Shown: piece after piece, positions 1 through 64,000 of the stretch
Layout of the letters: each line of letters begins with the position of its first letter
How positions within the stretch are numbered: position 1 is the stretch's first letter
From: Mytilus galloprovincialis
Lineage: Eukaryota > Mollusca > Bivalvia > Mytilida > Mytilidae
NCBI RefSeq assembly: GCF_965363235.1
Contig: NC_134849.1
Coordinates: 15,898,863 to 15,962,862, forward strand
Reading direction: 5' to 3'
Length of the DNA: 64,000 nucleotides
Notes under the pieces: model-generated
What the model saw: only the letters and a program-made list of their open reading frames with translations
Databases searched by the model: none
Told to the model about the DNA's origin: nothing
Made by a program: the position numbers and the translations under genes

Positions 1-195
1 CCAAAAGTACACAACAAAATGCATGCCTAATTTCCCCAATTGTAGGTTGCATGAACCATCAACCGCGCCAAGTCTGTTGAAGGTGTCTTCACCTTAAGTC
101 AAAAGTCCTATGTCAGGGCCTTTGGCCCTGCATGAGACATTTCAAACTATTCAACAACAATATCCATTTCATAACATACTATAAACCTCTAGTAC

Positions 196-417
196 TACTC
201 TAAACCACCTTATTTTCGCGAGCGATTTATTTTCGCGACTTTCGCGAGTAGAAAAATAACGCTAATATAAATCGTCGCGAATATGTAAAGCTTAGATCTT
301 TCATTATTAAACTACATTCGGTAAATTACAAAATCGCGAAATTAAATGGCCGCGAAGTGGGCTAGAAAGGATAAAACGCGAAATAAAGTATCCGCGAAAA
401 TAAGTTGGTTTACAGTA
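196..417. mobile_element. MITE with TTATTTTCGCG terminal inverted repeats
   Basis: The left end (TACTCTAAACCACCTTATTT) and the reverse complement of the right end (TACTGTAAACCAACTTATTT) match at nearly all positions, giving a short non-coding element of about 220 bp with CpG-rich TTTTCGCG arms. It sits inside the decayed gag-like region. No coding capacity is seen. This end type is common in bivalve genomes in my recollection; the superfamily is not assigned. Confidence 0.7.
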
Positions 418-2640
418 ATCAAGGATACCAGCAAAATGCTTATGTGTCTTCTTACGCACACTTACCATCTAATATGAGTCAAAAATATTAGGTTCAGGGC
501 AGCACACCATTACAGAAACACTTGGCTGCAAGTGGATTCTATCAAGTTTCTCCAATGCTAAATGCAGTGCCTACATACGGTATCATTCCCGTCGAGTCAA
601 TGGCAAATCCCACATTTATCACTCCAATTATGACAACCTCGTCAGCTCCTGGAGCTCTAACAGGCTTCCCATAACAGCAAGCTAACTCAACTGACCGATC
701 CAGGAGAGGGCAGAGGAAACAAAAAGAGTGTGGCGACACCTCTTTTCTTCAGACTCCTCATTGGAGAAAAAATATACCCGATGGCAAGAAAATCTTGGTG
801 CAAGGGACCAGAGCCGAAGCCCTCAGCTCCCAAAAATTCAAAAACTCAATTGAAGAGGATCCATGACTTGGGAGACGTTCGTTTACAAATTAGAACAAAC
901 TGCCAGTAGATGACAACGAAAAAACCGAAAAAATGTGTGTAGACCCCAGATTGCCAGGCCGATGTTGGCTTTGAGTAAGATCGCAAGGTAAACACAGATG
1001 ATGATTCCAAGGCCTTAAAAAAACATTCATTTAGAGCAGCGCTTCAGCAAGAAAGACGATTAAACCAAATTGGAACCGAAACATTCCGTCGAGGATGTAA
1101 ATACAAAGTTTATTCAAGGCATGTAAAAGAGAGGATCCCAAAACCATTTCACAAGGCTTTAAAACAATTGAAAACCTCAATTGCAAACCAGATGGCGATA
1201 TATGGATCAAAAAGTGCAAATTATGGCCATCGATAAGTCTATTTTGCTGATGGCGCAGTATCGCCGACCGATAAGGGAAATATGAGCAGTCCTTTGGATA
1301 ATGAGGTGCATAACCTCACACAAATTGTCACAAAAAAAAGCTGATGTTATGCTTTCAACTAATCAGCATAACCGTGGATTGGCCGATCAATAAAACATCG
1401 GTTCTTCTGATATAATAATCATGGAAGATCACCAGTTCAATGAAAGATCACCTGATCAATATACACTTGGAAGATCTCCTGAGCAATACAATCGCGGTAG
1501 ATCGCCAGATAGAAATTCACCCAAGCTTAAATGCTATCGATCAGCAACAACCCCACTAAGCTAGAGAGCATATAGTCCCTAAATACAACGGTTAGTATCT
1601 CCAGAAATCACAGCTATTTCAGACAACGGTCACCATCACCAGGATACGGAGCAAATAAAAGTGCAACCCCAACAATGGAGTCTTTAAATAGCAAAGGGTT
1701 GGGCCAGTAGGCCAACGCACGATTCTAAGTCTATTGGCCATGAAACATCACCTCATCAAAAAATCGAACAGAGGCCTACGGTCTAGTCCAATATTGTCAT
1801 CCGACGAACCATTTGTAAGAGCTTAGCAGTACGACGTACTATATATGACCATAATTTGAACATGATTGTGGACACTGCTGCAATGATAACATTAGTAAAT
1901 TAGAAATTAATTCCGGCAGAAATGGAGATTTGGAAAACGTAACGCTACGTGGTTTGGATTAACAGCTTGTTATTGGGAAGATTATAAAGAACGACTCTCG
2001 ACATTAATAGAGTAAACATTCAATGGGATTAGTGCAAAGAGCCATTAACAGACGATGTTATACTTAGGCTAGATATTTTGGACACACTGAGCGCAGTGAT
2101 AAATCTAAGTACTCCCAAAATTACAACCAACAATAAAGATTAGTGATAAATGCGGCATTTGTTAACAGTGGAAACGAGATGTCAACTCAGCAAGTTTGCC
2201 TAAAACGAACCATCACAGGTCCGCCAAACTAAAAAAATGACTGTTACCAACTAATAAAAGTACTGACCAGGAGTGCATTTTAGGACCATGCTCGCTGAAT
2301 AGTTGCGAATTGGTTTTGCACGTAGTTGGAAAAGGAAATAGTTGCCTCTTAACCATTTTAAATTATGGCAATCGTCTTATCCGCCTGAAGAAAGGGACAC
2401 CTATTGATTACATAGAATAATTTGACGATGTATTAGGTATGGCAGATGAAAACGCGATAAGTGACGTAAGACGTGGCATAGAAGAGATACGAGACAAGGT
2501 GCCCTCGGCACTGCCTCAAAGTTCAGATGAGATACCTACTATTCCACCACATTTAACCGACCTATATTAACGGTCAATTGACTCGTTTCAACCTATTTCA
2601 TTCCAGCCATTAAAACTGAAAGCGTTTAAAGAACAATTAC
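418..2640 (+). mobile_element. Decayed Ty3-like LTR retroelement fossil (gag/protease part)
   Basis: Fossil, heavily broken (many interruptions). Plus-strand translations give a Gln/Pro-rich gag-like stretch near 418-680, an Arg-Ser-Pro repeat stretch near 1430-1530, a retropepsin-like VDTAA motif at about 1868-1882, a later protease-like ILDTL segment near 2070-2095 and an acidic/proline linker ending PPHLTDLY near 2544-2567 like that between protease and reverse transcriptase in molluscan Ty3-type elements. No reverse transcriptase, integrase or LTRs were recognised, so this is a partial old copy. Family assignment is by motif only. Confidence 0.5.
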
Positions 2641-3278
2641 AATAACATGTAACATATTGATTAACATTTTGAATTCTCTTTTTGTTTTTATATATACAGC
2701 CATATTTGCAAATGTATGAGTTATAGACATAACCAAATTATTTTTCATATTTTAAAATCAATTGATAACAAATTCAAGAACATGAAGTCCATTTTTAAAG
2801 AATCATTACTTTAATTTCCGAAAGTATATAGAATACATTTAGGACAATCTTGACATTTATATCGTCTTTCCGCCATCTTGAAAATTGCAGCCATATTGGA
2901 TTTTTCAGAGTGGATCAAAGGGTATATAACCAAGAACTACTATGCAAAGTTTCATGCTTTCCTCATGAAGTGAGCAATTCTGCTCTATATCTGCACCAAT
3001 CGACCGGACTACAAACTGAACCTGAAGGTGAAAGGACAGACAAATGAACCGAAAAACCAAAAGAAAACCTATAAAGTCAGTGTTTTAAAAGCACATAACA
3101 CATACCATAGGTAAAATATCTTTGTTTTTACTGTGCTACAACCAGGAAAATGCACAGCTAAGTTGTACATTAGCTACCTCAGATATACTGCACAGTTCAA
3201 AATTACTCCTATCTTTAGGGGCTGATCCTGAATTATTAAAGGGGTGTATTCCATAAAAAAATAATAAACAGCTGCACC
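2641..3278. other. No gene; probable interspersed repeat near 2850-3050
   Basis: AT-rich sequence without splice-compatible coding exons. The part around 2850-3050 looks like a copy of a dispersed mussel repeat (a CTTTCCTCATGAAGTGAGCA-type segment), but only one copy lies in this window so this cannot be tested here. Confidence 0.35.
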
Positions 3279-3283
3279 ATGAG
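3279..3283 (+). repeat. Target-site duplication, left copy (ATGAG)
   Basis: ATGAG directly precedes the TGTCGGTG terminus of the BEL/Pao fossil and is repeated directly after its CGTCACA terminus at 5082-5086. Five bp is the usual duplication length for BEL/Pao integrases. Confidence 0.75.
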
Positions 3284-3325
3284 TGTCGGTGATTTAGAGA
3301 CAGTTTAACTTACGCGTCAAATTGT

Positions 3326-4708
3326 GTGGAGATAATGTATGGAGATACTGCCCTACGAAATGCTAAATTCCTATGGATAAGATATACACAAGGTTATTGT
3401 TTAGATAATTCTACAAAACGTAAAACACTTGTGCGACAATTAAAGCTCTTTCTAGACGAAAAGCAAGTATTACGATGTGGTGGCCGCCGAAAAGACAATG
3501 CGACAGTAGGAGAAACAGTTAAGTTTCCATATCTGTTACCGGCAAAGGACCGTCTTACACATTTGATAGTGTTAGAAGCACATGAGAACACACTACATTC
3601 AGGTATAAATATCACTCTAGCATACACACAACAAACATTTTGGATTCCGAAATTAAGACAGTGAGTGAAATCTATATTGTCAAAATGTGTAACGTGCCGA
3701 AAAGTAATCGGAAAATCTTATCCCGCACCAGACATTCCACCATTAGCAAAGGAGAGAGTTCAAGATGCTACACCCTTTAGCATAACCGGTGTAGACTTCA
3801 CAGGAGCGCTAACGATACGGAACAGACACAACGAAGAATCGAAGGCTTACATTTGCCTATTTACATGTGCTGTCATTCGAGCAGTACATTTCGAATTAGT
3901 TAACGATCTCAGCGAAGAATCTTTTTTATTGTGTTTCCGGAGATTTGTAAGTCGACGATCAGTGACGAAAATAATGATGTCATCCGATGCGCTAACTTTT
4001 AAAGCTGCTTCAAACGAAATTTCACGACTTTGCAATTCTAGGAAAGTTAGAGAAAATATTCAGAAATTTATCCCAAATAGAGCTCCATGGTTCGGGGGCA
4101 TGTGGGAAAGAATGATTGGCTTAACAAAGTATTAGGACGTGCACATGTCAACGATGAGACTCTGAGGACTGTATTAAGAGATGGAAGCCACATTCAACGA
4201 TCGACCAGTGACGTATATTTCAACAGCTATCAGAGATCCGGAGCCGCTTACACCATCCCATCTTATACATTGACGAAGAATAACAACTTTACCAAATGTA
4301 TCGTCAAATAGTGCTATTGACAATTTTAATGTTTGTGAATTAACACACACAAACTTGAACAATCAAGCGATACGACAGAGACAATTGATTAAGAACTTCT
4401 GGACAAGATGGAAAGGAGAATACCTTACTTCATTGCGAAAATATCACCAAAGAGCTGGAGTCGACGTTCGGAAGATTACAGAAGGCGATGTCGTTCAGAT
4501 ACACGACGAATCAAAGCGCGTGCATTGGAGACTTGGAGTTGTGCCGGACACTATTAAAGCCAATGACGGCTTAGTACGCGTCGCTATGGTGCGTACCAAA
4601 TTTGGAATTACGAATCGACCCGTGACGAAACTCTACCCATTAGAAGTCAACATTATGGACTGTTATCTGAGACGAAGTGAAACTAACGTCTGTGAACAGA
4701 CTTGTTAA
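3326..4708 (+). pseudogene. BEL/Pao integrase region (fossil)
   Basis: The translated pieces follow the usual BEL/Pao layout. An H2C2 zinc-binding region is seen near 3570-3700 (HEN, HSG, CVTC-type residues). The integrase core includes TGVDFTGAL, FTCAVIRAVHFELV and a PWFGGMWERMI segment near 3780-4120. The C-terminal DUF5641-type region at about 4380-4660 includes FWTRWKGEYLTSLR and VVPDTIKANDGLVR. It is broken and gives no single open frame. The FELV and RWKGEYL segments are typical of Pao/BEL rather than Ty3 integrases. Confidence 0.8.
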
Positions 4709-4867
4709 TTTTTCTTATTTGTGAAAAGACTGTAAATTCAAAGAGTTTTTTACGTAATTTAATAATTTAATCCTTTTTAATTATTTGTGAGATCAATCTA
4801 TTTATGTTCTTTCCGCATGCCACTATATATCACAGCTAATGGACATTGCATCTTCTGGCCCCGAGTA

Positions 4868-5081
4868 TGTCGGTGATTTAGAGACAGTTTAACTTACGCG
4901 TCAAACGTAAACACTACTTTTAACGCCATTTCCATTCACATTGTTAACGTCATCATACCTTCTGTTAACGTTGTACTAATGTTATGTATCATGTTACTAT
5001 ATTGAGTTGAGATTATACGATCAAACGAACAAGACGTTGTTTTAATGCCTGTCCAGATTTTTAGTTAACCCATACGTCACA
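4868..5081 (+). repeat. Right LTR of the BEL/Pao fossil
   Basis: 214 bp, begins TGTCGGTGATTTAGAGACAG and ends CATACGTCACA, i.e. TG...CA. Its start is repeated at the left end of the element and it is followed immediately by the ATGAG duplication. Confidence 0.75.
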
Positions 5082-5086
5082 ATGAG
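5082..5086 (+). repeat. Target-site duplication, right copy (ATGAG)
   Basis: Partner of 3279-3283. Joining the flanks outside the element gives a repeat context (AACAGCTGCACCATGAG then CGCA) that resembles 63,468-63,488, so the insertion went into an older repeat. Confidence 0.7.
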
Positions 5087-5144
5087 CGCAAGACCATGAG
5101 CGCATGATACCGTAGCTTTTTTAAAGAATAAAGTTCAATAACTT

Positions 5145-5234
5145 TTGGATTCGAGCGTCACTGATGAGTCTTTTGTAGACGAAACGCGCGTAGGCGTATA
5201 TACTAAATTTAGTCCTGGTATCTATGATGAGTTT
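5145..5234 (+). ncRNA. Hammerhead-ribozyme repeat, family 1 (altered cleavage site)
   Basis: Core CTGATGA at 5161-5167, stem II GTCT/AGAC with loop TTTGT, then GAAAC and the GCGC mini-loop of stem III. After this the copy reads GTA-GGCGT instead of GTC-TGGCGT, which changes the nucleotide before the cleavage position and shortens stem I. It is therefore a probably weakened copy of the repeat seen intact at 31,577-31,620. Downstream sequence to about 5234 matches the other copies. Confidence 0.7.
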
Positions 5235-5264
5235 ATTCTCAATGTCATATCACAAGCGGGGGGT

Positions 5265-5770
5265 AGATAATAGATATAAACCAGTCACCAAAGTTTCATG
5301 ATAACTGCTCAACGCATTGTCTTTAAACTGCAACATCACCCCTAGGCCTGTGTGTGAATAAAATCACATTTCTTCGAAATTTAAAATCTAGAATTTATAT
5401 AAATTGAAAATAACCTTCCATCAACATGATCAATAGATTTTATGAAAACTGCTGAAAGCATTTTTGATGTATTGTTCGAAAACTGGAAAATCACACTTTA
5501 AAAAAACAAAACCATGTAATTCTTAATCATGCAGCCCAAAAATTCATAAAATCAAAAGGAAACTCATGTTAATATATATAAATAACTCACCAAAGTTTCT
5601 TTAGAGTTACTGTCCGAAAACTGGAAAATCCCCTTTTTTATGAAAAAAAATTACCAAAACTCGAAAACTGAAAATCCAAATATATAAAAAAAAAAAAAAC
5701 GAAAGGGAGCTCACTTCAATAGATATAAACAATTCAACGCCAACTTCATTTTTGAGTTATTGTCCGACAA
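5265..5770 (+). repeat. Degenerate ~150-bp tandem repeat, about four units
   Basis: The motif CCAAAGTTTCATGATAACTG / GAAAACTGGAAAATC recurs near 5290, 5440, 5590 and 5740 with about 145-160 bp spacing. Units share a pattern of 'AATAGATATAAA ... AAAGTTTC ... GTTATTGTCCGAAAACTGG'. Divergence between units is high. No coding potential. Confidence 0.6.
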
Positions 5771-6161
5771 ATTGACTATAGACGGACAACGGTTTACCGT
5801 AATACGTCCCGTAAATGGGCGTATACAAATAATATCACCTAGTATAGCAAGAGTAAAAACATATTTGACGATTTTAGTGTCAAAATATGAAATAGAAAGT
5901 GTTTCTCATTCCCTAAATTTATTTCGTGATATTTTATATAGTGTAATTCATAAGTAAGACCTTCAAAGTCAAACCAGATAATATTATCTATTTCATTTAT
6001 TTATACGTCAAGAACACAACAGTCAAACGACAAAAACAACTTATGACATCTAGCGGGCAACATACAGTTTTCAACCATACTAGAAGTTATAGGAGTCTAC
6101 ACAATATGTCAAATTCTTAATCATTTCTAGTTTATATAAAAGTTTAATTGAGAACAAATCT
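5771..6161. other. No gene recognised
   Basis: AT-rich single-copy-looking sequence between the tandem repeat and the fold-back element. A 65-codon open frame here has no recognisable domain, splice site or signal and is taken as chance. Confidence 0.4.
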
Positions 6162-7120
6162 AAAGCCTCGGTCACACCTTACCGGATAGCTCGAACGGAC
6201 TCCCAACGGATAACTTTTTTTTAATCCATTCATGTCCGTAAGATGTCCGTCCATATCCGTTGCATGTCCGTTAAGCGTACGCTTTATCCGTCGACGTCTG
6301 TTCTTTCCGGTGGAAAATTTTGAGCATGTTCAAAACTTTGAACGGACGTCCATTGGATAAAAATTTCCGTTGAACGTCCTTTAGGCGTCTGTTTTGTACG
6401 GTACTCGTCAGTTTCATTTCCGTTTTGTATCCGTTACGTGTCCGTTATACATCCGTTGGAGGTCTGGAAGATAAATTCACCAACGGACTTCTACCGGACG
6501 TTTAACGGATAAAACGGATGAGAAACGGACTTCTACCGGACATATAACGGATAAAACGGATGATGAACGGATCTGAAACGGATAAATGCCAATTGAAAAT
6601 TTCGCGTCAGAAATGCCAATTATTGGTATGTCAGATTTCTTCAGGTTCATGCATTCTTATTATTCATAATCGATCTTAGAGTATAGACACGTCTTCACAA
6701 TCAAGCAGTTTTTATTCAGGCCAGACACTGCCCTTTGGCGGAATTTTAAAGAACAAACCAAAACCAGTTACACAGAAACATTTTTAATATTTATGCGATT
6801 AACATGTATTATCATTGTCGCCTTTGATTTTTCTGTATATCTTGTTCATCCGTTTTATCCGGTACGCTTCCGTTAGGTGTCCGTTTTATGCGTTACTCGT
6901 CCGTTGGATGAACGTTCGACATCCGTTCTGTCCAGTACGTGTCCGTTTCTCGTACGTTGCATATCCGGTGTGTGTCCGTTAAGCATCCGTTACACGTCCG
7001 TTTTATTCGGTCAGTACATCAACGGACTCCCAACGGATAACAATTTTGTCAACGGACTACATTTATTTTCATCCGTTAGGCGTCCGTTCGTGCTATCCGG
7101 TAAGGTGTGACCGAGGCTTA
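6162..7120. mobile_element. Fold-back element with CCTCGGTCACACC ends and CCGTT sub-repeats
   Basis: The ends TAAAGCCTCGGTCACACCTT (left) and TAAGCCTCGGTCACACCTT (reverse complement of right) form terminal inverted repeats that continue through CCGGATAGC. The interior (about 950 bp) is packed with variants of ATCCGTT/AACGGAT in both orientations: mainly AACGGA near 6340-6590 and mainly TCCGTT near 6850-7090, with an intervening AT-richer core near 6590-6840. The single strand could fold on itself over most of its length. No transposase frame is present, so it is probably non-autonomous. Confidence 0.75.
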
Positions 7121-7350
7121 ACAGAATGATGAAAAAACAAATCTACTATTAAATTGCATTTTTCAAATAATGTAACATTTTTTTTCAACCTTTTTTTCTA
7201 CACAAAGGCGTATTTCCCCTATATTTTCCTTTCACAAACTTTCCTTGGAGCCATGGATTGAAAAATATCGTCCATGTATTTCCAAAACTTACACCTGAAT
7301 TTGTGGCATTTATTATTTGTTAAAACAGTTACTAGCCAAACGAATTGGTA
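7121..7350. other. No gene recognised
   Basis: AT-rich spacer between the fold-back element and the Tc1-type transposon. No repeats or exons supported. Confidence 0.4.
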
Positions 7351-8920
7351 TATACACAGAGAAAAAAGTTAAGCACCCCCTGATATATTGCATTATATTT
7401 TTTTTTTACCAAATTAATATAGATTTTAAAAAGATTAATGTTCCTTTAAAAATATGTGACCATACCGGTTCTTGAGTTATCAACGTATCATGCACGTGAA
7501 CTATGCCTCCAATGCAAATAACAAAATGTAGTTTCCCCGCGCTTCAAATTTGAGTATTTAAGTCCGGCGATTTGAAAATTTTATTTACACTCTGTGAACA
7601 TGGTACGAAGACGAATATCGGAGGCTCAAAGATGGCAGATAATCGGCATGCGGTCATCAGGGTTATCTTATAAAGCTATTGGGCGTCAGATGGGCTTCCA
7701 CTGTTCTGTAATCAGCGGGCTTGTGCGGAAACACATTCAAAACAATAACGTTAAAGACTTGCCAAGATCCGGTAGATCATTGGTAACATCGCAGCGTGTA
7801 AATAGGGCACTGCAACGCCTGATTAGACGAATGCCATTCGCAATGAGTCCTGTTCTTAAAAGAGAATGATTACCTCATAGACAGCTGTCAACCAGAACCT
7901 TGAGGAACGGGTTAAAATCAGCAGGACTGAAGTCAAGAAGGGTAATAAGACGGTCCATGTTTACCGATCGACATCATCAACTGCGTTTGACATGATGCTA
8001 AGCTCGGCGTGGTTGGAACTTGAGGAACTGGTGCAAGTTTCATTGGTCAGACGAAATCCGTAACAGATGGAAGATTGAGAGTTTGGAGACATAAAATACA
8101 GCATATACCCCCAAGGAACAGCAAAGCAACTGTTCCTTACGGTGGAGGCTCTGTGATGGTATGGGGATGCACCTCTCATAACTGCAAATTGGACTTGGTC
8201 TCTATATGAGGACACCTCAATGGTGATAAATACATCAGAGACGTTCTTCGGCCAGTAGTTGTACCTCATTTTGATAACCACCCATTAGCTGCAAGACCTG
8301 TATTTATGGATGACAATGCTAGGCCGCATCGTTCAAGGGCGGTAACCGCATTTCTGCAAGGCGAAGCAGTAACTGCTCTTCCATGGTCTGCCATGAGACC
8401 GGATTTAAATTCGACAGAGCATATTTAGGACACGTTAGGCCGTCGGGTAAAGGCAACCGAACCAACTATACAAAAGTTAGGTCAGTCGGAGACAGCGTTG
8501 CACCGGGAATGGCGGCACATACCACAGCAGGAAATCCAACGGCTAACTGGAGAGTTGAGACGCAGTGTTCAGGCCTGCATCTAATCATGTGGTGGTTTTA
8601 CCCGATATTGAATACTGAATTATTGATAACATTAACAAACTTGTAATGGACGTTTTCTAAGTGAAATGACATTAGTATCATGCATAACGAACTCAGAAGG
8701 TCAATACTTACAATGGACACTTTTTAGTGTTCAAACTGAACTAATCATTAAAGTATCATCTTTGCTGCAATTTGTTGTGTATTTCTTAAAGCTAATGTTA
8801 TGTCCTTACAGTCTGCAATACAAATAATGGCACCAATTGTCCTAGGATCCCACGTCCCTTATCGTAATATGTGTCAATTCGAAAAAGCGTGGGGGTGCTT
8901 AACTTTTTTCTTTGTGTATA
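7351..8920 (+). mobile_element. Tc1-like DNA transposon (decayed, complete ends)
   Basis: Terminal inverted repeats of about 30 bp: left TACACAGAGAAAAAAGTTAA with GCACCCCC, right the reverse complement TACACAAAGAAAAAAGTTAA with GCACCCCC, one mismatch, both bordered by TA as expected for Tc1/mariner target duplication. Total length about 1.57 kb and a DD34E transposase on the plus strand fit the Tc1 branch. The transposase is inactivated (see the pseudogene entry), so the copy is immobile unless helped in trans. Confidence 0.88.
7600..8584 (+). pseudogene. Tc1-family transposase pseudogene
   Basis: Start ATG at 7600 gives MVRRRISEAQRWQIIGMRSS, an N-terminal helix-turn-helix (paired-like) DNA-binding region that reads through to 7866. 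The TGA at 7867-7869 ends this frame. Recognisable family sequence continues: LSTRTLRNGLKSAGLKSRR near 7890-7940, WSDE near 8040 (first catalytic Asp), then after a frame change GGGSVMVWGC, FMDDNARPHRSR near 8305-8340 (second Asp) and RPDLNSTEHI with Glu near 8418. I count 34 residues between the second Asp and Glu, i.e. DD34E. Further TGA (8217-8219) and TAG (8426-8428, where the family has Trp) codons interrupt the catalytic half. Natural end TAA 8582-8584. About 328 codons, close to the family's 340. Confidence 0.85.
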
Positions 8921-8975
8921 TACTACTTACTCTGAACGGTCTGGATGACCCTTTAATTCGAACTCCTATAAAGAT

Positions 8976-9573
8976 TGTTACAGTCAGAAATCACTTTTAA
9001 ATTGTAGCCAACAAAAGACACAAATCAATAATAATATTTAAGATTTATTATACAAAAGTTTACAAAAGGTATTACACAAATATTACTGTCAACTAAACTG
9101 TCAAAATATGAATCCAATCTTTTATCTTTATCTGTATCCGGAAATCTTTCGGAATCCAATCTGAATATCACCTTCACTACAATCCAGTATGATGTTGTTT
9201 GTAGAATAAAAGTGTCAATCCAAATGCTGTGAATACTAATGTCTACCGATGTCTAAGTCTAAGTCTAAGAGTTTAACTTTAGTGTCTGTATATATATAGT
9301 TGTCACGGAAAATTCTAGAACACTCTAGAATGGAACGTCCTTGGAAGTTACAACGGACGTTTCTAGTAAAATGTAGAAGTTTATATAACGCATCTTTTAT
9401 TAGGATCATTCTGGAATCATTATGTAAGTCAAATGGAAAGTTCCAGTCATTCTGTGATTGTTCCAGTGATTTCTAAACTACACAGTTCTAAGATTATTCT
9501 GTAAACAACTATCAAGCCACACAACACAAATCAGGCCAACATAAATAAATACAATAATTACAATATCATAACA
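8976..9573 (-). repeat. LTR (3' LTR of the minus-strand Ty3-type fossil)
   Basis: 598 bp, TGTTA...TAACA termini. Its plus-strand start matches the segment at 15,569-15,615 beside the primer-binding site, and it is directly followed by the polypurine tract. Confidence 0.8.
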
Positions 9574-9583
9574 CCTCCCCCTT
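9574..9583 (-). other. Polypurine tract
   Basis: Minus strand AAGGGGGAGG immediately adjoins the LTR start, the expected position and composition for plus-strand priming. Confidence 0.75.
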
Positions 9584-9656
9584 AAAAGAAGTTTTAGTGT
9601 AACAAAAACTTATCATGAATAATATGAACAAAAATACATAGTTTATACACAGTGTT

Positions 9657-10380
9657 TTAATAAGCTCTAGATAAAGCATCTGCTATTACATTATCTTTAC
9701 CCTTAATATGTTTTACAATTACATCATATTCCTGTAACAATAAACTCCACTTAGTCAACCTCTGATTCTTGTTTCTCATTTTATGTATGAAGGTGAGAGG
9801 ATTATGATCAGTACAAACAAGAATAGGATATACAGTGGGATTAAAATATACATCAAAATGTCGAAGTGCTGATAACATTGCAAAACACTCTTTTTCAATA
9901 ATTGAATAATTTTTCTGATGTTTATCTAATTTCTTGGAAAAATATGATATAGGTTTCTCAACATTATCGTCTGTCTCTTGATATAAAACAGCTCCAATTC
10001 CTACATCGCTTGCATCAACGGCAAGTCTAAATTGTTTTTCAAAGTCTGGAGTAATCAGAACTGAACTATTAATTAAAAGTGATTTGCTATTTTCAAAAGC
10101 GTTTTGACAATTTTCACTCCAGATAAATTTAGAATCTTTTCGTAAAAGATGAGTCAATGGTTGAACCACAGTAGCAAAATTTGAAAAACAAATTTCTGTA
10201 AAATCCAATCATGCCTAAATATCTGATAAGTTGTTTTCTATTTGTAGGAGGAGGACATTTGTAAATGGCTTCCAATTTACCCATACTAGGTTTCACTTGA
10301 CCTTGTCCAACTGTATGCCCTAAATGATCAACAGTGGCCTGACAAAATTCACTTTTACCAAGATTAATAGTCAAATTGCA
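9657..10380 (-). pseudogene. RT end and RNase H region of the Gmr1-like fossil
   Basis: Fossil coding part. Reading the minus strand: the end of RT (NLTINLGKSEFCQATVDHLG, LGMIGFYRN), then RNase H with FRLAVDASDVGIGAVLYQ, a YSIIEKECFAML segment, VCTDHNPLTFI and the terminal ADALSR motif. These are the conserved blocks of the Ty3-type RT/RNase H_2 region. The N-terminal RT half lies at 11,535-12,220 because another element is inserted between. Confidence 0.88.
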
Positions 10381-11534
10381 TATGGGATATATATTTCCCA
10401 ACTTATTCGATATTCAAGAGCTTGCAGCTCCTACTCAGATTTTGTAAAACGTCATCATTGTCTGAGTAGAAAGTTGATGAACCAGGGGTATTTCAAAGAA
10501 CGTCTCGTCCTTTTTCTAAAAAAGTTCATCGGAAGGTACCAAGACCTTGTTGATAAATATTCCGTATCAGCTTCTCAAATAATACACGATGGTCTTGATG
10601 TATAGATTCTGCGTACTGATGTTGTTTATCATCTTAACAACGTGTTTTATAGTTCTTTCATTTGTCTTTGTTCTATTATTATTTCTTTTACTGTTGAATG
10701 GTTTTATGTGATATCCGTTTCACGTGGCTCGGTACTTATTCATCTCGTCAATGTGTTTGTATTGGCTTTCATTTTTTGGTGGTTTGTTTTGTATATGCGA
10801 CTTTTTGTATTTCTTTTGTTCTTATAACGTGACTCTGTACTTTAAAAGATCTCGTCAGTATGATATTGTTCTATTATATGTCATTATAATATATTTCTAT
10901 TATGAATTACAATATACGTTGAACCACAAACGTCAAAATCATTCAATCGCGTAGTGGAATTAACTAATTTTGGATTCGTATAAATTCTATATATAACTTT
11001 TGGACTAGTTTAAATCTCGGTCTATTTCTGAAATTTATTCTTACATACTTTTGATTTTTTAACCCTGTATGCTAACATTCCTATGTAAATTTTAAAATTG
11101 TTTGTATGCACATTGAACGACAAATTTATGTGACGTATAAAAATTTTCTGACGTCAGACACTCAAATCAATGAATGTGTTCGTAGATAGTAGATGTTTTG
11201 GTGTTCTGTTAAATTGTTCCTTTTAAAATTGTTATACGATGATGACTGATGTACCCATATTTTGACTATTTTATTTATTGTGTCTGTTTATTTAATGCAT
11301 CAATGTAAATATATCGGAAATTGATGAGACTGTCATTAAAGTGAGAGGGTTAGCGCTATAGAACCAGGTTTAATCCACCATTTTCTACATTTGAAAATGC
11401 CTGTACCAAGTCAGGAATATGACCGTTATTGTCCAGTTGTTTTTGATGCGTTTTGTTATTTGATTTTGCCATGTGATTATGGACTTTCCGAATTGATTTT
11501 CCACTAAGTTCAGTATTTTTGTGATTTTACTTTT
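10381..11534 (+). mobile_element. 5'-truncated YIDD-family (Penelope-like?) retroelement inside the LTR fossil
   Basis: Plus strand, opposite to the host element. It begins within the C-terminal RT coding part (GIYISQLIRYSRACSSYSDF ... then DLVDKYSVSASQIIHDGLDV, stop at about 10,603) and continues into a long 3' untranslated part. The last ~700 bp are paralleled by 30,594-31,288. Both copies end at GTGATTTTACTTTT. Truncation at a different 5' point in each copy with a common 3' end is the signature of target-primed reverse transcription. Family: the related 22-23 kb copy has RT motif RYIDDVL and YLDLHLEID; I lean to Penelope-like, but this is not certain. Confidence 0.75.
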
Positions 11535-12220
11535 GATTGTGACAAACTATTAAAAGTATCATACAAATGTGTTAAATGCTGTTCCCAGCTATCACTACAT
11601 ACAATTAAATCATCAATATAAGCATAACAACAGTTTGAATCTTTTATAACATTATTGATCATTCTTTGAAATGTAGCTGGTGCACTTTTCATGCCAAACG
11701 GCATTACAGTATATTGAAATAAGCCATCTGGTGTAACAAAAGCTGATATTTCACGAGCTCTCTGTGTCAATAGAACTTGCCAATAACCTTTCAACAAATC
11801 AAATTTGCTCACAAATTTTGCTTGAACAATGTTGTCAATACAATCTTCTATCCTTGGAATCGAATAGGAATCAGATTTTGAGACTGAATTTACTTCTCTG
11901 AAATCAGTCACGAAACGAAAGGTTTTCTCTGGTTATGGCACAAGGAGACAAGGAGAGCTCCATTCACTGTTACTCGGCTCAATAATATCATTGTCAAGCA
12001 TATATTTAATTTCTTTTTTCATAGCTTAAAGTTTGAGTGGATTGAGCCGGTAAGGATGTTGCTTAATTGGAGAAGAATCTCCTACATCAACATCATGACA
12101 CACAGCAGTGGATTTGTTTGGCACATTTGGAAAAAGATTTTTAAAAGAAAATACCAAAGTTTTTATTTCTTCTCTACGATCAAAAGACAGATGTGCAAGT
12201 TTTGAGTCTAATTTTGACAA
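11535..12220 (-). pseudogene. Reverse transcriptase N-terminal half of the Gmr1-like fossil
   Basis: Fossil. Reading the minus strand: a linker (SKLDSKLAHLSFDRREEIKT, HPYRLNPLK), then the RT fingers and palm (FRFVTDFREVNSVS, FVSKFDLLKGYWQVLL, VMPFGMKSAPATFQRMIN) and the catalytic YIDDLIV box near 11,605. It follows the integrase C-terminus on the same strand, which is the key to the unusual domain order. Confidence 0.88.
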
Positions 12221-12347
12221 AATTTCTTAATTTTTCAATCTAACTGTCTCTTCCATAGTTTTAGAACTAAAAGGTGGTTCAATTACATCTGGTTTGTCAT
12301 GATTGTTCTCAAATTTAACCATGCCTAAAGTGGCAACTGGTTTACTC

Positions 12348-13318
12348 TCATTCATTAGTGCGCTCAAAATATGGTTTTAACATATTAATATGACACACTC
12401 TGTTTTGTTTGCGCCGACCTGGAGTTTTTACAATATAATTCAAATCATTGATTTTACTCTCTATTGTATAAGGACCACAATATTTAACCTGAAAAGGATG
12501 TCCGGGGACTGGCAAAAATACAAGTACCTTATCACCAGGCTCAAACACTCTATCCCTGGCATCTTTATCATACCATATTTTCATCTTGTTCTGTGCATTT
12601 TTCTGAGCAATTTGACAAGCAGTATACATTTTTTCTTTAAATATAGATACATAGTCTAAAAGATTCAAGTCAGTATGTTCAGTAAGCCACTTTTCCTTAA
12701 TCATTTTTAACGGTCCCCTTACAGTATGGCCAAATACCAACTCAAAGGGACTAAATCCAAGTGATTCTGGAACAGCCTCTCGGACTGAAAAAAGTAGAAT
12801 GTGAACTCCATCATCCCAGTCTCTGTCAAACTGAAGACAAAAAGTTCTAATCATGTTCTTCAATGTTTGATGAAAACGTTCTAAGGCACCTTGAGATTCT
12901 GGATGGTACGCACTTGATCTATACTGAGCAATCCCTAACTGGTACACGACTTGCTGAAATAAACCTGACATGAAATTTGAACCTTGGTCGGACTGTATAG
13001 ACTTAGGAAGTCCTACTAATGTGAAAAATTAGTAGTGGCAATAGTAGGTGTCTTGATATTTCATAGCGGAATAGCCTTAGGAAATTGAGTGGATGTACAC
13101 ATGATTGTCAATAAATACGCATTTCCAGTTTTGGTCTTTGGTAAAGGTCCAACGCAGTCAATTAGAACTCTGCTGAAAGGTTCCTCCAGCCCTGGAATAA
13201 ACAGAAGTGGTGCTGGTGGTATTTTCTGGTTAGGCTTACCAACAACCTGGCATATATGACATGATTTGCAGTATTCTGCAACATCATTTCTAAGTTTTGG
13301 CCAGTAAAAATGCTGCAA
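12348..13318 (-). pseudogene. Integrase of the Gmr1-like fossil
   Basis: Fossil. HFYWPKLRNDVAEYCKSC supplies the end of the H2C2 zinc-binding region; VLIDCVGPLPKTK starts the catalytic core; SSAYHPESQGALERFHQTLK carries the third acidic residue region; DKVLVFLPVPGHPFQVKY with CGPYTIESK is a GPY/F module, characteristic of Ty3-type integrases. It lies upstream of RT on the minus strand. Confidence 0.88.
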
Positions 13319-13351
13319 GATCTTAAGGCAAGTCTTCCTAATACCTAAGTG

Positions 13352-14200
13352 TCAATCCAAGGGGGTGTCATTGGCAAAACCCATAATGTCTTGCCTATAA
13401 ACTGTAGACACCACCACTTGGTATACCACTCTCCAATCCTTCTCTGGGGTAGCATCAGGAGGCCGCCACTTCCTCATTAAAATGCCGTCCTGATGGAAAT
13501 AGCATTCAGCCACTTTGTCTGCTTCCTCCTGTGGTTGGGCCCTCTTGCGGAGCTGAAGAACCTCAGGGTCTGTATTTTGTTCTTCGAAAAGGTTATTTCT
13601 GTTTAATGAATGGCTGTTTACGTCTGGCCATGGCATAATTACATTCTTGTTAACATTGGGTGGTCTTATTATGGCCTTTTCTGAGCTACCAGGACCTTTA
13701 TTGTCGGCTAGGAAAGTGTCAGAAAGGTCCATGTAATCAAACTGTTTTTCTTGCAAATCCTCATCTTGTTGTTTTCTAGCCATCGACCTAGTGACAACAC
13801 AAGCTGGATACAATTCAGCATCACTTCAAATCTTCAAGGGATTTAACATCCACCACCGGTTAACTGGTAACAATTGGTTCAGCAACCACTTTGTTCCTAG
13901 CTAGATCATTTCCTAGCAATAATGTAACACCCTCAACAGGGATAATAGGACGAACACCCACAATAACTGGTCCAGTTATCAAATCTGACTTCAGATAAAT
14001 ACGATGGAGAGGAACATCTATACAACCTAACTCTACACCTTGTAACAAAACGGAGGCAGCAACAGAATTCTTCTCGGACAAAGGCAACACATCTTCTAAC
14101 AATAAAGATTGAGAAGCTCCAGTGACCGTAAAATTTAATAGGCTGAAGAGTGGTATCATCAACAATAGAAACAAACCCATCAGACATAAAGGGTTTATAT
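13352..14200 (-). pseudogene. Protease and PR-IN spacer of the Gmr1-like fossil
   Basis: Fossil. The protease begins near 14,130 with a TGASQSLLLEDVLPL segment (retropepsin TGA active-site region) and ends with VTLLLGNDLARNKVV (flap-distal ILG-like block). It is followed by a spacer with a glutamate-rich stretch and DGILMRKWRPP, a typical pre-integrase motif. Confidence 0.75.
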
Positions 14201-14208
14201 TCTTCCAT

Positions 14209-15500
14209 TTAATCGAAAAAAATGGACTTAACAGCTTGACTCGCAGGACATTCCAACGTACTGGTAATATAAGGTGTCGTACATGCACTGGACTGCGGCT
14301 TATTGTCTCGTTCATTCTTCTTCTGGAGTCTAAAACAATCAGCCATCAGGTGACCATTTTTCTTACAATAAATACAAATCAGTGACTTCTTCTCAAAAGT
14401 ATCAAATTTTGGACTAGACATATTATAACTGGACTGACTCTTATTCTGTGCAACAGGCTTACTATCAGTACGCTCAGTGCTTTGATTTTTGTAATTACCA
14501 CTGGAAGTATAAACATTTTGACCGTTGAAAATTCTTTTATGTGAAAGGGTATAATTATTTCATGTATTTTCCCAACAGTTTTGTCGTCTAAATGTGTTTT
14601 TAAGTCTAAATGAACACATTGTTTGAACTCTTCTAATAACATCAATTGTCTTAGGTTATCAAAATTGTTATCTGTTTTCTTTGATGTAAGCCATTTATCA
14701 AATAGATCTTCTTTTTCCCGAGCAAATTCCACATAGTTTGGTGAATCAAACTTTTTATAAGATCTAAATTTCTGTCTATATGCTTCTGGTACTAGCTCAT
14801 AAGTTTTCAAAACTTCCTGTTTTACCGTGTCATAATCGGAACTTTTTTCTGATGGAAGTGGGGAGTATTTTCAGCGGCCTTACCCTCTAAAACACTTTGA
14901 AGCATCGTAGTCCAATACGGCATTGGCCATTTCAAATTATTAGCAATTTTCTCAAACTGTGGAAAATATTTATCCACTGTTTTTCCATAAAATTTGGGAA
15001 CCAAACGTATATTTTTTGCTGCATCAAAATATTCTGATTTCAACTGGGCTTTAGCGTTGCTTTCTTCTTTGATCATTTGAGTTTTCATTTTCTCCATCTC
15101 TAGCCTTCCCTCATTTTAAGTTCTTTTAATTCTAATTTAAGTTCATCTTGTTTTAATTTGAATTCATCTTCTTTTTCTTTTTTATCCATTTCCAATCTTT
15201 CCTTCATTTCCAGTTCTTTTAATTTAAGTTCATGTTCTAATTCAAGTTGTTTTAATTTAAAGACGTCAACATTTTCGACCTTAAGTTCAAGAGCCTCTTC
15301 ACCTAAAATTTCTGCGTCAACTAATTTGTCTATTACCAAATTTTTTATAATTTGTTTTCTCATAGATACTTTAAAAACTAATATCAGATGTTTAGCCAGC
15401 AACAATAATTCCTCTTTCTTTAAATTACCAAAAACCTATATCTGGCGTTTTCAAAAATTTACCAGCATCAAATGCCATATTGTAGAATTTTGTTGGCTTG
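14209..15500 (-). pseudogene. Gag region of the Gmr1-like fossil
   Basis: Fossil. A Lys/Glu-rich predicted coiled coil (repeated KLKELEMKER-type segments, about 15,100-15,330) leads into a capsid-like region (LVPKFYGKTVDKYFPQFEKI; YRQKFRSYKKFDSPNYVEFA), and a CCHC zinc knuckle CIYCKKNGHLMADC sits near 14,340-14,385. Confidence 0.75.
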
Positions 15501-15545
15501 TTCTCATAAAAATACTAAACAAATTTTGAATAAGATAATTTCGTT

Positions 15546-15563
15546 ATCCCGGACGAGCCCCCA
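15546..15563 (-). other. Primer-binding site complementary to tRNA-Pro
   Basis: Minus strand TGGGGGCTCGTCCGGGAT, 18 nt, equals the well-known proline-tRNA primer site (as in murine leukaemia virus). It lies 5 nt inside the LTR end at 15,569. Confidence 0.85.
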
Positions 15564-15615
15564 ATTTCTGTTACGGTCAAAAATCACCTTTAAATTGTAG
15601 CCAACAAAAGACACT

Positions 15616-16140
15616 TAACTTAGAGATTGGAAAAAAAGAAATCTGCAATGTTTTCATTTGTAAAGGAGCATAACCCTAGAACGAAAAAAAAGACATCACC
15701 AAAAATTCATACTTGATCTGTGTTTTGTGGTACATGTTTATAATAAGCATTGTGTATAAGTTTAATAACATTTGGTTGGAGCAAACTAAAGTTACAGAAC
15801 GGAAACGAACGATTTACCAATTTTACATTTATGACGAAGGATATATGCATTGAACTGGAAAAGTGGTGCCACCAAAATTCAAACTATATCTGTGTTTTGT
15901 AGTAGAGAGCAATGTGTATACGTTTCATATCATTTGGCAGAGGCAAACTAAAGTTAGAAAAAGGAAACGAAAGATTCCGCATTTGTTCCTTAATTTGTAA
16001 ATGAGCATAACTCTAGGATGGTAAAAGTGACGACACCGATATTCACATGTGTTTTGTGGTAATACGCATTGTGTATAAATTTCATAACATTTGGTTGAGG
16101 CAAACTAAAGTTAGAGATCGGAAACCAATTTAGGAACGTA
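15616..16140 (+). repeat. ~160-bp tandem repeat, about three units
   Basis: GCAAACTAAAGTTA recurs at 15,781, 15,943 and 16,100 (spacing 162 and 157 bp) with flanking TTTGTAAATGAGCATAACYC and TGTGTTTTGTGGTA segments. A fourth partial unit abuts the LTR remnant. Non-coding. Confidence 0.7.
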
Positions 16141-16640
16141 CAGACGGACGGACGAACGGAAGTATATATAGACGGACTAGTGAACAACTTGATGCCGGCT
16201 CCGATGCAGCGGGACCATAAGAATCAGAGGACGAATGCAATCCCTTTAACTCTGGCGCGTGGCACAACAAATAGATGAGAATTATATTACAGTAGACTTT
16301 ATTGATGTGTAATCTTGGCTGCTGACTTTCAGACTTCACACAAACGTCCATTGTCTTAATCCTCTTAGTTGTACAATAAATCTTATGCAGTAAAAAGTAG
16401 TACCATTCATATTATTTCGAACATTGAGTAAATTGGTGCATACTGTACAGTGTGATTGTTAAATTGATCTGCAAATGGAAATTTTTAAACTGGGGCCGAG
16501 AGGATAGGGGGCGGTGACTTTGCGTTTTTTTTGTTTTTTTTTATCTAAATCAAAAGATAAATAGATCATGAAGAAATAGAATAATAACATATTTATCATT
16601 CGAAATCCGGTAAATGATAGGAGTCTAGTGGTTTTACTCA
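16141..16640. other. No gene recognised
   Basis: AT-rich. Begins with a GACGGACGGACGAACGG run that ends the tandem array; otherwise no feature supported. Confidence 0.4.
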
Positions 16641-16659
16641 TTTTGTTCAATGCATGTAT

Positions 16660-17130
16660 TATAAAAAAGAAGATGTTGTATGATTTCCAAAGAGACAACT
16701 CTCCACAAAAGACCAAAATGACACATAAAAAAAACCAATTATAGGTCATTACACGGCCTTCAACAATGATCAAAGCCTTTACCGTATAGCCAATTATAAA
16801 AGGCCCGAAATAACTATGTAAAACAAATCAAAAAAGATAACCAAAGGCCTTAATTATGCACAAAAAAAAACGAAAAACAAATATTATCACATAAACAAAT
16901 GACAACCACTAAATTACAGGCTCCTGACTTGGGACAGGCACATACATAGAGAATGTGGCAGGGTTGAACATGTTAGCAGGATCCCAACCCTCCCCTAACC
17001 TGGGACAGTGGTGAAACAGTAAAACATAAGACGAACTATAAATATCAGTTGAAAAAGGCTTAACTCATCAGATGGGTAAAATACAAAAACTAAAAATAAA
17101 TGGCCGGGTACTTGTACATTTAAACAATAA
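16660..17130 (+). repeat. Dispersed repeat (GAGACAACTCTCCA family)
   Basis: Shares AGAGACAACTCTCCAC, GGCCTTCAACAATGATCAAA and CTCCTGACTTGGGACAGGCA blocks with 51,010-51,285, and in part with 35,500-35,610 and (reversed) 56,680-56,870. Four copies in one window show it is a high-copy family; I recognise it as frequent in mussel loci. Confidence 0.7.
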
Positions 17131-17199
17131 AACAACACAGTAAAGTTATTTTGTTCCTCATTATCTAACAGGTTCATTGTGTGCTTCTTTAAAGGAAGG

Positions 17200-18969
17200 A
17201 AATGTATTTTCTACAGAGCTTGTTTATGTTATCCATGTCCACCGTGATTTTGCTACAAATTTATTTTTCTAATAATTCTCTAGAAAATATTTCAATAGGT
17301 TTCAAAATTTATATTATACATATTTCAGATTGCGATAACCGTTTACCAGATCTTTTGTCTAGATGGGATTTAGATTATACATTTCAGTTAGACTTTTACG
17401 AGAGGACAAAAGGCATGTCCCTATTTAGTGATTTGATTTCTAAAGAATTTTTTCAGTTTGAACATATTTGGGAATAGTTTATTCGTGTATTTGTAGATTT
17501 GCAAGTTCTTAGACGAGATATGTTCGTGACAAGGATTTCGGCTTTCGCGAAAGGTACTTTGGTAAATTTTAAAACGCAGTGGAGAGCTTATATATTGTTT
17601 TGTAATTACTTTCATTTAGAACCGTTTGATATTGATTCTGAATTTTTATGCACTTATTCCGAGTTTTTCAGTAGAATTTTCAGATCAGCTCAATCTATTC
17701 GCAGTTATTTATACGGAGTTAAAAGTCTTTTCCTGTTGTTAGGATTACATGTGGATGTATTTTCGTCTTACGAATTGAAGTTGACGATGAAAGGGTTAGA
17801 TAGGAAATTAAAACATTTACCTAAACAGGCATTTCCTATTTCTTTAGAAATTTTAGAATAAAACGTGAACATTTGAATTTGAATACGCCGCTAGATGCGA
17901 CATATTGGTGTTTTTTTTTCTTTTTGCTTTATTACTTTTAAGCAGGAAGTCTAATTTAGTTCCAGTATCAACCAAGAAATTTGAAAAAAATAAACAGGTG
18001 ATGTTACAGTCTTTCCGTCTTTTATAATAGTTGCATTCAAATGGACAAAAAACATTTCAGTTGGGTAATCGTATTTTAAGGATACCTTTGCTTGCATATC
18101 CTCTACCTAAATTTTTCCCAGTAAATGCATATAAAAGGATGTGTTCTTTAAATCCTTGCACTTCAGATGATGCCGCTTTTTCTTGTTAAAAAAGGGGGAA
18201 ATGCATACCAATTATTTATAACCAGTTTCAGAATAAACTGAGAGAATTACTTTGTAAAATTGGGTTAAATCCAAAATTATTTTCTTTCCATAGTTTCCGA
18301 AGAGGTGGGGCAACGTTAGCATCGAAAGCAGGGGTTTCTCCTAGTTCTATCCAATTGATTGGTGATTGGAAAAGCAATACTAAATATATTGTCAGTTCTT
18401 TGTTTGATAAAATCAATGTAGCGGAACAAATTAAAGACTTTGTTTTAAAATAAAATTTGCTCTTTATAGATTTTAGGTCTACTCTGGTGTGCGATTCCAT
18501 AGCCAAGCATGTTAAAACTATTAGAAGGTGTCACTTGCAAGCCTTTCCTGGAGCAAATATTTGGGACATGATCAATTTGCTTAATTGTGGAACAATTCAG
18601 GTAAATTATGATATAATTCTGATGCATGTAGGAACCAATAATGTTGGTACCTATGAGGTTGCTGATTTTGATTTAGCCTATAATGTGCTTATCTCTACAA
18701 TTGAGAAATTAGTTAAGCTACATACTGTAATAGTTATGTCAGCAATTATTCCACGTTTACTTGATTTTCAGAATACAAGTTATTTTGTCACCACTATTAA
18801 TTCTAGATTAAGAAGTTTATGCTTTAAACGTGATGTTCAGTTTGTAGTTACTTATAAACCTTTTTTGAAGTTTGGGATGCCAGTTTGTGAACGTTATTCA
18901 CCCATCTGTAAGTTACATTTGAATTATTTTGGTAATTTAGATAAGCTCTGTAACTTAAATTGCTTTTAA
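17200..18969 (+). mobile_element. Tyrosine-recombinase (DIRS/Ngaro-like) retroelement fossil with SGNH frame
   Basis: Broken fossil, plus strand. Near 17,330-17,480 the frame carries SDCDNRLPDLLSRWDLD, like the end of an RNase H domain in such elements. From about 17,510 to 18,450 a tyrosine recombinase is seen: an N-terminal core-binding part (TQWRAYILFCNYFHLEPFD, SAQSIRSYLYGVKSL) and a catalytic part with FSFHSFRRGGATLASKAGVS and LIGDWKSN, the Arg-containing and C-terminal boxes. A further frame (18,469-18,969) resembles SGNH hydrolases. Interrupted several times. Element ends were not located. Confidence 0.7.
18469..18969 (+). pseudogene. SGNH-hydrolase-like frame of the tyrosine-recombinase element (fossil)
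   Basis: The 160-residue frame has the four SGNH blocks in order: a DSIAKHVKTIRRC start block, an AFPGANIWDM block, IILMHVGTNNVGTYEV (the GTNN block) and a late KLHLNYFGN block holding His. SGNH/hydrolase frames are known passengers of Ngaro/DIRS-type elements. Position directly after the recombinase supports membership of the same element. Confidence 0.65.
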
Positions 18970-20080
18970 ATTTTGTTTAATATCAATTAATGTGCTTTGG
19001 TCACTGTTTGGCCGTTGGGGTTTTGGTGCTGAACAGTGATTGAATTAACTTTAACGTCTATTAGTGTTTTTTTATATAAAAATTGTAATAATTTGCCAAA
19101 ATTAAATGTTGTATTTTAATTCGTTTTAATTCTTACTGAGCATTTATTTAGTATTGCTTTGCATCCAGTCGTCTCATATCTTTAATATATATGTGTTTAT
19201 TTACTTCGAAGGAGTAAATTTAAATATACACACTGCAGTTATTCATAGATAAATAAAAATATATTGTACCATTACATCAAAGAACAGCGCTCCTAATTTG
19301 ACTTCCTTCGCCTGCCTTGGGCATACAAAAGACCAACCTAATATTGGGAAGAATTAATACTACCGTTTTCCCTGTAGAACTATTGAATTTTGAACATGAG
19401 CGGACGAGACCACAAATATATTTAAAACAGTAAATTAATTCCTTACAGCAAACACAACATTGAAATATTTTCGTGGTATTCGCGTCTGCTCATAGTTAAA
19501 AGTTGTCCAAACGGACGCAACCACTTCTGATTTTCATAATATTTACGTTTTTCATGAGAAAGAGAGGGGTATTTAATAATTTTCACAGACGAAAAAAGAA
19601 AAGTTATACTGATTTTTTGTAAGACTTTGTAAGACCCTTTTTAGAAAAATTCATGTTTCTTGGATATTATTCATTCTAATTTTAACGAAAATAGGGGGCC
19701 AGTTGCAATAGCTTATCGTACCTTGTCCTTTGTTTCATTACAAAATGGTATTGCCCAATCGACTACATCTTTGTAGATTTAGCGAAAACAGTGTAATTTT
19801 GATAAGTGTTAACATTGCCAATATAAAATAAAATAGTTGTCAAACAGACACATATTTTGTGTTAGTTTACCTTGTACAATCAACAATGCGGGTTCCAAAT
19901 ATTGATTTGGATCTGTTATTCCACCCTCCCCCAGAGTTCCTGATGTTTCTTCGTGTTTCCTGTCATATATTTTTGTTCAGTTTTTATACGACCTTTATGT
20001 CTTGTATCTTTAATGATCTGTTTTACAATTTTTCATTGTCTCTTGTTACCGTCTGCCTATGTTTTGCAAGATAAGTTGTA
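18970..20080. other. No gene recognised
   Basis: AT-rich. No exon with compatible splice sites, no strong repeat partner inside the window. Confidence 0.4.
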
Positions 20081-20084
20081 ATTA

Positions 20085-20275
20085 TCAACGGGTTTGGGAT
20101 TTATATGCTTACCCACTTAAGATCACCCTAGGTTTGGTAAGGTTCGTCTTGCTCAATTGTTGATTTTCTTAGTTGTGTCACATGTTCTTTTTCTTTTTCA
20201 TTTTATAACAATGGCGTCTTCAGTATATTTTCGAATCATGAATGTGAATGTCCCTTTAAAATACTTCGCCTTTCT
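20085..20275 (+). repeat. Relic of the YIDD-family 3' untranslated part
   Basis: Degenerate match to the segment at 20,690-20,890 (CACCCTAGGTTTGGTAAGGT, then ATGGCGTCTTCAGTATATTT). Confidence 0.55.
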
Positions 20276-20524
20276 TGTTCGATTTCATAGTGGGAAGTAA
20301 AGTAAGTACTTACCAAATAAAAACACCATTACACAAGAAATAATAAACATGGACATCTTTTCTCTGAAATATTATTATTCCACAAAATCATAACAAAATC
20401 ACTTCACATTTGATTTATATCACACAATTGTATCTTAATCAGTTTTCTTTTTATATCTTGTATTCGTCAATGTTGTCCTTAATAAAACAAGGAAGTATCA
20501 AACCCAACATAATCTATCACAAGT

Positions 20525-20893
20525 TGGTTGACCGTTATGGAATAACCATTTCACAAATGATATCGGATATGTTCCTCACGTCGTAACTACAATCCCCTTC
20601 CCTTTCATGAATTTGACCTACCGAATTAGACTATTTACCGGATTTGTAATCACATAAGCAACACGACGGGTGCCGCATGTGGAGCAGGATCTGCTTACCC
20701 TTCCGGAGCACCTGAGATCACCCCTAGTTTTTGGTGGGGTTCGTGTTGTTTATTCTTTAGTTTTCTATGTTGTGTCATGTGTACTATTGTTTTTCTGTTT
20801 GTCTTTTTCATTTTTAGCCATGGCGTTGTCAGTTTGTTTTAGATTTATGAGTTTGACTGTCCCTTTGGTATCTTTCGTCCCTCTTCTATCATA
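20525..20893 (+). mobile_element. 5'-truncated YIDD-family retroelement copy
   Basis: Starts in the coding end (LVDRYGITISQMISDM then stop at 20,585) and runs through the 3' part with GTGGAGCAGGATCTGCTTAC and TTTTAGCCATGGCGTTGTCA. Nearly identical over its length to the minus-strand copy at 22,415-22,800, so the two are recent. Confidence 0.78.
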
Positions 20894-20895
20894 AT

Positions 20896-22410
20896 GATTA
20901 TTATTTAAACTGCGGTGGTATCTTATCAGATAATGCTTAGTTTGTATAAAATGTACATTTAAATTTACACAGAAAGTTTATTTAAAATTATGTAAAACAC
21001 TGTCTTATCTGGAAGCATAACAACAAATTAAGTAAAAAGTATAATCCATATCCACATGATACTTTATCGTGTTCATAACTATCATAAATAGACGCGTTTT
21101 CTGCCTTTTAAATAATAATAAAATATACAATTTGTCTTGTGACAGGGGTTATAGCTAATTAATACTACTGTTTTGCAATAAAGGAACGCTCTTAATTGGC
21201 AATTTTATATCAAATCATACACATATGAATGGTGATGTCCAATTGAACTGGTTTCTACAATTACGAAGGGGGATACTGTTATTAGCTTTTCTATATCCAT
21301 CACTGAGTACCATTATCATTTGAAAAACGTGATACAAAAAACATATAAAACATATATTTTGATCTGATCAAGCGATGTCCCTTTTAATATACATGTATAC
21401 TGTAATACTTCACATACATATACAATGTGCGACTATAAATGTTATTGAATAACACAAAACAATCATACAAAAAGTAACAAAAATGTGTATGCTATAAACA
21501 TTTGTTTAGTTTTCTTATCAATAACAGATTTATATGTCCATGGTTATTGCTGAAATGCTGTCATTGTAGAATATGTATTGCACTCCATTACTCGTGTATT
21601 TAAAACATCTACTCGGGGCAATATTTACTAATATTCAAATCATGGAGTTTAAAAATTGATCATAATCCCCTAAAATATTTATGATGTAAACACACTACTA
21701 TTTCTTTATCTTTTATCTACCACACCAGGAAATAATAAACATTTGAATTATGCTTTATCACAGATGCATAGGTTAAGGTGACACTCTAAATCGTTGTATT
21801 TATCATTTCTGTTTTACAAAGATAAGTTATTAATGTTTTCTTATTCAAACAATTCAATCTAATACATGTTAAGTACATTGTTGTGGTGGATTATGCAATA
21901 GAAAAAGTTCAGTAATATTTTTATGTTGATTGTATACAAATAAGAAGATTTTGTATGATTTGCAATTTAGAGTATAATCACATGTATTCCAAATGCAGTG
22001 GATGTAAGCAATATAAATACTAATCATGTAAATATTACTGACTTAGAAACAGTCCAAAATGATATAAAAAGTCAACGGTAGAACAGTTTAAATAAACTTG
22101 AATGAACAATTTAAAGTTAGATCGAAATCAGATAATAAATAAACAGTTCTCATATCCTTGAGATAATGATCTTATTGCACCAAGGCATTGGTATTATTTG
22201 CCTCTCAAATCGAAAATAAAAAGAAATCAAGGATGTGCTTAAATCTAGAAAAATACCTTTTATGAGCTATTGAAGTTTATTATGAAAAGAAAATGGGTGT
22301 TTTGTTGCATAGTTTTTTACCTTATATCGTAGAAAAAAAACTAAGGAGTCTACACATCTGACACTCAAAACCTTACCTCTAATATATCCTTAAGATGGTT
22401 GAAAGAAAAT
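20896..22410. other. No gene recognised
   Basis: 1.5 kb of AT-rich DNA between two oppositely oriented copies of the same retroelement. No supported exon or repeat. Confidence 0.45.
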
Positions 22411-22414
22411 CATG

Positions 22415-23303
22415 TTTATAAAAGAGAGACGAAAGATACCAAAGGGACAGTCAAACTCATAAATCTAAAACAAACTGACAACGCCATGGCTAAAAATGAA
22501 AAAGACAAACAGAAAAACAATAGTACACATGACACAACATAGAAAACTAAAAAATAAACAACACGAACCCCACCAAAAACTAGGGGTGATCTCAGGTGCT
22601 CCGGAAGGGTAAGCAGATCCTGCTCCACATGTGGCACCCGTCGTGTTGCTTATGTGATTACAAATACGGTAAATAGTCTAATTCGGTAGGTCACATTCAT
22701 GAAGGGGAAGGGGGTTGTAGTTACGACGTAAGGAACATATCCGATATCATTTGAGATACGGTTATTCCATAACGGTCAACCAACTCGTGATGGCGTCCGT
22801 AAAATATACGAAGGGATGATTTCAACTTCACCATTTGGAACTCTTGGTTTAATAGCTTCTTTGTGAGCAGTAACCCTCTTTCAAGAAAATCATGATAGGA
22901 AATGCAAGCACGGGAATATCGTATCAATTGGGAGATATATATACCCCGTATGCAGGTGCTGCTGGAATGTTGCTACTTAGAAATGGAAAGTTCACAATTG
23001 GAAAGCTGAAATCATCTCTTTTGTCGTAAAGTTCTGTTTTCAACCGACCCTCATTGTCAATTTCTAGATGTAAGTCAAGATATGAAGCCGACTTAACTGT
23101 ATCTGTAGTATCATTTATCTCCAATTCGATGGGATAGATGCGTTCCACATAGTCACCAAATTTTGAATTGTTTAGTGAAAGAACGTCATCTATATAGCGG
23201 AAAGTAGAGTTAAAGGATATTGCTAACTTCTTATCTTTCTTCCTAAGAAGTTCCTGCATGAAGTCAGCCTCATAACCGTTATATAAATATATTGTTTTCA
23301 ATA
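22415..23303 (-). mobile_element. YIDD-family retroelement copy with RT segment (Penelope-like?)
   Basis: The most informative copy in the window. Reading the minus strand: NGYEADFMQELLRKKDKKLA, FRYIDDVLSLNNSKFGDYVE (RT catalytic YIDD), SASYLDLHLEIDNEGRLKTE, LYDKRDDFSFPIVNFPFLSS, then YGVYIS, after which the frame shifts once near 22,935 and continues RYSRACISYHDFLERGLLL to MISDMFLTS. The 3' part repeats that of 20,525-20,893. Only the C-terminal RT half is present: 5' truncation at about 23,303. FLDV-like YLDLHLEID after YIDD is reminiscent of Penelope-like RTs. LINE or other origin is not excluded. Confidence 0.75.
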
Positions 23304-23304
23304 T

Positions 23305-23660
23305 TTTACATCACTACGTCGGTACTTCTGCTGTTGGACTATCAGTCACCGAGGGTATCATCAGCTCAGTAGTCAGTACTTCGGTACTGACATGATTTAA
23401 CAAACTTTACTAAAATTTTCCGTTTATAAATTTTGAAATTATTGAGAAACTAAGGTTTCAACTCCCTCAGGCAAAGTTGATTTTAGATGAATTTGGCTAT
23501 TTGTTTTACTTATTTTTGAAATATAGCTCTTCAACGTTTCAGTAAATCTTCGATTTCAAATGTTTGGCTTTGAGCGTTCCCAATGAAGGTAAATCCAGAA
23601 ATGCGCTTGGACGCAAGAAATTATTAAACGTGTTGTTTTCAATTTTTCTATATGCCTGTG
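23305..23660 (+). repeat. Hammerhead repeat family 2, monomer with decayed core
   Basis: About 350 bp matching 56,938-57,300 (reverse) block by block: ACTTCGGTACTGACATGATT, CAACTCCCTCAGGCAAAGTT, then the ribozyme region GAGCGTTCCCAATGAAGG with AAATGCGCTTGGACGC. The core reads CCAATGA rather than CTGATGA, so catalysis is unlikely. It abuts the truncated end of the retroelement at 23,303. Confidence 0.65.
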
Positions 23661-23809
23661 TTTGTCCCAAGTCTGCAATGTTGTCAGTATCTCTAAATTT
23701 TAAATGATTGAAAGCTGGTTATATCATATATGCATGTGTACATGGTGTATAATTGTGTATAATATGATAATGTACAGCTGGCTGCAGTTCTTACCTGTAC
23801 AGCAAGTAA

Positions 23810-24135
23810 TTCGATAACCAGTTATCTGCATGGACTGGTCAAAGTTAACCTGTGACCGGATTTAGGACTGCTCTGACCAGTCCTATGACCAAAATATAGT
23901 TAATTTGAAACGCGGACTTGGTCCTAGGACTGTTTTTGTATGTCTGCCAAAATGTTAACTTCGAACCAGTTCTGTCATAAGTTAACATAAGTGAACTTCG
24001 AAACCAGTCCTGCCGTAAAAACCAGTTAACTTTTGCTTTTACAAATCCGACCGAAACCAGACCTGTTCTTAAGTTAACTTCTGACTGGTCTGCTCAACTC
24101 TAAGTTAACTTGTAACCAGGACCGCTCTACATCGA
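23810..24135. repeat. Degenerate array of AGTTAACTT / ACCAGTCCTG motifs
   Basis: At least six occurrences of (A)AGTTAAC(T/C)T spaced 35-60 bp, interleaved with ACCAGTCCTG, GACTGGTC and GGACTGGT words in both orientations. Irregular spacing argues against a simple satellite. Confidence 0.55.
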
Positions 24136-24774
24136 TTTTTTAAACATTTTTTTTTTATTTTTATATCTTTGTTTCGTTATATAAACATTGAAAATAAAGT
24201 AAAATTAATAATTCTGTTATATAAACAAGATAAAATACAAATATTTGAAAATAAAGTACGCATATAACGTTGCTTGTAACATAAATTTATCTGTGATCTG
24301 CCAATCTATAAATTAAAAAACGATCTTGGTTACAATGATAACGGGCACTGAAAATATATTCCAATACCTATCAAATTCAACCATATGTGCACTCTATTAT
24401 GTATATCTATGAAAGGACGTGGGTATATTATATGTTAGCTACGATCCTTTGTAGCCACAATCAGCAATATTTCAATTTCAGGATAAAATTTAATATACAA
24501 AATGAAAGCAGCATTTAAACACATGACTACAATTTTTTGTTCGCATAAAGGAGTAGGTCCAGTAAGAACCCTTTGTGGCCCAAAAATATAGCAGTTTATC
24601 AAAATTGTTAAAATGTAAACTTTTAGTTATTTATTGGACAGTAAAATGTTTATGCTACATAAATATGGGCTGTTTTTTGACAATACAATGCACATATATC
24701 GGGTAATAGCACCATTAAGTCATGCTAAATAACTGAAATCTTCACAATTCTAGCATTTTAGTTAAATTTTAAAC

Positions 24775-24920
24775 GGTTTTCGTGTAAAACGAAAGTGGCC
24801 GCATTCGAGTCCATCCTTAATATTGAAATGTTAGTTGTATTTTATGATAATACATAACATATATAAAGGTTGAGGATGAACACGGATGCGGCCACTTTTA
24901 TTTTAACAAAAACAATCTGA
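24775..24920. repeat. Imperfect inverted repeat (GTGGCCGCAT arms)
   Basis: The left arm AAAGTGGCCGCATTCGAGTC and the reverse complement of the right arm AAAGTGGCCGCATCCGTGTT pair over roughly 45 bp with a ~55-bp spacer; flanking TTTTCGTGTAAAAC/GTTTTTGTTAAAAT also match. Could be a hairpin or a small element. Confidence 0.6.
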
Positions 24921-25138
24921 AAAGCGACATTTTTCGGCATATTTGGTAGATTTTTCATATTTCAGCTTGAATCGGTGCGTTTTTTATGATTAAATCAGTT
25001 AGAATCTTTCACATAAACTAATTAATTCAAATAAAATAGACACTTAAGTGTTTAAAAAGTGGTCAAAATCTTTCGTCAGATTAACCTGAAATTTAAGGTC
25101 AAAATCGGCCCTTACCGGACCTAAACCTTTAGTGTGCC

Positions 25139-25870
25139 TGCCACCATGTCTTCCTTTTATTCAAAATATAGACACGCAACAAAATTTCAGTAGTTTTGAT
25201 ACCTCATGCTGACTTGTACAACAAAATTATTTGACCGCATAGACCAAAACTTTCCATATGTGCACTTTAATTGCAAATCTCTATACCCGCATAGTAAATC
25301 AGCCATATGTTTTATGTCAGGATTCAATGTATAATACCATGGATAGCAATATTGCAATACAATAACAACAAAGTTTTGTTCACATAAATTTAGGGTGCCA
25401 TCATGTCCTCCTTTTATTCAAAATATTGATACGTAACAAATTTCAGTAGTTTAGACTAAGTTTTGATACCTCATGCTGACTTTTACAACAAAATTATTTG
25501 ACCGCATAGACCAAAACTTTCAATATGTGCACTTTAATTTCAAATCTCTATACCCGCATAGTAAATCAGCCATATGTTTTATGTCAGAATTCAATGTGTA
25601 ATACCACGGATAGCAATATTGCAATACAATAACAACAAATTTTTGTTCGCACAAATTTAGGATGCCAGCATGTCAAAAATTCAAACTGACCATATGTGCA
25701 CTTTAATTTGTAAATCTATATACCCACATAGTATTGTACCTAGCGCCTTTATGTCTTCTCCTAGCGCTCCTGTGCCCATTGTAGTCGGACCACAATTGTA
25801 AGCAATAACATTAGAAAACAATTAATGCAAAATTTGTTCCGCATAAATTGAGAGTGTCAGCATTTCATCT
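25139..25870 (+). repeat. ~257-bp tandem repeat
   Basis: CATGTC anchors at 25,145, 25,402 and 25,669 with a last partial unit near 25,861; the first two units agree closely throughout (GATACCTCATGCTGACTT, TTTGACCGCATAGACCAAAA, ATACCCGCATAGTAAATCAG). A diverged earlier relative lies near 24,360-24,560. Non-coding. Confidence 0.8.
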
Positions 25871-26127
25871 CTGTATTCATAATACTAAAAAGTCACTAGA
25901 TAGTAGATAGTAGTTCAGGGTGGTGTGTAAAACTAAACTATAAGACTGCAGCATCCAAGTACCAACACTGACATGTCTGAATACATTTTTAAGTATCAAG
26001 TCCTGTCCATGATCTTAAAAATATTATGAAGTAAGATCAAAGGGAAAATGTACTAATTGTCGATAAACAATAATAGTTTACATGGCTTTGTTCTTTTTTA
26101 TCTACATAAGCATATCAAGTACTTCAA

Positions 26128-26289
26128 TCCATGGACTGAGTTCACGGTAGATCGCTTTTCCTATCCAAAATACATATTCAACCGGAATATCGCTAGCCTT
26201 TAACTTTTCATCGTTGTCTTCTACGCCTTTTCCTCCACACTTAGTGCTTGCTTCTAGCCATGTATTGGACTTCTGAACCCGCTTTCAAT
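26128..26289 (-). pseudogene. Relic exon of a lectin-type receptor (paralogue of 47,151-47,342)
   Basis: Host gene family, minus strand. The reading SNTWLEASTKCGGKGVEDND, then ASDIPVEYVFWIGKAIYREL with SPWIEVL aligns with exon 2 of the receptor at 33.8-49.6 kb (WDRAQSAC ... GIPYEHEF-IGKAIFRV ... RWIEII). It has the W-x2-A-x3-C and WIG blocks of a C-type-lectin-like fold. Two features suggest a dead exon: no AG gives the 2-nt start phase needed to join the signal exon at 28,008-28,068, and the position of the expected donor after the Leu codon reads AT instead of GT. No later exons were found downstream. Confidence 0.65.
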
Positions 26290-27186
26290 ATTACAAATAA
26301 CAGGTAAGGAATTTGTAAATTTATTTTTATAGTTACAAAACATGCTTTATTTTCATTTGAAGTGTGCATGGATAAATATTTTTTAATTGATTTCGAATTT
26401 AAAATAACAAATTTAACCACTTATAACAACAGCGTATTTTATTTGTCAAACATGTCAAACTTTCGAGATATGATCAGTATTATTTTTTTACATTATTCAT
26501 CATATACAAAATGCAGCGACGATGAGCTGCCTAACCTATTCCTAAAAACATGATGAAATCACACAAAACTTTATCAAATGTAGTACAGTGGATGTTATAT
26601 ACATATCCATTTACATTATACTAAATATTCAATCCATCAGTGACATTCACTTTTAATGATATATGTATATATATATATACATTTGGCAGATTATTCTCCT
26701 TTCAATAATTGAATGATAAGTAATTTTTAACAACGTCATGAGAAGGATTTTTAAGCAATAGATTAAACATAAAAAAATATATCAAAGTTATGTTATCAAG
26801 TTCCTTCACACTCTGAACTGATAACAACTATATTAGTTGCCGTTGTTTGTGGAACGTATCAGTATAACTTGACTTTTATATTCCTAACTTGATGGTTTTT
26901 TATTTGTTTGATCCGTTGTTTATTTTCGGTAAGCTGTTCTGTTCCTCGAATCAAAGGATCACAAAAAATATATAGCTGACATCTGTTCTATGCAATGGAC
27001 AATTATTGACAAAACTATAACAGAACAACAAAGATAAGGGACAGCAACCACTTGAATTATTTCATTTATCATATTTTCATCTATAAGTGTTACTGGAAGC
27101 AATCATGAAAATATTTCTTAAATAGCTTAACAGTGACAGAAGGTCTTGTGTCTGTTTATTAAGAAATGCCATTGATATTTGTAACC

Positions 27187-27236
<50 letters not shown>

Positions 27237-28007
27237 GTTTTCAAAACGAAGGCAATCAGTTTCTTGGTTATACATTCTACCATAGCATAGAGTGTGATAC
27301 AAATTGAAAATCTTAACATTTAACTGTTGAGAGAGGAGAAATATCGTATTGTACTAGATTCGGTGGTTTAATCTGTTTCTCTATTGATTTTAAGAAGATC
27401 AATAGATAATTTTAATGATATACAAATAGACATATTCTTTCTATATGACGTCATGGACATCGAGGGCGAGAGGGTATTTCCACCTAACGTTTAAATAGCA
27501 AATAAAGAGAAAACATGAAATTGTACTTCGTACTTTAATATTAATCAATAAATGACTGAGATCGAACGAACCACTTGATGAAATCAAAGGACTTATAAAC
27601 CGATCGTGGAAAGAGTAGATCGGTTCCGAATAAGAGAAAACATTAAAGGTAATGAAAAACACCTCAACCGTTTTAAAATAAGGTCATTCGTATAAACCAT
27701 GATAAACGATACGGAAACCCTATGATATTTTATCATTATACTAAGATTTTTAAAGTAAAACATAATTGTTAACTGGATCTACTCTGAATTTAGCGATACA
27801 AATTAACTGATCAAATCTAAGTGGCTGATGAACACAATTGGTATTTGTAAGCTGCATGTTGGAGTTCATCTTGAATTGCGTTGTTAGATAAATCAATTAA
27901 TCTTTTATATATACACCTGTTTAAGGAAGTATACCTTGTCAAAATATAATTTGAAAAGTTATGCCTTAAGTACAGTTAGAACAAATTGTATATATTAATT
28001 AACTTAC
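26290..28007. other. Interval between relic receptor exons; TA microsatellite inside
   Basis: If the two relic exons once formed one gene this is its first intron. AT-rich, includes short AT runs near 26,660-26,690 and the (TA)n tract at 27,190-27,233. No other exon supported. Confidence 0.4.
27190..27233. repeat. (TA)n microsatellite
   Basis: About 22 uninterrupted TA units. Confidence 0.95.
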
Positions 28008-28068
28008 CAAATGAAATAAAAAATAATACAAGAAATATCTGCAATACAAATGCATTCATTTTAGTCAT
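28008..28068 (-). pseudogene. Signal-peptide exon of the relic receptor gene
   Basis: Minus strand ATG at 28,068 gives MTKMNAFVLQIFLVLFFISF and then a donor TTTG|GTAAGTT. The exon is 61 bp and leaves one nucleotide over, exactly like the first coding exon of the receptor gene at 49,531-49,591 (also 61 bp, same donor context). The peptide is a plausible cleavable signal. The exon itself looks intact; it is called relic because the following exon is out of phase and no other exons follow. Confidence 0.6.
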
Positions 28069-29020
28069 ATCCCTAACAATAATCATATGATTCATAAAAA
28101 TAGTTTTAAATCACGGAAGTTGAACATAGCTGATAACAAAGTAATGGTTTTTGTGTTTATTAATCTAGCAAAAGGTATGTATACCAAGTGAAATTAAATA
28201 TTGATTTTGTTTTTGAAATAATAAAAGGTAAAACCACATTTATTAACTGCTGAGCAAGGTTTCTGATATATATGAGTAAATTTTGTAAACGCATATACAA
28301 TTATCGTTGAAGAACACTTGAAATGCTATTGATGAATACTTAGAAGAAAATACTGATCAACTTTATCCTTAGTGGGCCATCGTGATTTTTCAAAACCATT
28401 CAGTAAAAATTATATTTGAGGTGATCATTTAAAAAAAATTGTAGTGAAGAAAAAATAAGAAATTGTGTGTGCTGGATGGCGTACATGAATCAAACCATAA
28501 TGTCTTTGATCTTTATTGCGTTGATGTGTAAATTTTGATCTTTGTATTTATGTGGCACACTTATAATTCTCTCATATGTACCATTCTGTTTTTAAACCGT
28601 TTAATTATATAAACACTCATATTGCAACACATATACAATTGATTACTTGTATTAAATATGGTTGATATATTTGACAGAATATATTAAAAGGGCTAAACTT
28701 TAGTTAGTTTCACTATAAAGTAACACATGGACCTTGTGTCTTACATAGCTAATTGCTTCACTGTAAATGACCAAATCCTTTTTTAGATATTGATTTACAT
28801 AATTTTTCTGATATTTGAACAGTATCGTTAAACATTAGCGATTGGTGAACATTGATAGTCTTAACGTTTACACCAGATGACAATGTTGTCCCATTCCAAA
28901 TTAAAGTCCAAAAAGGGCCTAACTTATGGTTTCGTCTACAGGACGTACAAAAAGTTGCAAAGGAAAGTACGAGTAGCTTATATTCAAGAAGAATGTGCAC
29001 AATTTAGTTTTATCAAGGAA
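28069..29020. other. No gene recognised
   Basis: AT-rich upstream region of the relic receptor locus. A frame near 28,860-28,995 is discussed among rejected items. Confidence 0.4.
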
Positions 29021-29024
29021 GTCG

Positions 29025-29335
29025 GTAACATTGACAGTAGTCAGTACTTCGGTACTGACATGATTTAACAAACTTTTCTAAAATAGTCCGTTTATAAATT
29101 TTGAAATTATTAAGAAACTAAGGTTTCAACTCCCTCAGGCAAAGTTGGCTTTAGATATGGATTTGGCTATTTATTTTAGGTATTTTGACATAAAGCTCTT
29201 CAACGGTTTCGGTACTTATACATCTTCGGATTTTTAATGTTTGGCTTTGAGCGTTCATGATGTAGGTAAATCCAGAAAAGCGCTTCGGACGTAAGAAAAT
29301 ATTAAACGTGTTGTTTTCAATTTTTTTCCGACCTG
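29025..29335 (+). repeat. Hammerhead repeat family 2, monomer with decayed core
   Basis: Matches 23,340-23,660 and the reverse complement of 56,938-57,230. In the ribozyme region GAAAAGCGCTTCGGACG is kept but the catalytic box reads CATGATG followed by T, so it is probably inactive. Confidence 0.65.
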
Positions 29336-29339
29336 CTGT

Positions 29340-29455
29340 TTTTGTATTCTTCATTTTTCAAAACGTACTTTTTAGCCATGGCGTTGTCTGTTTGTTTTCG
29401 ATTTAAGAGTTTGACTTTCCCTCTGGTATTTTTTGCCCCTGTTTTATCAGGTTTG
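29340..29455 (+). repeat. Fragment of the YIDD-family 3' part
   Basis: Contains TTTTTAGCCATGGCGTTGTC and GAGTTTGACTTTCCCTCTGG, matching 20,812-20,875. Confidence 0.6.
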
Positions 29456-30593
29456 TTATTTAATTGGTGGTTGTCTGTCGCAAATAATCGTTTGAATATT
29501 GAACGCATTAAAACATAAGTGAGCTCTTCGATTTTAATCTCTGTTGCGTTGATACGAAAAATCTTATGGTTTGTGCATTGCATTAGTCATGTGTTTTTTT
29601 GTATAGTGTGTCTCCCAAATGGGTTGTCGATTTTTTAGTCTTCGCAATTTTTTTGACGATAATTGAAGTAATAATATAAAAGTAATTTCAGTGTTATCGT
29701 TAATGATTTACAGCAACACTAAATCAAACATAGAGCAAGTATTTTTGAGAATTCACTGCATTGACGAGAGAGACCTCCCATATAAATAGTTAACTCTTTG
29801 CAAAATCCAACATAGTTGTAAAATTTTCGAATTGTCTTAGTCATTTGAATATCTGCATTTTGTCTGCATTTGATATAATTTGTGTTAAATCCTAAAGAGT
29901 TTGTCTCTTTCATTTATATTACGACATCACACGAACCCTTTGATTGCATCGATAATAGTCATTGTTTAATGTACTACAGTACATTAGATCCAAAACCTTA
30001 AATCGGTCATAATTTTTTTGTAATACCTTGTAAAGTGCATCCTCGTGGTTATTAAAAATTATCTCAGTTGTCTTCTATAGTTTTTGGGAAAAAATCAAAA
30101 ATCAAAAACTGACGTGAAACAACTCCCATAAAGTGTCAACAGCTGATTTTGGTGACTACTTTAATTTTAAATCTAATTGGGGTGAACATTTTTATCTTGT
30201 AAGTTATTTCTTTAAAAATAAAAATATCATAACACATCTTAAATATGGATAAACAAAAATAAACCCTTCAATAAAAATGATTTGACTGACAATTGAATTT
30301 GTTATAAACGAGAATACCCAGAATTATTGATAAAATAAGCAAAGCTCCACGCACAAAATTGGTTTACAAGGGAAGGGTACTGATTGGAAGGCTACGTGCT
30401 ATCAAAATGAAATCAAATTAATTAAACAGTGTATTCCTCCATTCCAAAGAGTATATAATGATACAGTTTTACTTTTATTGTGATAATATTGCAGTTGTAG
30501 GTAAAAACTGAATAAGCAATTATATTTTAACTTTCTTAGGCAAACTGTATATGCACGAATTAACTTGACATAATTATAATTCATATTAGAAAC
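29456..30593. other. No gene recognised
   Basis: AT-rich; a possible small dispersed repeat near 30,060-30,170, without a second copy in the window. Confidence 0.4.
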
Positions 30594-31288
30594 CTGTCTG
30601 TACTTTAACAGATCCCGTCAGTATGTTATTGCTCTATAATATGTCATTATGATGTATTTCTATTATGTATTAGAAAATACGTTGAAATACAACCGTCAAA
30701 ATTATTCAATCGCGTAGTGGTATAAACTTTTTGTGGACTCTTATAAATTCCATAGAACTTTGGGACTATTTAAATCTCGATCTATTTCTGAAATTAATTC
30801 ATACATAATTTTAATTTTTTAACACTGTATGCTAACATTGTCCATGTGAAATTGAAAAATTATTTGTAAAAACGACAAAAATATGTGACGTATAAAATTT
30901 TCTGACGTCAGACACGAGAATCAATGAATGATGTTGTAGATAGATGTTTTTTGTGTTCTGTTAAATTGTTCCTTTTAAAATTATTTCACGATGATGACTG
31001 TTCTACCCATATTTCGACTTTTTTATTTATTATGTCTGTTTAGTTCACGCATCATTGTAAATATAATAGAATTTGATGAGACTGTCAACAAAGTGAGAGA
31101 TTTAGCGCTATAAAATCATTTTTATTCCACCATTTTCTACATTTGAAAATGCCTGTACCAAGTCAGGAATATGACAGTTCTTGTCCATTCGTTTTTGATG
31201 TGTTTTTATCATTTGATTTTGCCATGTAATTATTAACTTAACGGTTAGATTTTCCTCTTAGTTCAGTATTTTAGTGATTTTACTTTTT
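30594..31288 (+). mobile_element. 5'-truncated YIDD-family copy (3' untranslated part only)
   Basis: Collinear with 10,822-11,534: shared CAATCGCGTAGTGG, CTGTATGCTAACATT, GCCTGTACCAAGTCAGGAAT and the end TAGTGATTTTACTTTT. Starts further 3' than the other copy. Confidence 0.75.
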
Positions 31289-31439
31289 CATGTATTAACA
31301 AAAGTTTTCGTAAAATGTGAAGGAAGAAATTCTATCAAATTATAGATTATAATTGTACTAAAAACATGGAGATTTTTGTTATGTTAGTCAGGAGCCATGC
31401 AGATTTTTCGCAACACATACGACACTTGAACATGCCTTA

Positions 31440-31665
31440 TTTTTTGAAATACTAAGACTTTTCTTCCTCAGGCATAGATTACCTTAGCTGTATTTGGCAA
31501 AACGTTTAGGAATTTTGGTCCTCAATGCTCTTCAACTTCATACTTAATTTGGCCTTTTCAACTTTTTTGGATTCGAGCGTCACTGATGAGTCTTTTGTAG
31601 ACGAAACGCGCGTCTGGCGTATATGCTAAATTTAGTCCTGGTATCTATGATGAGTTTATTTACTA
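31440..31665 (+). repeat. Hammerhead repeat family 1, copy with intact ribozyme
   Basis: Contains ACTAAGACTTTTCTTCCTCA, CTTCAACTTCATACTTAATT, the ribozyme at 31,577-31,620 and the tail TTTAGTCCTGGTATCTATGA. The same order of blocks is seen at 52,620-52,830. Confidence 0.75.
31577..31620 (+). ncRNA. Type I hammerhead ribozyme, family 1
   Basis: All core elements are present. Stem I: GCGTCA (31,577-31,582) pairs with TGGCGT (31,615-31,620) using four Watson-Crick and two G-U pairs. Core CTGATGA 31,583-31,589. Stem II GTCT/AGAC (31,590-31,593 with 31,599-31,602), loop TTTGT. GAA 31,603-31,605. Stem III AC/GT with a GCGC loop (31,606-31,613). Cleavage would fall after C31,614 (GTC). The very short stem III is typical of hammerheads carried by Penelope-like and small bivalve retroelements. 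Sequence alone cannot show activity. Confidence 0.85.
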
Positions 31666-31669
31666 ACAA

Positions 31670-33160
31670 TTTGAAGAGACTCGCGCCAAGATTTTCGTCG
31701 AGATGAAATTTATTTAACTTACCAATAACATACACGCTACCCATAATATGTTGATATGTTAAATCACAAAGTTTCTTTGAGATAAAAATGTATACCAAAG
31801 CGGTAAATATTTTGGTTATTCGTAGAATAGCATTAAGAACACTTTGAATAAATCCACTGCCAGTATAAAAATTTAAGAAAAAGATGAACATACATCAAAA
31901 TTTGATATAGGAAAATAAACCTGTAACAGATGATACATAAAACGGTAATCAGTTAATACACGTACAACAACACTGACATAATAAGTATACCGAGATCTGC
32001 TAGCAACCATGTGCTTTATTACTAAGCTATAATTAACTACATATTATATCGTTACTGTTGAATTCTATACGGAAGTAATTTTATAACAGTAATGCTTGCT
32101 TTTAACGATGTAGTAAAAGAATGTTTTTCTAACAGAAGTATTGCAAAATAAATGATTCTTGGTAATATATTATTTAAATTTGATTTTAAAAACACTAGAA
32201 AGAATGCTCTAAGTACCGTTACAAAATCTATGTATGTATTCCGTTTTAAATTGCAATATCTCTAAAACATGTGTAACATATAAAGTATCAGATTAAATGT
32301 CTTTAATACAAAAATTTAGTTCAGGTTTATTCTACCAAATGTTTGAAACCCATTTAGTTAACACCATTGACCCACGACAATATGCAAAGTCAACGAAAAA
32401 TCCCCCAAAAAAATCACAGTCTTGTTTGAAGTTTGGGATGATTGATTATGTGTCTGTCGAAAAAGACTTCAACCAACAAATACAAATACTTTGACAACGG
32501 TGATAACAAAAAACTCGTTTTGTACGTTGCCACGCATGGAGCTGAAACATACTCTCCATGATTATCTGATGCATCTCTATTTTCCGCTTGAATTCGTGTT
32601 GTTTAATTTCTAGTTTTCTAAACTTTGTTTGACAGTGTTGTTCCTCTGTTGTTTAGCAAGTTAAATAGGTTTTTGTCATCCGAGAGCATGAATGGGATTT
32701 GCAAAATGTGTCCAAATTGAGGCTATCGATTTGAATTTGAATTGTTGGTACATATTTTACAAATTGTGTGTTTAACTTATCGAAACACGTGTATAGCATT
32801 TTATTTTATAGCCGTGTATTTTTGATAAGGTATTTTAGAAATAGGAATGGAATGGTGATAAAAAGAGATGGACGAGTTTGTGATTTCATGGTTTTGAATG
32901 ATGAATGATGTTAAACATAAATGTATTACATTTAGGAATTTAATTTTTTTCAAAAGTCAACTACACGCAAATGGCTCAAATGATCAAAAGGCATCTGGAG
33001 ATCTGCATTAAGTCTTCAACAACAATCAGACTTCATTAAACAATTAGTATCACTTACATAATTAACAATATCAATGCTATTGCACAAGATGTGTTACTTG
33101 ACAATCAATGTATCCGCAGCAATGATTAAGGCCAAATTATTGTAAGATAAAAAAAAAAAA
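31670..33160. other. No gene recognised
   Basis: AT-rich; a weak relic of the YIDD-family 3' part may lie near 32,540-32,650. The open frame at 32,297-32,494 has no recognisable domain. Confidence 0.4.
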
Positions 33161-33162
33161 AA

Positions 33163-33270
33163 ACACTACTGCACGGGCAGGTTTAAACTTACAACATCAG
33201 TGGTGACTTGCTAGTGAAAACAGTAGCAGAACTACCTAAACCACTTGGTCAGCGAAATCCCAAATAAAAA
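33163..33270 (-). repeat. tRNA-derived SINE or tRNA pseudogene
   Basis: Minus strand: GCTGACCAAGTGGTTTAGGT resembles the box A region of type II (Leu/Ser-like) tRNAs, a long variable-arm-like stretch follows, then GTAAGTTTAAACCTGCCCGT as a decayed box B, and a run of T that could serve as pol III terminator. I recall a frequent bivalve SINE of this kind. Not a functional tRNA: the box B is altered. Confidence 0.55.
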
Positions 33271-33381
33271 GGTTGATATCTCCTTTATACGAAGATGACC
33301 TTTGACGGAATACACTGAGAATTCTGTTTTTATCAAAATCCAGAAGGTTTACGTATACATGTAGTTTTCGATTGAATATTG

Positions 33382-33445
33382 TCAGCGTGTGTTCGTGTGT
33401 GTGTATGTTAGTGTTGGTATGTGTATGAATGTGTGAACATATGTG
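33382..33445. repeat. Imperfect (TG)n tract
   Basis: GTGTGT-rich stretch interrupted by A and C. Confidence 0.7.
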
Positions 33446-33836
33446 TTTTGTCGTGTAAAACCTGTGTATTTATTCCAGTTTTTTCTCATCGCTCATGACT
33501 GCTGTCATTGTTTTTCGCAACATCCTTGCCTTCGAATTCCTTTTTAGATGTGAAATCTTTAAAAATTTGAACTAATATTGCTTCCTGTGTCCTTTCAATT
33601 TAAATCATGTGACGTAAACATAACTAATAGGATCAACCATAAAATAATGCATCTATCAACATACACTAATTTTTGTTTATTATAATAAGTTTAATGTTCT
33701 CAACATTATAAGTCCAGTTACAATCAAACTTATTATAAACAAAACTAATAAATGTATGAACGCCTGGCGCCCGTTTTCTCAGCAAACACTTAACAGTTTG
33801 AAACTGTGTCGACAGACGTAAAATTTTATTACCATT

Positions 33837-34302
33837 TCACAATGTTGATTTGTCGTAGATATCAGTAGTCATGCTGTGGTCGTGACTTTTATATGACATA
33901 TATGAGTAATCCCCTTCAACCACTGAAAATGACGTGTCATATAATCCGTTTATATCATTGTGATTTCCTTTCACAATGGCTGCGCTATCGTAAGTAGGGC
34001 CAACTTCATTTTGATGTACGCCATGACTATGGTACATATTTTCTGTCATACACATTGTTCTATTTTGTTTATCATGTAAAACATCATATTCTCCATCGGT
34101 TGCGTCAGTAAAGGTCGCGTTCATTTTTTCAAGAAAAACTAAGTTATTTACAACGGAATATTCTGATGCACTAGTTTCACAGAGGTCATTTACTTTCCTT
34201 TTTCTTGTATTAGTTGAATCCTGGTTGATTGTGTTTGAAAAATGCAATTGGCTAGTTTCTCCTTTCTCAAATGTATTAGATTCTTTTAAAATTCCATTTG
34301 AC
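33837..34302 (-). CDS. Receptor exon 10: cytoplasmic tail
   Basis: Acceptor TGTTTTTAG at 34,303 and stop ending at 33,837. The tail is hydrophilic with a basic KRK cluster and Tyr motifs SEYSVV, GEYDVL, PTYDSAAIV, GLYDTSF, DYSYMSY and IYDKSTL. It aligns with the tail exon at 61,108-61,594 (GEYDHL, PTYDTA, NTYDHSF). Such YxxL/V and YDxx motifs are typical phosphorylation/adaptor sites; which kinase or adaptor would act here is not known. Confidence 0.8.
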
Positions 34303-37300
34303 CTAAAAACAAACATTTATTTATTGGTTAAAAAAACATATACAATTAAATTAATTTCCTAGAAAAGAAACAAATAATCATACAAAGTATTTTGTTTACT
34401 TATAATAATTTTCTCGGATATAGTTGTAAAACAGTTGTGAAACACACTGCCCGGGTAAATATATCTATACTTTTGGGCCAGGATTGTGATCCATACAATG
34501 CGTGCCATGAGTGGCTATGCTTTTGCGTTGTTTTTTGTTTTGCTTTATTAACTATTGTTATTCATGCCGAAAAAAAATAATAATTAACTTTTAATTAATT
34601 TCACGGTTATGTTTATAAAAAAAAGATGAAAATTGCAATAAATCATCCTACTGATGATTATTTATTATCGTGAAATACCAATATTCGTGGATTTTGGGGG
34701 TAATAATCTTTGTTTTTAAATGTTTAACGATAAACTCATCATAGACACCGGGATCAAATTGTGTATTTACGATAGACGCACGTTTCGTCTACAGAAGACT
34801 CATCAGTGACGCTCAAATCCCAAAAAATTTAAAAAGGTCTAATAAAGAAAGAGATTCAGAGCATTGAGGACCAAAATTATTTGAATGCCGACTATGCAAA
34901 AAACACAAAAGCGGAGATCCGCAAAACTACTGTAACAATCTTTCTTCAGTCCATCAACAGTGAAACCAACACACATCAATAAATCAACAGGATAAAAGAG
35001 ACTATTTTTTTTTTCACCAACAGCACGTTTAAGCTACTCATATTCTGTCATTCCTAAGTCGAGAGAATGTGTGTAATATTTTCAGATAACAAACTAATAC
35101 CAACCTTATTTTACATGCAATTAATGCAGCTATTACCACAAGTATAGAACATGCACTTATAATTCCACCAATCACTGCACCTATGGATGTATCACAATTT
35201 TCATTTAAGAATAAGAATATTATTGTACATGTTACACGTATAATCAAACAAACCATGTCAAATTTGTTTACTAAATTTTGAAATGTAAAAAATTGGAAAT
35301 AAGATATATATCAATGAGACAGCAGACAATTGATTTTCAATTATACATATTTTACACCGCACTGATCATAAACTATGACATTTCCTTCCATAAAAACTGG
35401 TAGCTATGTGCTGTGTTAGTTGAAACATTAAACTATTTATATGAAAGAAACTATCATTCAAAGAAGTAAAGCAGCTTATTCCCATCATTGTTATAAGATG
35501 GAATATCATTGCCAATGAGACAACTATCCACAACAGACCAAAATAACACAGAAATTAACAACTATAGATCACCGTACGGACTTCAACAATTAGCAGAGTC
35601 AATACCTCATTGTATCAGTTTACTAGATGTTTGATATCTTGTTTCATTACCTATTCCTCAATTGCATCTCCTTATAAGATATATAATTTAAGTCTTCAAG
35701 AAAAATTGGAGCTAAAAAATCAAACTCGATTTTAATATTGTAGATGAAAACCTATGCAATATGATAATTCATCCCACTGAACGGAGAATATATAGTAGGC
35801 AATGATAATGTCTCAATATGACTACTCTCACCTGTTAATATAGAGTTGTTTCCTTTCTCTCTCTGACCATTGTGTAACACAGTCTCCGTACTGTACATGG
35901 ATGCTGAAGATCCAAACATATAATAATGTGTTAATGGTTTCTACTTTCAGAATTTATAAAGATAAAGCAGTGTTATGCTGTTATACATGTTATATGAGAA
36001 AAAAAAATGGTGTATGAAAAATAGAATGATTAAATCTTATTCTTAGAAAAAAAATATTAGCATGGTTATCATGATTATTGATAACAATATCACTTAAACA
36101 TTTGTATTGAAGATTGTTTTAGTCGAGTTTGTTGTGGTCATCTGTTTTAATGTGAACGATGTTATCTCTTTTGGATTTTTTTTCTTCATTTAAATGCTTG
36201 ATGAAATAAAGATGTCAAGTTACCAGCCTTATAATTAACAGAACTGGCAATCGTCTGCTAAGATTGTTTTCAATTTTTCAACTAAAGATTCAAAGAAAAG
36301 ATGTAAAATTGGCAATTAAATATCATATGTGAAAAAAAGCATTACTTAATTAATAAAACCCATTACGAATATAAATAAGATTATATTGCACCAAACGAAT
36401 TATTCAAAAACGGAATGTGAGCAGAGGTCTTCTAGAATATGAAAGACAACAGATTCTCGTCCACAACTGATACCGGTATGTTTTCCTACGAAATTTTAGT
36501 TGTCATACAATAGTGGATTGATAAATAAAGACAAGAATAGTAAACTGCTGTTCAAAAGTCATTAATCGATTAAAGGAAAACTCATTTGGGTTACAAACTA
36601 AAACCGAGGGAAGGACTTAACACAGGCCTCTTTTGTCAAAACTTAAGACATAACAATATTCCATATGTACATAAAACATATTTAACATCAAGATAACTAT
36701 AACCGAATATGACAATTTTACATGTTTTAACATGAATTCTATGGTTTCAATCCACTATATTTTCTTAAATTGTCCTGTGCCAAGTCAGGACTATGACAGT
36801 TAAATGGTCCGTTTCTATGAATGTTGGCTTTTGTTTTTGATGCAGTTCAGTGTTTTTGTTGTTCTGTTGTTTTTTTTATTCTTACAGTAAATGTGTATCA
36901 CTGGATTTTTGGTTTGCGACACTGATTTGTTTTGCTTAATCGATTGATGGCTTTTGAGCAACGTCTTTGTTTTAGACAGAGATTCTTACGATGTTTGTAC
37001 CGGAAGAAAAAAACAATACAGAAATGAAAACTTATCTTATGCAACGCGAACCCCTTCAAAACAAAAACTTGCGTTTCTGTCAATTAAAAGGTAAATATGA
37101 AATCCTATTGTAAAATAACATACTTGATAATGCAAGAATTTCGATCAATTAGACATTATATACTCATATTTCGTTCAAACTATTAACATTTTTAGCAATA
37201 GAAAATATAAATGCAAACCAATGCAATATATAACAACCTATTTTGTTGTCTGTAAAATATGTTTTTTTGGCAACAAACTGTTCTTAGGATATGTTGCACC

Positions 37301-40300
37301 ATTTAATGCACTCTTGGATATTTTTTTTCAATGAAAATCATGATTATAATGCTTATTACTCTCAGATAGTTTTTTCTAATAAAAAACACATGTAAGCGAA
37401 ATGAGTGATTAAGGTGGTACCCAACACTTTTACTAAAATTATTTTGGCTCGTTTAATTTTCATAAAATTTTGTCAAAGTATTTACTTTGACCCTTTAACA
37501 AAAATATAAAAATTTCAAACATTTTGAACCAACTGTTGTCAGAAAAATAACACTGGTTATATAACAGTTTGACAAACACCAATTTTGATCATTGAGAAGC
37601 TTAGTATTCCCTTTACAACACAAGGTAATTATAACGTTAAGCTGACTTTGCAGAGTTATCTCCCTGTAGTGTTAGGTACCACCTTAATTGATAGATAAGT
37701 TTAAGTTAGATCTCAAAGGAACTTGGAAGTTCAAATGCTGTTCATTATTTTCTTAATTAGGTGTGAGTAGGAAATTATCGAGATGATTAATCTTAATTGT
37801 TGTTTATCCGCTTGCCATTATTGCATTTCAAGATATTCATTGTTTCAGTTCTATTTTATGTTCTTTTTGATATTAAGTTTTTACAGATTTATTAGCATTA
37901 CCAGTATGATTATAATGTTTCCCATTGTTTGTATTATTATATGGGTTTCAATCAATTACCTGTTGATTGGTAACTGCTTTTCTCTTTTTCATGTGAAGAC
38001 AACAGATCTGGTGAAGTGCGAACATCTTCTGTCATGCCTTTGTTGTGTGTAAATAAAGGGCGTTGTGTTTTTACTTCTGTATCTATGGTGGTATACATTA
38101 TTAAATTAAAGTAGATTAAAAAATTAGTAACACTTTTACAAACTGCAATGATAAAAACCAACAAAGTGAAACAAACACTAAATCAATTGATCATATGAAA
38201 TAACTTGAAGCGAACATTTTCAGATGATTTGAACTTTCTTTTATCACGGCAACTGGAAATATGTAGACTTTGGTCATTAGTCATGGCCTTTTAAAACTCC
38301 AAGTTATATATATATATATCAGGCTAAACAGTGTGTACCCCGGATGCGCATTTCGTCTTCAAAAGACACATGGCAATTAGTGACTCCCGGATATGAAACA
38401 ATTTAAAAAGTTCAATAAAATAAAAAGTTGCGGTTTTAATCCATCAATCTAGATTTTTCATACCCATATCTTCATTTGGCTAATCACATAAGAATACAAA
38501 TTTGCAATTGCAAAATTATTCTCTACACAGAAATGCAGAAAGTGCATCAATTGAAAAAAGTATGTATTGACTTGATTTGGAGGCTGTACAGTTACATGCG
38601 AGAGAACTTTCCAGTGGCATGTTAACAGGCGCTCTGTCATTCCTTTAGCTGTATATAGCATAGACCAGTGAAGTAACAGCAAAACAAAAAAAACAATATA
38701 TTTCAATCCGTAAAAGAGAGCTTAACTCATTCGATTGATACAAGCCACAAACACAATTTACGAAAACACTGAAGACATAAATCACAAATGTGAGGATACT
38801 TGCAGTTAATAAAAGCTAGTTCAAGGTTAATAACAACTAATCAACAATCATGCAACCAAGACATCAATATCAATAAGCATATCCGACATCGTATGGATTT
38901 CGTGTCAGGACTAAGTCAGAGAACTATTGAACAAAGCCAACATATAAATATCGACAGAGTATTGGCCCTAATACATGCAAATTAGCAATAAAATTGAGTT
39001 GTATTTTAATCTATTGATAACAAAATCAATGTGTGTACCGATAAAAACAATATTGAAAGATCAATTAACAGTGTTAAATCAGTAACCTTTCAGAATTTAT
39101 TAATTTAACGGATACATAAGGTTAGAAATGTCCCGGGCTTGTTGTATATCTAGTATATTGTATGCAAAATTTCGAAAGCAAAACTATCAAATATTGTAAT
39201 CTATACCAATATGTATTCCAGTCTGAATTGCTGAGAGACAAATAATTGTGATTTGGATAGTTTTCAAATCATTTGGTTAATGTCGCGATATTCTGGGTTT
39301 TAAAAACAAGAGGCTCTCAAGAGCCTGAATCGCTCACCTGGTAAACAATGCCTTATTGAACATATTGAACCATGCCAGGCAAATATGTACAGCTAACAAT
39401 TCTTCAATATTACAAATATATATGACTTACTGTTTATAAATAAAGAAAATGAGACCAAAACACAAACACTTAAAACGTAGCAATGGACTGTGAAAATGAG
39501 GTCAAGTTCAAATAAAACCTGCGTAACCGACATATAGATCATAAAATATTTTCATACACCAAATATAGTTGACCTAATGCATAAAGTATTAAAAAAATAG
39601 ACCAAAACTAAAAAAGTTAACTTTGACCACTGAATTATGAAAATGAGGTCAAGGTTAGATGACACCTGTCAGCTAGACATGTACACCTTACAATCATTCT
39701 ATACACCAATCTTAGTAGACCTATTTCATATAGTATAAGAAAAACAGACCAAAACACAAAAACTTACCCCTATGTTCTATTTAAAGTAAGGGCGGCCATG
39801 TTTTTTGACGGATCAAAAACCGAAGCACACACTTTGTGCAGGATAATCTAAGGAACTATCATGCTAAGTTTCATCCAAATCCATTCAGTAGTTTCAGAGG
39901 AGAAGATGTTTGAAAAATTGTTAACGACGACGACGACGACGACGGACGCCAAGTGATGAGAAAAGCTCACATGGCCTTTTAGGCCAGGTGAGCTACAATT
40001 CTTCAATATTACAAATATATATGACTTACTGTTTATAAATAAAGAAAATGAGACCAAAACACAAACACTTAAAACTTAGCAATGGACTGTGAAAATGAGG
40101 TCAAGTTCAAATAAATCATGCGTAACCGACATATAGATCATAAAATATTTTCATACACCAAATATAGTTGACCTAATGCATAAAGTATTAAAAAAATAGA
40201 CCAAAACTAAAAAAGTTAACTTTGACCACTGAATTATGAAAATTAGGTCAAGGTTAGATGACACCTGTCAGCTAGACATGTACACCTTACAATCATTCTA

Positions 40301-43300
40301 TACACCAATTTTAGTAGACCTATTGCATATAGTATAAGAAAAACAGACCAAAACACAAAAACTTACCCCTATGTTCTATTTAAAGTAAGGGCGGCCATGT
40401 TTTTTGACGGATCAAAATTCGAAGCACACACTTTGTGCAGGATAATCTAAGGAACTATCATGCTAAGTTTCATCCAAATCCATTCAGTAGTTTCAGAGGA
40501 GAAGATTTTTTAAAGTTAGCAAATATGATGAACAAATTGTGAAAAATTGTCATTAAAGGACATTTACCCCTTAAGGGGTCAATTGACAATTTTGGTCATA
40601 TTAACCTATTTGTAGATCTTACTTTGCTGATCATTTTTGCTGTTTACAGTATATCTTCATCTATAATAATATTCAAGATAATGACCAAAAACTGTAAAAT
40701 TTCCTGAAAATTACCAATTAAGTGGCAGCAACCCAACAATGGTTTGTTTGATTCATCTGAAAATTTCTGGGCTGATAGATCTTGACCTAATGAACATTTT
40801 TACCCCGTCAGTTTTGCTCTAAATGCTTCCGTTTTTGAGATATAAGCCAAAAACTGCATTTGACCCCTATGTTCTATTTTAAGTAACGGCGGCCATGTTT
40901 TTTGACGGATAAAAAATCGAAGCACACACTTCAGAGGAGAAGATGTTTGAAAAATTGTTAACGACGACGACGACGACGACGACGACGGACGCCAAGTGAT
41001 GAGAAAAGCTCACATGGCCTTTTAGGCCAGGTGAGCTAAAAATGTGTTCATTTTTTTATTAATATAAAAATAAAATATTGTAATCAGTCGGAACTAGCTG
41101 CTATCATTTATTTATCACGTTTCTGGTTCGTTCGAGATATCCACTAACTTGTAAATCACTTAATCAAAAATAATGTTTAACACAAACGTTGTCATGTTTC
41201 TATTAAGCAAGTAAAGTGTATTTATCATTAACAAGCAGATAAGAACAGATTGAAATGTAAGGCGTATATAATCTAAAAAAAACAACAATCCATTTATCGT
41301 TAACAACAAACTTTAGAGTTATCAAACACTTACTTGTTTTGCATACGTAATATTTTTTATTTCCGCTGCATTGTTGTTCTGTTATATTCAATATTTTGTT
41401 TCCTTCTACTTGGATAAATATTCCTGAAAAGCAGCGTTGGGGTTGCCCTTCAAAATCTACATAAATGAATGTATACAACTGCAATAAATGAATTATTATT
41501 CATTTTCATCATGGACATGCTTCATTTCTTTTTGTATTTATTATTTACTTGTTTGTCAAAATATCTGAAGTTTTTTTTCTCTTTAGAACATAGATACAAT
41601 TTTAATTAAGATATAACATACAAAAAAGATAGTTGGAAGATTGTAAGAGGAAATTAAAATAGCGTACGTGTTAGAAAAACTGAGATCGATTTGGCAAAAA
41701 AAAAACCAAGGCAAAATATGATATGCCAACTCATTACTACAAATACAACTAAAGACTGAGCAAGAGAAAAACCCCATCAAATAATTGGTTGGAGGATTAA
41801 TGTCCTTTCAGAGTCTTTGCGATTCCTGTCCACCTATGCCATATTGTTCATGCGAGTACAAACACGGTGGTAAGGCTCATTCCGCGATAACGAAATCGAA
41901 ACAAAGTCGATGAAGCTTGTGGTTACGACAATAGGAACATATGGTTATCCGGGCGATTAACGCTCTAACTAAATTTAAAATAATCATTTCATTTCATAAC
42001 CACGCAGCAATATATTGATCACCCGACTTTAATTGTCATTATAGAGACATGAGTGTTTAATGTAAAACAGGCAGTAGTAGATTTGAAAAAAACATAATCT
42101 TTGAGCAACTATATTTCTGTGAGGAAACCTTGGCTGGTTATAACAACAGTCAGATTATTTGACGATAAAAATGTGTATGAAGACTGTATACTTCGAAGAG
42201 GTATCGGAGTAGATAGTTTTTGTTTTAGTTCATGCTTATTAAACTTGGCCGAACAAGTGACAGTTGCTGCTACTTTGCAATGTGAGCTTTGAGGAGTGTT
42301 GGAATCAACTTTTCCGTTTTGAGTTAGAAAAATCATTTCAAGTTGGGGAACATTCAACACATATTTACCTTTCATTTGAAGTATTTCAATTTCCTGACGA
42401 AAGACGTTTGTCCATGAAAGTTGTCCTTTGAAGTCACTTTTTTTCCCTATTTTTTGACAGTAGTTGGAAGACGGTAGTAATGCGTTTCTTGTCATGCAAT
42501 AATTCAAGCTGTCGTAATAATTTAATCCCCATTTAAATACTGTAGAGGCTGACTTCTGGATTGTTCCTAGTATTATAAAACAATTGATTTTACTCAGTGA
42601 CTTAAAGGTTTAAAAACTGAATCGAACCTGTTTAGGATGGGCTCAAACATGTCAAAATGTACGCTATATATTATCAACGTTTTGAACCTTCGAATGTTCA
42701 TTAAGAAAAAATATGTGTTTATTCAACAAATCGTACCAAATAGATGGCATTTGAAGGACATTATAAATTCTTGTTAAAATTAGTTTGTTTATTAAAAAAA
42801 ATCGTTATTATTATATCAAAATCATTTACTATTTCAAGTTAAAATCAAATTCAAATTAGTCAAATGTCTGAAAGCATATGAACTAGTCGAATACTTAATT
42901 TGAAGATTATCCTGATCAATATCTGCGTTTTGTCAAAATTAAAAGTATAAAAAATAATTAAAAAAGCTAAAACCAATGCAAACACTTGAATATTCTCTTT
43001 ATGATATATAAAGCTCAATGTTATTTTCATATTTCTACAAAAAAACTATTTTTTACATTTGAGACCAAGGGCGCTATATTTGTCAGAATACCATGAACAA
43101 ATAGAAAATTGGAATCTTTCTAAAAACTAGGCTCCAATCTGATCATTCTCTCATTTTGGATTGCAAGTGTGAACTATGACTTTTTTATAGGTATGGTGAA
43201 GCAAACATTTGATAAATGACCAGATGAAATTTAACAATTGTACCTGTTGGTTATCAAACAAAAGTCCTTTTAATAAAACAAACTAGTTTTAACAAGAATT

Positions 43301-46300
43301 TAGAATTTCCTTCAAATGCCATCTATTTGGTAAGATTTGTGGAATAAACAGATATTTGTTCCAAATGAACATTCGAAGATTCAATACATTTCTAATAGAT
43401 GTCAACTTGGAGTTTTATTCATTTTAGTCAATGTATGGTTTTGAATTAACAGATAAAGTGCAACTTCCGACCAAATTGAATTAATATGTATATGACCCAT
43501 GACCGCCAGGACCGATTTGTATAGCTCTAACTCTGCAAATCTTTCAATATGTTTATTTTCCCTACAACATTTCTTCCTTCAATGCTTAGTTTGTCAACAA
43601 CTCACTGTGTTAGACCTTATTGTAATTTACATCCAGAAGATGGGGACAGCCAACACCAAAAACATTCTGGTTTGCTCATTCGTAATGGGGTTCTGGGATT
43701 TTACTATCGATGCTTTGTAAAAATGAAACCAACACTTTATTATATGTGTCCGAAGCGCTTTTCTGGATTTGCAATCACCCTGAACGGCGCTTAACGCCGA
43801 TTATTAGAAACCTGTGTATTTAAAAGAATCAAAACAGTTGAAGAGCCACATTTGCAACAAGATCGTTTTACCCTTCTGGAAACCCTTTGATCACCAACCA
43901 ATTTTTGGGGGTTTGTATTGATAAATTTGTAGTTTTCTTTGTTGCATTTTGTATAATGTTGTACATGTTATATGTCATTTTGTCGTTTTTAGTTTTTTGC
44001 CATGACATTGTAAATTTGGTTTTTACTTAAGAATTTGAATGTCCATTTGGTATCTTTAAACTCACTTATACGACATTAAAACGTTATGACGAAAAATGAA
44101 AATCACTCATTCCCTTCCCATTTACTCAATAATTCAGTAGTGAATGCACAATAATTGCAGGAATGAGTCAATAGGAGAACATATCACTTTTTACAATGCG
44201 TGTTTGACTTAACTTAAAGTATTACCACATCTACCAACTAGTGTGTCGTTTTTTGAACTGCAACTCCTTCCTTCTAAGTTATTACCATTTGCAGTAATAG
44301 TATTACAATTTCCGCAACATATCGTTGTGCAGTTTCCAGGATCTGAGGACGTACTAACCGTTCCATTATAATCTAAAAATAACTTTTTTTTAAATTGCTG
44401 TAACATTCAAAAACCTACTTAATAATTGTAATTTGTGCGTTACTTACTTCGATATGCAATATTGATATGTATTAATTAAAATTTATCATTTAACGTTTTA
44501 AGTCAGTATAGATTAATCAATATTTTTTTTATATTCCGGTAGCAGTAAATGTTAAGGGTTTAAGAATGGTTGACTCTTAACATAATGTTTCATTCTATTG
44601 CGAATTTGCAGTTTGTATGGATGCATATTAAGGTGGTATGGGAGTCTAAAATAAAAATGATAGAATTTGTTCATACTTTGCCGAAACGTAGTATCTATTG
44701 ATATATGGTCAAAATATATTTAAATGATAGGTCACCGTGCATTTTCGAAAGCTACAGGTTGTATCAGATTGACACATTTTGTATGGATTATACAGAAAAA
44801 AAACACCATTTTGTGATAAGGACCAAAACAAAAAGATAGAATTGTAAAAAAAAATAGGAAAAGATAGCTTTCAGACAATGATTTGAGAAGATAGGGTGAC
44901 CTTACGTTTTTTTTTTTTATAAAAACACAAAAGTAGGAAAATTCCATGTAGATTCATTCAGAAAATGTACTGTTTTAGAGTAACCTCCCCCTTAACATGC
45001 TAACTTAAAAACATTTAAAAACAACCAAAATTAATCATCACTATATCTATATTCATACAAATCGGTTCTTTTAAATGAAAATTCACATTAGATATCTGCA
45101 TTCCTGCATCAAATTTTGTTAACTAGATAGAAAATCTGGACCTTAGGTTCTCTGTTTTTTACAATCCAAGATGGCGAAAGACAATCATACAACCTTAACT
45201 ATACATTATAATTATATAACTAGTTAAGTATATTAATTGGAAAAGTCAATCTTTTATAACTCTTATACCTGGATTTCTAGCAACAAGGCTCTATAAAAAA
45301 CCCAAACAATTATCTAAAGACAATTAAAGCTAATAATGCGTTTTAACTTTTAAAAACCAGAAATGAACAATATGAATTTAGAACTGTTTGCATCATGTTT
45401 TAAACACGTTTGGTTAATATTGACGTTTTTAATACATATGCCCGATGAAAGTTGGATATGAAAGTAGAATATAAATGAAGCACTCTCAAAGTTTATAATC
45501 CTTTTAATCCTTTTATAACTAACATTCAATTAAGTAGCGTGTGTCCGACTGTATGTGTGTTAGTGTGTTTGCGTTTTAACTTAGCAATAATGAACCTTTT
45601 AGACAACTTTGTAATGTCTCGATTGTGCTTCGTCTACAAAAAAGGTTAGAAAACAATCTTTTGTTTTTTACTTTATGAGTTGAACTTTAAAAAATAGACT
45701 GGCGTTTAAAGATCTATACGAAAGCTTTTAATTGTGCGTTAGAAGAAAAGACAAAAATACCAAGTGTTGAATGATCTCATAAGCTGAAAACGAAGTAAAT
45801 ATGCAATCACTGAAATCTAAAACGGTCTGATTGAGAGAAACATACCCTAACAAAAATTGTGTAAGAAATAAATATGCGTCCATGAAAATTAATACATATA
45901 AGCTATTCAGATTAACTCACCTCTATAAACAAAAAAATGAGTTGAATTGAAACAATACTGTATAGCTCGTTGTTGTCTTTCATCCATTTCATTAGGAAGA
46001 CAAACACAATTGTGTGTTTGGGTCTGTAAAATAAATAAGCAAACCATGTATTCATTTTGATTGTAGAGCTTTTGAAATGAGCTTACTTTTGATCTTTTAC
46101 AAAATTGTTGAAAAATTGAAAGCGTATGTCTAGTAAAACTTATTTTTTTTTAACATAACTATGTAAAAGGTAAGAAATTACCTAAATTCCATTTAAAAAA
46201 AATCTCGAAGAGGGACGAAAAATACCAGAGGGACATTCAAACTCATAGATCAAAAATAAATTGACAACGCTATGACTACAAAATAAAAACAACAAACAGA

Positions 46301-49300
46301 CAAATAAAAGTAAAATGCACACAATACACAACATAGAAAACTAAAAAATAAGCAACAATTATTCCACCAAAAACTAAGATGGATCTCAGCTGCTCCGTAA
46401 GGGTTAGCAGACTCTGCTTCACATTTGGAACATGCTGTTTTGTTCATGTTAATACAGACACGGTGAATAGACTATTTCGGAAGGTCCAATTCGTTAAAAA
46501 AGGAAACGAGATTTTCGTTATGACATAATGAACATATTCGATATCATCTGTGAAACGGAAATACAAAAACGGTCAACCCACTCGTGATGGCGTCTGTAAA
46601 ATTACGTAGGAATTATTTCAATTTCCCTATTTGGAATTCTTGGTTTATTAGGTTCCTTGTAAGCAGCAACACTATATCAAGGAAAATATGGTAAGAAATA
46701 CTAGCCCGGGAATATCTTATCAGTTGGGATTTATATACTAGTACTTTATTTTCAACCGACCCTCATTGTCAACTTCTGAATGTAAAGCATTATATTAGGC
46801 AGGCTTAACTGTATCTGTTGCATCCTTTACAAGTAATATACTTACGTTCATAATAAGCTTTTTGTAACCAAAATAACGTCCAACATTTTTTAAATAGCAT
46901 TTATGTTGACAATTGCCTATCGATTCCACTGCTGGAAATGAGTGGGTATGATTTTCCGCAATTTGAAAACATCCTTTAAAAAAAGTATGTAGAATTATTT
47001 TATTGTAATGTGAAGACACTATCTGTTCAATTTTTGTTTGTAAAATAACGCTAAATGTCTTTGAGCCTTTTGATTTATTGATTTATCTTGATATATTTTT
47101 CTTTTATTGCTTAAATAATTTGTGTTATTCATTAAACAAATTGTAGTTACCTATAATTTCAATCCATCGTGTTGGTACTCTAAAAATAGCCTTTCCTATC
47201 TAAAATTCGTGTTCATAAGGAATGCCAATTTCCCTTAAATATTCCTCTCGGTTTTCTAAGCCATAAGGTTCACATGCACTTTGAGCACGATCCCACGTTA
47301 TGCCATTCGAATCATTACGGAGTAATTCTTGCGAAGGTTTGACTTAAAAAATAGAAAATGAATTGAAGTAAGAGCTGAAATACTAAAAGATATAAAAAGC
47401 TTCGTATTTAAAATATTATTCGCATACTTTGGATTAATTTATTTTTTAGGATTGAGGTAAACATGCAGTTTTTGATATTATTCGATTTCGTGGTTTTTCA
47501 TGAATCTACATAAATTCCTATACAAATTTCATTGAACATTTAAATTCGTTGTTCCTGTGTAACCACGAAATCCACGACAATTGATAGTCAACGACAAATA
47601 ATGAATCCACAGTAATAATCCTGCAATACCAAGAATAGCAGGCCCCAAGCCAAATTCGACGTCAAATACAAAATACAAAATGTATTGAAGATAATCAAAA
47701 TCAATATAATTGACATGAAGTCAGTGTAAAAAAAAGGCTGGGCTGTTAAGGTTGCTTGCGTAAAACAATTGCTTTGACAATGAGAACCTGCAATATTAAA
47801 ACAAATGTATCTGCTACGTGTTTTCTATGTCAACATCAAACGCTGACTAATAGATAGAATATGCATACACATTATAAACTAAATGAAGGAAATAAACAAA
47901 CATGACTAAAATATCTATCATTTTAATATGACGTCCACGTCCTTCTTTTGCTTTGTCATCAACAACTCCAAAAAATTCTCGATATATCTTTACTTAGCGC
48001 AGACTCAGAGATAAAATGGATATTACAATGAACATCCAACGTAAATCCACATGTATAAGAACCTATCTGCAAACGCTATGCCGATTTTATTGTTTTTAAA
48101 ATTGCAATTTAAAGAGGACTACAAACTTTTATCGTATTCGGATGCATAACAAAAAGAATGTATGCACAAGGGCTCGGAGAAATCTACAAAATAAAAACTA
48201 AATTAAATTCTGCGAAAGTTCATGAAATAATAATGCTTTTGGCGCATTTAACTCGTTTCATTTATTTATGGAATGATTCATGCAAGCTACAGATGTATTA
48301 GAATATTTAGCTTTATCTAACAGGGAGTAAAAAAGAACAGCCACACACTCGGCATACCAACCCTCGCTTCAGATTTTTTAATGACCGTATTTTTCCTATA
48401 AGAATCAAAACAATTCATTATGAATATATCGCAATAACAATATGTATGACCTTCATAAATATTAAAAATATTAGAAAAAACGATTTTGGGAAATGTGTAG
48501 GTATTTGAAGGATCACATATAAACTGCTAAAGTTGGCTTGTCATTGGAAACTATTCACGATAATTATAACATTAATCGGAAATGAAAAGTTGATTTATAA
48601 TTTTTATGTTTGGTTATATCAAACAAGGAAGTCTAAAGTTCAAATAAAACTAAATTTTTGAAAAAAAATCGACAAAACGTTTGATCAAATTTTTGTCAAA
48701 TTAGGAAATCACACGTATTCTCATCCTTTTTGATACATGTTGAAATTGAGAATAAATATCATCGACATAATGAAACATTTATTGATACAGACGTCTATAA
48801 AAAAAAGTCCAAATATCAAATACGAAATAATTTTATAAATTTTCATAATACAGTCAAACCCATTAGTTTTTATTACTGGGCTCAAGAGTTGATCATTTTG
48901 TAGAAATAAGGATTGATTTGTGATAACGAGTTTAGAGTTTTAAGTATACAACCATGTTTAATCCATCTTTTTATTTACATAAGAAATGCATGAACCAGTT
49001 CAACAATATTATAGTTGAACTGTTTTCCAATAGTTTATTCTTTTGATGTGTTTGAGCTTTTGATTGTATCACTTGTTTACCTTCCGGAGCACCTGAGATC
49101 ACCCCTAGTTTTTTAGTGGGGTTCGTGTTGTTTATTCTTTAGTTTTCTATGTTGTGTCGTGTGTGCTGTTGTTTGTTTGTCTTTTTCATTTTTAGCCATG
49201 GCATGGTCAGTTTGTTTTAGATTTATGAGTTTGACTGTCCCTTTGGTATCTTTCGTCCCTCTTTTGTAAATAGAAGTTTTTTAAGTTTCCTTCGAGGTCG

Positions 49301-49591
49301 TTTTCTTCTCTTTATTCATTACAATTATTTTTTGCGATTATTGGAACATTGACATATACAAATCAGATTATGTGTTCTGGTGACATTTTTTTTAATGTGT
49401 ATGCAAACACGTTCAAAAAATGATACGTGTATGACTACATTTTCTCATAACGTGTAATTACAACCTTTATATATAAATATAAATGTATATTTAAATGATA
49501 TATTAAATAAAAAGAAAAAAAATAACTTACCAAAAGGTATGCATACTATCACAATTAAAGCATGTAAAACGATCATGTCAACAGCAACCAT
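33837..49591 (-). CDS. CTLD-WSC-CTLD transmembrane receptor with tyrosine-motif tail (10 exons, one in-frame TAG)
   Basis: Minus-strand host gene. Exons: 49,591-49,531; 47,342-47,151; 46,973-46,846; 46,023-45,921; 44,372-44,226; 42,539-42,369; 41,456-41,334; 35,903-35,832; 35,180-35,105; 34,302-33,837. All have AG acceptors and GT donors, and every junction keeps phase, giving about 512 codons. Order: signal peptide; C-type-lectin-like half domain (WDRAQSAC ... IGKAIF); WSC-like module (GCFQI ... CQHKC ... CVC); Cys-rich linker (CTTICCGNC); second C-type-lectin-like domain (YYDSLNYC ... SWTNVFRQ ... CFSG ... CSGNKKYYVC); stalk; hydrophobic helix (GAVIGGIISACSILVVIAAL); 154-residue tail with many Tyr motifs. 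A cell-surface recognition receptor is the likely role; ligand unknown. TAG at 47,200-47,202 replaces the family Trp, so this copy may be a null allele or young pseudogene. Confidence 0.75.
34725..34835 (-). repeat. Hammerhead repeat family 1, reversed, in the last receptor intron
   Basis: Minus strand: GAGCGTCACTGATGAGTCTT, CTGTAGACGAAAC, GTGC, GTC then TATCGT (34,812-34,771). The catalytic core is intact but stem I has two mismatches next to the cleavage site. It is sense with respect to the receptor transcript (also minus). Confidence 0.7.
35105..35180 (-). CDS. Receptor exon 9: transmembrane helix
   Basis: 76 bp, acceptor ATCCATAG, donor ATAAG|GTTGGT. Encodes GAVIGGIISACSILVVIAAL-IACKI, a hydrophobic span of about 22 residues ending in a basic stop-transfer residue completed in exon 10. 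Starting after ATCCATAG fits the one-nucleotide overhang of the previous exon. Confidence 0.8.
35500..35612 (+). repeat. Short copy of the GAGACAACTCTCCA dispersed repeat
   Basis: CCAATGAGACAACTATCCAC, ACAGACCAAAATAACAC and CCGTACGGACTTCAACAAT match 51,010-51,090. Confidence 0.65.
35832..35903 (-). CDS. Receptor exon 8: juxtamembrane stalk
   Basis: 72 bp, acceptor GATCTTCAG, donor AACAG|GTGAGA. Encodes SMYSTETVLHNGQREKGNNS-ILT, a polar stalk with one N-glycosylation site (NNS). The phase (2 nt in, 1 nt out) matches exons 7 and 9. Confidence 0.75.
37409..37687. mobile_element. TTAA-flanked MITE (AAGGTGGTACC ends)
   Basis: Left TTAAGGTGGTACCCAACACT and reverse complement of right TTAAGGTGGTACCTAACACT differ at one position. 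279 bp, non-coding. TTAA at both borders could be part of the ends or a piggyBac-type target duplication. Confidence 0.75.
38325..38400 (-). repeat. Decayed hammerhead-type repeat
   Basis: Minus strand: GGGAGTCACTAATTGCCATG, TGTCTTTTGAAGACGAAA, TGCGCATC. Stem II GTCTTTTGAAGAC and GAAA are kept but the CTGATGA box is changed and enlarged, so this is a relic or a divergent variant. Confidence 0.5.
39307..41038 (+). repeat. Bivalve dispersed repeat, tandemly duplicated
   Basis: Left end AAGAGGCTCTCAAGAGCCTG (palindromic) followed by AATCGCTCACCTGG; right end CACATGGCCTTTTAGGCCAG followed by GTGAGCTA, preceded by a (GAC)n run. The inner part 39,395-39,994 is repeated from 39,995, period 599, with only a handful of differences up to about 40,503. 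The second copy has an extra ~440 bp bracketed by TTCAGAGGAGAAGAT at both ends. The outer ends share GCTCACCTGG in inverse orientation. Classification is open (see findings). Confidence 0.75.
41334..41456 (-). CDS. Receptor exon 7: end of second C-type-lectin-like domain
   Basis: 123 bp, acceptor TTTATGTAG, donor AACAA|GTAAGTG. Encodes FEGQPQRCFSGIFIQVEGNK, ILNITEQQCSGNKKYYVCKT. The C...C...YYVC spacing is that of the C-terminal loop of C-type-lectin domains; NIT is a glycosylation site. No Ca-binding WND motif is seen, so sugar binding cannot be claimed. Confidence 0.8.
41830..41955 (-). repeat. Relic of the YIDD-family retroelement
   Basis: TGCGAGTACAAACACGGTGG and TTACGACAATAGGAACATAT resemble 46,440-46,540, the start of the 3' part in the minus orientation. 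Confidence 0.4.
42369..42539 (-). CDS. Receptor exon 6: start of second C-type-lectin-like domain
   Basis: 171 bp, acceptor CCTCTACAG, donor ATGAAAG|GTAAAT. Encodes FKWGLNYYDSLNYCMTRNAL, LPSSNYCQKIGKKSDFKGQL, SWTNVFRQEIEILQMK. The AxxYC-like NYYDSLNYC helix and SWTNV strand match C-type-lectin-like folds. Acceptor chosen because it alone gives the required 2-nt phase. Downstream frame readthrough past the donor has no domain signal. Confidence 0.78.
42684..43382. repeat. Inverted repeat with ~115-bp arms in receptor intron 5
   Basis: Left arm (42,684-42,801) and reverse complement of right arm (43,274-43,382) share CTTCGAATGTTCATT, CCAAATAGATGGCATTTGAA, AAATTCTTGTTAAAA and TAGTTTGTTT in the same order, with about 470 bp between. 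Non-coding; a MITE-like or fold-back element. Confidence 0.75.
43740..43862 (-). repeat. Decayed hammerhead family 2 relic
   Basis: Minus strand keeps AAATCCAGAAAAGCGCTTCG but the catalytic box is replaced (GGGTGATTGC), so it is inactive. Only the ribozyme end of the repeat is present. Confidence 0.55.
44226..44372 (-). CDS. Receptor exon 5: Cys-rich linker
   Basis: 147 bp, acceptor TTTTTAG, donor ATGTG|GTAATA. Encodes YNGTVSTSSDPGNCTTICCG, NCNTITANGNNLEGRSCSSK, NDTLVGRC. Six cysteines (CTTICCGNC cluster plus two) and three N-glycosylation sites. No named domain recognised. Phase 2-nt in, 1-nt out. Confidence 0.75.
44628..44995. mobile_element. TTAA-flanked MITE-like element
   Basis: Begins TTAAGGTGGTATGGGAGTCT and ends (reverse complement) TTAAGGGGGAGGTTACTCT. 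Only the outer TTAAGG-GG is shared, so the inverted repeat is weak, but both ends are TTAA-bordered. Lies in receptor intron 4. I recall this sequence as recurrent in mussels. Confidence 0.45.
45921..46023 (-). CDS. Receptor exon 4: end of WSC-like module
   Basis: 103 bp, acceptor TTTTACAG, donor TAGAG|GTGAGT (near consensus). Encodes TQTHNCVCLPNEMDERQQRA, IQYCFNSTHFFVYR. CVC after a Gly/Tyr-rich segment is the typical end of WSC modules; NST is a glycosylation site. Confidence 0.8.
46200..46832 (-). mobile_element. YIDD-family retroelement copy in receptor intron 3
   Basis: Minus strand. The 3' part (GAGGGACGAAAAATACCAGA at its plus-strand left end) and degenerate C-terminal RT coding are collinear with 22,415-23,100, with internal gaps. 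Its 5' end, GGCTTAACTGTATCTG, lies only about 14 bp from the donor of receptor exon 3. Older than the 20/22 kb copies judging by mismatches. Confidence 0.7.
46846..46973 (-). CDS. Receptor exon 3: WSC-like module
   Basis: 128 bp, acceptor TTTTTTTAAAG, donor ATGAAC|GTAAGT. With the split Gly codon it encodes GCFQIAENHTHSFPAVESIG, NCQHKCYLKNVGRYFGYKKL, IMN. GCF at the start, CxxxC and F-G-Y are the conserved WSC positions, completed by CVC in exon 4. Phase 2-nt in, 0 out, which reconciles exons 2 and 4. Confidence 0.8.
47151..47342 (-). CDS. Receptor exon 2: first C-type-lectin-like half domain, with in-frame TAG
   Basis: 192 bp, acceptor TATTTTTTAAG, donor TTATAG|GTAACT. Encodes KPSQELLRNDSNGITWDRAQ, SACEPYGLENREEYLREIGI, PYEHEF-stop-IGKAIFRVPTRWIEII. 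TAG at 47,200-47,202 stands where the paralogous exon at 26,128-26,289 has Trp (FWIGKAI); a single G-to-A change in TGG would produce it. Both splice sites look functional, so the exon was probably active recently. Confidence 0.75.
47425..47614. mobile_element. MITE (TACTNTGGATT ends)
   Basis: Left TACTTTGGATTAATTTATTT and reverse complement of right TACTGTGGATTCATTATTTG are similar; the interior has TTTCGTGG and its inverse CCACGAAA. About 190 bp, in receptor intron 1. A frequent end type in bivalves, as I recall. Confidence 0.6.
47643..49077. other. Receptor intron 1, no further exon
   Basis: AT-rich intronic sequence. Nothing else supported. Confidence 0.45.
49078..49268 (+). repeat. Fragment of the YIDD-family 3' part
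   Basis: CTTCCGGAGCACCTGAGATC through CTTTGGTATCTTTCGTCCCT, nearly identical to 20,699-20,885. A recent, strongly 5'-truncated insertion in receptor intron 1, opposite strand to the gene. Confidence 0.75.
49531..49591 (-). CDS. Receptor exon 1: signal peptide
   Basis: Donor CCTTTTG|GTAAGTT. From ATG at 49,591: MVAVDMIVLHALIVIVCIPF, a plausible signal peptide. The start was chosen because it gives a 61-bp, 20-codon exon identical in size and phase to the paralogous exon at 28,008-28,068. The inner Met (49,576) or further upstream Mets remain possible. Confidence 0.65.
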
Positions 49592-49649
49592 TGAGGATAT
49601 CAGCAATCGGAAACAATGAATCTGAATCATCATTGTATACATGTATGAC

Positions 49650-50660
49650 CAACAAGGAAGTTGATAGTTAGCAAATTAATACATTTAGAAAAACTTATGT
49701 ATCTGTAAAATCACATTAGCTGTCATTGGCATAAGAAAGTAAAAGAAAGCCAAGCACTTTTCTACCACATGAACAATATCGAATAAACCTATATTGTAAA
49801 CATAATTAAAAACAAATCTCATGAAATGAATTCCTGATTTGTTTTTTAAAAAAATGATTCAGATATTAACAAATTTCTATTGGCCAACATCTTGAATAAT
49901 TGTAAATGTACCATTTTAAACAATCGTTTTATACATCAACATAATGAAAAATATTTTCAAGCATTAGAAATGACATTCAAACATTTTCATTAAGCTGTAC
50001 CATGAAATAAAGCTAGTATTGTTTAATCTATATCGTCACCTTTCATAACAAATTAAACTTTCTATTTTAATGTATTCTGTTATTTTAAAACTGAAAAGCA
50101 CAGTTGGAAAGCATAAAGTATGAAAACTCAATCAGGGTGAAACAAGCATTAATCACAGAAAAATCAATACATAATACAACGAAGGAGAAAAAAATTAACA
50201 AAATGAAAAAAATAAAAAAATCTTTTTTCTAAATGTCTGTTTATAAAAATCATGAAAATCATATGCTTTTTAACAAACAAGTACATCGCGCATTTGTTTT
50301 GTTGTCTGCTCTTTGTCGGGTTGTTGTCTCTTTGACATGTTCCCCATTTCTATTCCCTATTTTATATTTAGCCATAATATCAAGAAATGTCTGTTAGGTT
50401 TGAATCAGATCCGTAGTTATTTCTAAACAAGAATAAGTTGACAACTTCTAAAATTGATACCCCGTGTTTTAAAAAGACAAAGCTGTTTGTTTAGCAATTA
50501 ATATCATTTGTATTAATCCATGCTCGACTTTAATTTTGAAATACATAAATAAAATTGAATCTATAATCTAAACAAATTCGAAATACTTTAAACCAAGAAG
50601 ATAATTAAAGCACCTTTTGCCAATGTATAGTTTAAGAGCAAAGGTGACTTGTCAATATGA
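49650..50660. other. No gene recognised (receptor upstream region)
   Basis: AT-rich; would contain the receptor promoter. A short reversed piece of the GAGACAAC repeat lies near 50,300-50,365. No promoter element can be named with confidence. Confidence 0.4.
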
Positions 50661-50664
50661 ATAA

Positions 50665-51010
50665 ATTTTACGGACGCCATCACGAGTTAGTTGACCGTTA
50701 TAAAATAACCGTTTCACAGATGATATCGGATAAGTTTTTTACGTCATAATGCAATATCCTTCCGTTTCATGAATGTGACCTACCGCATTAGACTATTTAC
50801 CGGATTTGTAATGACATGAGCAACACGACGGGTGTCACATGTGGAGCAGGATCTGGTTATCCTTCAGGAGCACCCCGGATTACCCCTAGTTTTTGAAGGG
50901 GTTTGTGTTGCTAAGTCTTTAGTTTTCTATGTTGTGTCATGTGTATTATTATTTGTTTGTTTGTCTTTCATTTTTTGCCATGTCGTTGTCAGTTTATTTT
51001 CGATTTATGA
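50665..51010 (+). mobile_element. 5'-truncated YIDD-family copy
   Basis: ACGGACGCCATCACGAGTTAGTTG (coding end, LVDRYKITVSQMISDKF-like) followed by the 3' part (GTGGAGCAGGATCTGGTTAT, TTTTTGCCATGTCGTTGTCA). More diverged than the 20/22 kb pair. Confidence 0.7.
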
Positions 51011-51290
51011 GTTGCCAACGAGACAACTCTCAACAACAGACGAACATAACAAAGAAAATAACAACTAAAGGTCCCCGTACGGCATTCAGAATGATCAAAG
51101 CCGATACCGCAAAATCAGATGTAACAGCCCCCAAAATGACAATGTAAAGCATATGCAAACAAGAACAATAACGGTCTTATATATGTACAAAAAATAAACG
51201 AAAAACAAATATGTAACACATAAACAAATGACAACGACTGAATTAAAGGCTCCCGACTTGGGACAGGCACTTAAAACTTAGCGGGATCCT
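51010..51290 (+). repeat. Dispersed repeat (GAGACAACTCTC family)
   Basis: CCAACGAGACAACTCTCAAC to GACTTGGGACAGGCACTTAA, collinear with 16,690-16,945. Directly joined to the end of the retroelement fragment. Confidence 0.7.
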
Positions 51291-52202
51291 AACTCTCCAT
51301 TCATTCTTAAATTGATTGTACTTGAAAACGAGATACTGAAGATAGCAAACGGATATTCCAATTCATTAATGAAAACCAAACTGACAATGCGCAGACAAAA
51401 CGAGTAACGACGGAAAGAAAAACAACAATCTACAAAACACAATATAAATAACTGGGACTGATCAACATGAATCCCTCCGAAAGCCACGGATACTCCATGC
51501 TTATCAATGTTAGTATGTAGTATTTTTTCCGTTTTATACTTGCATGATTATATGCTTGTATACAATTGTTAGTGTTGCATAAGCCTTTAAAGGCTGGAAG
51601 ATTTAATATACATTGTAATTGTGGTGAAATACAGTTTGTATAATGCATATTGTAACAGGATGCACATTAAATTAAACATGTTTATCTATATACTAATAAA
51701 CAAATTGATTCGAAACAGTCGTTTTGGTTTGAACAGCTCTGAAAAGACGGATAAATGAAATATTTCATGTATTTACAACTATGGAATGTTGATCAAGTTA
51801 ATGCACTAAGCTAACTTGAGATAATGTAGACAGTTATTCCTCTTATCAGTCAGACATGTGGAGACAGATACGTTTTAGACAAGTTATTGTGTCAAGCCCT
51901 TTTAATACCTGTTTCGACTTTGTGTTTGCTATTATGTTTGTTAACAATAAGTGCATGAGTGTGCACATTTGACATTTCTTGTTTCTTATCGTTACGTGTG
52001 TATATTTAGGAAAAACTAAGATATCAACATTTCTTTTAAAGCTTATATCTTAAGGAATGTGGATAAAACAGTGTTCAGGTAACGCACTTATCTGTTGCAA
52101 CCCACGTGACCATTAACTACATATATCACTGTGTTTTGTTTGTTAATTCAGATAATATTTTAACTTGTATTACAAATTGCATGTAAAGTCTATTCATGTA
52201 AA
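51291..52202. other. No gene recognised (upstream of the C1q gene)
   Basis: Should hold the promoter of the C1q-domain gene. No TATA box or splice-defined 5' exon could be assigned; a possible acceptor GTTAATTCAG lies near 52,150 if a non-coding first exon exists. Confidence 0.35.
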
Positions 52203-52323
52203 ATGGAACATATGAAAATAGTGTTGCTACTATTATTTGCCTTGGGACTAACTGAATCACAACTTATAAATGATGATCTGCAAAATCTCAAAAGGGAACT
52301 GCAACAACTGAAGATGGAAACAG
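52203..52323 (+). CDS. C1q gene exon 1: signal peptide and start of coiled coil
   Basis: ATG 52,203 with AAATGG context; donor ACAG|GTATAT. 40 codons plus one nucleotide. Confidence 0.85.
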
Positions 52324-55300
52324 GTATATTTTGGATTTTTTTGTCAACAATGCTCTTCAACTTTGTACTTGTTTGGATTACTAACTATTTTGATCTGAGC
52401 GTGACTGGTGAGTCCTATCTAGACGAAACTCGCGTCTGACTTATCAAATTATAGCCTGATACCTTTAATAACTATTTACACCACTGGGTCGATGCCTTTG
52501 CTGGTAGACATTTCGTCCCCGATGGCATCACCAGCCCAGTATTCAACACTTCGGTGTTGACATGCATATCACTTACATTTGTATATGATCATTTAATAAA
52601 TTTACTGTTTACGAAAGTATGAATTATTCAAAAACTAAGGATTTTCTTAGCTAGGCATAGATAACTAAGACGTATTTGGCACAACCTTTTGGAAATTTGG
52701 GTGATCAATTCTCTCCAACTTTATACTTGTTTGCATTTCTAGCAATTTTGATCTGAGCGTCACTGATGAGACTTATGTAGACGAAACGCAGATCTTGCGT
52801 ATAAAATGTTAGACCTTTGATAACTAATTACAATATCATAGCATAGCATGTCAATGAAAATAAATGTATAATTTTCTCTAATAAAAAAAACCAACATCAA
52901 CTGTGTCCTCATTTCCTCCAATATTACGTACCAATTAGACTTACTAATGTTTTTTGTTCTTACATGTATGTAACATGTAGACTGGTGCCAAATGTGGAGC
53001 ATGATCTCAAAAGAAACATATGGGATAATCCCTAGGGATGTCAGTTTATTTCGACCTTTGTTCACCACATACATTTTTGAACAGATTTTAAAAAAAATCG
53101 CATTACCTTTCGTTATGTATTTCGTTGAAATTGTAATCCGTTTTGCTCAGTTTTAGTCTAAATGATCATTATTATATTAAACATAATATATCTATATGAA
53201 TTAAACACCTTTATGTTTCATTTACTTGCTTTTAATTTGAGGCAAACCCTTTAATACTAATATTTTCGTGCAAGGTCAAGTTTACATAAGAACGTCAGCG
53301 TAACAAACTGTAATCATAAATTACTTGAATACATAAAAAAACAGCTTAATATGAACAGCCCAAATAAACCGTGTCAAATTTGTCATCTTAGTTTGAATAC
53401 AATTCCATTATCAAAATACTGATATTGTACAAATAAACACGTAATGGTGATAACCTAAATGTAAATCTCAAGTTATAGTCAAATATCTCATTAACCTATT
53501 ATTCTAGACCTGCGTTTCTATTATTTGTTTAAAATGTATAGATTAGAGTGTATATTAAGGCAGTGCAATAGTAGTTGCATTCTGTGGGTATTCAGTAAAC
53601 GGATAGTAATCAAAATTATTGATTTAGATTAGTACAAAAAAAAAGTAAAATCACAAAAATACCGAGGAAAATTCAAAGTCCTCGGATGGCAAATTAAAAG
53701 GGTATAGAGTACGATTTCTTTTCATTATTAGGAAAACACAAATAGTTTCAATTGCTAATCAAATAACCAATGCTTATTGATGACACTCGAATCAAAATTG
53801 TAGGAAAGTAAAATAAAATACAAGATTAAAGAGTATTAAAAAATTCAAAATCAATATATGTTGCGTATTTTAGCAAAGTCTATTTTTAACTTAGTGTAAA
53901 AGAACCTCGGAGGTTATAAAGCGTCATCATTTCTAACAAAATATTAAAAGTATTATTTTTTTGCCTTGAACTTACTATAAATAGGATCGCTAGTGAAAGA
54001 ATTTTAGTGAGCAAATTTCACGTTGACCTTTGTTTCATGTGAAAAAAATTTAACAGTGAAGTTTCATTATCACATTTATTGATTGCATTTTTAAAACTAC
54101 ATTTCATAAAATTCGCTTGCAATCAATTCAGTAAGCTCTTAAACTGTTTCGATAATTTTACATTCTCGGCTTTCAAATATAGATCTTTGAGAGAGCCTGC
54201 TGAAGATATATTCAGATTCATTTACTGGTTTTTTTTTTCTTAGATTTTTTTATGTATTAAGATGATTGTCTGTATCATAAACATATTATGACAAATCAAA
54301 GATACAAAAAACAACCACAGCACAACAACACATTGACAGGATAGATAAGTACCAAGTAATTTCAAAATGTTATAACCAAGAATAGACTTAGCAATAAAGG
54401 TTGATAATTTAAGGACAAATAATCAACGACTATGACACGCAATTTAAATCATGAACAACATCAGTAATTCAAATCCAGTATGTATAGTTATTACTTATTG
54501 GTTTGTGATGTTAAGTGGGCCAGACAATATATTGACCTTTAAATGACATCCGTTGAATGTTATTGACTTAATGACATAAATCTTGACATTTGAAGAAACC
54601 TGAAGTTTAGACATATCAGTGTGCAGCATTTCAATGATATATAATGCATTCAACATGTACAATTTATACCTGTAAAAAAAATTAAGAATCTCAAGGAAAC
54701 ATGTTTTAATTTTAATCAGCCAATGCAAGTGTAATTTATTTCCTTTACACTGACATAATGTACTATTTGCGCCGAGGTGTAATTATATACAAATTCCTAC
54801 GCCATGCTCAATTTTATAATTAACCTTTGGTATCCACGAATAATACAATCTTAATGGAACATGCCTTAACAACGAGATAATGTATGTTATTTGCCAAGGT
54901 GTAGACATATTTAACCATGTAGATTTTTACGTTTAATGATTTGACAAGACTTAAATCGCCACGTCAAACAATCGCTTAAGTTTTCGACACTTTCGAGTGT
55001 TAAAGATAAATTGAGTTCTCTTTGGCCTTTTTAAGTCATAAAAATTGCAATCTTTTTTTCTGACTATATTAAACATTTCATCAACGATTGAATCAAATGC
55101 GTAAAACATATCTTAGCATTAAATTTTATAATTATTTACAGCCATAGCATTGCAATAAAAACTGTGTTTTGTTGAATATATTTTCCTATTATTCCTTAGG
55201 CATTTAAATAAGAAGTTTATAAGAAGTTTAATGTTGTTGATATTTTTTTCAGAAAATTTAAGATCAAATATGTCACTTTTGGAGGATGATAATGCAAACC

Positions 55301-57898
55301 TTCTGCACAGAATGGAAATAATGAACCAAAAGAGCAGCGCCGAGTTATCCGTCATGAGAAATGACATGCAATACTTGGAACAGGAAAACCAAAAGCTTTC
55401 TTCAACAATATCAGCTTTGCAAAACGATGTGCAGTATTTACAACACAGTATAAAAATTGAAGGAGAATCCTATCGACAGAATTTGACAACCCTAATGACA
55501 AAGGTGTCACATAGCTACACAGTTCTACAGCAATTAGTAACAGATGAAAAAGTCGAAACTAACCATTTACAGAATAATATGTCTACGCTACAACTTAAGA
55601 TGCATAGTAGGTATAATTAAATGGCAAATTCCTATGCTATAAACTTTGGTATTTGTATTCTAATAATACAGAATAGCCAAAAACAAAACAATTATCAAAT
55701 TGACAGCGATTTACAATCTATGTTTAATTTGTGAACAAACAAAATAGATGCAAATCAAAGGGGATATACCTTGATATTTTAAGTTGGTTTCATGCGGCTT
55801 CATTCTATGATATTAGTCTAACAGTCATGTATATAGAATCTCAAACTGTTTACTTTCATGGGACACTATGCTTAACTTAATATATGTTGTTTCGTATTTT
55901 ATTTTATTTTCACAGTAATACAAATGTTAACCACTGCCTTTGCTATCATTATAAGCAGCCACTTTTTTTGTGAAATAATTGATTGATGTGTTGTTGTTTA
56001 ACTTGTTCTCATTTTCGGGGCTACATTCTTTTGTGCCTGTTAAAAGTAAGAAGCCTGTAGCTATGTGGTTGTCGTTGTCTGTCATATATTTGTTATGCCG
56101 TTTAGTTTTTTATTTGAATTGTTGAATAATGTTTAATCTCGGCGCTTTGTATAATTTCATTTTCTGACATAAAATTTCTCAATATCTAAGGTCGTACGGT
56201 TGCTTATAATTGCTAACAACAAATTCATTATGAACCTTCGTACAACGTTACCTAATTGGCAAAGATTCAATATCTACTTATTTCTATATATATATTAGCT
56301 TTAGTGGTGTCTTGCCATGGCTTTATTTGGACTTGTTTGTTTGCTTTTTGGCCTTGAATGTTTGTCCCTAATATTTTATTAACTGTGCATTTGCATTCAG
56401 ATATCGCAGATCAAATTTATTCGTTCATAGTGTAATAGTTTATGTTTTTTGATTGAGTTAAGCCTGCCAATTGATATTTTACCGTGTGTTCTTCTATGTT
56501 GTGATGTTATGCTAGTGTTTCAGAAAAAGGGAGAAGGTTAGGATTTATTAAAACGTTTAATCCCGCTGCAAATGTTTGCACCTGTCGTAAGTCAGGAATC
56601 TGATGTACAGTAGTTGTCGTTTGTTTATGTAATATATACGTGTTTCTCGTTTCTCGTTTTTTTTTTAAATAAATTAGACCGTTGGTTTTCCCGTTTGAAT
56701 GGTTTTACACTAGTAATTTTGGGGCCCTTAATAGCTTGTTGTTCGGTGTGAGCCAAGGCTCCGTGTTGAAGGCCGTACATGGACCTATAATGGTTTACTT
56801 TTTTTTAAAATGTTATTTCAATGGAGAGTTGTCTCATTGGCACTCACACCACATCTTCCTATATCTAGCTTTAAAAAGAGACTTTTTCAATCACCAGTTG
56901 CTTTAAAATGTTAACGTAATTTTGTACAGAGAATATGTAAAAATATAAAACAACACGTTTAATAATTTATTGCGTCCGAAGCGCTTTTCTGGATTTACCT
57001 TCATAAGGAACGCTCAAAACCAAACATTTGAAATCCCAAGATGTATAAGTACCGAAAATCGTTGAAGAGCTATATGTTAAAAATACCTAAAATAAATAGC
57101 CAAATTCATCTAAAGCCAACTTTGCCTGAGGGAGTTGAAACCTTAGTTTCATAATAATTTCAAAATTTATAAACGGACAATTTTAGTAAAGTTTGTTTAA
57201 TCATGTCAGTACCGAAACACTGACTACTGAGCTGATCATACCCTCGGGGACTGATAGTCCACCAGCAGAGGTATCGACCCAGTGATGTAAAAATATAAAA
57301 CAACACGTTTAATAATTTATTGCGTCCGAAGCGCTTTTCTGGATTTACCTTCATCAGGAACGCTCAAAGCCAAACATGGTTGCGTTATGTGAGCTAAACG
57401 ACGTCGACAATAAATGATATCTGCGTCATTATGATAATATAACAGTATGATAAAGTATACAATGCATTATTCTAAAAAAAATCTATTTCAGCCTTTTGAG
57501 CATTTACTGTACAAAATACACAAGCTTTTTCCAATGTTCCCAAAGGACAAACACTTGTATTTAACAGTGTCTATACTAACGAAGGAAACAGATACGATCC
57601 CCATTCAGGAATATTTACTGGAGATGTTGCAGGGTGGTATATGTTTCTTTTTACCATCAGAGTTAGATACTACAGCCAGTTATGTGTGACCGAACTGGTG
57701 AAAAACAGCAATAGAGTGGTGTTTGGAATGTCTATGTCGGGCACAAAGTACCATCAGCACAGCAGTGAAAGTAATTTTGCAGTCATTCATTTGAACCTAG
57801 GTGACAAAGTCTGGTTAAGGACTGGTCCATGGCCTGAACAAACGTGTACCGTTGATGACTTATCAAGTTTTTCGGGATATCTGATCAGTTCTTTTTAA
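52203..57898 (+). CDS. Secreted coiled-coil C1q-domain protein (3 exons)
   Basis: Host gene. Exons 52,203-52,323, 55,253-55,606 and 57,501-57,898 join in phase (1 nt over, 2 nt in, twice) to about 290 residues. Residues 1-20 (MEHMKIVLLLLFALGLTESQ) are a signal peptide; about 21-158 form a heptad-rich coiled coil (LQNLKRELQQLKMET, then exon 2); about 159-290 are a C1q domain with TFTVQNTQAFSNV, YTNEGNRYDPHSGIFTG, AGWYMFLFTI, LNLGDKVWLRTG and a terminal SSFSGYLISSF. Coiled coil plus C1q without collagen is the usual architecture of the expanded bivalve C1qDC family, proposed as trimeric pattern-recognition lectins of haemolymph. Introns contain hammerhead repeats. Confidence 0.85.
52399..52442 (+). 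ncRNA. Hammerhead ribozyme copy, family 1 (upstream of a pair)
   Basis: GAGCGTGA, box CTGGTGA (one change from CTGATGA), AGTCCTATCTAGA, CGAAAC, TCGC, GTC, TGACTT. Core has one substitution (A6 to G) and stem I is poorly matched, so activity is doubtful. 358 bp upstream of a second copy in the same orientation. Confidence 0.65.
52470..52756 (+). repeat. Body of the family 1 hammerhead repeat unit
   Basis: Starts with CACCACTGGGTCGATGCCTT, ACACTTCGGTGTTGACATG, continues with ACTAAGGATTTTCTTAGCTA and CTTTATACTTGTTTGCATTT and ends in the ribozyme at 52,757. The first part parallels family 2 units (57,180-57,290 reversed), so the two families share an origin. Confidence 0.65.
52757..52800 (+). 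ncRNA. Hammerhead ribozyme copy, family 1 (downstream of a pair)
   Basis: GCGTCA (52,757-52,762), CTGATGA, stem II GACTTATGTAGAC (outer pairs only), GAAAC, GCAG, ATC, TTGCGT. Core intact; stem I keeps A-U, U-G, G-C, C-G and G-U pairs with one mismatch. Cleavage predicted after C52,794. In intron 1 of the C1q gene, sense strand. Confidence 0.7.
52831..55252. other. C1q gene intron 1, remainder
   Basis: AT-rich. A weak relic of the YIDD-family 3' part may lie near 52,980-53,050. No further exon supported. Confidence 0.4.
55253..55606 (+). CDS. C1q gene exon 2: coiled coil
   Basis: Acceptor TATTTTTTTCAG, donor GCATA|GTAGGT. Encodes 117 full codons, Leu/Asn/Glu-rich: SLLEDDNANLLHRMEIMNQK, ELSVMRNDMQYLEQENQKLS, STISALQNDVQYLQHSIKIE. 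Leu at heptad spacing predicts oligomerisation. Confidence 0.85.
56680..56872 (-). repeat. Dispersed repeat (GAGACAACTCTCCA family), reversed
   Basis: Reverse complement gives GTGAGTGCCAATGAGACAAC, CTCCATTG, GTACGGCCTTCAACACGGAG and GGGCCCCAAAATTACTAGTG. I recognise this as one of the commonest mussel repeats. A shorter relative lies at about 58,915-58,965. Confidence 0.75.
56972..57013 (-). ncRNA. Hammerhead family 2 copy with changed core (G5)
   Basis: Minus strand GCGTTC, box CTTATGA instead of CTGATGA, AGGTAAATCCA, GAAA, AGCGCTT, C, GGACGC. The catalytic G5 is T, so inactive by known hammerhead chemistry. Confidence 0.7.
57322..57363 (-). ncRNA. Type I hammerhead ribozyme, family 2
   Basis: Minus strand. 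Stem I GCGTTC (57,363-57,358) with GGACGC (57,327-57,322): five Watson-Crick pairs and one U-G. Core CTGATGA (57,357-57,351). Stem II region AGGTAAATCCA: only GG/CC plus an A-A opposition. GAAA (57,339-57,336). Stem III AA/TT around GCGC. Cleavage after C57,328. Core complete; the weak stem II is unusual and is the same in all copies here. Confidence 0.75.
57501..57898 (+). CDS. C1q gene exon 3: C1q domain
   Basis: Stop TAA 57,896-57,898. Acceptor taken as CCTTTTGAG at 57,500, giving 2 nt in and the sequence T-FTVQNTQAFSNVPKGQTLVF. The stronger-looking acceptor TATTTCAG at 57,491 would bring TGA in frame four codons into the exon. The domain is complete: 131 residues. Confidence 0.8.
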
Positions 57899-59400
57899 TT
57901 GATTTTAACCTTTATTCTTTCTTGATCAAAATTCGGAAGTCATAAGTAAGTGTGCAAATCCGTAGAATGACAAATAATTATAAAAGTTGACAAATACTTA
58001 CCAGTATTAAACAACATCATTAAAACACAAAATTCAAAATTCAAAATCTTATAAATTCTAATAAGATAATACTAGAACTGTTGGAAGAGCAAGTTAATAG
58101 TCAAAGGTACCAGGCTTATAATCTATAATCTATATAGGGTCAATATTATTTCTGACCCTTCTTGTCGCTGTGTTGTTAATTGTGAAGATTCTTATCATTT
58201 TTTTTTAAAATGTAAATTATAATCAGACATACGAAATATAATATTTGAAAGTCTCCTATGGCTTCTACATGATTGTAAAATTAACATAGAACTACTAATC
58301 TCGGGTAGTTGTCTTCTTTCTCTAGAGAAAAACCAAACCATTATCAAAAATGTCTTCGAGTTTATTAAAAGTTCGGAAAGATTTCAAATTGTCTAGATAG
58401 CAAACAATGATCGCACACACATCATCATCTAAGTAAAATTATTCTCCCTTTTTTGCCCTTTTTTCGTTTTTTTTTTCGTTTTATTTTCAGTATACACATC
58501 TGATTAACACCATTTCTAAATATTGTATAAATAATGACACTAATAGTTCAATAAAACGTAGTATGTGTATTACTGATATATCATAAATATCCGTTCCACA
58601 TTTAAAACCTTTACCTAAGGCTTTCGTTTCATTAGAAAAAAAGTTTTGAAGTTTGGCTGTAAAAATCTTCCAAAAGGGATAGCACATACTTTTTTGCGGA
58701 TATGTTGTTTAATGAGCCCTTAAGTTTGGATACAATCCGAATAAACTAATCGCATCTTCAAATTAACGTATGCTTAAAGGTTACAAATTCAACATTGCAT
58801 TTAGGTATTTGGATATTATTTTTATTGTTAGAAATGTTCATTTTCCCCTCAGTAATAATATTGTAATACATTTATATAGGCTCTGTGTTGAAATATGATT
58901 GTTTACTTTTTACAATTGGTTACTTGAGTGGAGAGTTGTCTCATTAGCACTCATACATTTTCTTTTTCTATATACATATGCACAATCACGGTTTTATAAT
59001 ATGTCGATACCTGAATTTTGGCTGTCGTGTTTTTTTCTCTGAATGTGACTGACGTTTACACACTTAGTCTAGTGTATGTGTGACTTGCATTGATTTTAAG
59101 TCTTAGTTACATGATTTTTTATAAGCTGTCATTGGATTTTAACTAGCTAAATGTATTAATAACTGTAAGTAATCTCTAATATATGATCTAAAGTGTGTAT
59201 TGGTGTTATGGGTGTATACATACCCTGCAACGTCTAGTCTGTATTTTGTTGCCTTTTTTCTGTTTTGATTATGTTACTTCAAATCGTAGATTCATTATTA
59301 AAATTGACAAAATCGCTACAGAATATCCACCTATGTTGTATTTGAATAAGTTGCACAAAAAGGTAAATAAAAATCACAAAAACATTAACTCTGTCGTATA
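57899..59400. other. Downstream of the C1q gene; no further gene
   Basis: AT-rich. No canonical AATAAA close to the stop was found, so the mRNA end is undefined. Confidence 0.4.
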
Positions 59401-59404
59401 CTTA

Positions 59405-60465
59405 AAATAAACATAAACATAAACCAATGGCAAAATCAAAAGCTAAAACGCAACAAACGAATGGATAACAACAAACGATAATATTTCTGACTTGGTGCAG
59501 GCATTTTTCTAATGCAGAAAATGGTGGATTAGACTTCTTTTTGTGGCTAGCTTAACCTCTCAATGGGCAGTCGCATCGAATTCGATTATATCGACAATTA
59601 TGTGCGAACAAAACAAACAGACAAAAAGGGTAAAATATTCAATAGGGATTCATCAGTCAACATTGTATTATAAATCTATAAATGTAAATCACTATAAAAC
59701 AATCAAATATGTAGGAAAGAAACACAAAAAATGCATATAGGCAAAGCACATTAGCAAAAATGAAAGACAAGAATTTATAAAACAAGAACATATTGACGGA
59801 TGTATAAGTTCAGAGTTAAGTCAAAAGGATGTCACCAAATCAGACTAAAAATTAAAGTAATATTCATATATTAGAGAAATTCTTGAATAATAGAACACGC
59901 TATTTAGATGATAAACAACGTCAGTACCCATAATCTATACTTCATGACCATTGTGTATTATTTGTGAAGTTGATACAGATTATTTATCAACAAGGACTTG
60001 GTACCTTCCAACTTGTTAACAGAAAGGAAGAGACGTTCATTAAATACTCCCCGCTCATCAACTTTCGACTCAGACATGGGTGACGTTTTATAAAGTCAGA
60101 GTATCAGCTGCAAGCTCTTGAATACGGAATAGGTTAAGAAATTTACATCCCATATGCCGGATAAAGGTTTGAGAAATGATTATTTAAATTAAAATCTTCT
60201 CGGTTGTCATAGAGTCTGGTACTGAGATGACTGTGTATGTCAAATTCGAGGTGTACGTCTAAAACTGGGGAGTTGGAAGCCATGTCTGTTGTTTCTGTAA
60301 TTTCTGTTTCTGGCGAATAAATTAAAGGAACCCAATCAAAACATTTTGGAATGTTAATAGAAAGAACATTATCAAAATATCTGAATGTGGAATTATATTA
60401 TCTGCTTCTTCGATGTTCTTGTGTTTGAAAAGTATATGAAGGAACTGAAATTCATATGAAATAAA
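59405..60465 (-). mobile_element. YIDD-family retroelement copy (decayed)
   Basis: Minus strand. RT region reads SYEFQFLHILFKHKNIEEAD, FRYFDNVLSINIPKCFDW, LDVHLEFDIHSHLSTRLYDN, REDFNLNN, then PYSRACS and LSRKLM, followed by the 3' part (CTAATCCACCATTTTCTGCA, TGCACCAAGTCAGAAATATT). It is interrupted several times. A different subfamily from the 22 kb copy, closer to that at 10,381. Its 5' end joins CCTGGTATCTACGATAAG, the tail of hammerhead family 1 repeats. Confidence 0.7.
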
Positions 60466-60489
60466 CTTATCGTAGATACCAGGATTAGA

Positions 60490-61107
60490 CCGATAGTCAA
60501 CAAAGTGGTCAGTTATTGTTAAACTTCGACGAGGTACAACGTAGAAAGACAAGACAATCAACATTAAGACAAAAACAAATACACTACAGGACACACAACA
60601 GTAAACTAACAAATTACACAGAAAGCATTGTAGATACTAATAACTAATACTATCCCATTCTATTTTCCTAAAATGTGACCAACCGAATTATACTTATCAC
60701 AAGGTTTGTACGTACACGAGTAACTTGAAGGGTGCCGTATTTGAAACAGGATCGTCTTACCCTTCGATAGCAATTGAAATCACACTAAGACGTTGGTAGG
60801 GATCGTGATACCATTTTTTTATTTTCGACTTTGTAAATTTATGTTTTAATGCATTAAAAACGGCAGAGCGTGACGGGCTCAAAATATGGAATGGTGACGG
60901 TCTCAGCATTATACTTAAACTGAAATAACCCAACTTAAAGAAAATATCCATCACAATCGAATAGAAATAATAAGGAAGTTAAATATATACAGGAAACTAA
61001 TAATAACATAGTGGGTAATACAACATTGAAAGCAAACACAAAAGATACTGGATATAAACAATGAAATTTTATATAATTCATTACGGGAAACAGCTTTTGA
61101 TATCTAA
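60490..61107. other. No gene recognised
   Basis: AT-rich; contains a relic resembling the 3' part of the YIDD family near 60,655-60,800 (ACCAACCGAATTATACTTAT; GGGTGCCGTATTTGAAACAG). Confidence 0.4.
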
Positions 61108-61594
61108 TTAACAAGCCTGCTTATATACGTCATAATTTGTTCTATCGATTTGCAAACCTGAATCGGAAACGTCATATTCAGAGTAGGTTTTCATATTTGT
61201 AAAAGAATGATCGTACGTGTTGTCCATATTTACTTTAGTAGAACTTATAGCTGTATCATATGTCGGATCGTTACGGTTTCGAACTCCTGCATTGCTATCA
61301 TATGTATTTTCACTAGCGTTTAGTTTACTCCCAACAATGTTATGCAAATGATCATACTCCCCATTTGCACTTTCTGTATAAGTAGCCTCGGTACTTTTGA
61401 CCTTCTGTACTTGTGCATATGAATCGTTTCTTTCATTGTTCTTCTCTTTCGCTTGATATACCAAACCATAACTTTCATTGACTTGTTGCTGTGTATGTAA
61501 TCCAAGATTGGATTTGTCGTCATAAACTGATTTCGTAAAAATTACAGCTGTCGTATTCGCTGAATTATTATTTTTGAAAAGTCCGATTCGTCTG
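61108..61594 (-). CDS. Cytoplasmic-tail exon of a second lectin-type receptor (gene continues beyond the right edge)
   Basis: Acceptor TTTTTTTCAG at 61,595; stop TAA 61,110-61,108. Frame starts RIGLFKNNNSANTTAVIFTK and holds many Tyr motifs: ESYGLVY, DSYAQV, ATYTES, GEYDHL, NTYDSN, PTYDTA, NTYDHSF, SEYDVS, NYDVY. It aligns with the tail of the receptor at 33,837-34,302 from ATFTDATDGEYDVL onward, and is richer in tyrosine. No membrane exon could be found between 61,595 and the window end, so upstream exons lie outside. The open frame is intact here. Confidence 0.75.
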
Positions 61595-62330
61595 AAAAAA
61601 AAGAGTATTTTTTTTTAAATATGAGTTTTTGGTTGTCTCATATATGTGCATAATGTATTGTGCTTGTTTATAGCTATGCTCTGTCGATTTTTATCAGATC
61701 GGTTTCACCTGATTTTTGGATTTAACACAACAACAAAAAAATTACTTATACCATGTTAACGAAGATCTAGTGTTTTAAATTCCCTACAGGATTTTAAAAG
61801 TATTAGTAACTGCAAATATAGGAGACAAGCAAAAACGAATTTTATATCCCGTTTCGATTTGAAAAAATATTTATTTGTGCTTTAGCATATTCTCTATGAA
61901 TCTTTCGAACGTAGATAAAAACATGTCACTATCCAGTAGACTAACAATGTACATATTAATGAATAGTCATGATGACACATACAATAGTTTATTTTATCAT
62001 ATTAATTTGTGTTGTTGGATTGCCACCACAAAGAGTAATTGCAGATATTTGTTTTAAACAAGGTATTAAATAAAACTGGAAATCAACATCAAGTTTAGAA
62101 AACCTCCATTTCTTCTTACCTCTTAATTTCATGGTGTTAGTTCAATTATTTTTTAATTTGATGTAATTACCTTTTTTTTCTGTTTAGTTGATTTTTTCAT
62201 ATTCAACCTATTAATTATGATTTAAAGACATATTGTGCATTATAACTTACCTTAAGAAATAAATTGCAAACACTTGACAGTATGACTAAATCTTTTCATG
62301 ATATGTAAACATGAAAACTAAGGAACTAAG
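61595..62330. other. No exon recognised (probably last intron of the second receptor)
   Basis: AT-rich; no segment encoding a Gly-rich membrane helix with matching splice sites. Confidence 0.4.
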
Positions 62331-62334
62331 CTTA

Positions 62335-62534
62335 GTCCATGCATGCATGGACGAAGGTAACTAACGTTAACTTAGTCCATGCTTGCATGGACTAACACAA
62401 CAGACTTAGTCCATGCATGCATGGACTAACACAACAGACTTAGTCCATGCATGCATGGACGAAGGCAATTAACACTAACTTTGTCCATGCATGCATGGAC
62501 TAACACAACAGACTTAGTCCATGCATGCATGGAC
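62335..62534. repeat. Array of six 18-bp palindromes (GTCCATGCATGCATGGAC)
   Basis: Palindromes at 62,335, 62,375 (one variant base), 62,409, 62,443, 62,483 and 62,517. Two spacer types alternate: a 22-bp one (GAAGGTAACTAACGTTAACT-type, after units 1 and 4) and a 16-bp one (TAACACAACAGACTTA, after units 2, 3 and 5). Center-to-center distances are 40, 34, 34, 40 and 34 bp. Confidence 0.9.
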
Positions 62535-62554
62535 AAAGGCAACTAAAGTTAACT

Positions 62555-63160
62555 TTTTTTAAAGTTAAAAAATTTATAAATGCAAAATATTACAATAAAA
62601 TCGAATTTTTCAAAAATTAAAAAAAAAATTAAATATTTAAAAAAAAAATTCTTTGAAATTTAATAAAAAATGGAAAAAATGAAAAATTTACAAAATTAAC
62701 AAAAAAAGTTTTAATTCCATTTTTTTTTTCAAAATCAAATAAAAAGAAGAAAAAAATGGTTAATTATCACTGTGTATCATCACCACCAGATAAAGTTACC
62801 CTTGGATATAGGTATCAATGCCACATGAGAATATTCACGTCTGCCAAAAGATTGGAATGTGTTCACATTTCATTTCAATGGTAAAAACTCTTCACTGAAC
62901 ATATCAGTTGGAGGTGAAAATTTGTTTAACATAACCTGGACAGTAGCTGCAATTAGTTCCTGAAAGTTCCTAATCCTTTAGTAGTGGTAAGTGTTATTTC
63001 AGTTTATTAGTATTATGTCTGTAATCAACATGTTTTGTTGCACTATGATTTTTGCCTTTGTCTCAATAGCAGCTAACTTTTTGTATATATTGTACATGTA
63101 CATGCAACTCGTCTAAACATCAACATAAACAATGTTAGATCTGTAAATTTGCTTTCGAAA
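62555..63160. other. A/T homopolymer-rich stretch, no gene
   Basis: 62,555-62,760 is extremely A/T rich (poly-A and poly-T runs); the rest has no supported feature. Confidence 0.5.
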
Positions 63161-63164
63161 ATTT

Positions 63165-63245
63165 TTTGTTCTTCCCTCGCTAGGATTCGAACCCATACTA
63201 CTGAGATATCGTGACAAAAAATCTGTACAATTTTTAAACACCAGA
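63165..63245 (-). repeat. tRNA-derived SINE fragment
   Basis: Minus strand GTCACGATATCTCAGTAGTA then TGGGTTCGAATCCTAGCGAG: a shortened box A-like TCTCAGTAG and an exact pol III box B (GGTTCGAATCC). Part of the tRNA-like body is missing, so it is a SINE piece, not a tRNA gene. Confidence 0.6.
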
Positions 63246-63539
63246 GAAGAGCAGATGATTTAAAAGAAAAACACTTTTGTGTAATCCAGCATTATATAAG
63301 ATGTTTTTTGTGTCTAATGTTATGGTGCAGTTTGAGCACTCAAAAATATGTTATTATGTCCACTGGTCGTGTTTGGTTGCTGTCTGCCATATTAAATGGA
63401 TTTCCTTTTTTTTTTGTTATTTGCTTAAATTTGTCTATTAGCTTTCTCTTTTGAAATTAAAAATAAACAGCTGCGCCATGAGCGCATGCTATGCCTGACG
63501 TCTCGTGGGGAAGTTTTATGCAATAATCATAAATAGTTT

Positions 63540-64000
63540 CTGAGAAAGTTTTAAGCAATTACCATTTATTGCTTTTGAGACACGGCGGGACATGTGAAAC
63601 CCCCCCCCCCCCCCCCACCCTGTTTTTTTTTACAAATATCAATAAAATAAAATTTTGAATCAAACCAAAAAGTATACAGATCTTTGATTAATATAACAAA
63701 GAAGTGTGTACAGTTTCAAGCAATAATCATAAATGGTTTTTGAGATACGGCGTGACATGTAAAAAAAAACCTCCCCTTTTTTACAAAATACTCAACATGC
63801 TCAATAACTCAGAAAATAAAATTTTGAGTCATCACCAAAAAGTATACAGATCTTTAGATTAATATAACAAAGAAGTGTGTAAAGTTTTAAGCAATAATCA
63901 TAAATCGTTTTTGAGATACGGCACGACATGTAAAAACCCCCTCCCCCTTTTTTACAAAATACTCAATAACTCAAAAATGAAATTTTGAATCATCACCAAA
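63540..64000 (+). repeat. ~168-bp tandem repeat running off the window
   Basis: GAGAYACGGC anchors at 63,577, 63,742 and 63,913 (165 and 171 bp apart); units share AGTATACAGATCTTTGATTA, ATAACAAAGAAGTGTGTA and GCAATAATCATAAAT. Includes a 17-C run at 63,600-63,616. The array continues past 64,000. Confidence 0.85.

Follow-up and report, generated by a model that had tools for sequence, protein, structure and literature searches.

A tandem family of putative lectin-like and WSC-like receptors in Mytilus galloprovincialis and a copy interrupted by a stop codon

We describe here a gene, W, found in a 64,000-nucleotide stretch of the Mytilus galloprovincialis genome (the window; assembly GCF_965363235.1, contig NC_134849.1, positions 15,898,863 to 15,962,862). 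W is likely a broken member of a family of tandemly arranged type I membrane receptors, whose intact, nine-exon copies would bind ligand and signal through a GEYxxL tail motif. If this is correct, the mussel carries signalling receptors made of lectin and WSC parts, in a clustered family that turns over fast; since these parts are too diverged for Pfam, domain surveys may undercount it. W by itself, being damaged, matters little.

Results and Discussion

W occupies positions 33837-49633 of the window on the minus strand and comprises nine exons whose eight junctions chain in phase. Exon 1 (49531..49633) carries the start codon and a hydrophobic leader, read by eye as a putative signal peptide; the same 34-residue exon occurs in two paralogues at 76% identity with an identical donor. 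Exon 2 (47151..47342; 192 bases, phase 1-1) encodes the N-terminal half of a C-type-lectin-like domain. Exons 3 (46846..46973; phase 1-0) and 4 (45921..46023; phase 0-1, with a CxC motif) encode the first and second halves of a WSC-like module, and exon 5 (44226..44372), which is cysteine-rich and conserved in paralogues, is a candidate C-terminal half of lectin-like domain 1. Lectin-like domain 2 is divided between exon 6 (42369..42566; N-terminal part, with the motif WTNVFR) and exon 7 (41334..41456; C-terminal part), whose acceptor and phase 1 are common to paralogues A1 and B. Exon 8 (35105..35180) encodes a putative single transmembrane helix, its hydrophobicity judged by eye, and exon 9 (33837..34302) the cytoplasmic tail with the sequence DGEYDVL and the stop codon.

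A sequence-only reading had proposed an in-phase exon chain in the order lectin-like, WSC-like, lectin-like, hydrophobic helix and tyrosine-rich tail, and was right in outline. It counted ten exons and nine junctions where nine and eight were found, and it began at 49591, whereas the start, conserved in A1 and A2, is at 49633. Its statement that no single frame is long enough to be picked up as a gene needs some qualification, since the open frames that contain the tail and exon 6 run to 159 and 166 codons. Ahead of the helix exon, two further open stretches with splice-like ends (near 38076 and 35903) were rejected as exons, as a search of 200 kb of the cluster gave no match to them at E<=1. 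An exon 6/7 junction at 42274/41478 was ruled out by the paralogues, which place the end of exon 6 at 42369 and the start of exon 7 at 41456.

The same reading held that such a chain is very unlikely by chance, and paralogue A1 bears this out. A1 lies ~0.33 Mb from W and matches it in all nine exons, in their order and in the eight junction phases, over 503 codons with no stop. The dN/dS between W and A1 is 0.32 (bootstrap 0.25-0.41; 502 codons) and is below 1 in each of the nine exons.

The family maps to the minus strand of one chromosome (C12) in two clusters; these hold at least 16 exon-2, 16 exon-6 and 18 tail places, and the three kinds of exon mostly alternate along them. The tail exon 9 has eight genome matches, itself included. 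Two pieces of other members fall in the window, both on the minus strand: an exon-2-like piece at 26117..26272 and a tail exon at 61108..61614; no other family exon was found among the best matches between the former and the left window edge. The architecture that the earlier reading could describe and not name thus belongs to a tandem family rather than to one odd gene. The family looks like a set of signalling surface receptors, probably type I membrane proteins. Surface recognition receptor, as first proposed, is the best reading for the family, with W itself interrupted by a stop.

This stop is an in-frame TAG at 47200-47202 (minus strand), codon 82, within exon 2, so that the joined frame is not open. 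The codon is Trp in all six of the other aligned family members, and exon 2 is free of stops in 13 of 13 other genome matches. Because of the stop, W most likely yields no receptor and is probably either a null allele or a pseudogene of recent origin, unless the symmetric exon 2 is skipped. Amino-acid changes are not in excess on the W branch (87 replacement and 52 silent, against 84 and 44 on the A1 branch; Fisher p=0.61), and the loss is therefore recent or only segregating.

The stop was read in one assembly; it might reflect a rare allele or a mistake in sequencing or assembly, with W an ordinary working member. We consider this fairly unlikely. It would fit a single stop in a frame of 511 codons that is otherwise open, in a gene under constraint; against it, two of the eight family tail matches have stops inside them, and decay is therefore not rare in the family. 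Still less probable, in our estimate, is that W remains alive by joining exon 1 to exon 3, which would avoid the stop, keep the frame and leave a product made of the WSC-like module, lectin-like domain 2, the helix and the tail. The length of 192 bases with phase 1 at both ends, the apparently intact splice sites of exon 2 and the lack of excess amino-acid change on the W branch are all compatible with such skipping. The skipping is putative, however, and would delete the first half of lectin-like domain 1, an exon present at 16 places. We retain the view that W probably makes no receptor.

Exon 2 shows the signature of the first half of a C-type-lectin-like domain (CTLD; W/A/C ... WIG), and its profile scored 30.2 against canonical CTLDs of the same genome, a score reached by none of 100 column shuffles. 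CLEC5A was its only PDB match at E<=10 (E=0.69). Alone, exon 2 is only the first half of such a domain. It ends at a phase-1 mid-domain intron, as do both of two canonical CTLD genes inspected, which were picked because their matches ended mid-domain. Among the 55 canonical CTLD matches listed, 3 end at 61-68 and 32 start at 23-43, which suggests that other exon limits are the commoner case.

The WSC-like module follows in exons 3 and 4. Its phases 1-0-1, read by eye, are common to W, A1, B, C and F, and the two-exon layout with a split shortly before CxC recurs in all four of the canonical WSC genes examined in the same genome, these being near-identical copies from two chromosomes. By eye, W, A1 and B hold six of the eight cysteines of the pattern GCx ... 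CxxxC ... CxC ... C; compared with canonical WSC domains, W is without the last two and CGG. A profile of the module scored 22.97, which 0 of 100 shuffles reached, with a probability of only 23; it rose above the shuffles only after members C and F were added and the reference set was changed (L004 out, L005 in). A three-member profile had failed (10.7, under the best shuffle at 17.7). None of five members reached the Pfam WSC cut-off (PF01822): one matched at E=0.013 and the other four not at all, and a Chlorophyllase match beside that one was taken as chance. PDB profile searches with exon 2 plus the WSC-like module, and with the WSC-like part, gave no match. A lack of WSC exons in C, D and F was ruled out, since C and F have diverged versions and D has at least exon 3.

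Our preferred anatomy nests the WSC exons inside lectin-like domain 1, with exon 5 as its putative second half. We advance only tentatively, as slightly short of an even chance, the further proposal that the CTLD mid-domain intron received a WSC module in the form of a phase-1 two-exon cassette, placing a domain-within-domain head on a tandem tyrosine-signalling family. Under this nested reading, the insertion point would be where the long ligand-binding loop begins, and the cassette could drop out cleanly, as in A2, or change fast while the lectin frame stays. It is also possible, if somewhat doubtful, that there is no nesting: exon 5 would then be an unrelated cysteine-rich linker, and the first lectin-like piece, joined to WSC, genuinely half a domain. 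The profile of exon 5 would agree with this, as its score against canonical CTLDs is equalled by 84 of 100 shuffles, leaving its status as a CTLD half unsupported there, and 5 of 100 do as well against exon 7, which is thus not clearly matched either. Nesting is favoured by the position of the intron at the end of exon 2, shared with the two selected canonical genes, by the parallel phases and, by eye, parallel cysteine spacing of exons 5 and 7, and by A2, in which exon 5 comes after exon 2 and no WSC exon was found in between. With clean exon phases and a natural copy lacking WSC, the nested-domain idea is directly testable.

In lectin-like domain 2, seven aligned members have in common the exon 6 residues W, C and LL and the motif WTNVFR. 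The exon 6 profile had NKG2-A as its only PDB match at E<=10 (E=0.26), and a four-member profile had none. By eye, the alignment of W, A1 and D accommodates all four canonical CTLD cysteines; B has lost the last. Against canonical CTLDs, the domain 2 profile did no better than chance (25 of 100 shuffles reached its score), and exon 7 was equalled by 10 of 100 shuffles, one of which gave an absurd 130.7. Pfam Lectin_C (PF00059) matched no single exon, neither joined protein (W, A1), no second-domain member and no composite. More broadly, Pfam identified neither CTLD nor WSC in single exons, in the joined W and A1 proteins, in alignments or in composites; the weak matches that did appear, among them Protocadherin, LamB, Phage_tail_APC and TSP1_CCN, were attributed to chance. 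Hence no domain prediction contradicts the lectin-like and WSC-like folds proposed earlier, though Pfam does not confirm them.

Vertebrate C-type-lectin-like receptors (NKG2-A, CLEC5A, NKp80) resemble the family in CTLD-like sequence, in clustered genes and, for some, in YxxL-type signalling. They are type II proteins with one CTLD and, unlike the W family, are without WSC; the likeness is likely convergent. Bivalve proteins combining CTL and WSC domains are already published as uncharacterised and bivalve specific (PMC10140915). These category C CTL-domain proteins likewise form a large, uncharacterised repertoire, and the available text of that report says nothing of a tail motif, a cluster, domain nesting or exon structure for them, in contrast to the W family. 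Their domains also differ from those of the W family in that the latter are too diverged for Pfam, and surveys of this kind may miss them.

An intact member would consist of a leader, the first half of a lectin-like domain, a two-exon WSC-like module, the cysteine-rich exon, a two-exon lectin-like domain, the helix and the tail. Its ectodomain is predicted to bind ligand at the cell surface. In W, A1 and B, exons 5 and 7 contain none of the calcium/sugar motifs EPN, QPD and WND, and for this reason binding would probably be non-classical; these motifs are not required in CTLD-like proteins. Clustering would then cause the GEYxxL tyrosine to be phosphorylated, and the phosphorylated motif may recruit an SH2-domain protein such as Syk, by analogy with oyster CgCLec-HTM.

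GEYxxL is present in all nine long tails compared (chance per tail <=0.0025, from shuffles) and missing in three short ones, a tally that covers these 12 of the 18 tail places. The residue before it is D in four of the nine long tails. The hemITAM consensus is DGYxxL, with NKp80 as an atypical case (PMC3819593); 0 of the 9 tails contain it, and none has an ITAM (two YxxL/I with 6-12 residues between). GEYxxL is thus near, not equal to, the hemITAM consensus, and the tail is hemITAM-like only. The motif hints at a connection with a pathway reported in oyster, where a hemITAM lectin receptor signals via Syk, ERK and Rel (PMC12842671, PMC13027682). As described in the available text, oyster CgCLec-HTM and CgCLec-TM1 are also bivalve membrane lectin receptors with a hemITAM tail, and CgCLec-HTM has a C-terminal helix. 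CgCLec-HTM, which binds LPS and bacteria, is listed as single-domain with no WSC described there (PMC12842671, PMC13027682), whereas the W family combines CTLD-like units with WSC and has GEYxxL as its motif.

An inhibitory (ITIM-like) role for the tail, in place of an activating one, seems improbable to us. SEYSVV in W and SVYAVV in L012 fit the ITIM pattern; against this, the pattern occurs in the aligned tail region of only 2 of 9 tails, and the invariant GEYxxL has G at -2.

As a separate observation, L013 has a third match to the ITIM pattern, located upstream of the aligned tail.

The window (C12:15,898,863-15,962,862), on contig C12 of the 1.38-Gb genome (331 contigs), carries a damaged copy, here called W, of a real and conserved receptor gene family. 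The joined W model occupies the minus strand and has nine exons: a leader (exon 1, 49531-49633), a proposed lectin first half (exon 2, 47151-47342), a WSC-like pair (exons 3 and 4, 46846-46973 and 45921-46023), a Cys-rich exon (exon 5, 44226-44372), a proposed second lectin-like domain (exons 6 and 7, 42369-42566 and 41334-41456), a helix (exon 8, 35105-35180), and a tail (exon 9, 33837-34302). Exons 2 to 9 are entered in phases 1, 1, 0, 1, 1, 1, 1, and 2. The frame spans 512 codons including the final stop, with a single interrupting TAG at codon 82. The phased exon chain of the sequence-only reading stands, but with nine exons joined instead of ten and with this interruption. Two similar repeat units (~39300-41050), each opening with a short palindrome, are seen by eye in the intron that separates exon 7 from exon 8.

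All nine W exons have paralogues in the same order and on the same strand within a fetched 200-kb region (C12:15,490,001-15,690,000). One paralogue, A1 (C12:15,564,458-15,607,266), retains the full set of nine exons in the phases of W, with sound splice sites and an open frame of 503 codons. The dN/dS between A1 and W is 0.32 (bootstrap, 0.25-0.41), with per-exon values of 0.10 to 0.52. Within the window, profiles of exons 2 to 9 matched only the proposed W exons, an exon-2 piece at ~26 kb, and a tail at ~61 kb, with nothing comparable on the plus strand. The exon chain is not a product of chance, as had been argued from its reading phase.

Branch changes were counted over 443 codons with copy B as the third sequence, giving 52 silent and 87 replacement changes toward W and 44 and 84 toward A1 (P = 0.61). 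The two branches are thus alike, and nothing points to prolonged neutral decay of W; its stop would fit a recent null, an allele still segregating, or an assembly error. Exon 2 of W is symmetric in phase, so skipping it in transcripts would bypass the TAG in frame.

Several merged genome searches placed the family, W included, at 15.49-16.29 Mb and 31.63-31.74 Mb of C12, all on the minus strand, with at least 16 exon-2, 16 exon-6, and 18 tail places (lower bounds, from the best-scoring candidates). Decay is visible in the W stop, in stopped tails (internal stops in two of eight tail matches in one genome search), and in losses from copy A2 (loci L030-L032, C12:15.627-15.644 Mb). Exons 1, 2, and 5 to 8 of A2 are nearly the same as those of A1, and A2 is without one tryptophan kept by all seven aligned members. 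A search between its exons 2 and 5, a stretch that contains repeated sequence, found no WSC exon, and its tail is short. A lone exon-2-like piece of another member (26117-26272, minus strand, profile match) belongs either to a very long gene or to a relic; no further family exon was among the best matches from there to the window edge.

Pfam found neither a C-type-lectin-like domain (CTLD) nor WSC in the joined W and A1 proteins. The lectin-like and WSC-like domains read from the sequence were not recovered by Pfam in these two proteins, but the exon 2 and WSC-like profiles beat column-shuffled controls, and both putative assignments rest on weaker but separate lines. Compared with canonical CTLDs from the same genome, the exon 2 profile scored 30.2, a value reached by none of 100 shuffles. 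Two lectin profiles searched against PDB (E ≤ 10) matched solely C-type-lectin-like receptors, NKG2-A (E = 0.26) and CLEC5A (E = 0.69). The second lectin-like domain fails the shuffle test against canonical CTLDs (25 of 100 shuffles reach its score), and its smaller profile had no PDB match. The WSC-like profile scored 22.97, exceeding every one of 100 shuffles (the best at 20.45), at a probability of only 23; a first comparison with fewer members failed. Pfam matched WSC in one of five family members (E = 0.013). The WSC-like exons have phases 1-0-1 and are split just before CxC, as in four inspected canonical WSC genes, themselves near-identical to one another. WSC matches number at least 129 in the genome, with canonical WSC exons in dense arrays at C5:70.90-71.01 Mb, C5:82.09-82.19 Mb, and C3:78.2-78.5 Mb.

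Exon 2 ends at a phase-1 intron after a tryptophan-containing strand, matched in place and phase in two canonical CTLD genes on C13, picked because their Pfam matches ended mid-domain. Of the 55 CTLD matches listed, 3 have their end at positions 61-68 and 32 their start at 23-43, which makes this mid-domain exon limit a minority one. The WSC pair that follows is symmetric in phase, and exon 5 has phase 1 at both ends, like exon 7, and by eye a cysteine rhythm like that of a CTLD second half. From these features we propose that exons 2 and 5 may together form a CTLD into which the WSC pair has been inserted, and that exons 6 and 7 may form another. The proposal is tentative, a little short of probable, because profile comparison of exon 5 with canonical CTLDs gave no support (84 of 100 shuffles did as well), and comparison with exon 7 gave no more than a hint (5 of 100 did). 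The long ligand-binding loop presumably begins at this insertion place.

The tail alignment comprises nine long tails of the 18 places, the others being six not fetched and three short. GEYxxL occurs in all nine long tails and in at most 0.25% of shuffles of each. It is absent from the three short forms, which were detected by profile only, stop early, and lie within the fetched 200 kb. The hemITAM consensus is given as DGYxxL, with ERYxxL as the NKp80 variant, in the part of the source consulted (PMC3819593). As neither DGYxxL nor an ITAM pair is present in any of the nine long tails, the motif appears hemITAM-like and does not match hemITAM. Oyster CgCLec-HTM, according to the portions consulted, is a membrane lectin with a hemITAM reported to signal via Syk, ERK, and Rel (PMC12842671, PMC13027682); by analogy, the family might signal similarly.

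The consulted part of one paper mentions bivalve CTL proteins with WSC among unique architectures and describes a bivalve-specific class of uncharacterized CTL proteins (PMC10140915). On that partial text, the lectin-WSC combination is already known in bivalves, and the present family is a variant of it. The family is undescribed in the titles and abstract openings, from a library that lacks most subscription papers, on WSC with C-type lectins in bivalves or molluscs, on WSC in Mytilus, and on mollusc tyrosine-based tails, receptors, and clusters.

Adjoining the receptor cluster, 55159-57898 (plus strand) is likely a C1q-domain protein gene, in which a C1q domain at 57500-57895 (Pfam C1q, E = 1.9e-25) comes after a stretch that by eye resembles a coiled coil. 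This gene and the genome size are both in keeping with a mussel. An open frame at 18454-18969 (plus strand) weakly matches GDSL hydrolase (E = 1.4e-4, short of the curated cutoff). Open frames at 3665-4708 (plus strand) and 9657-14870 (minus strand) resemble, by eye, fragments of the integrase, reverse transcriptase, and RNase H of retroelements.
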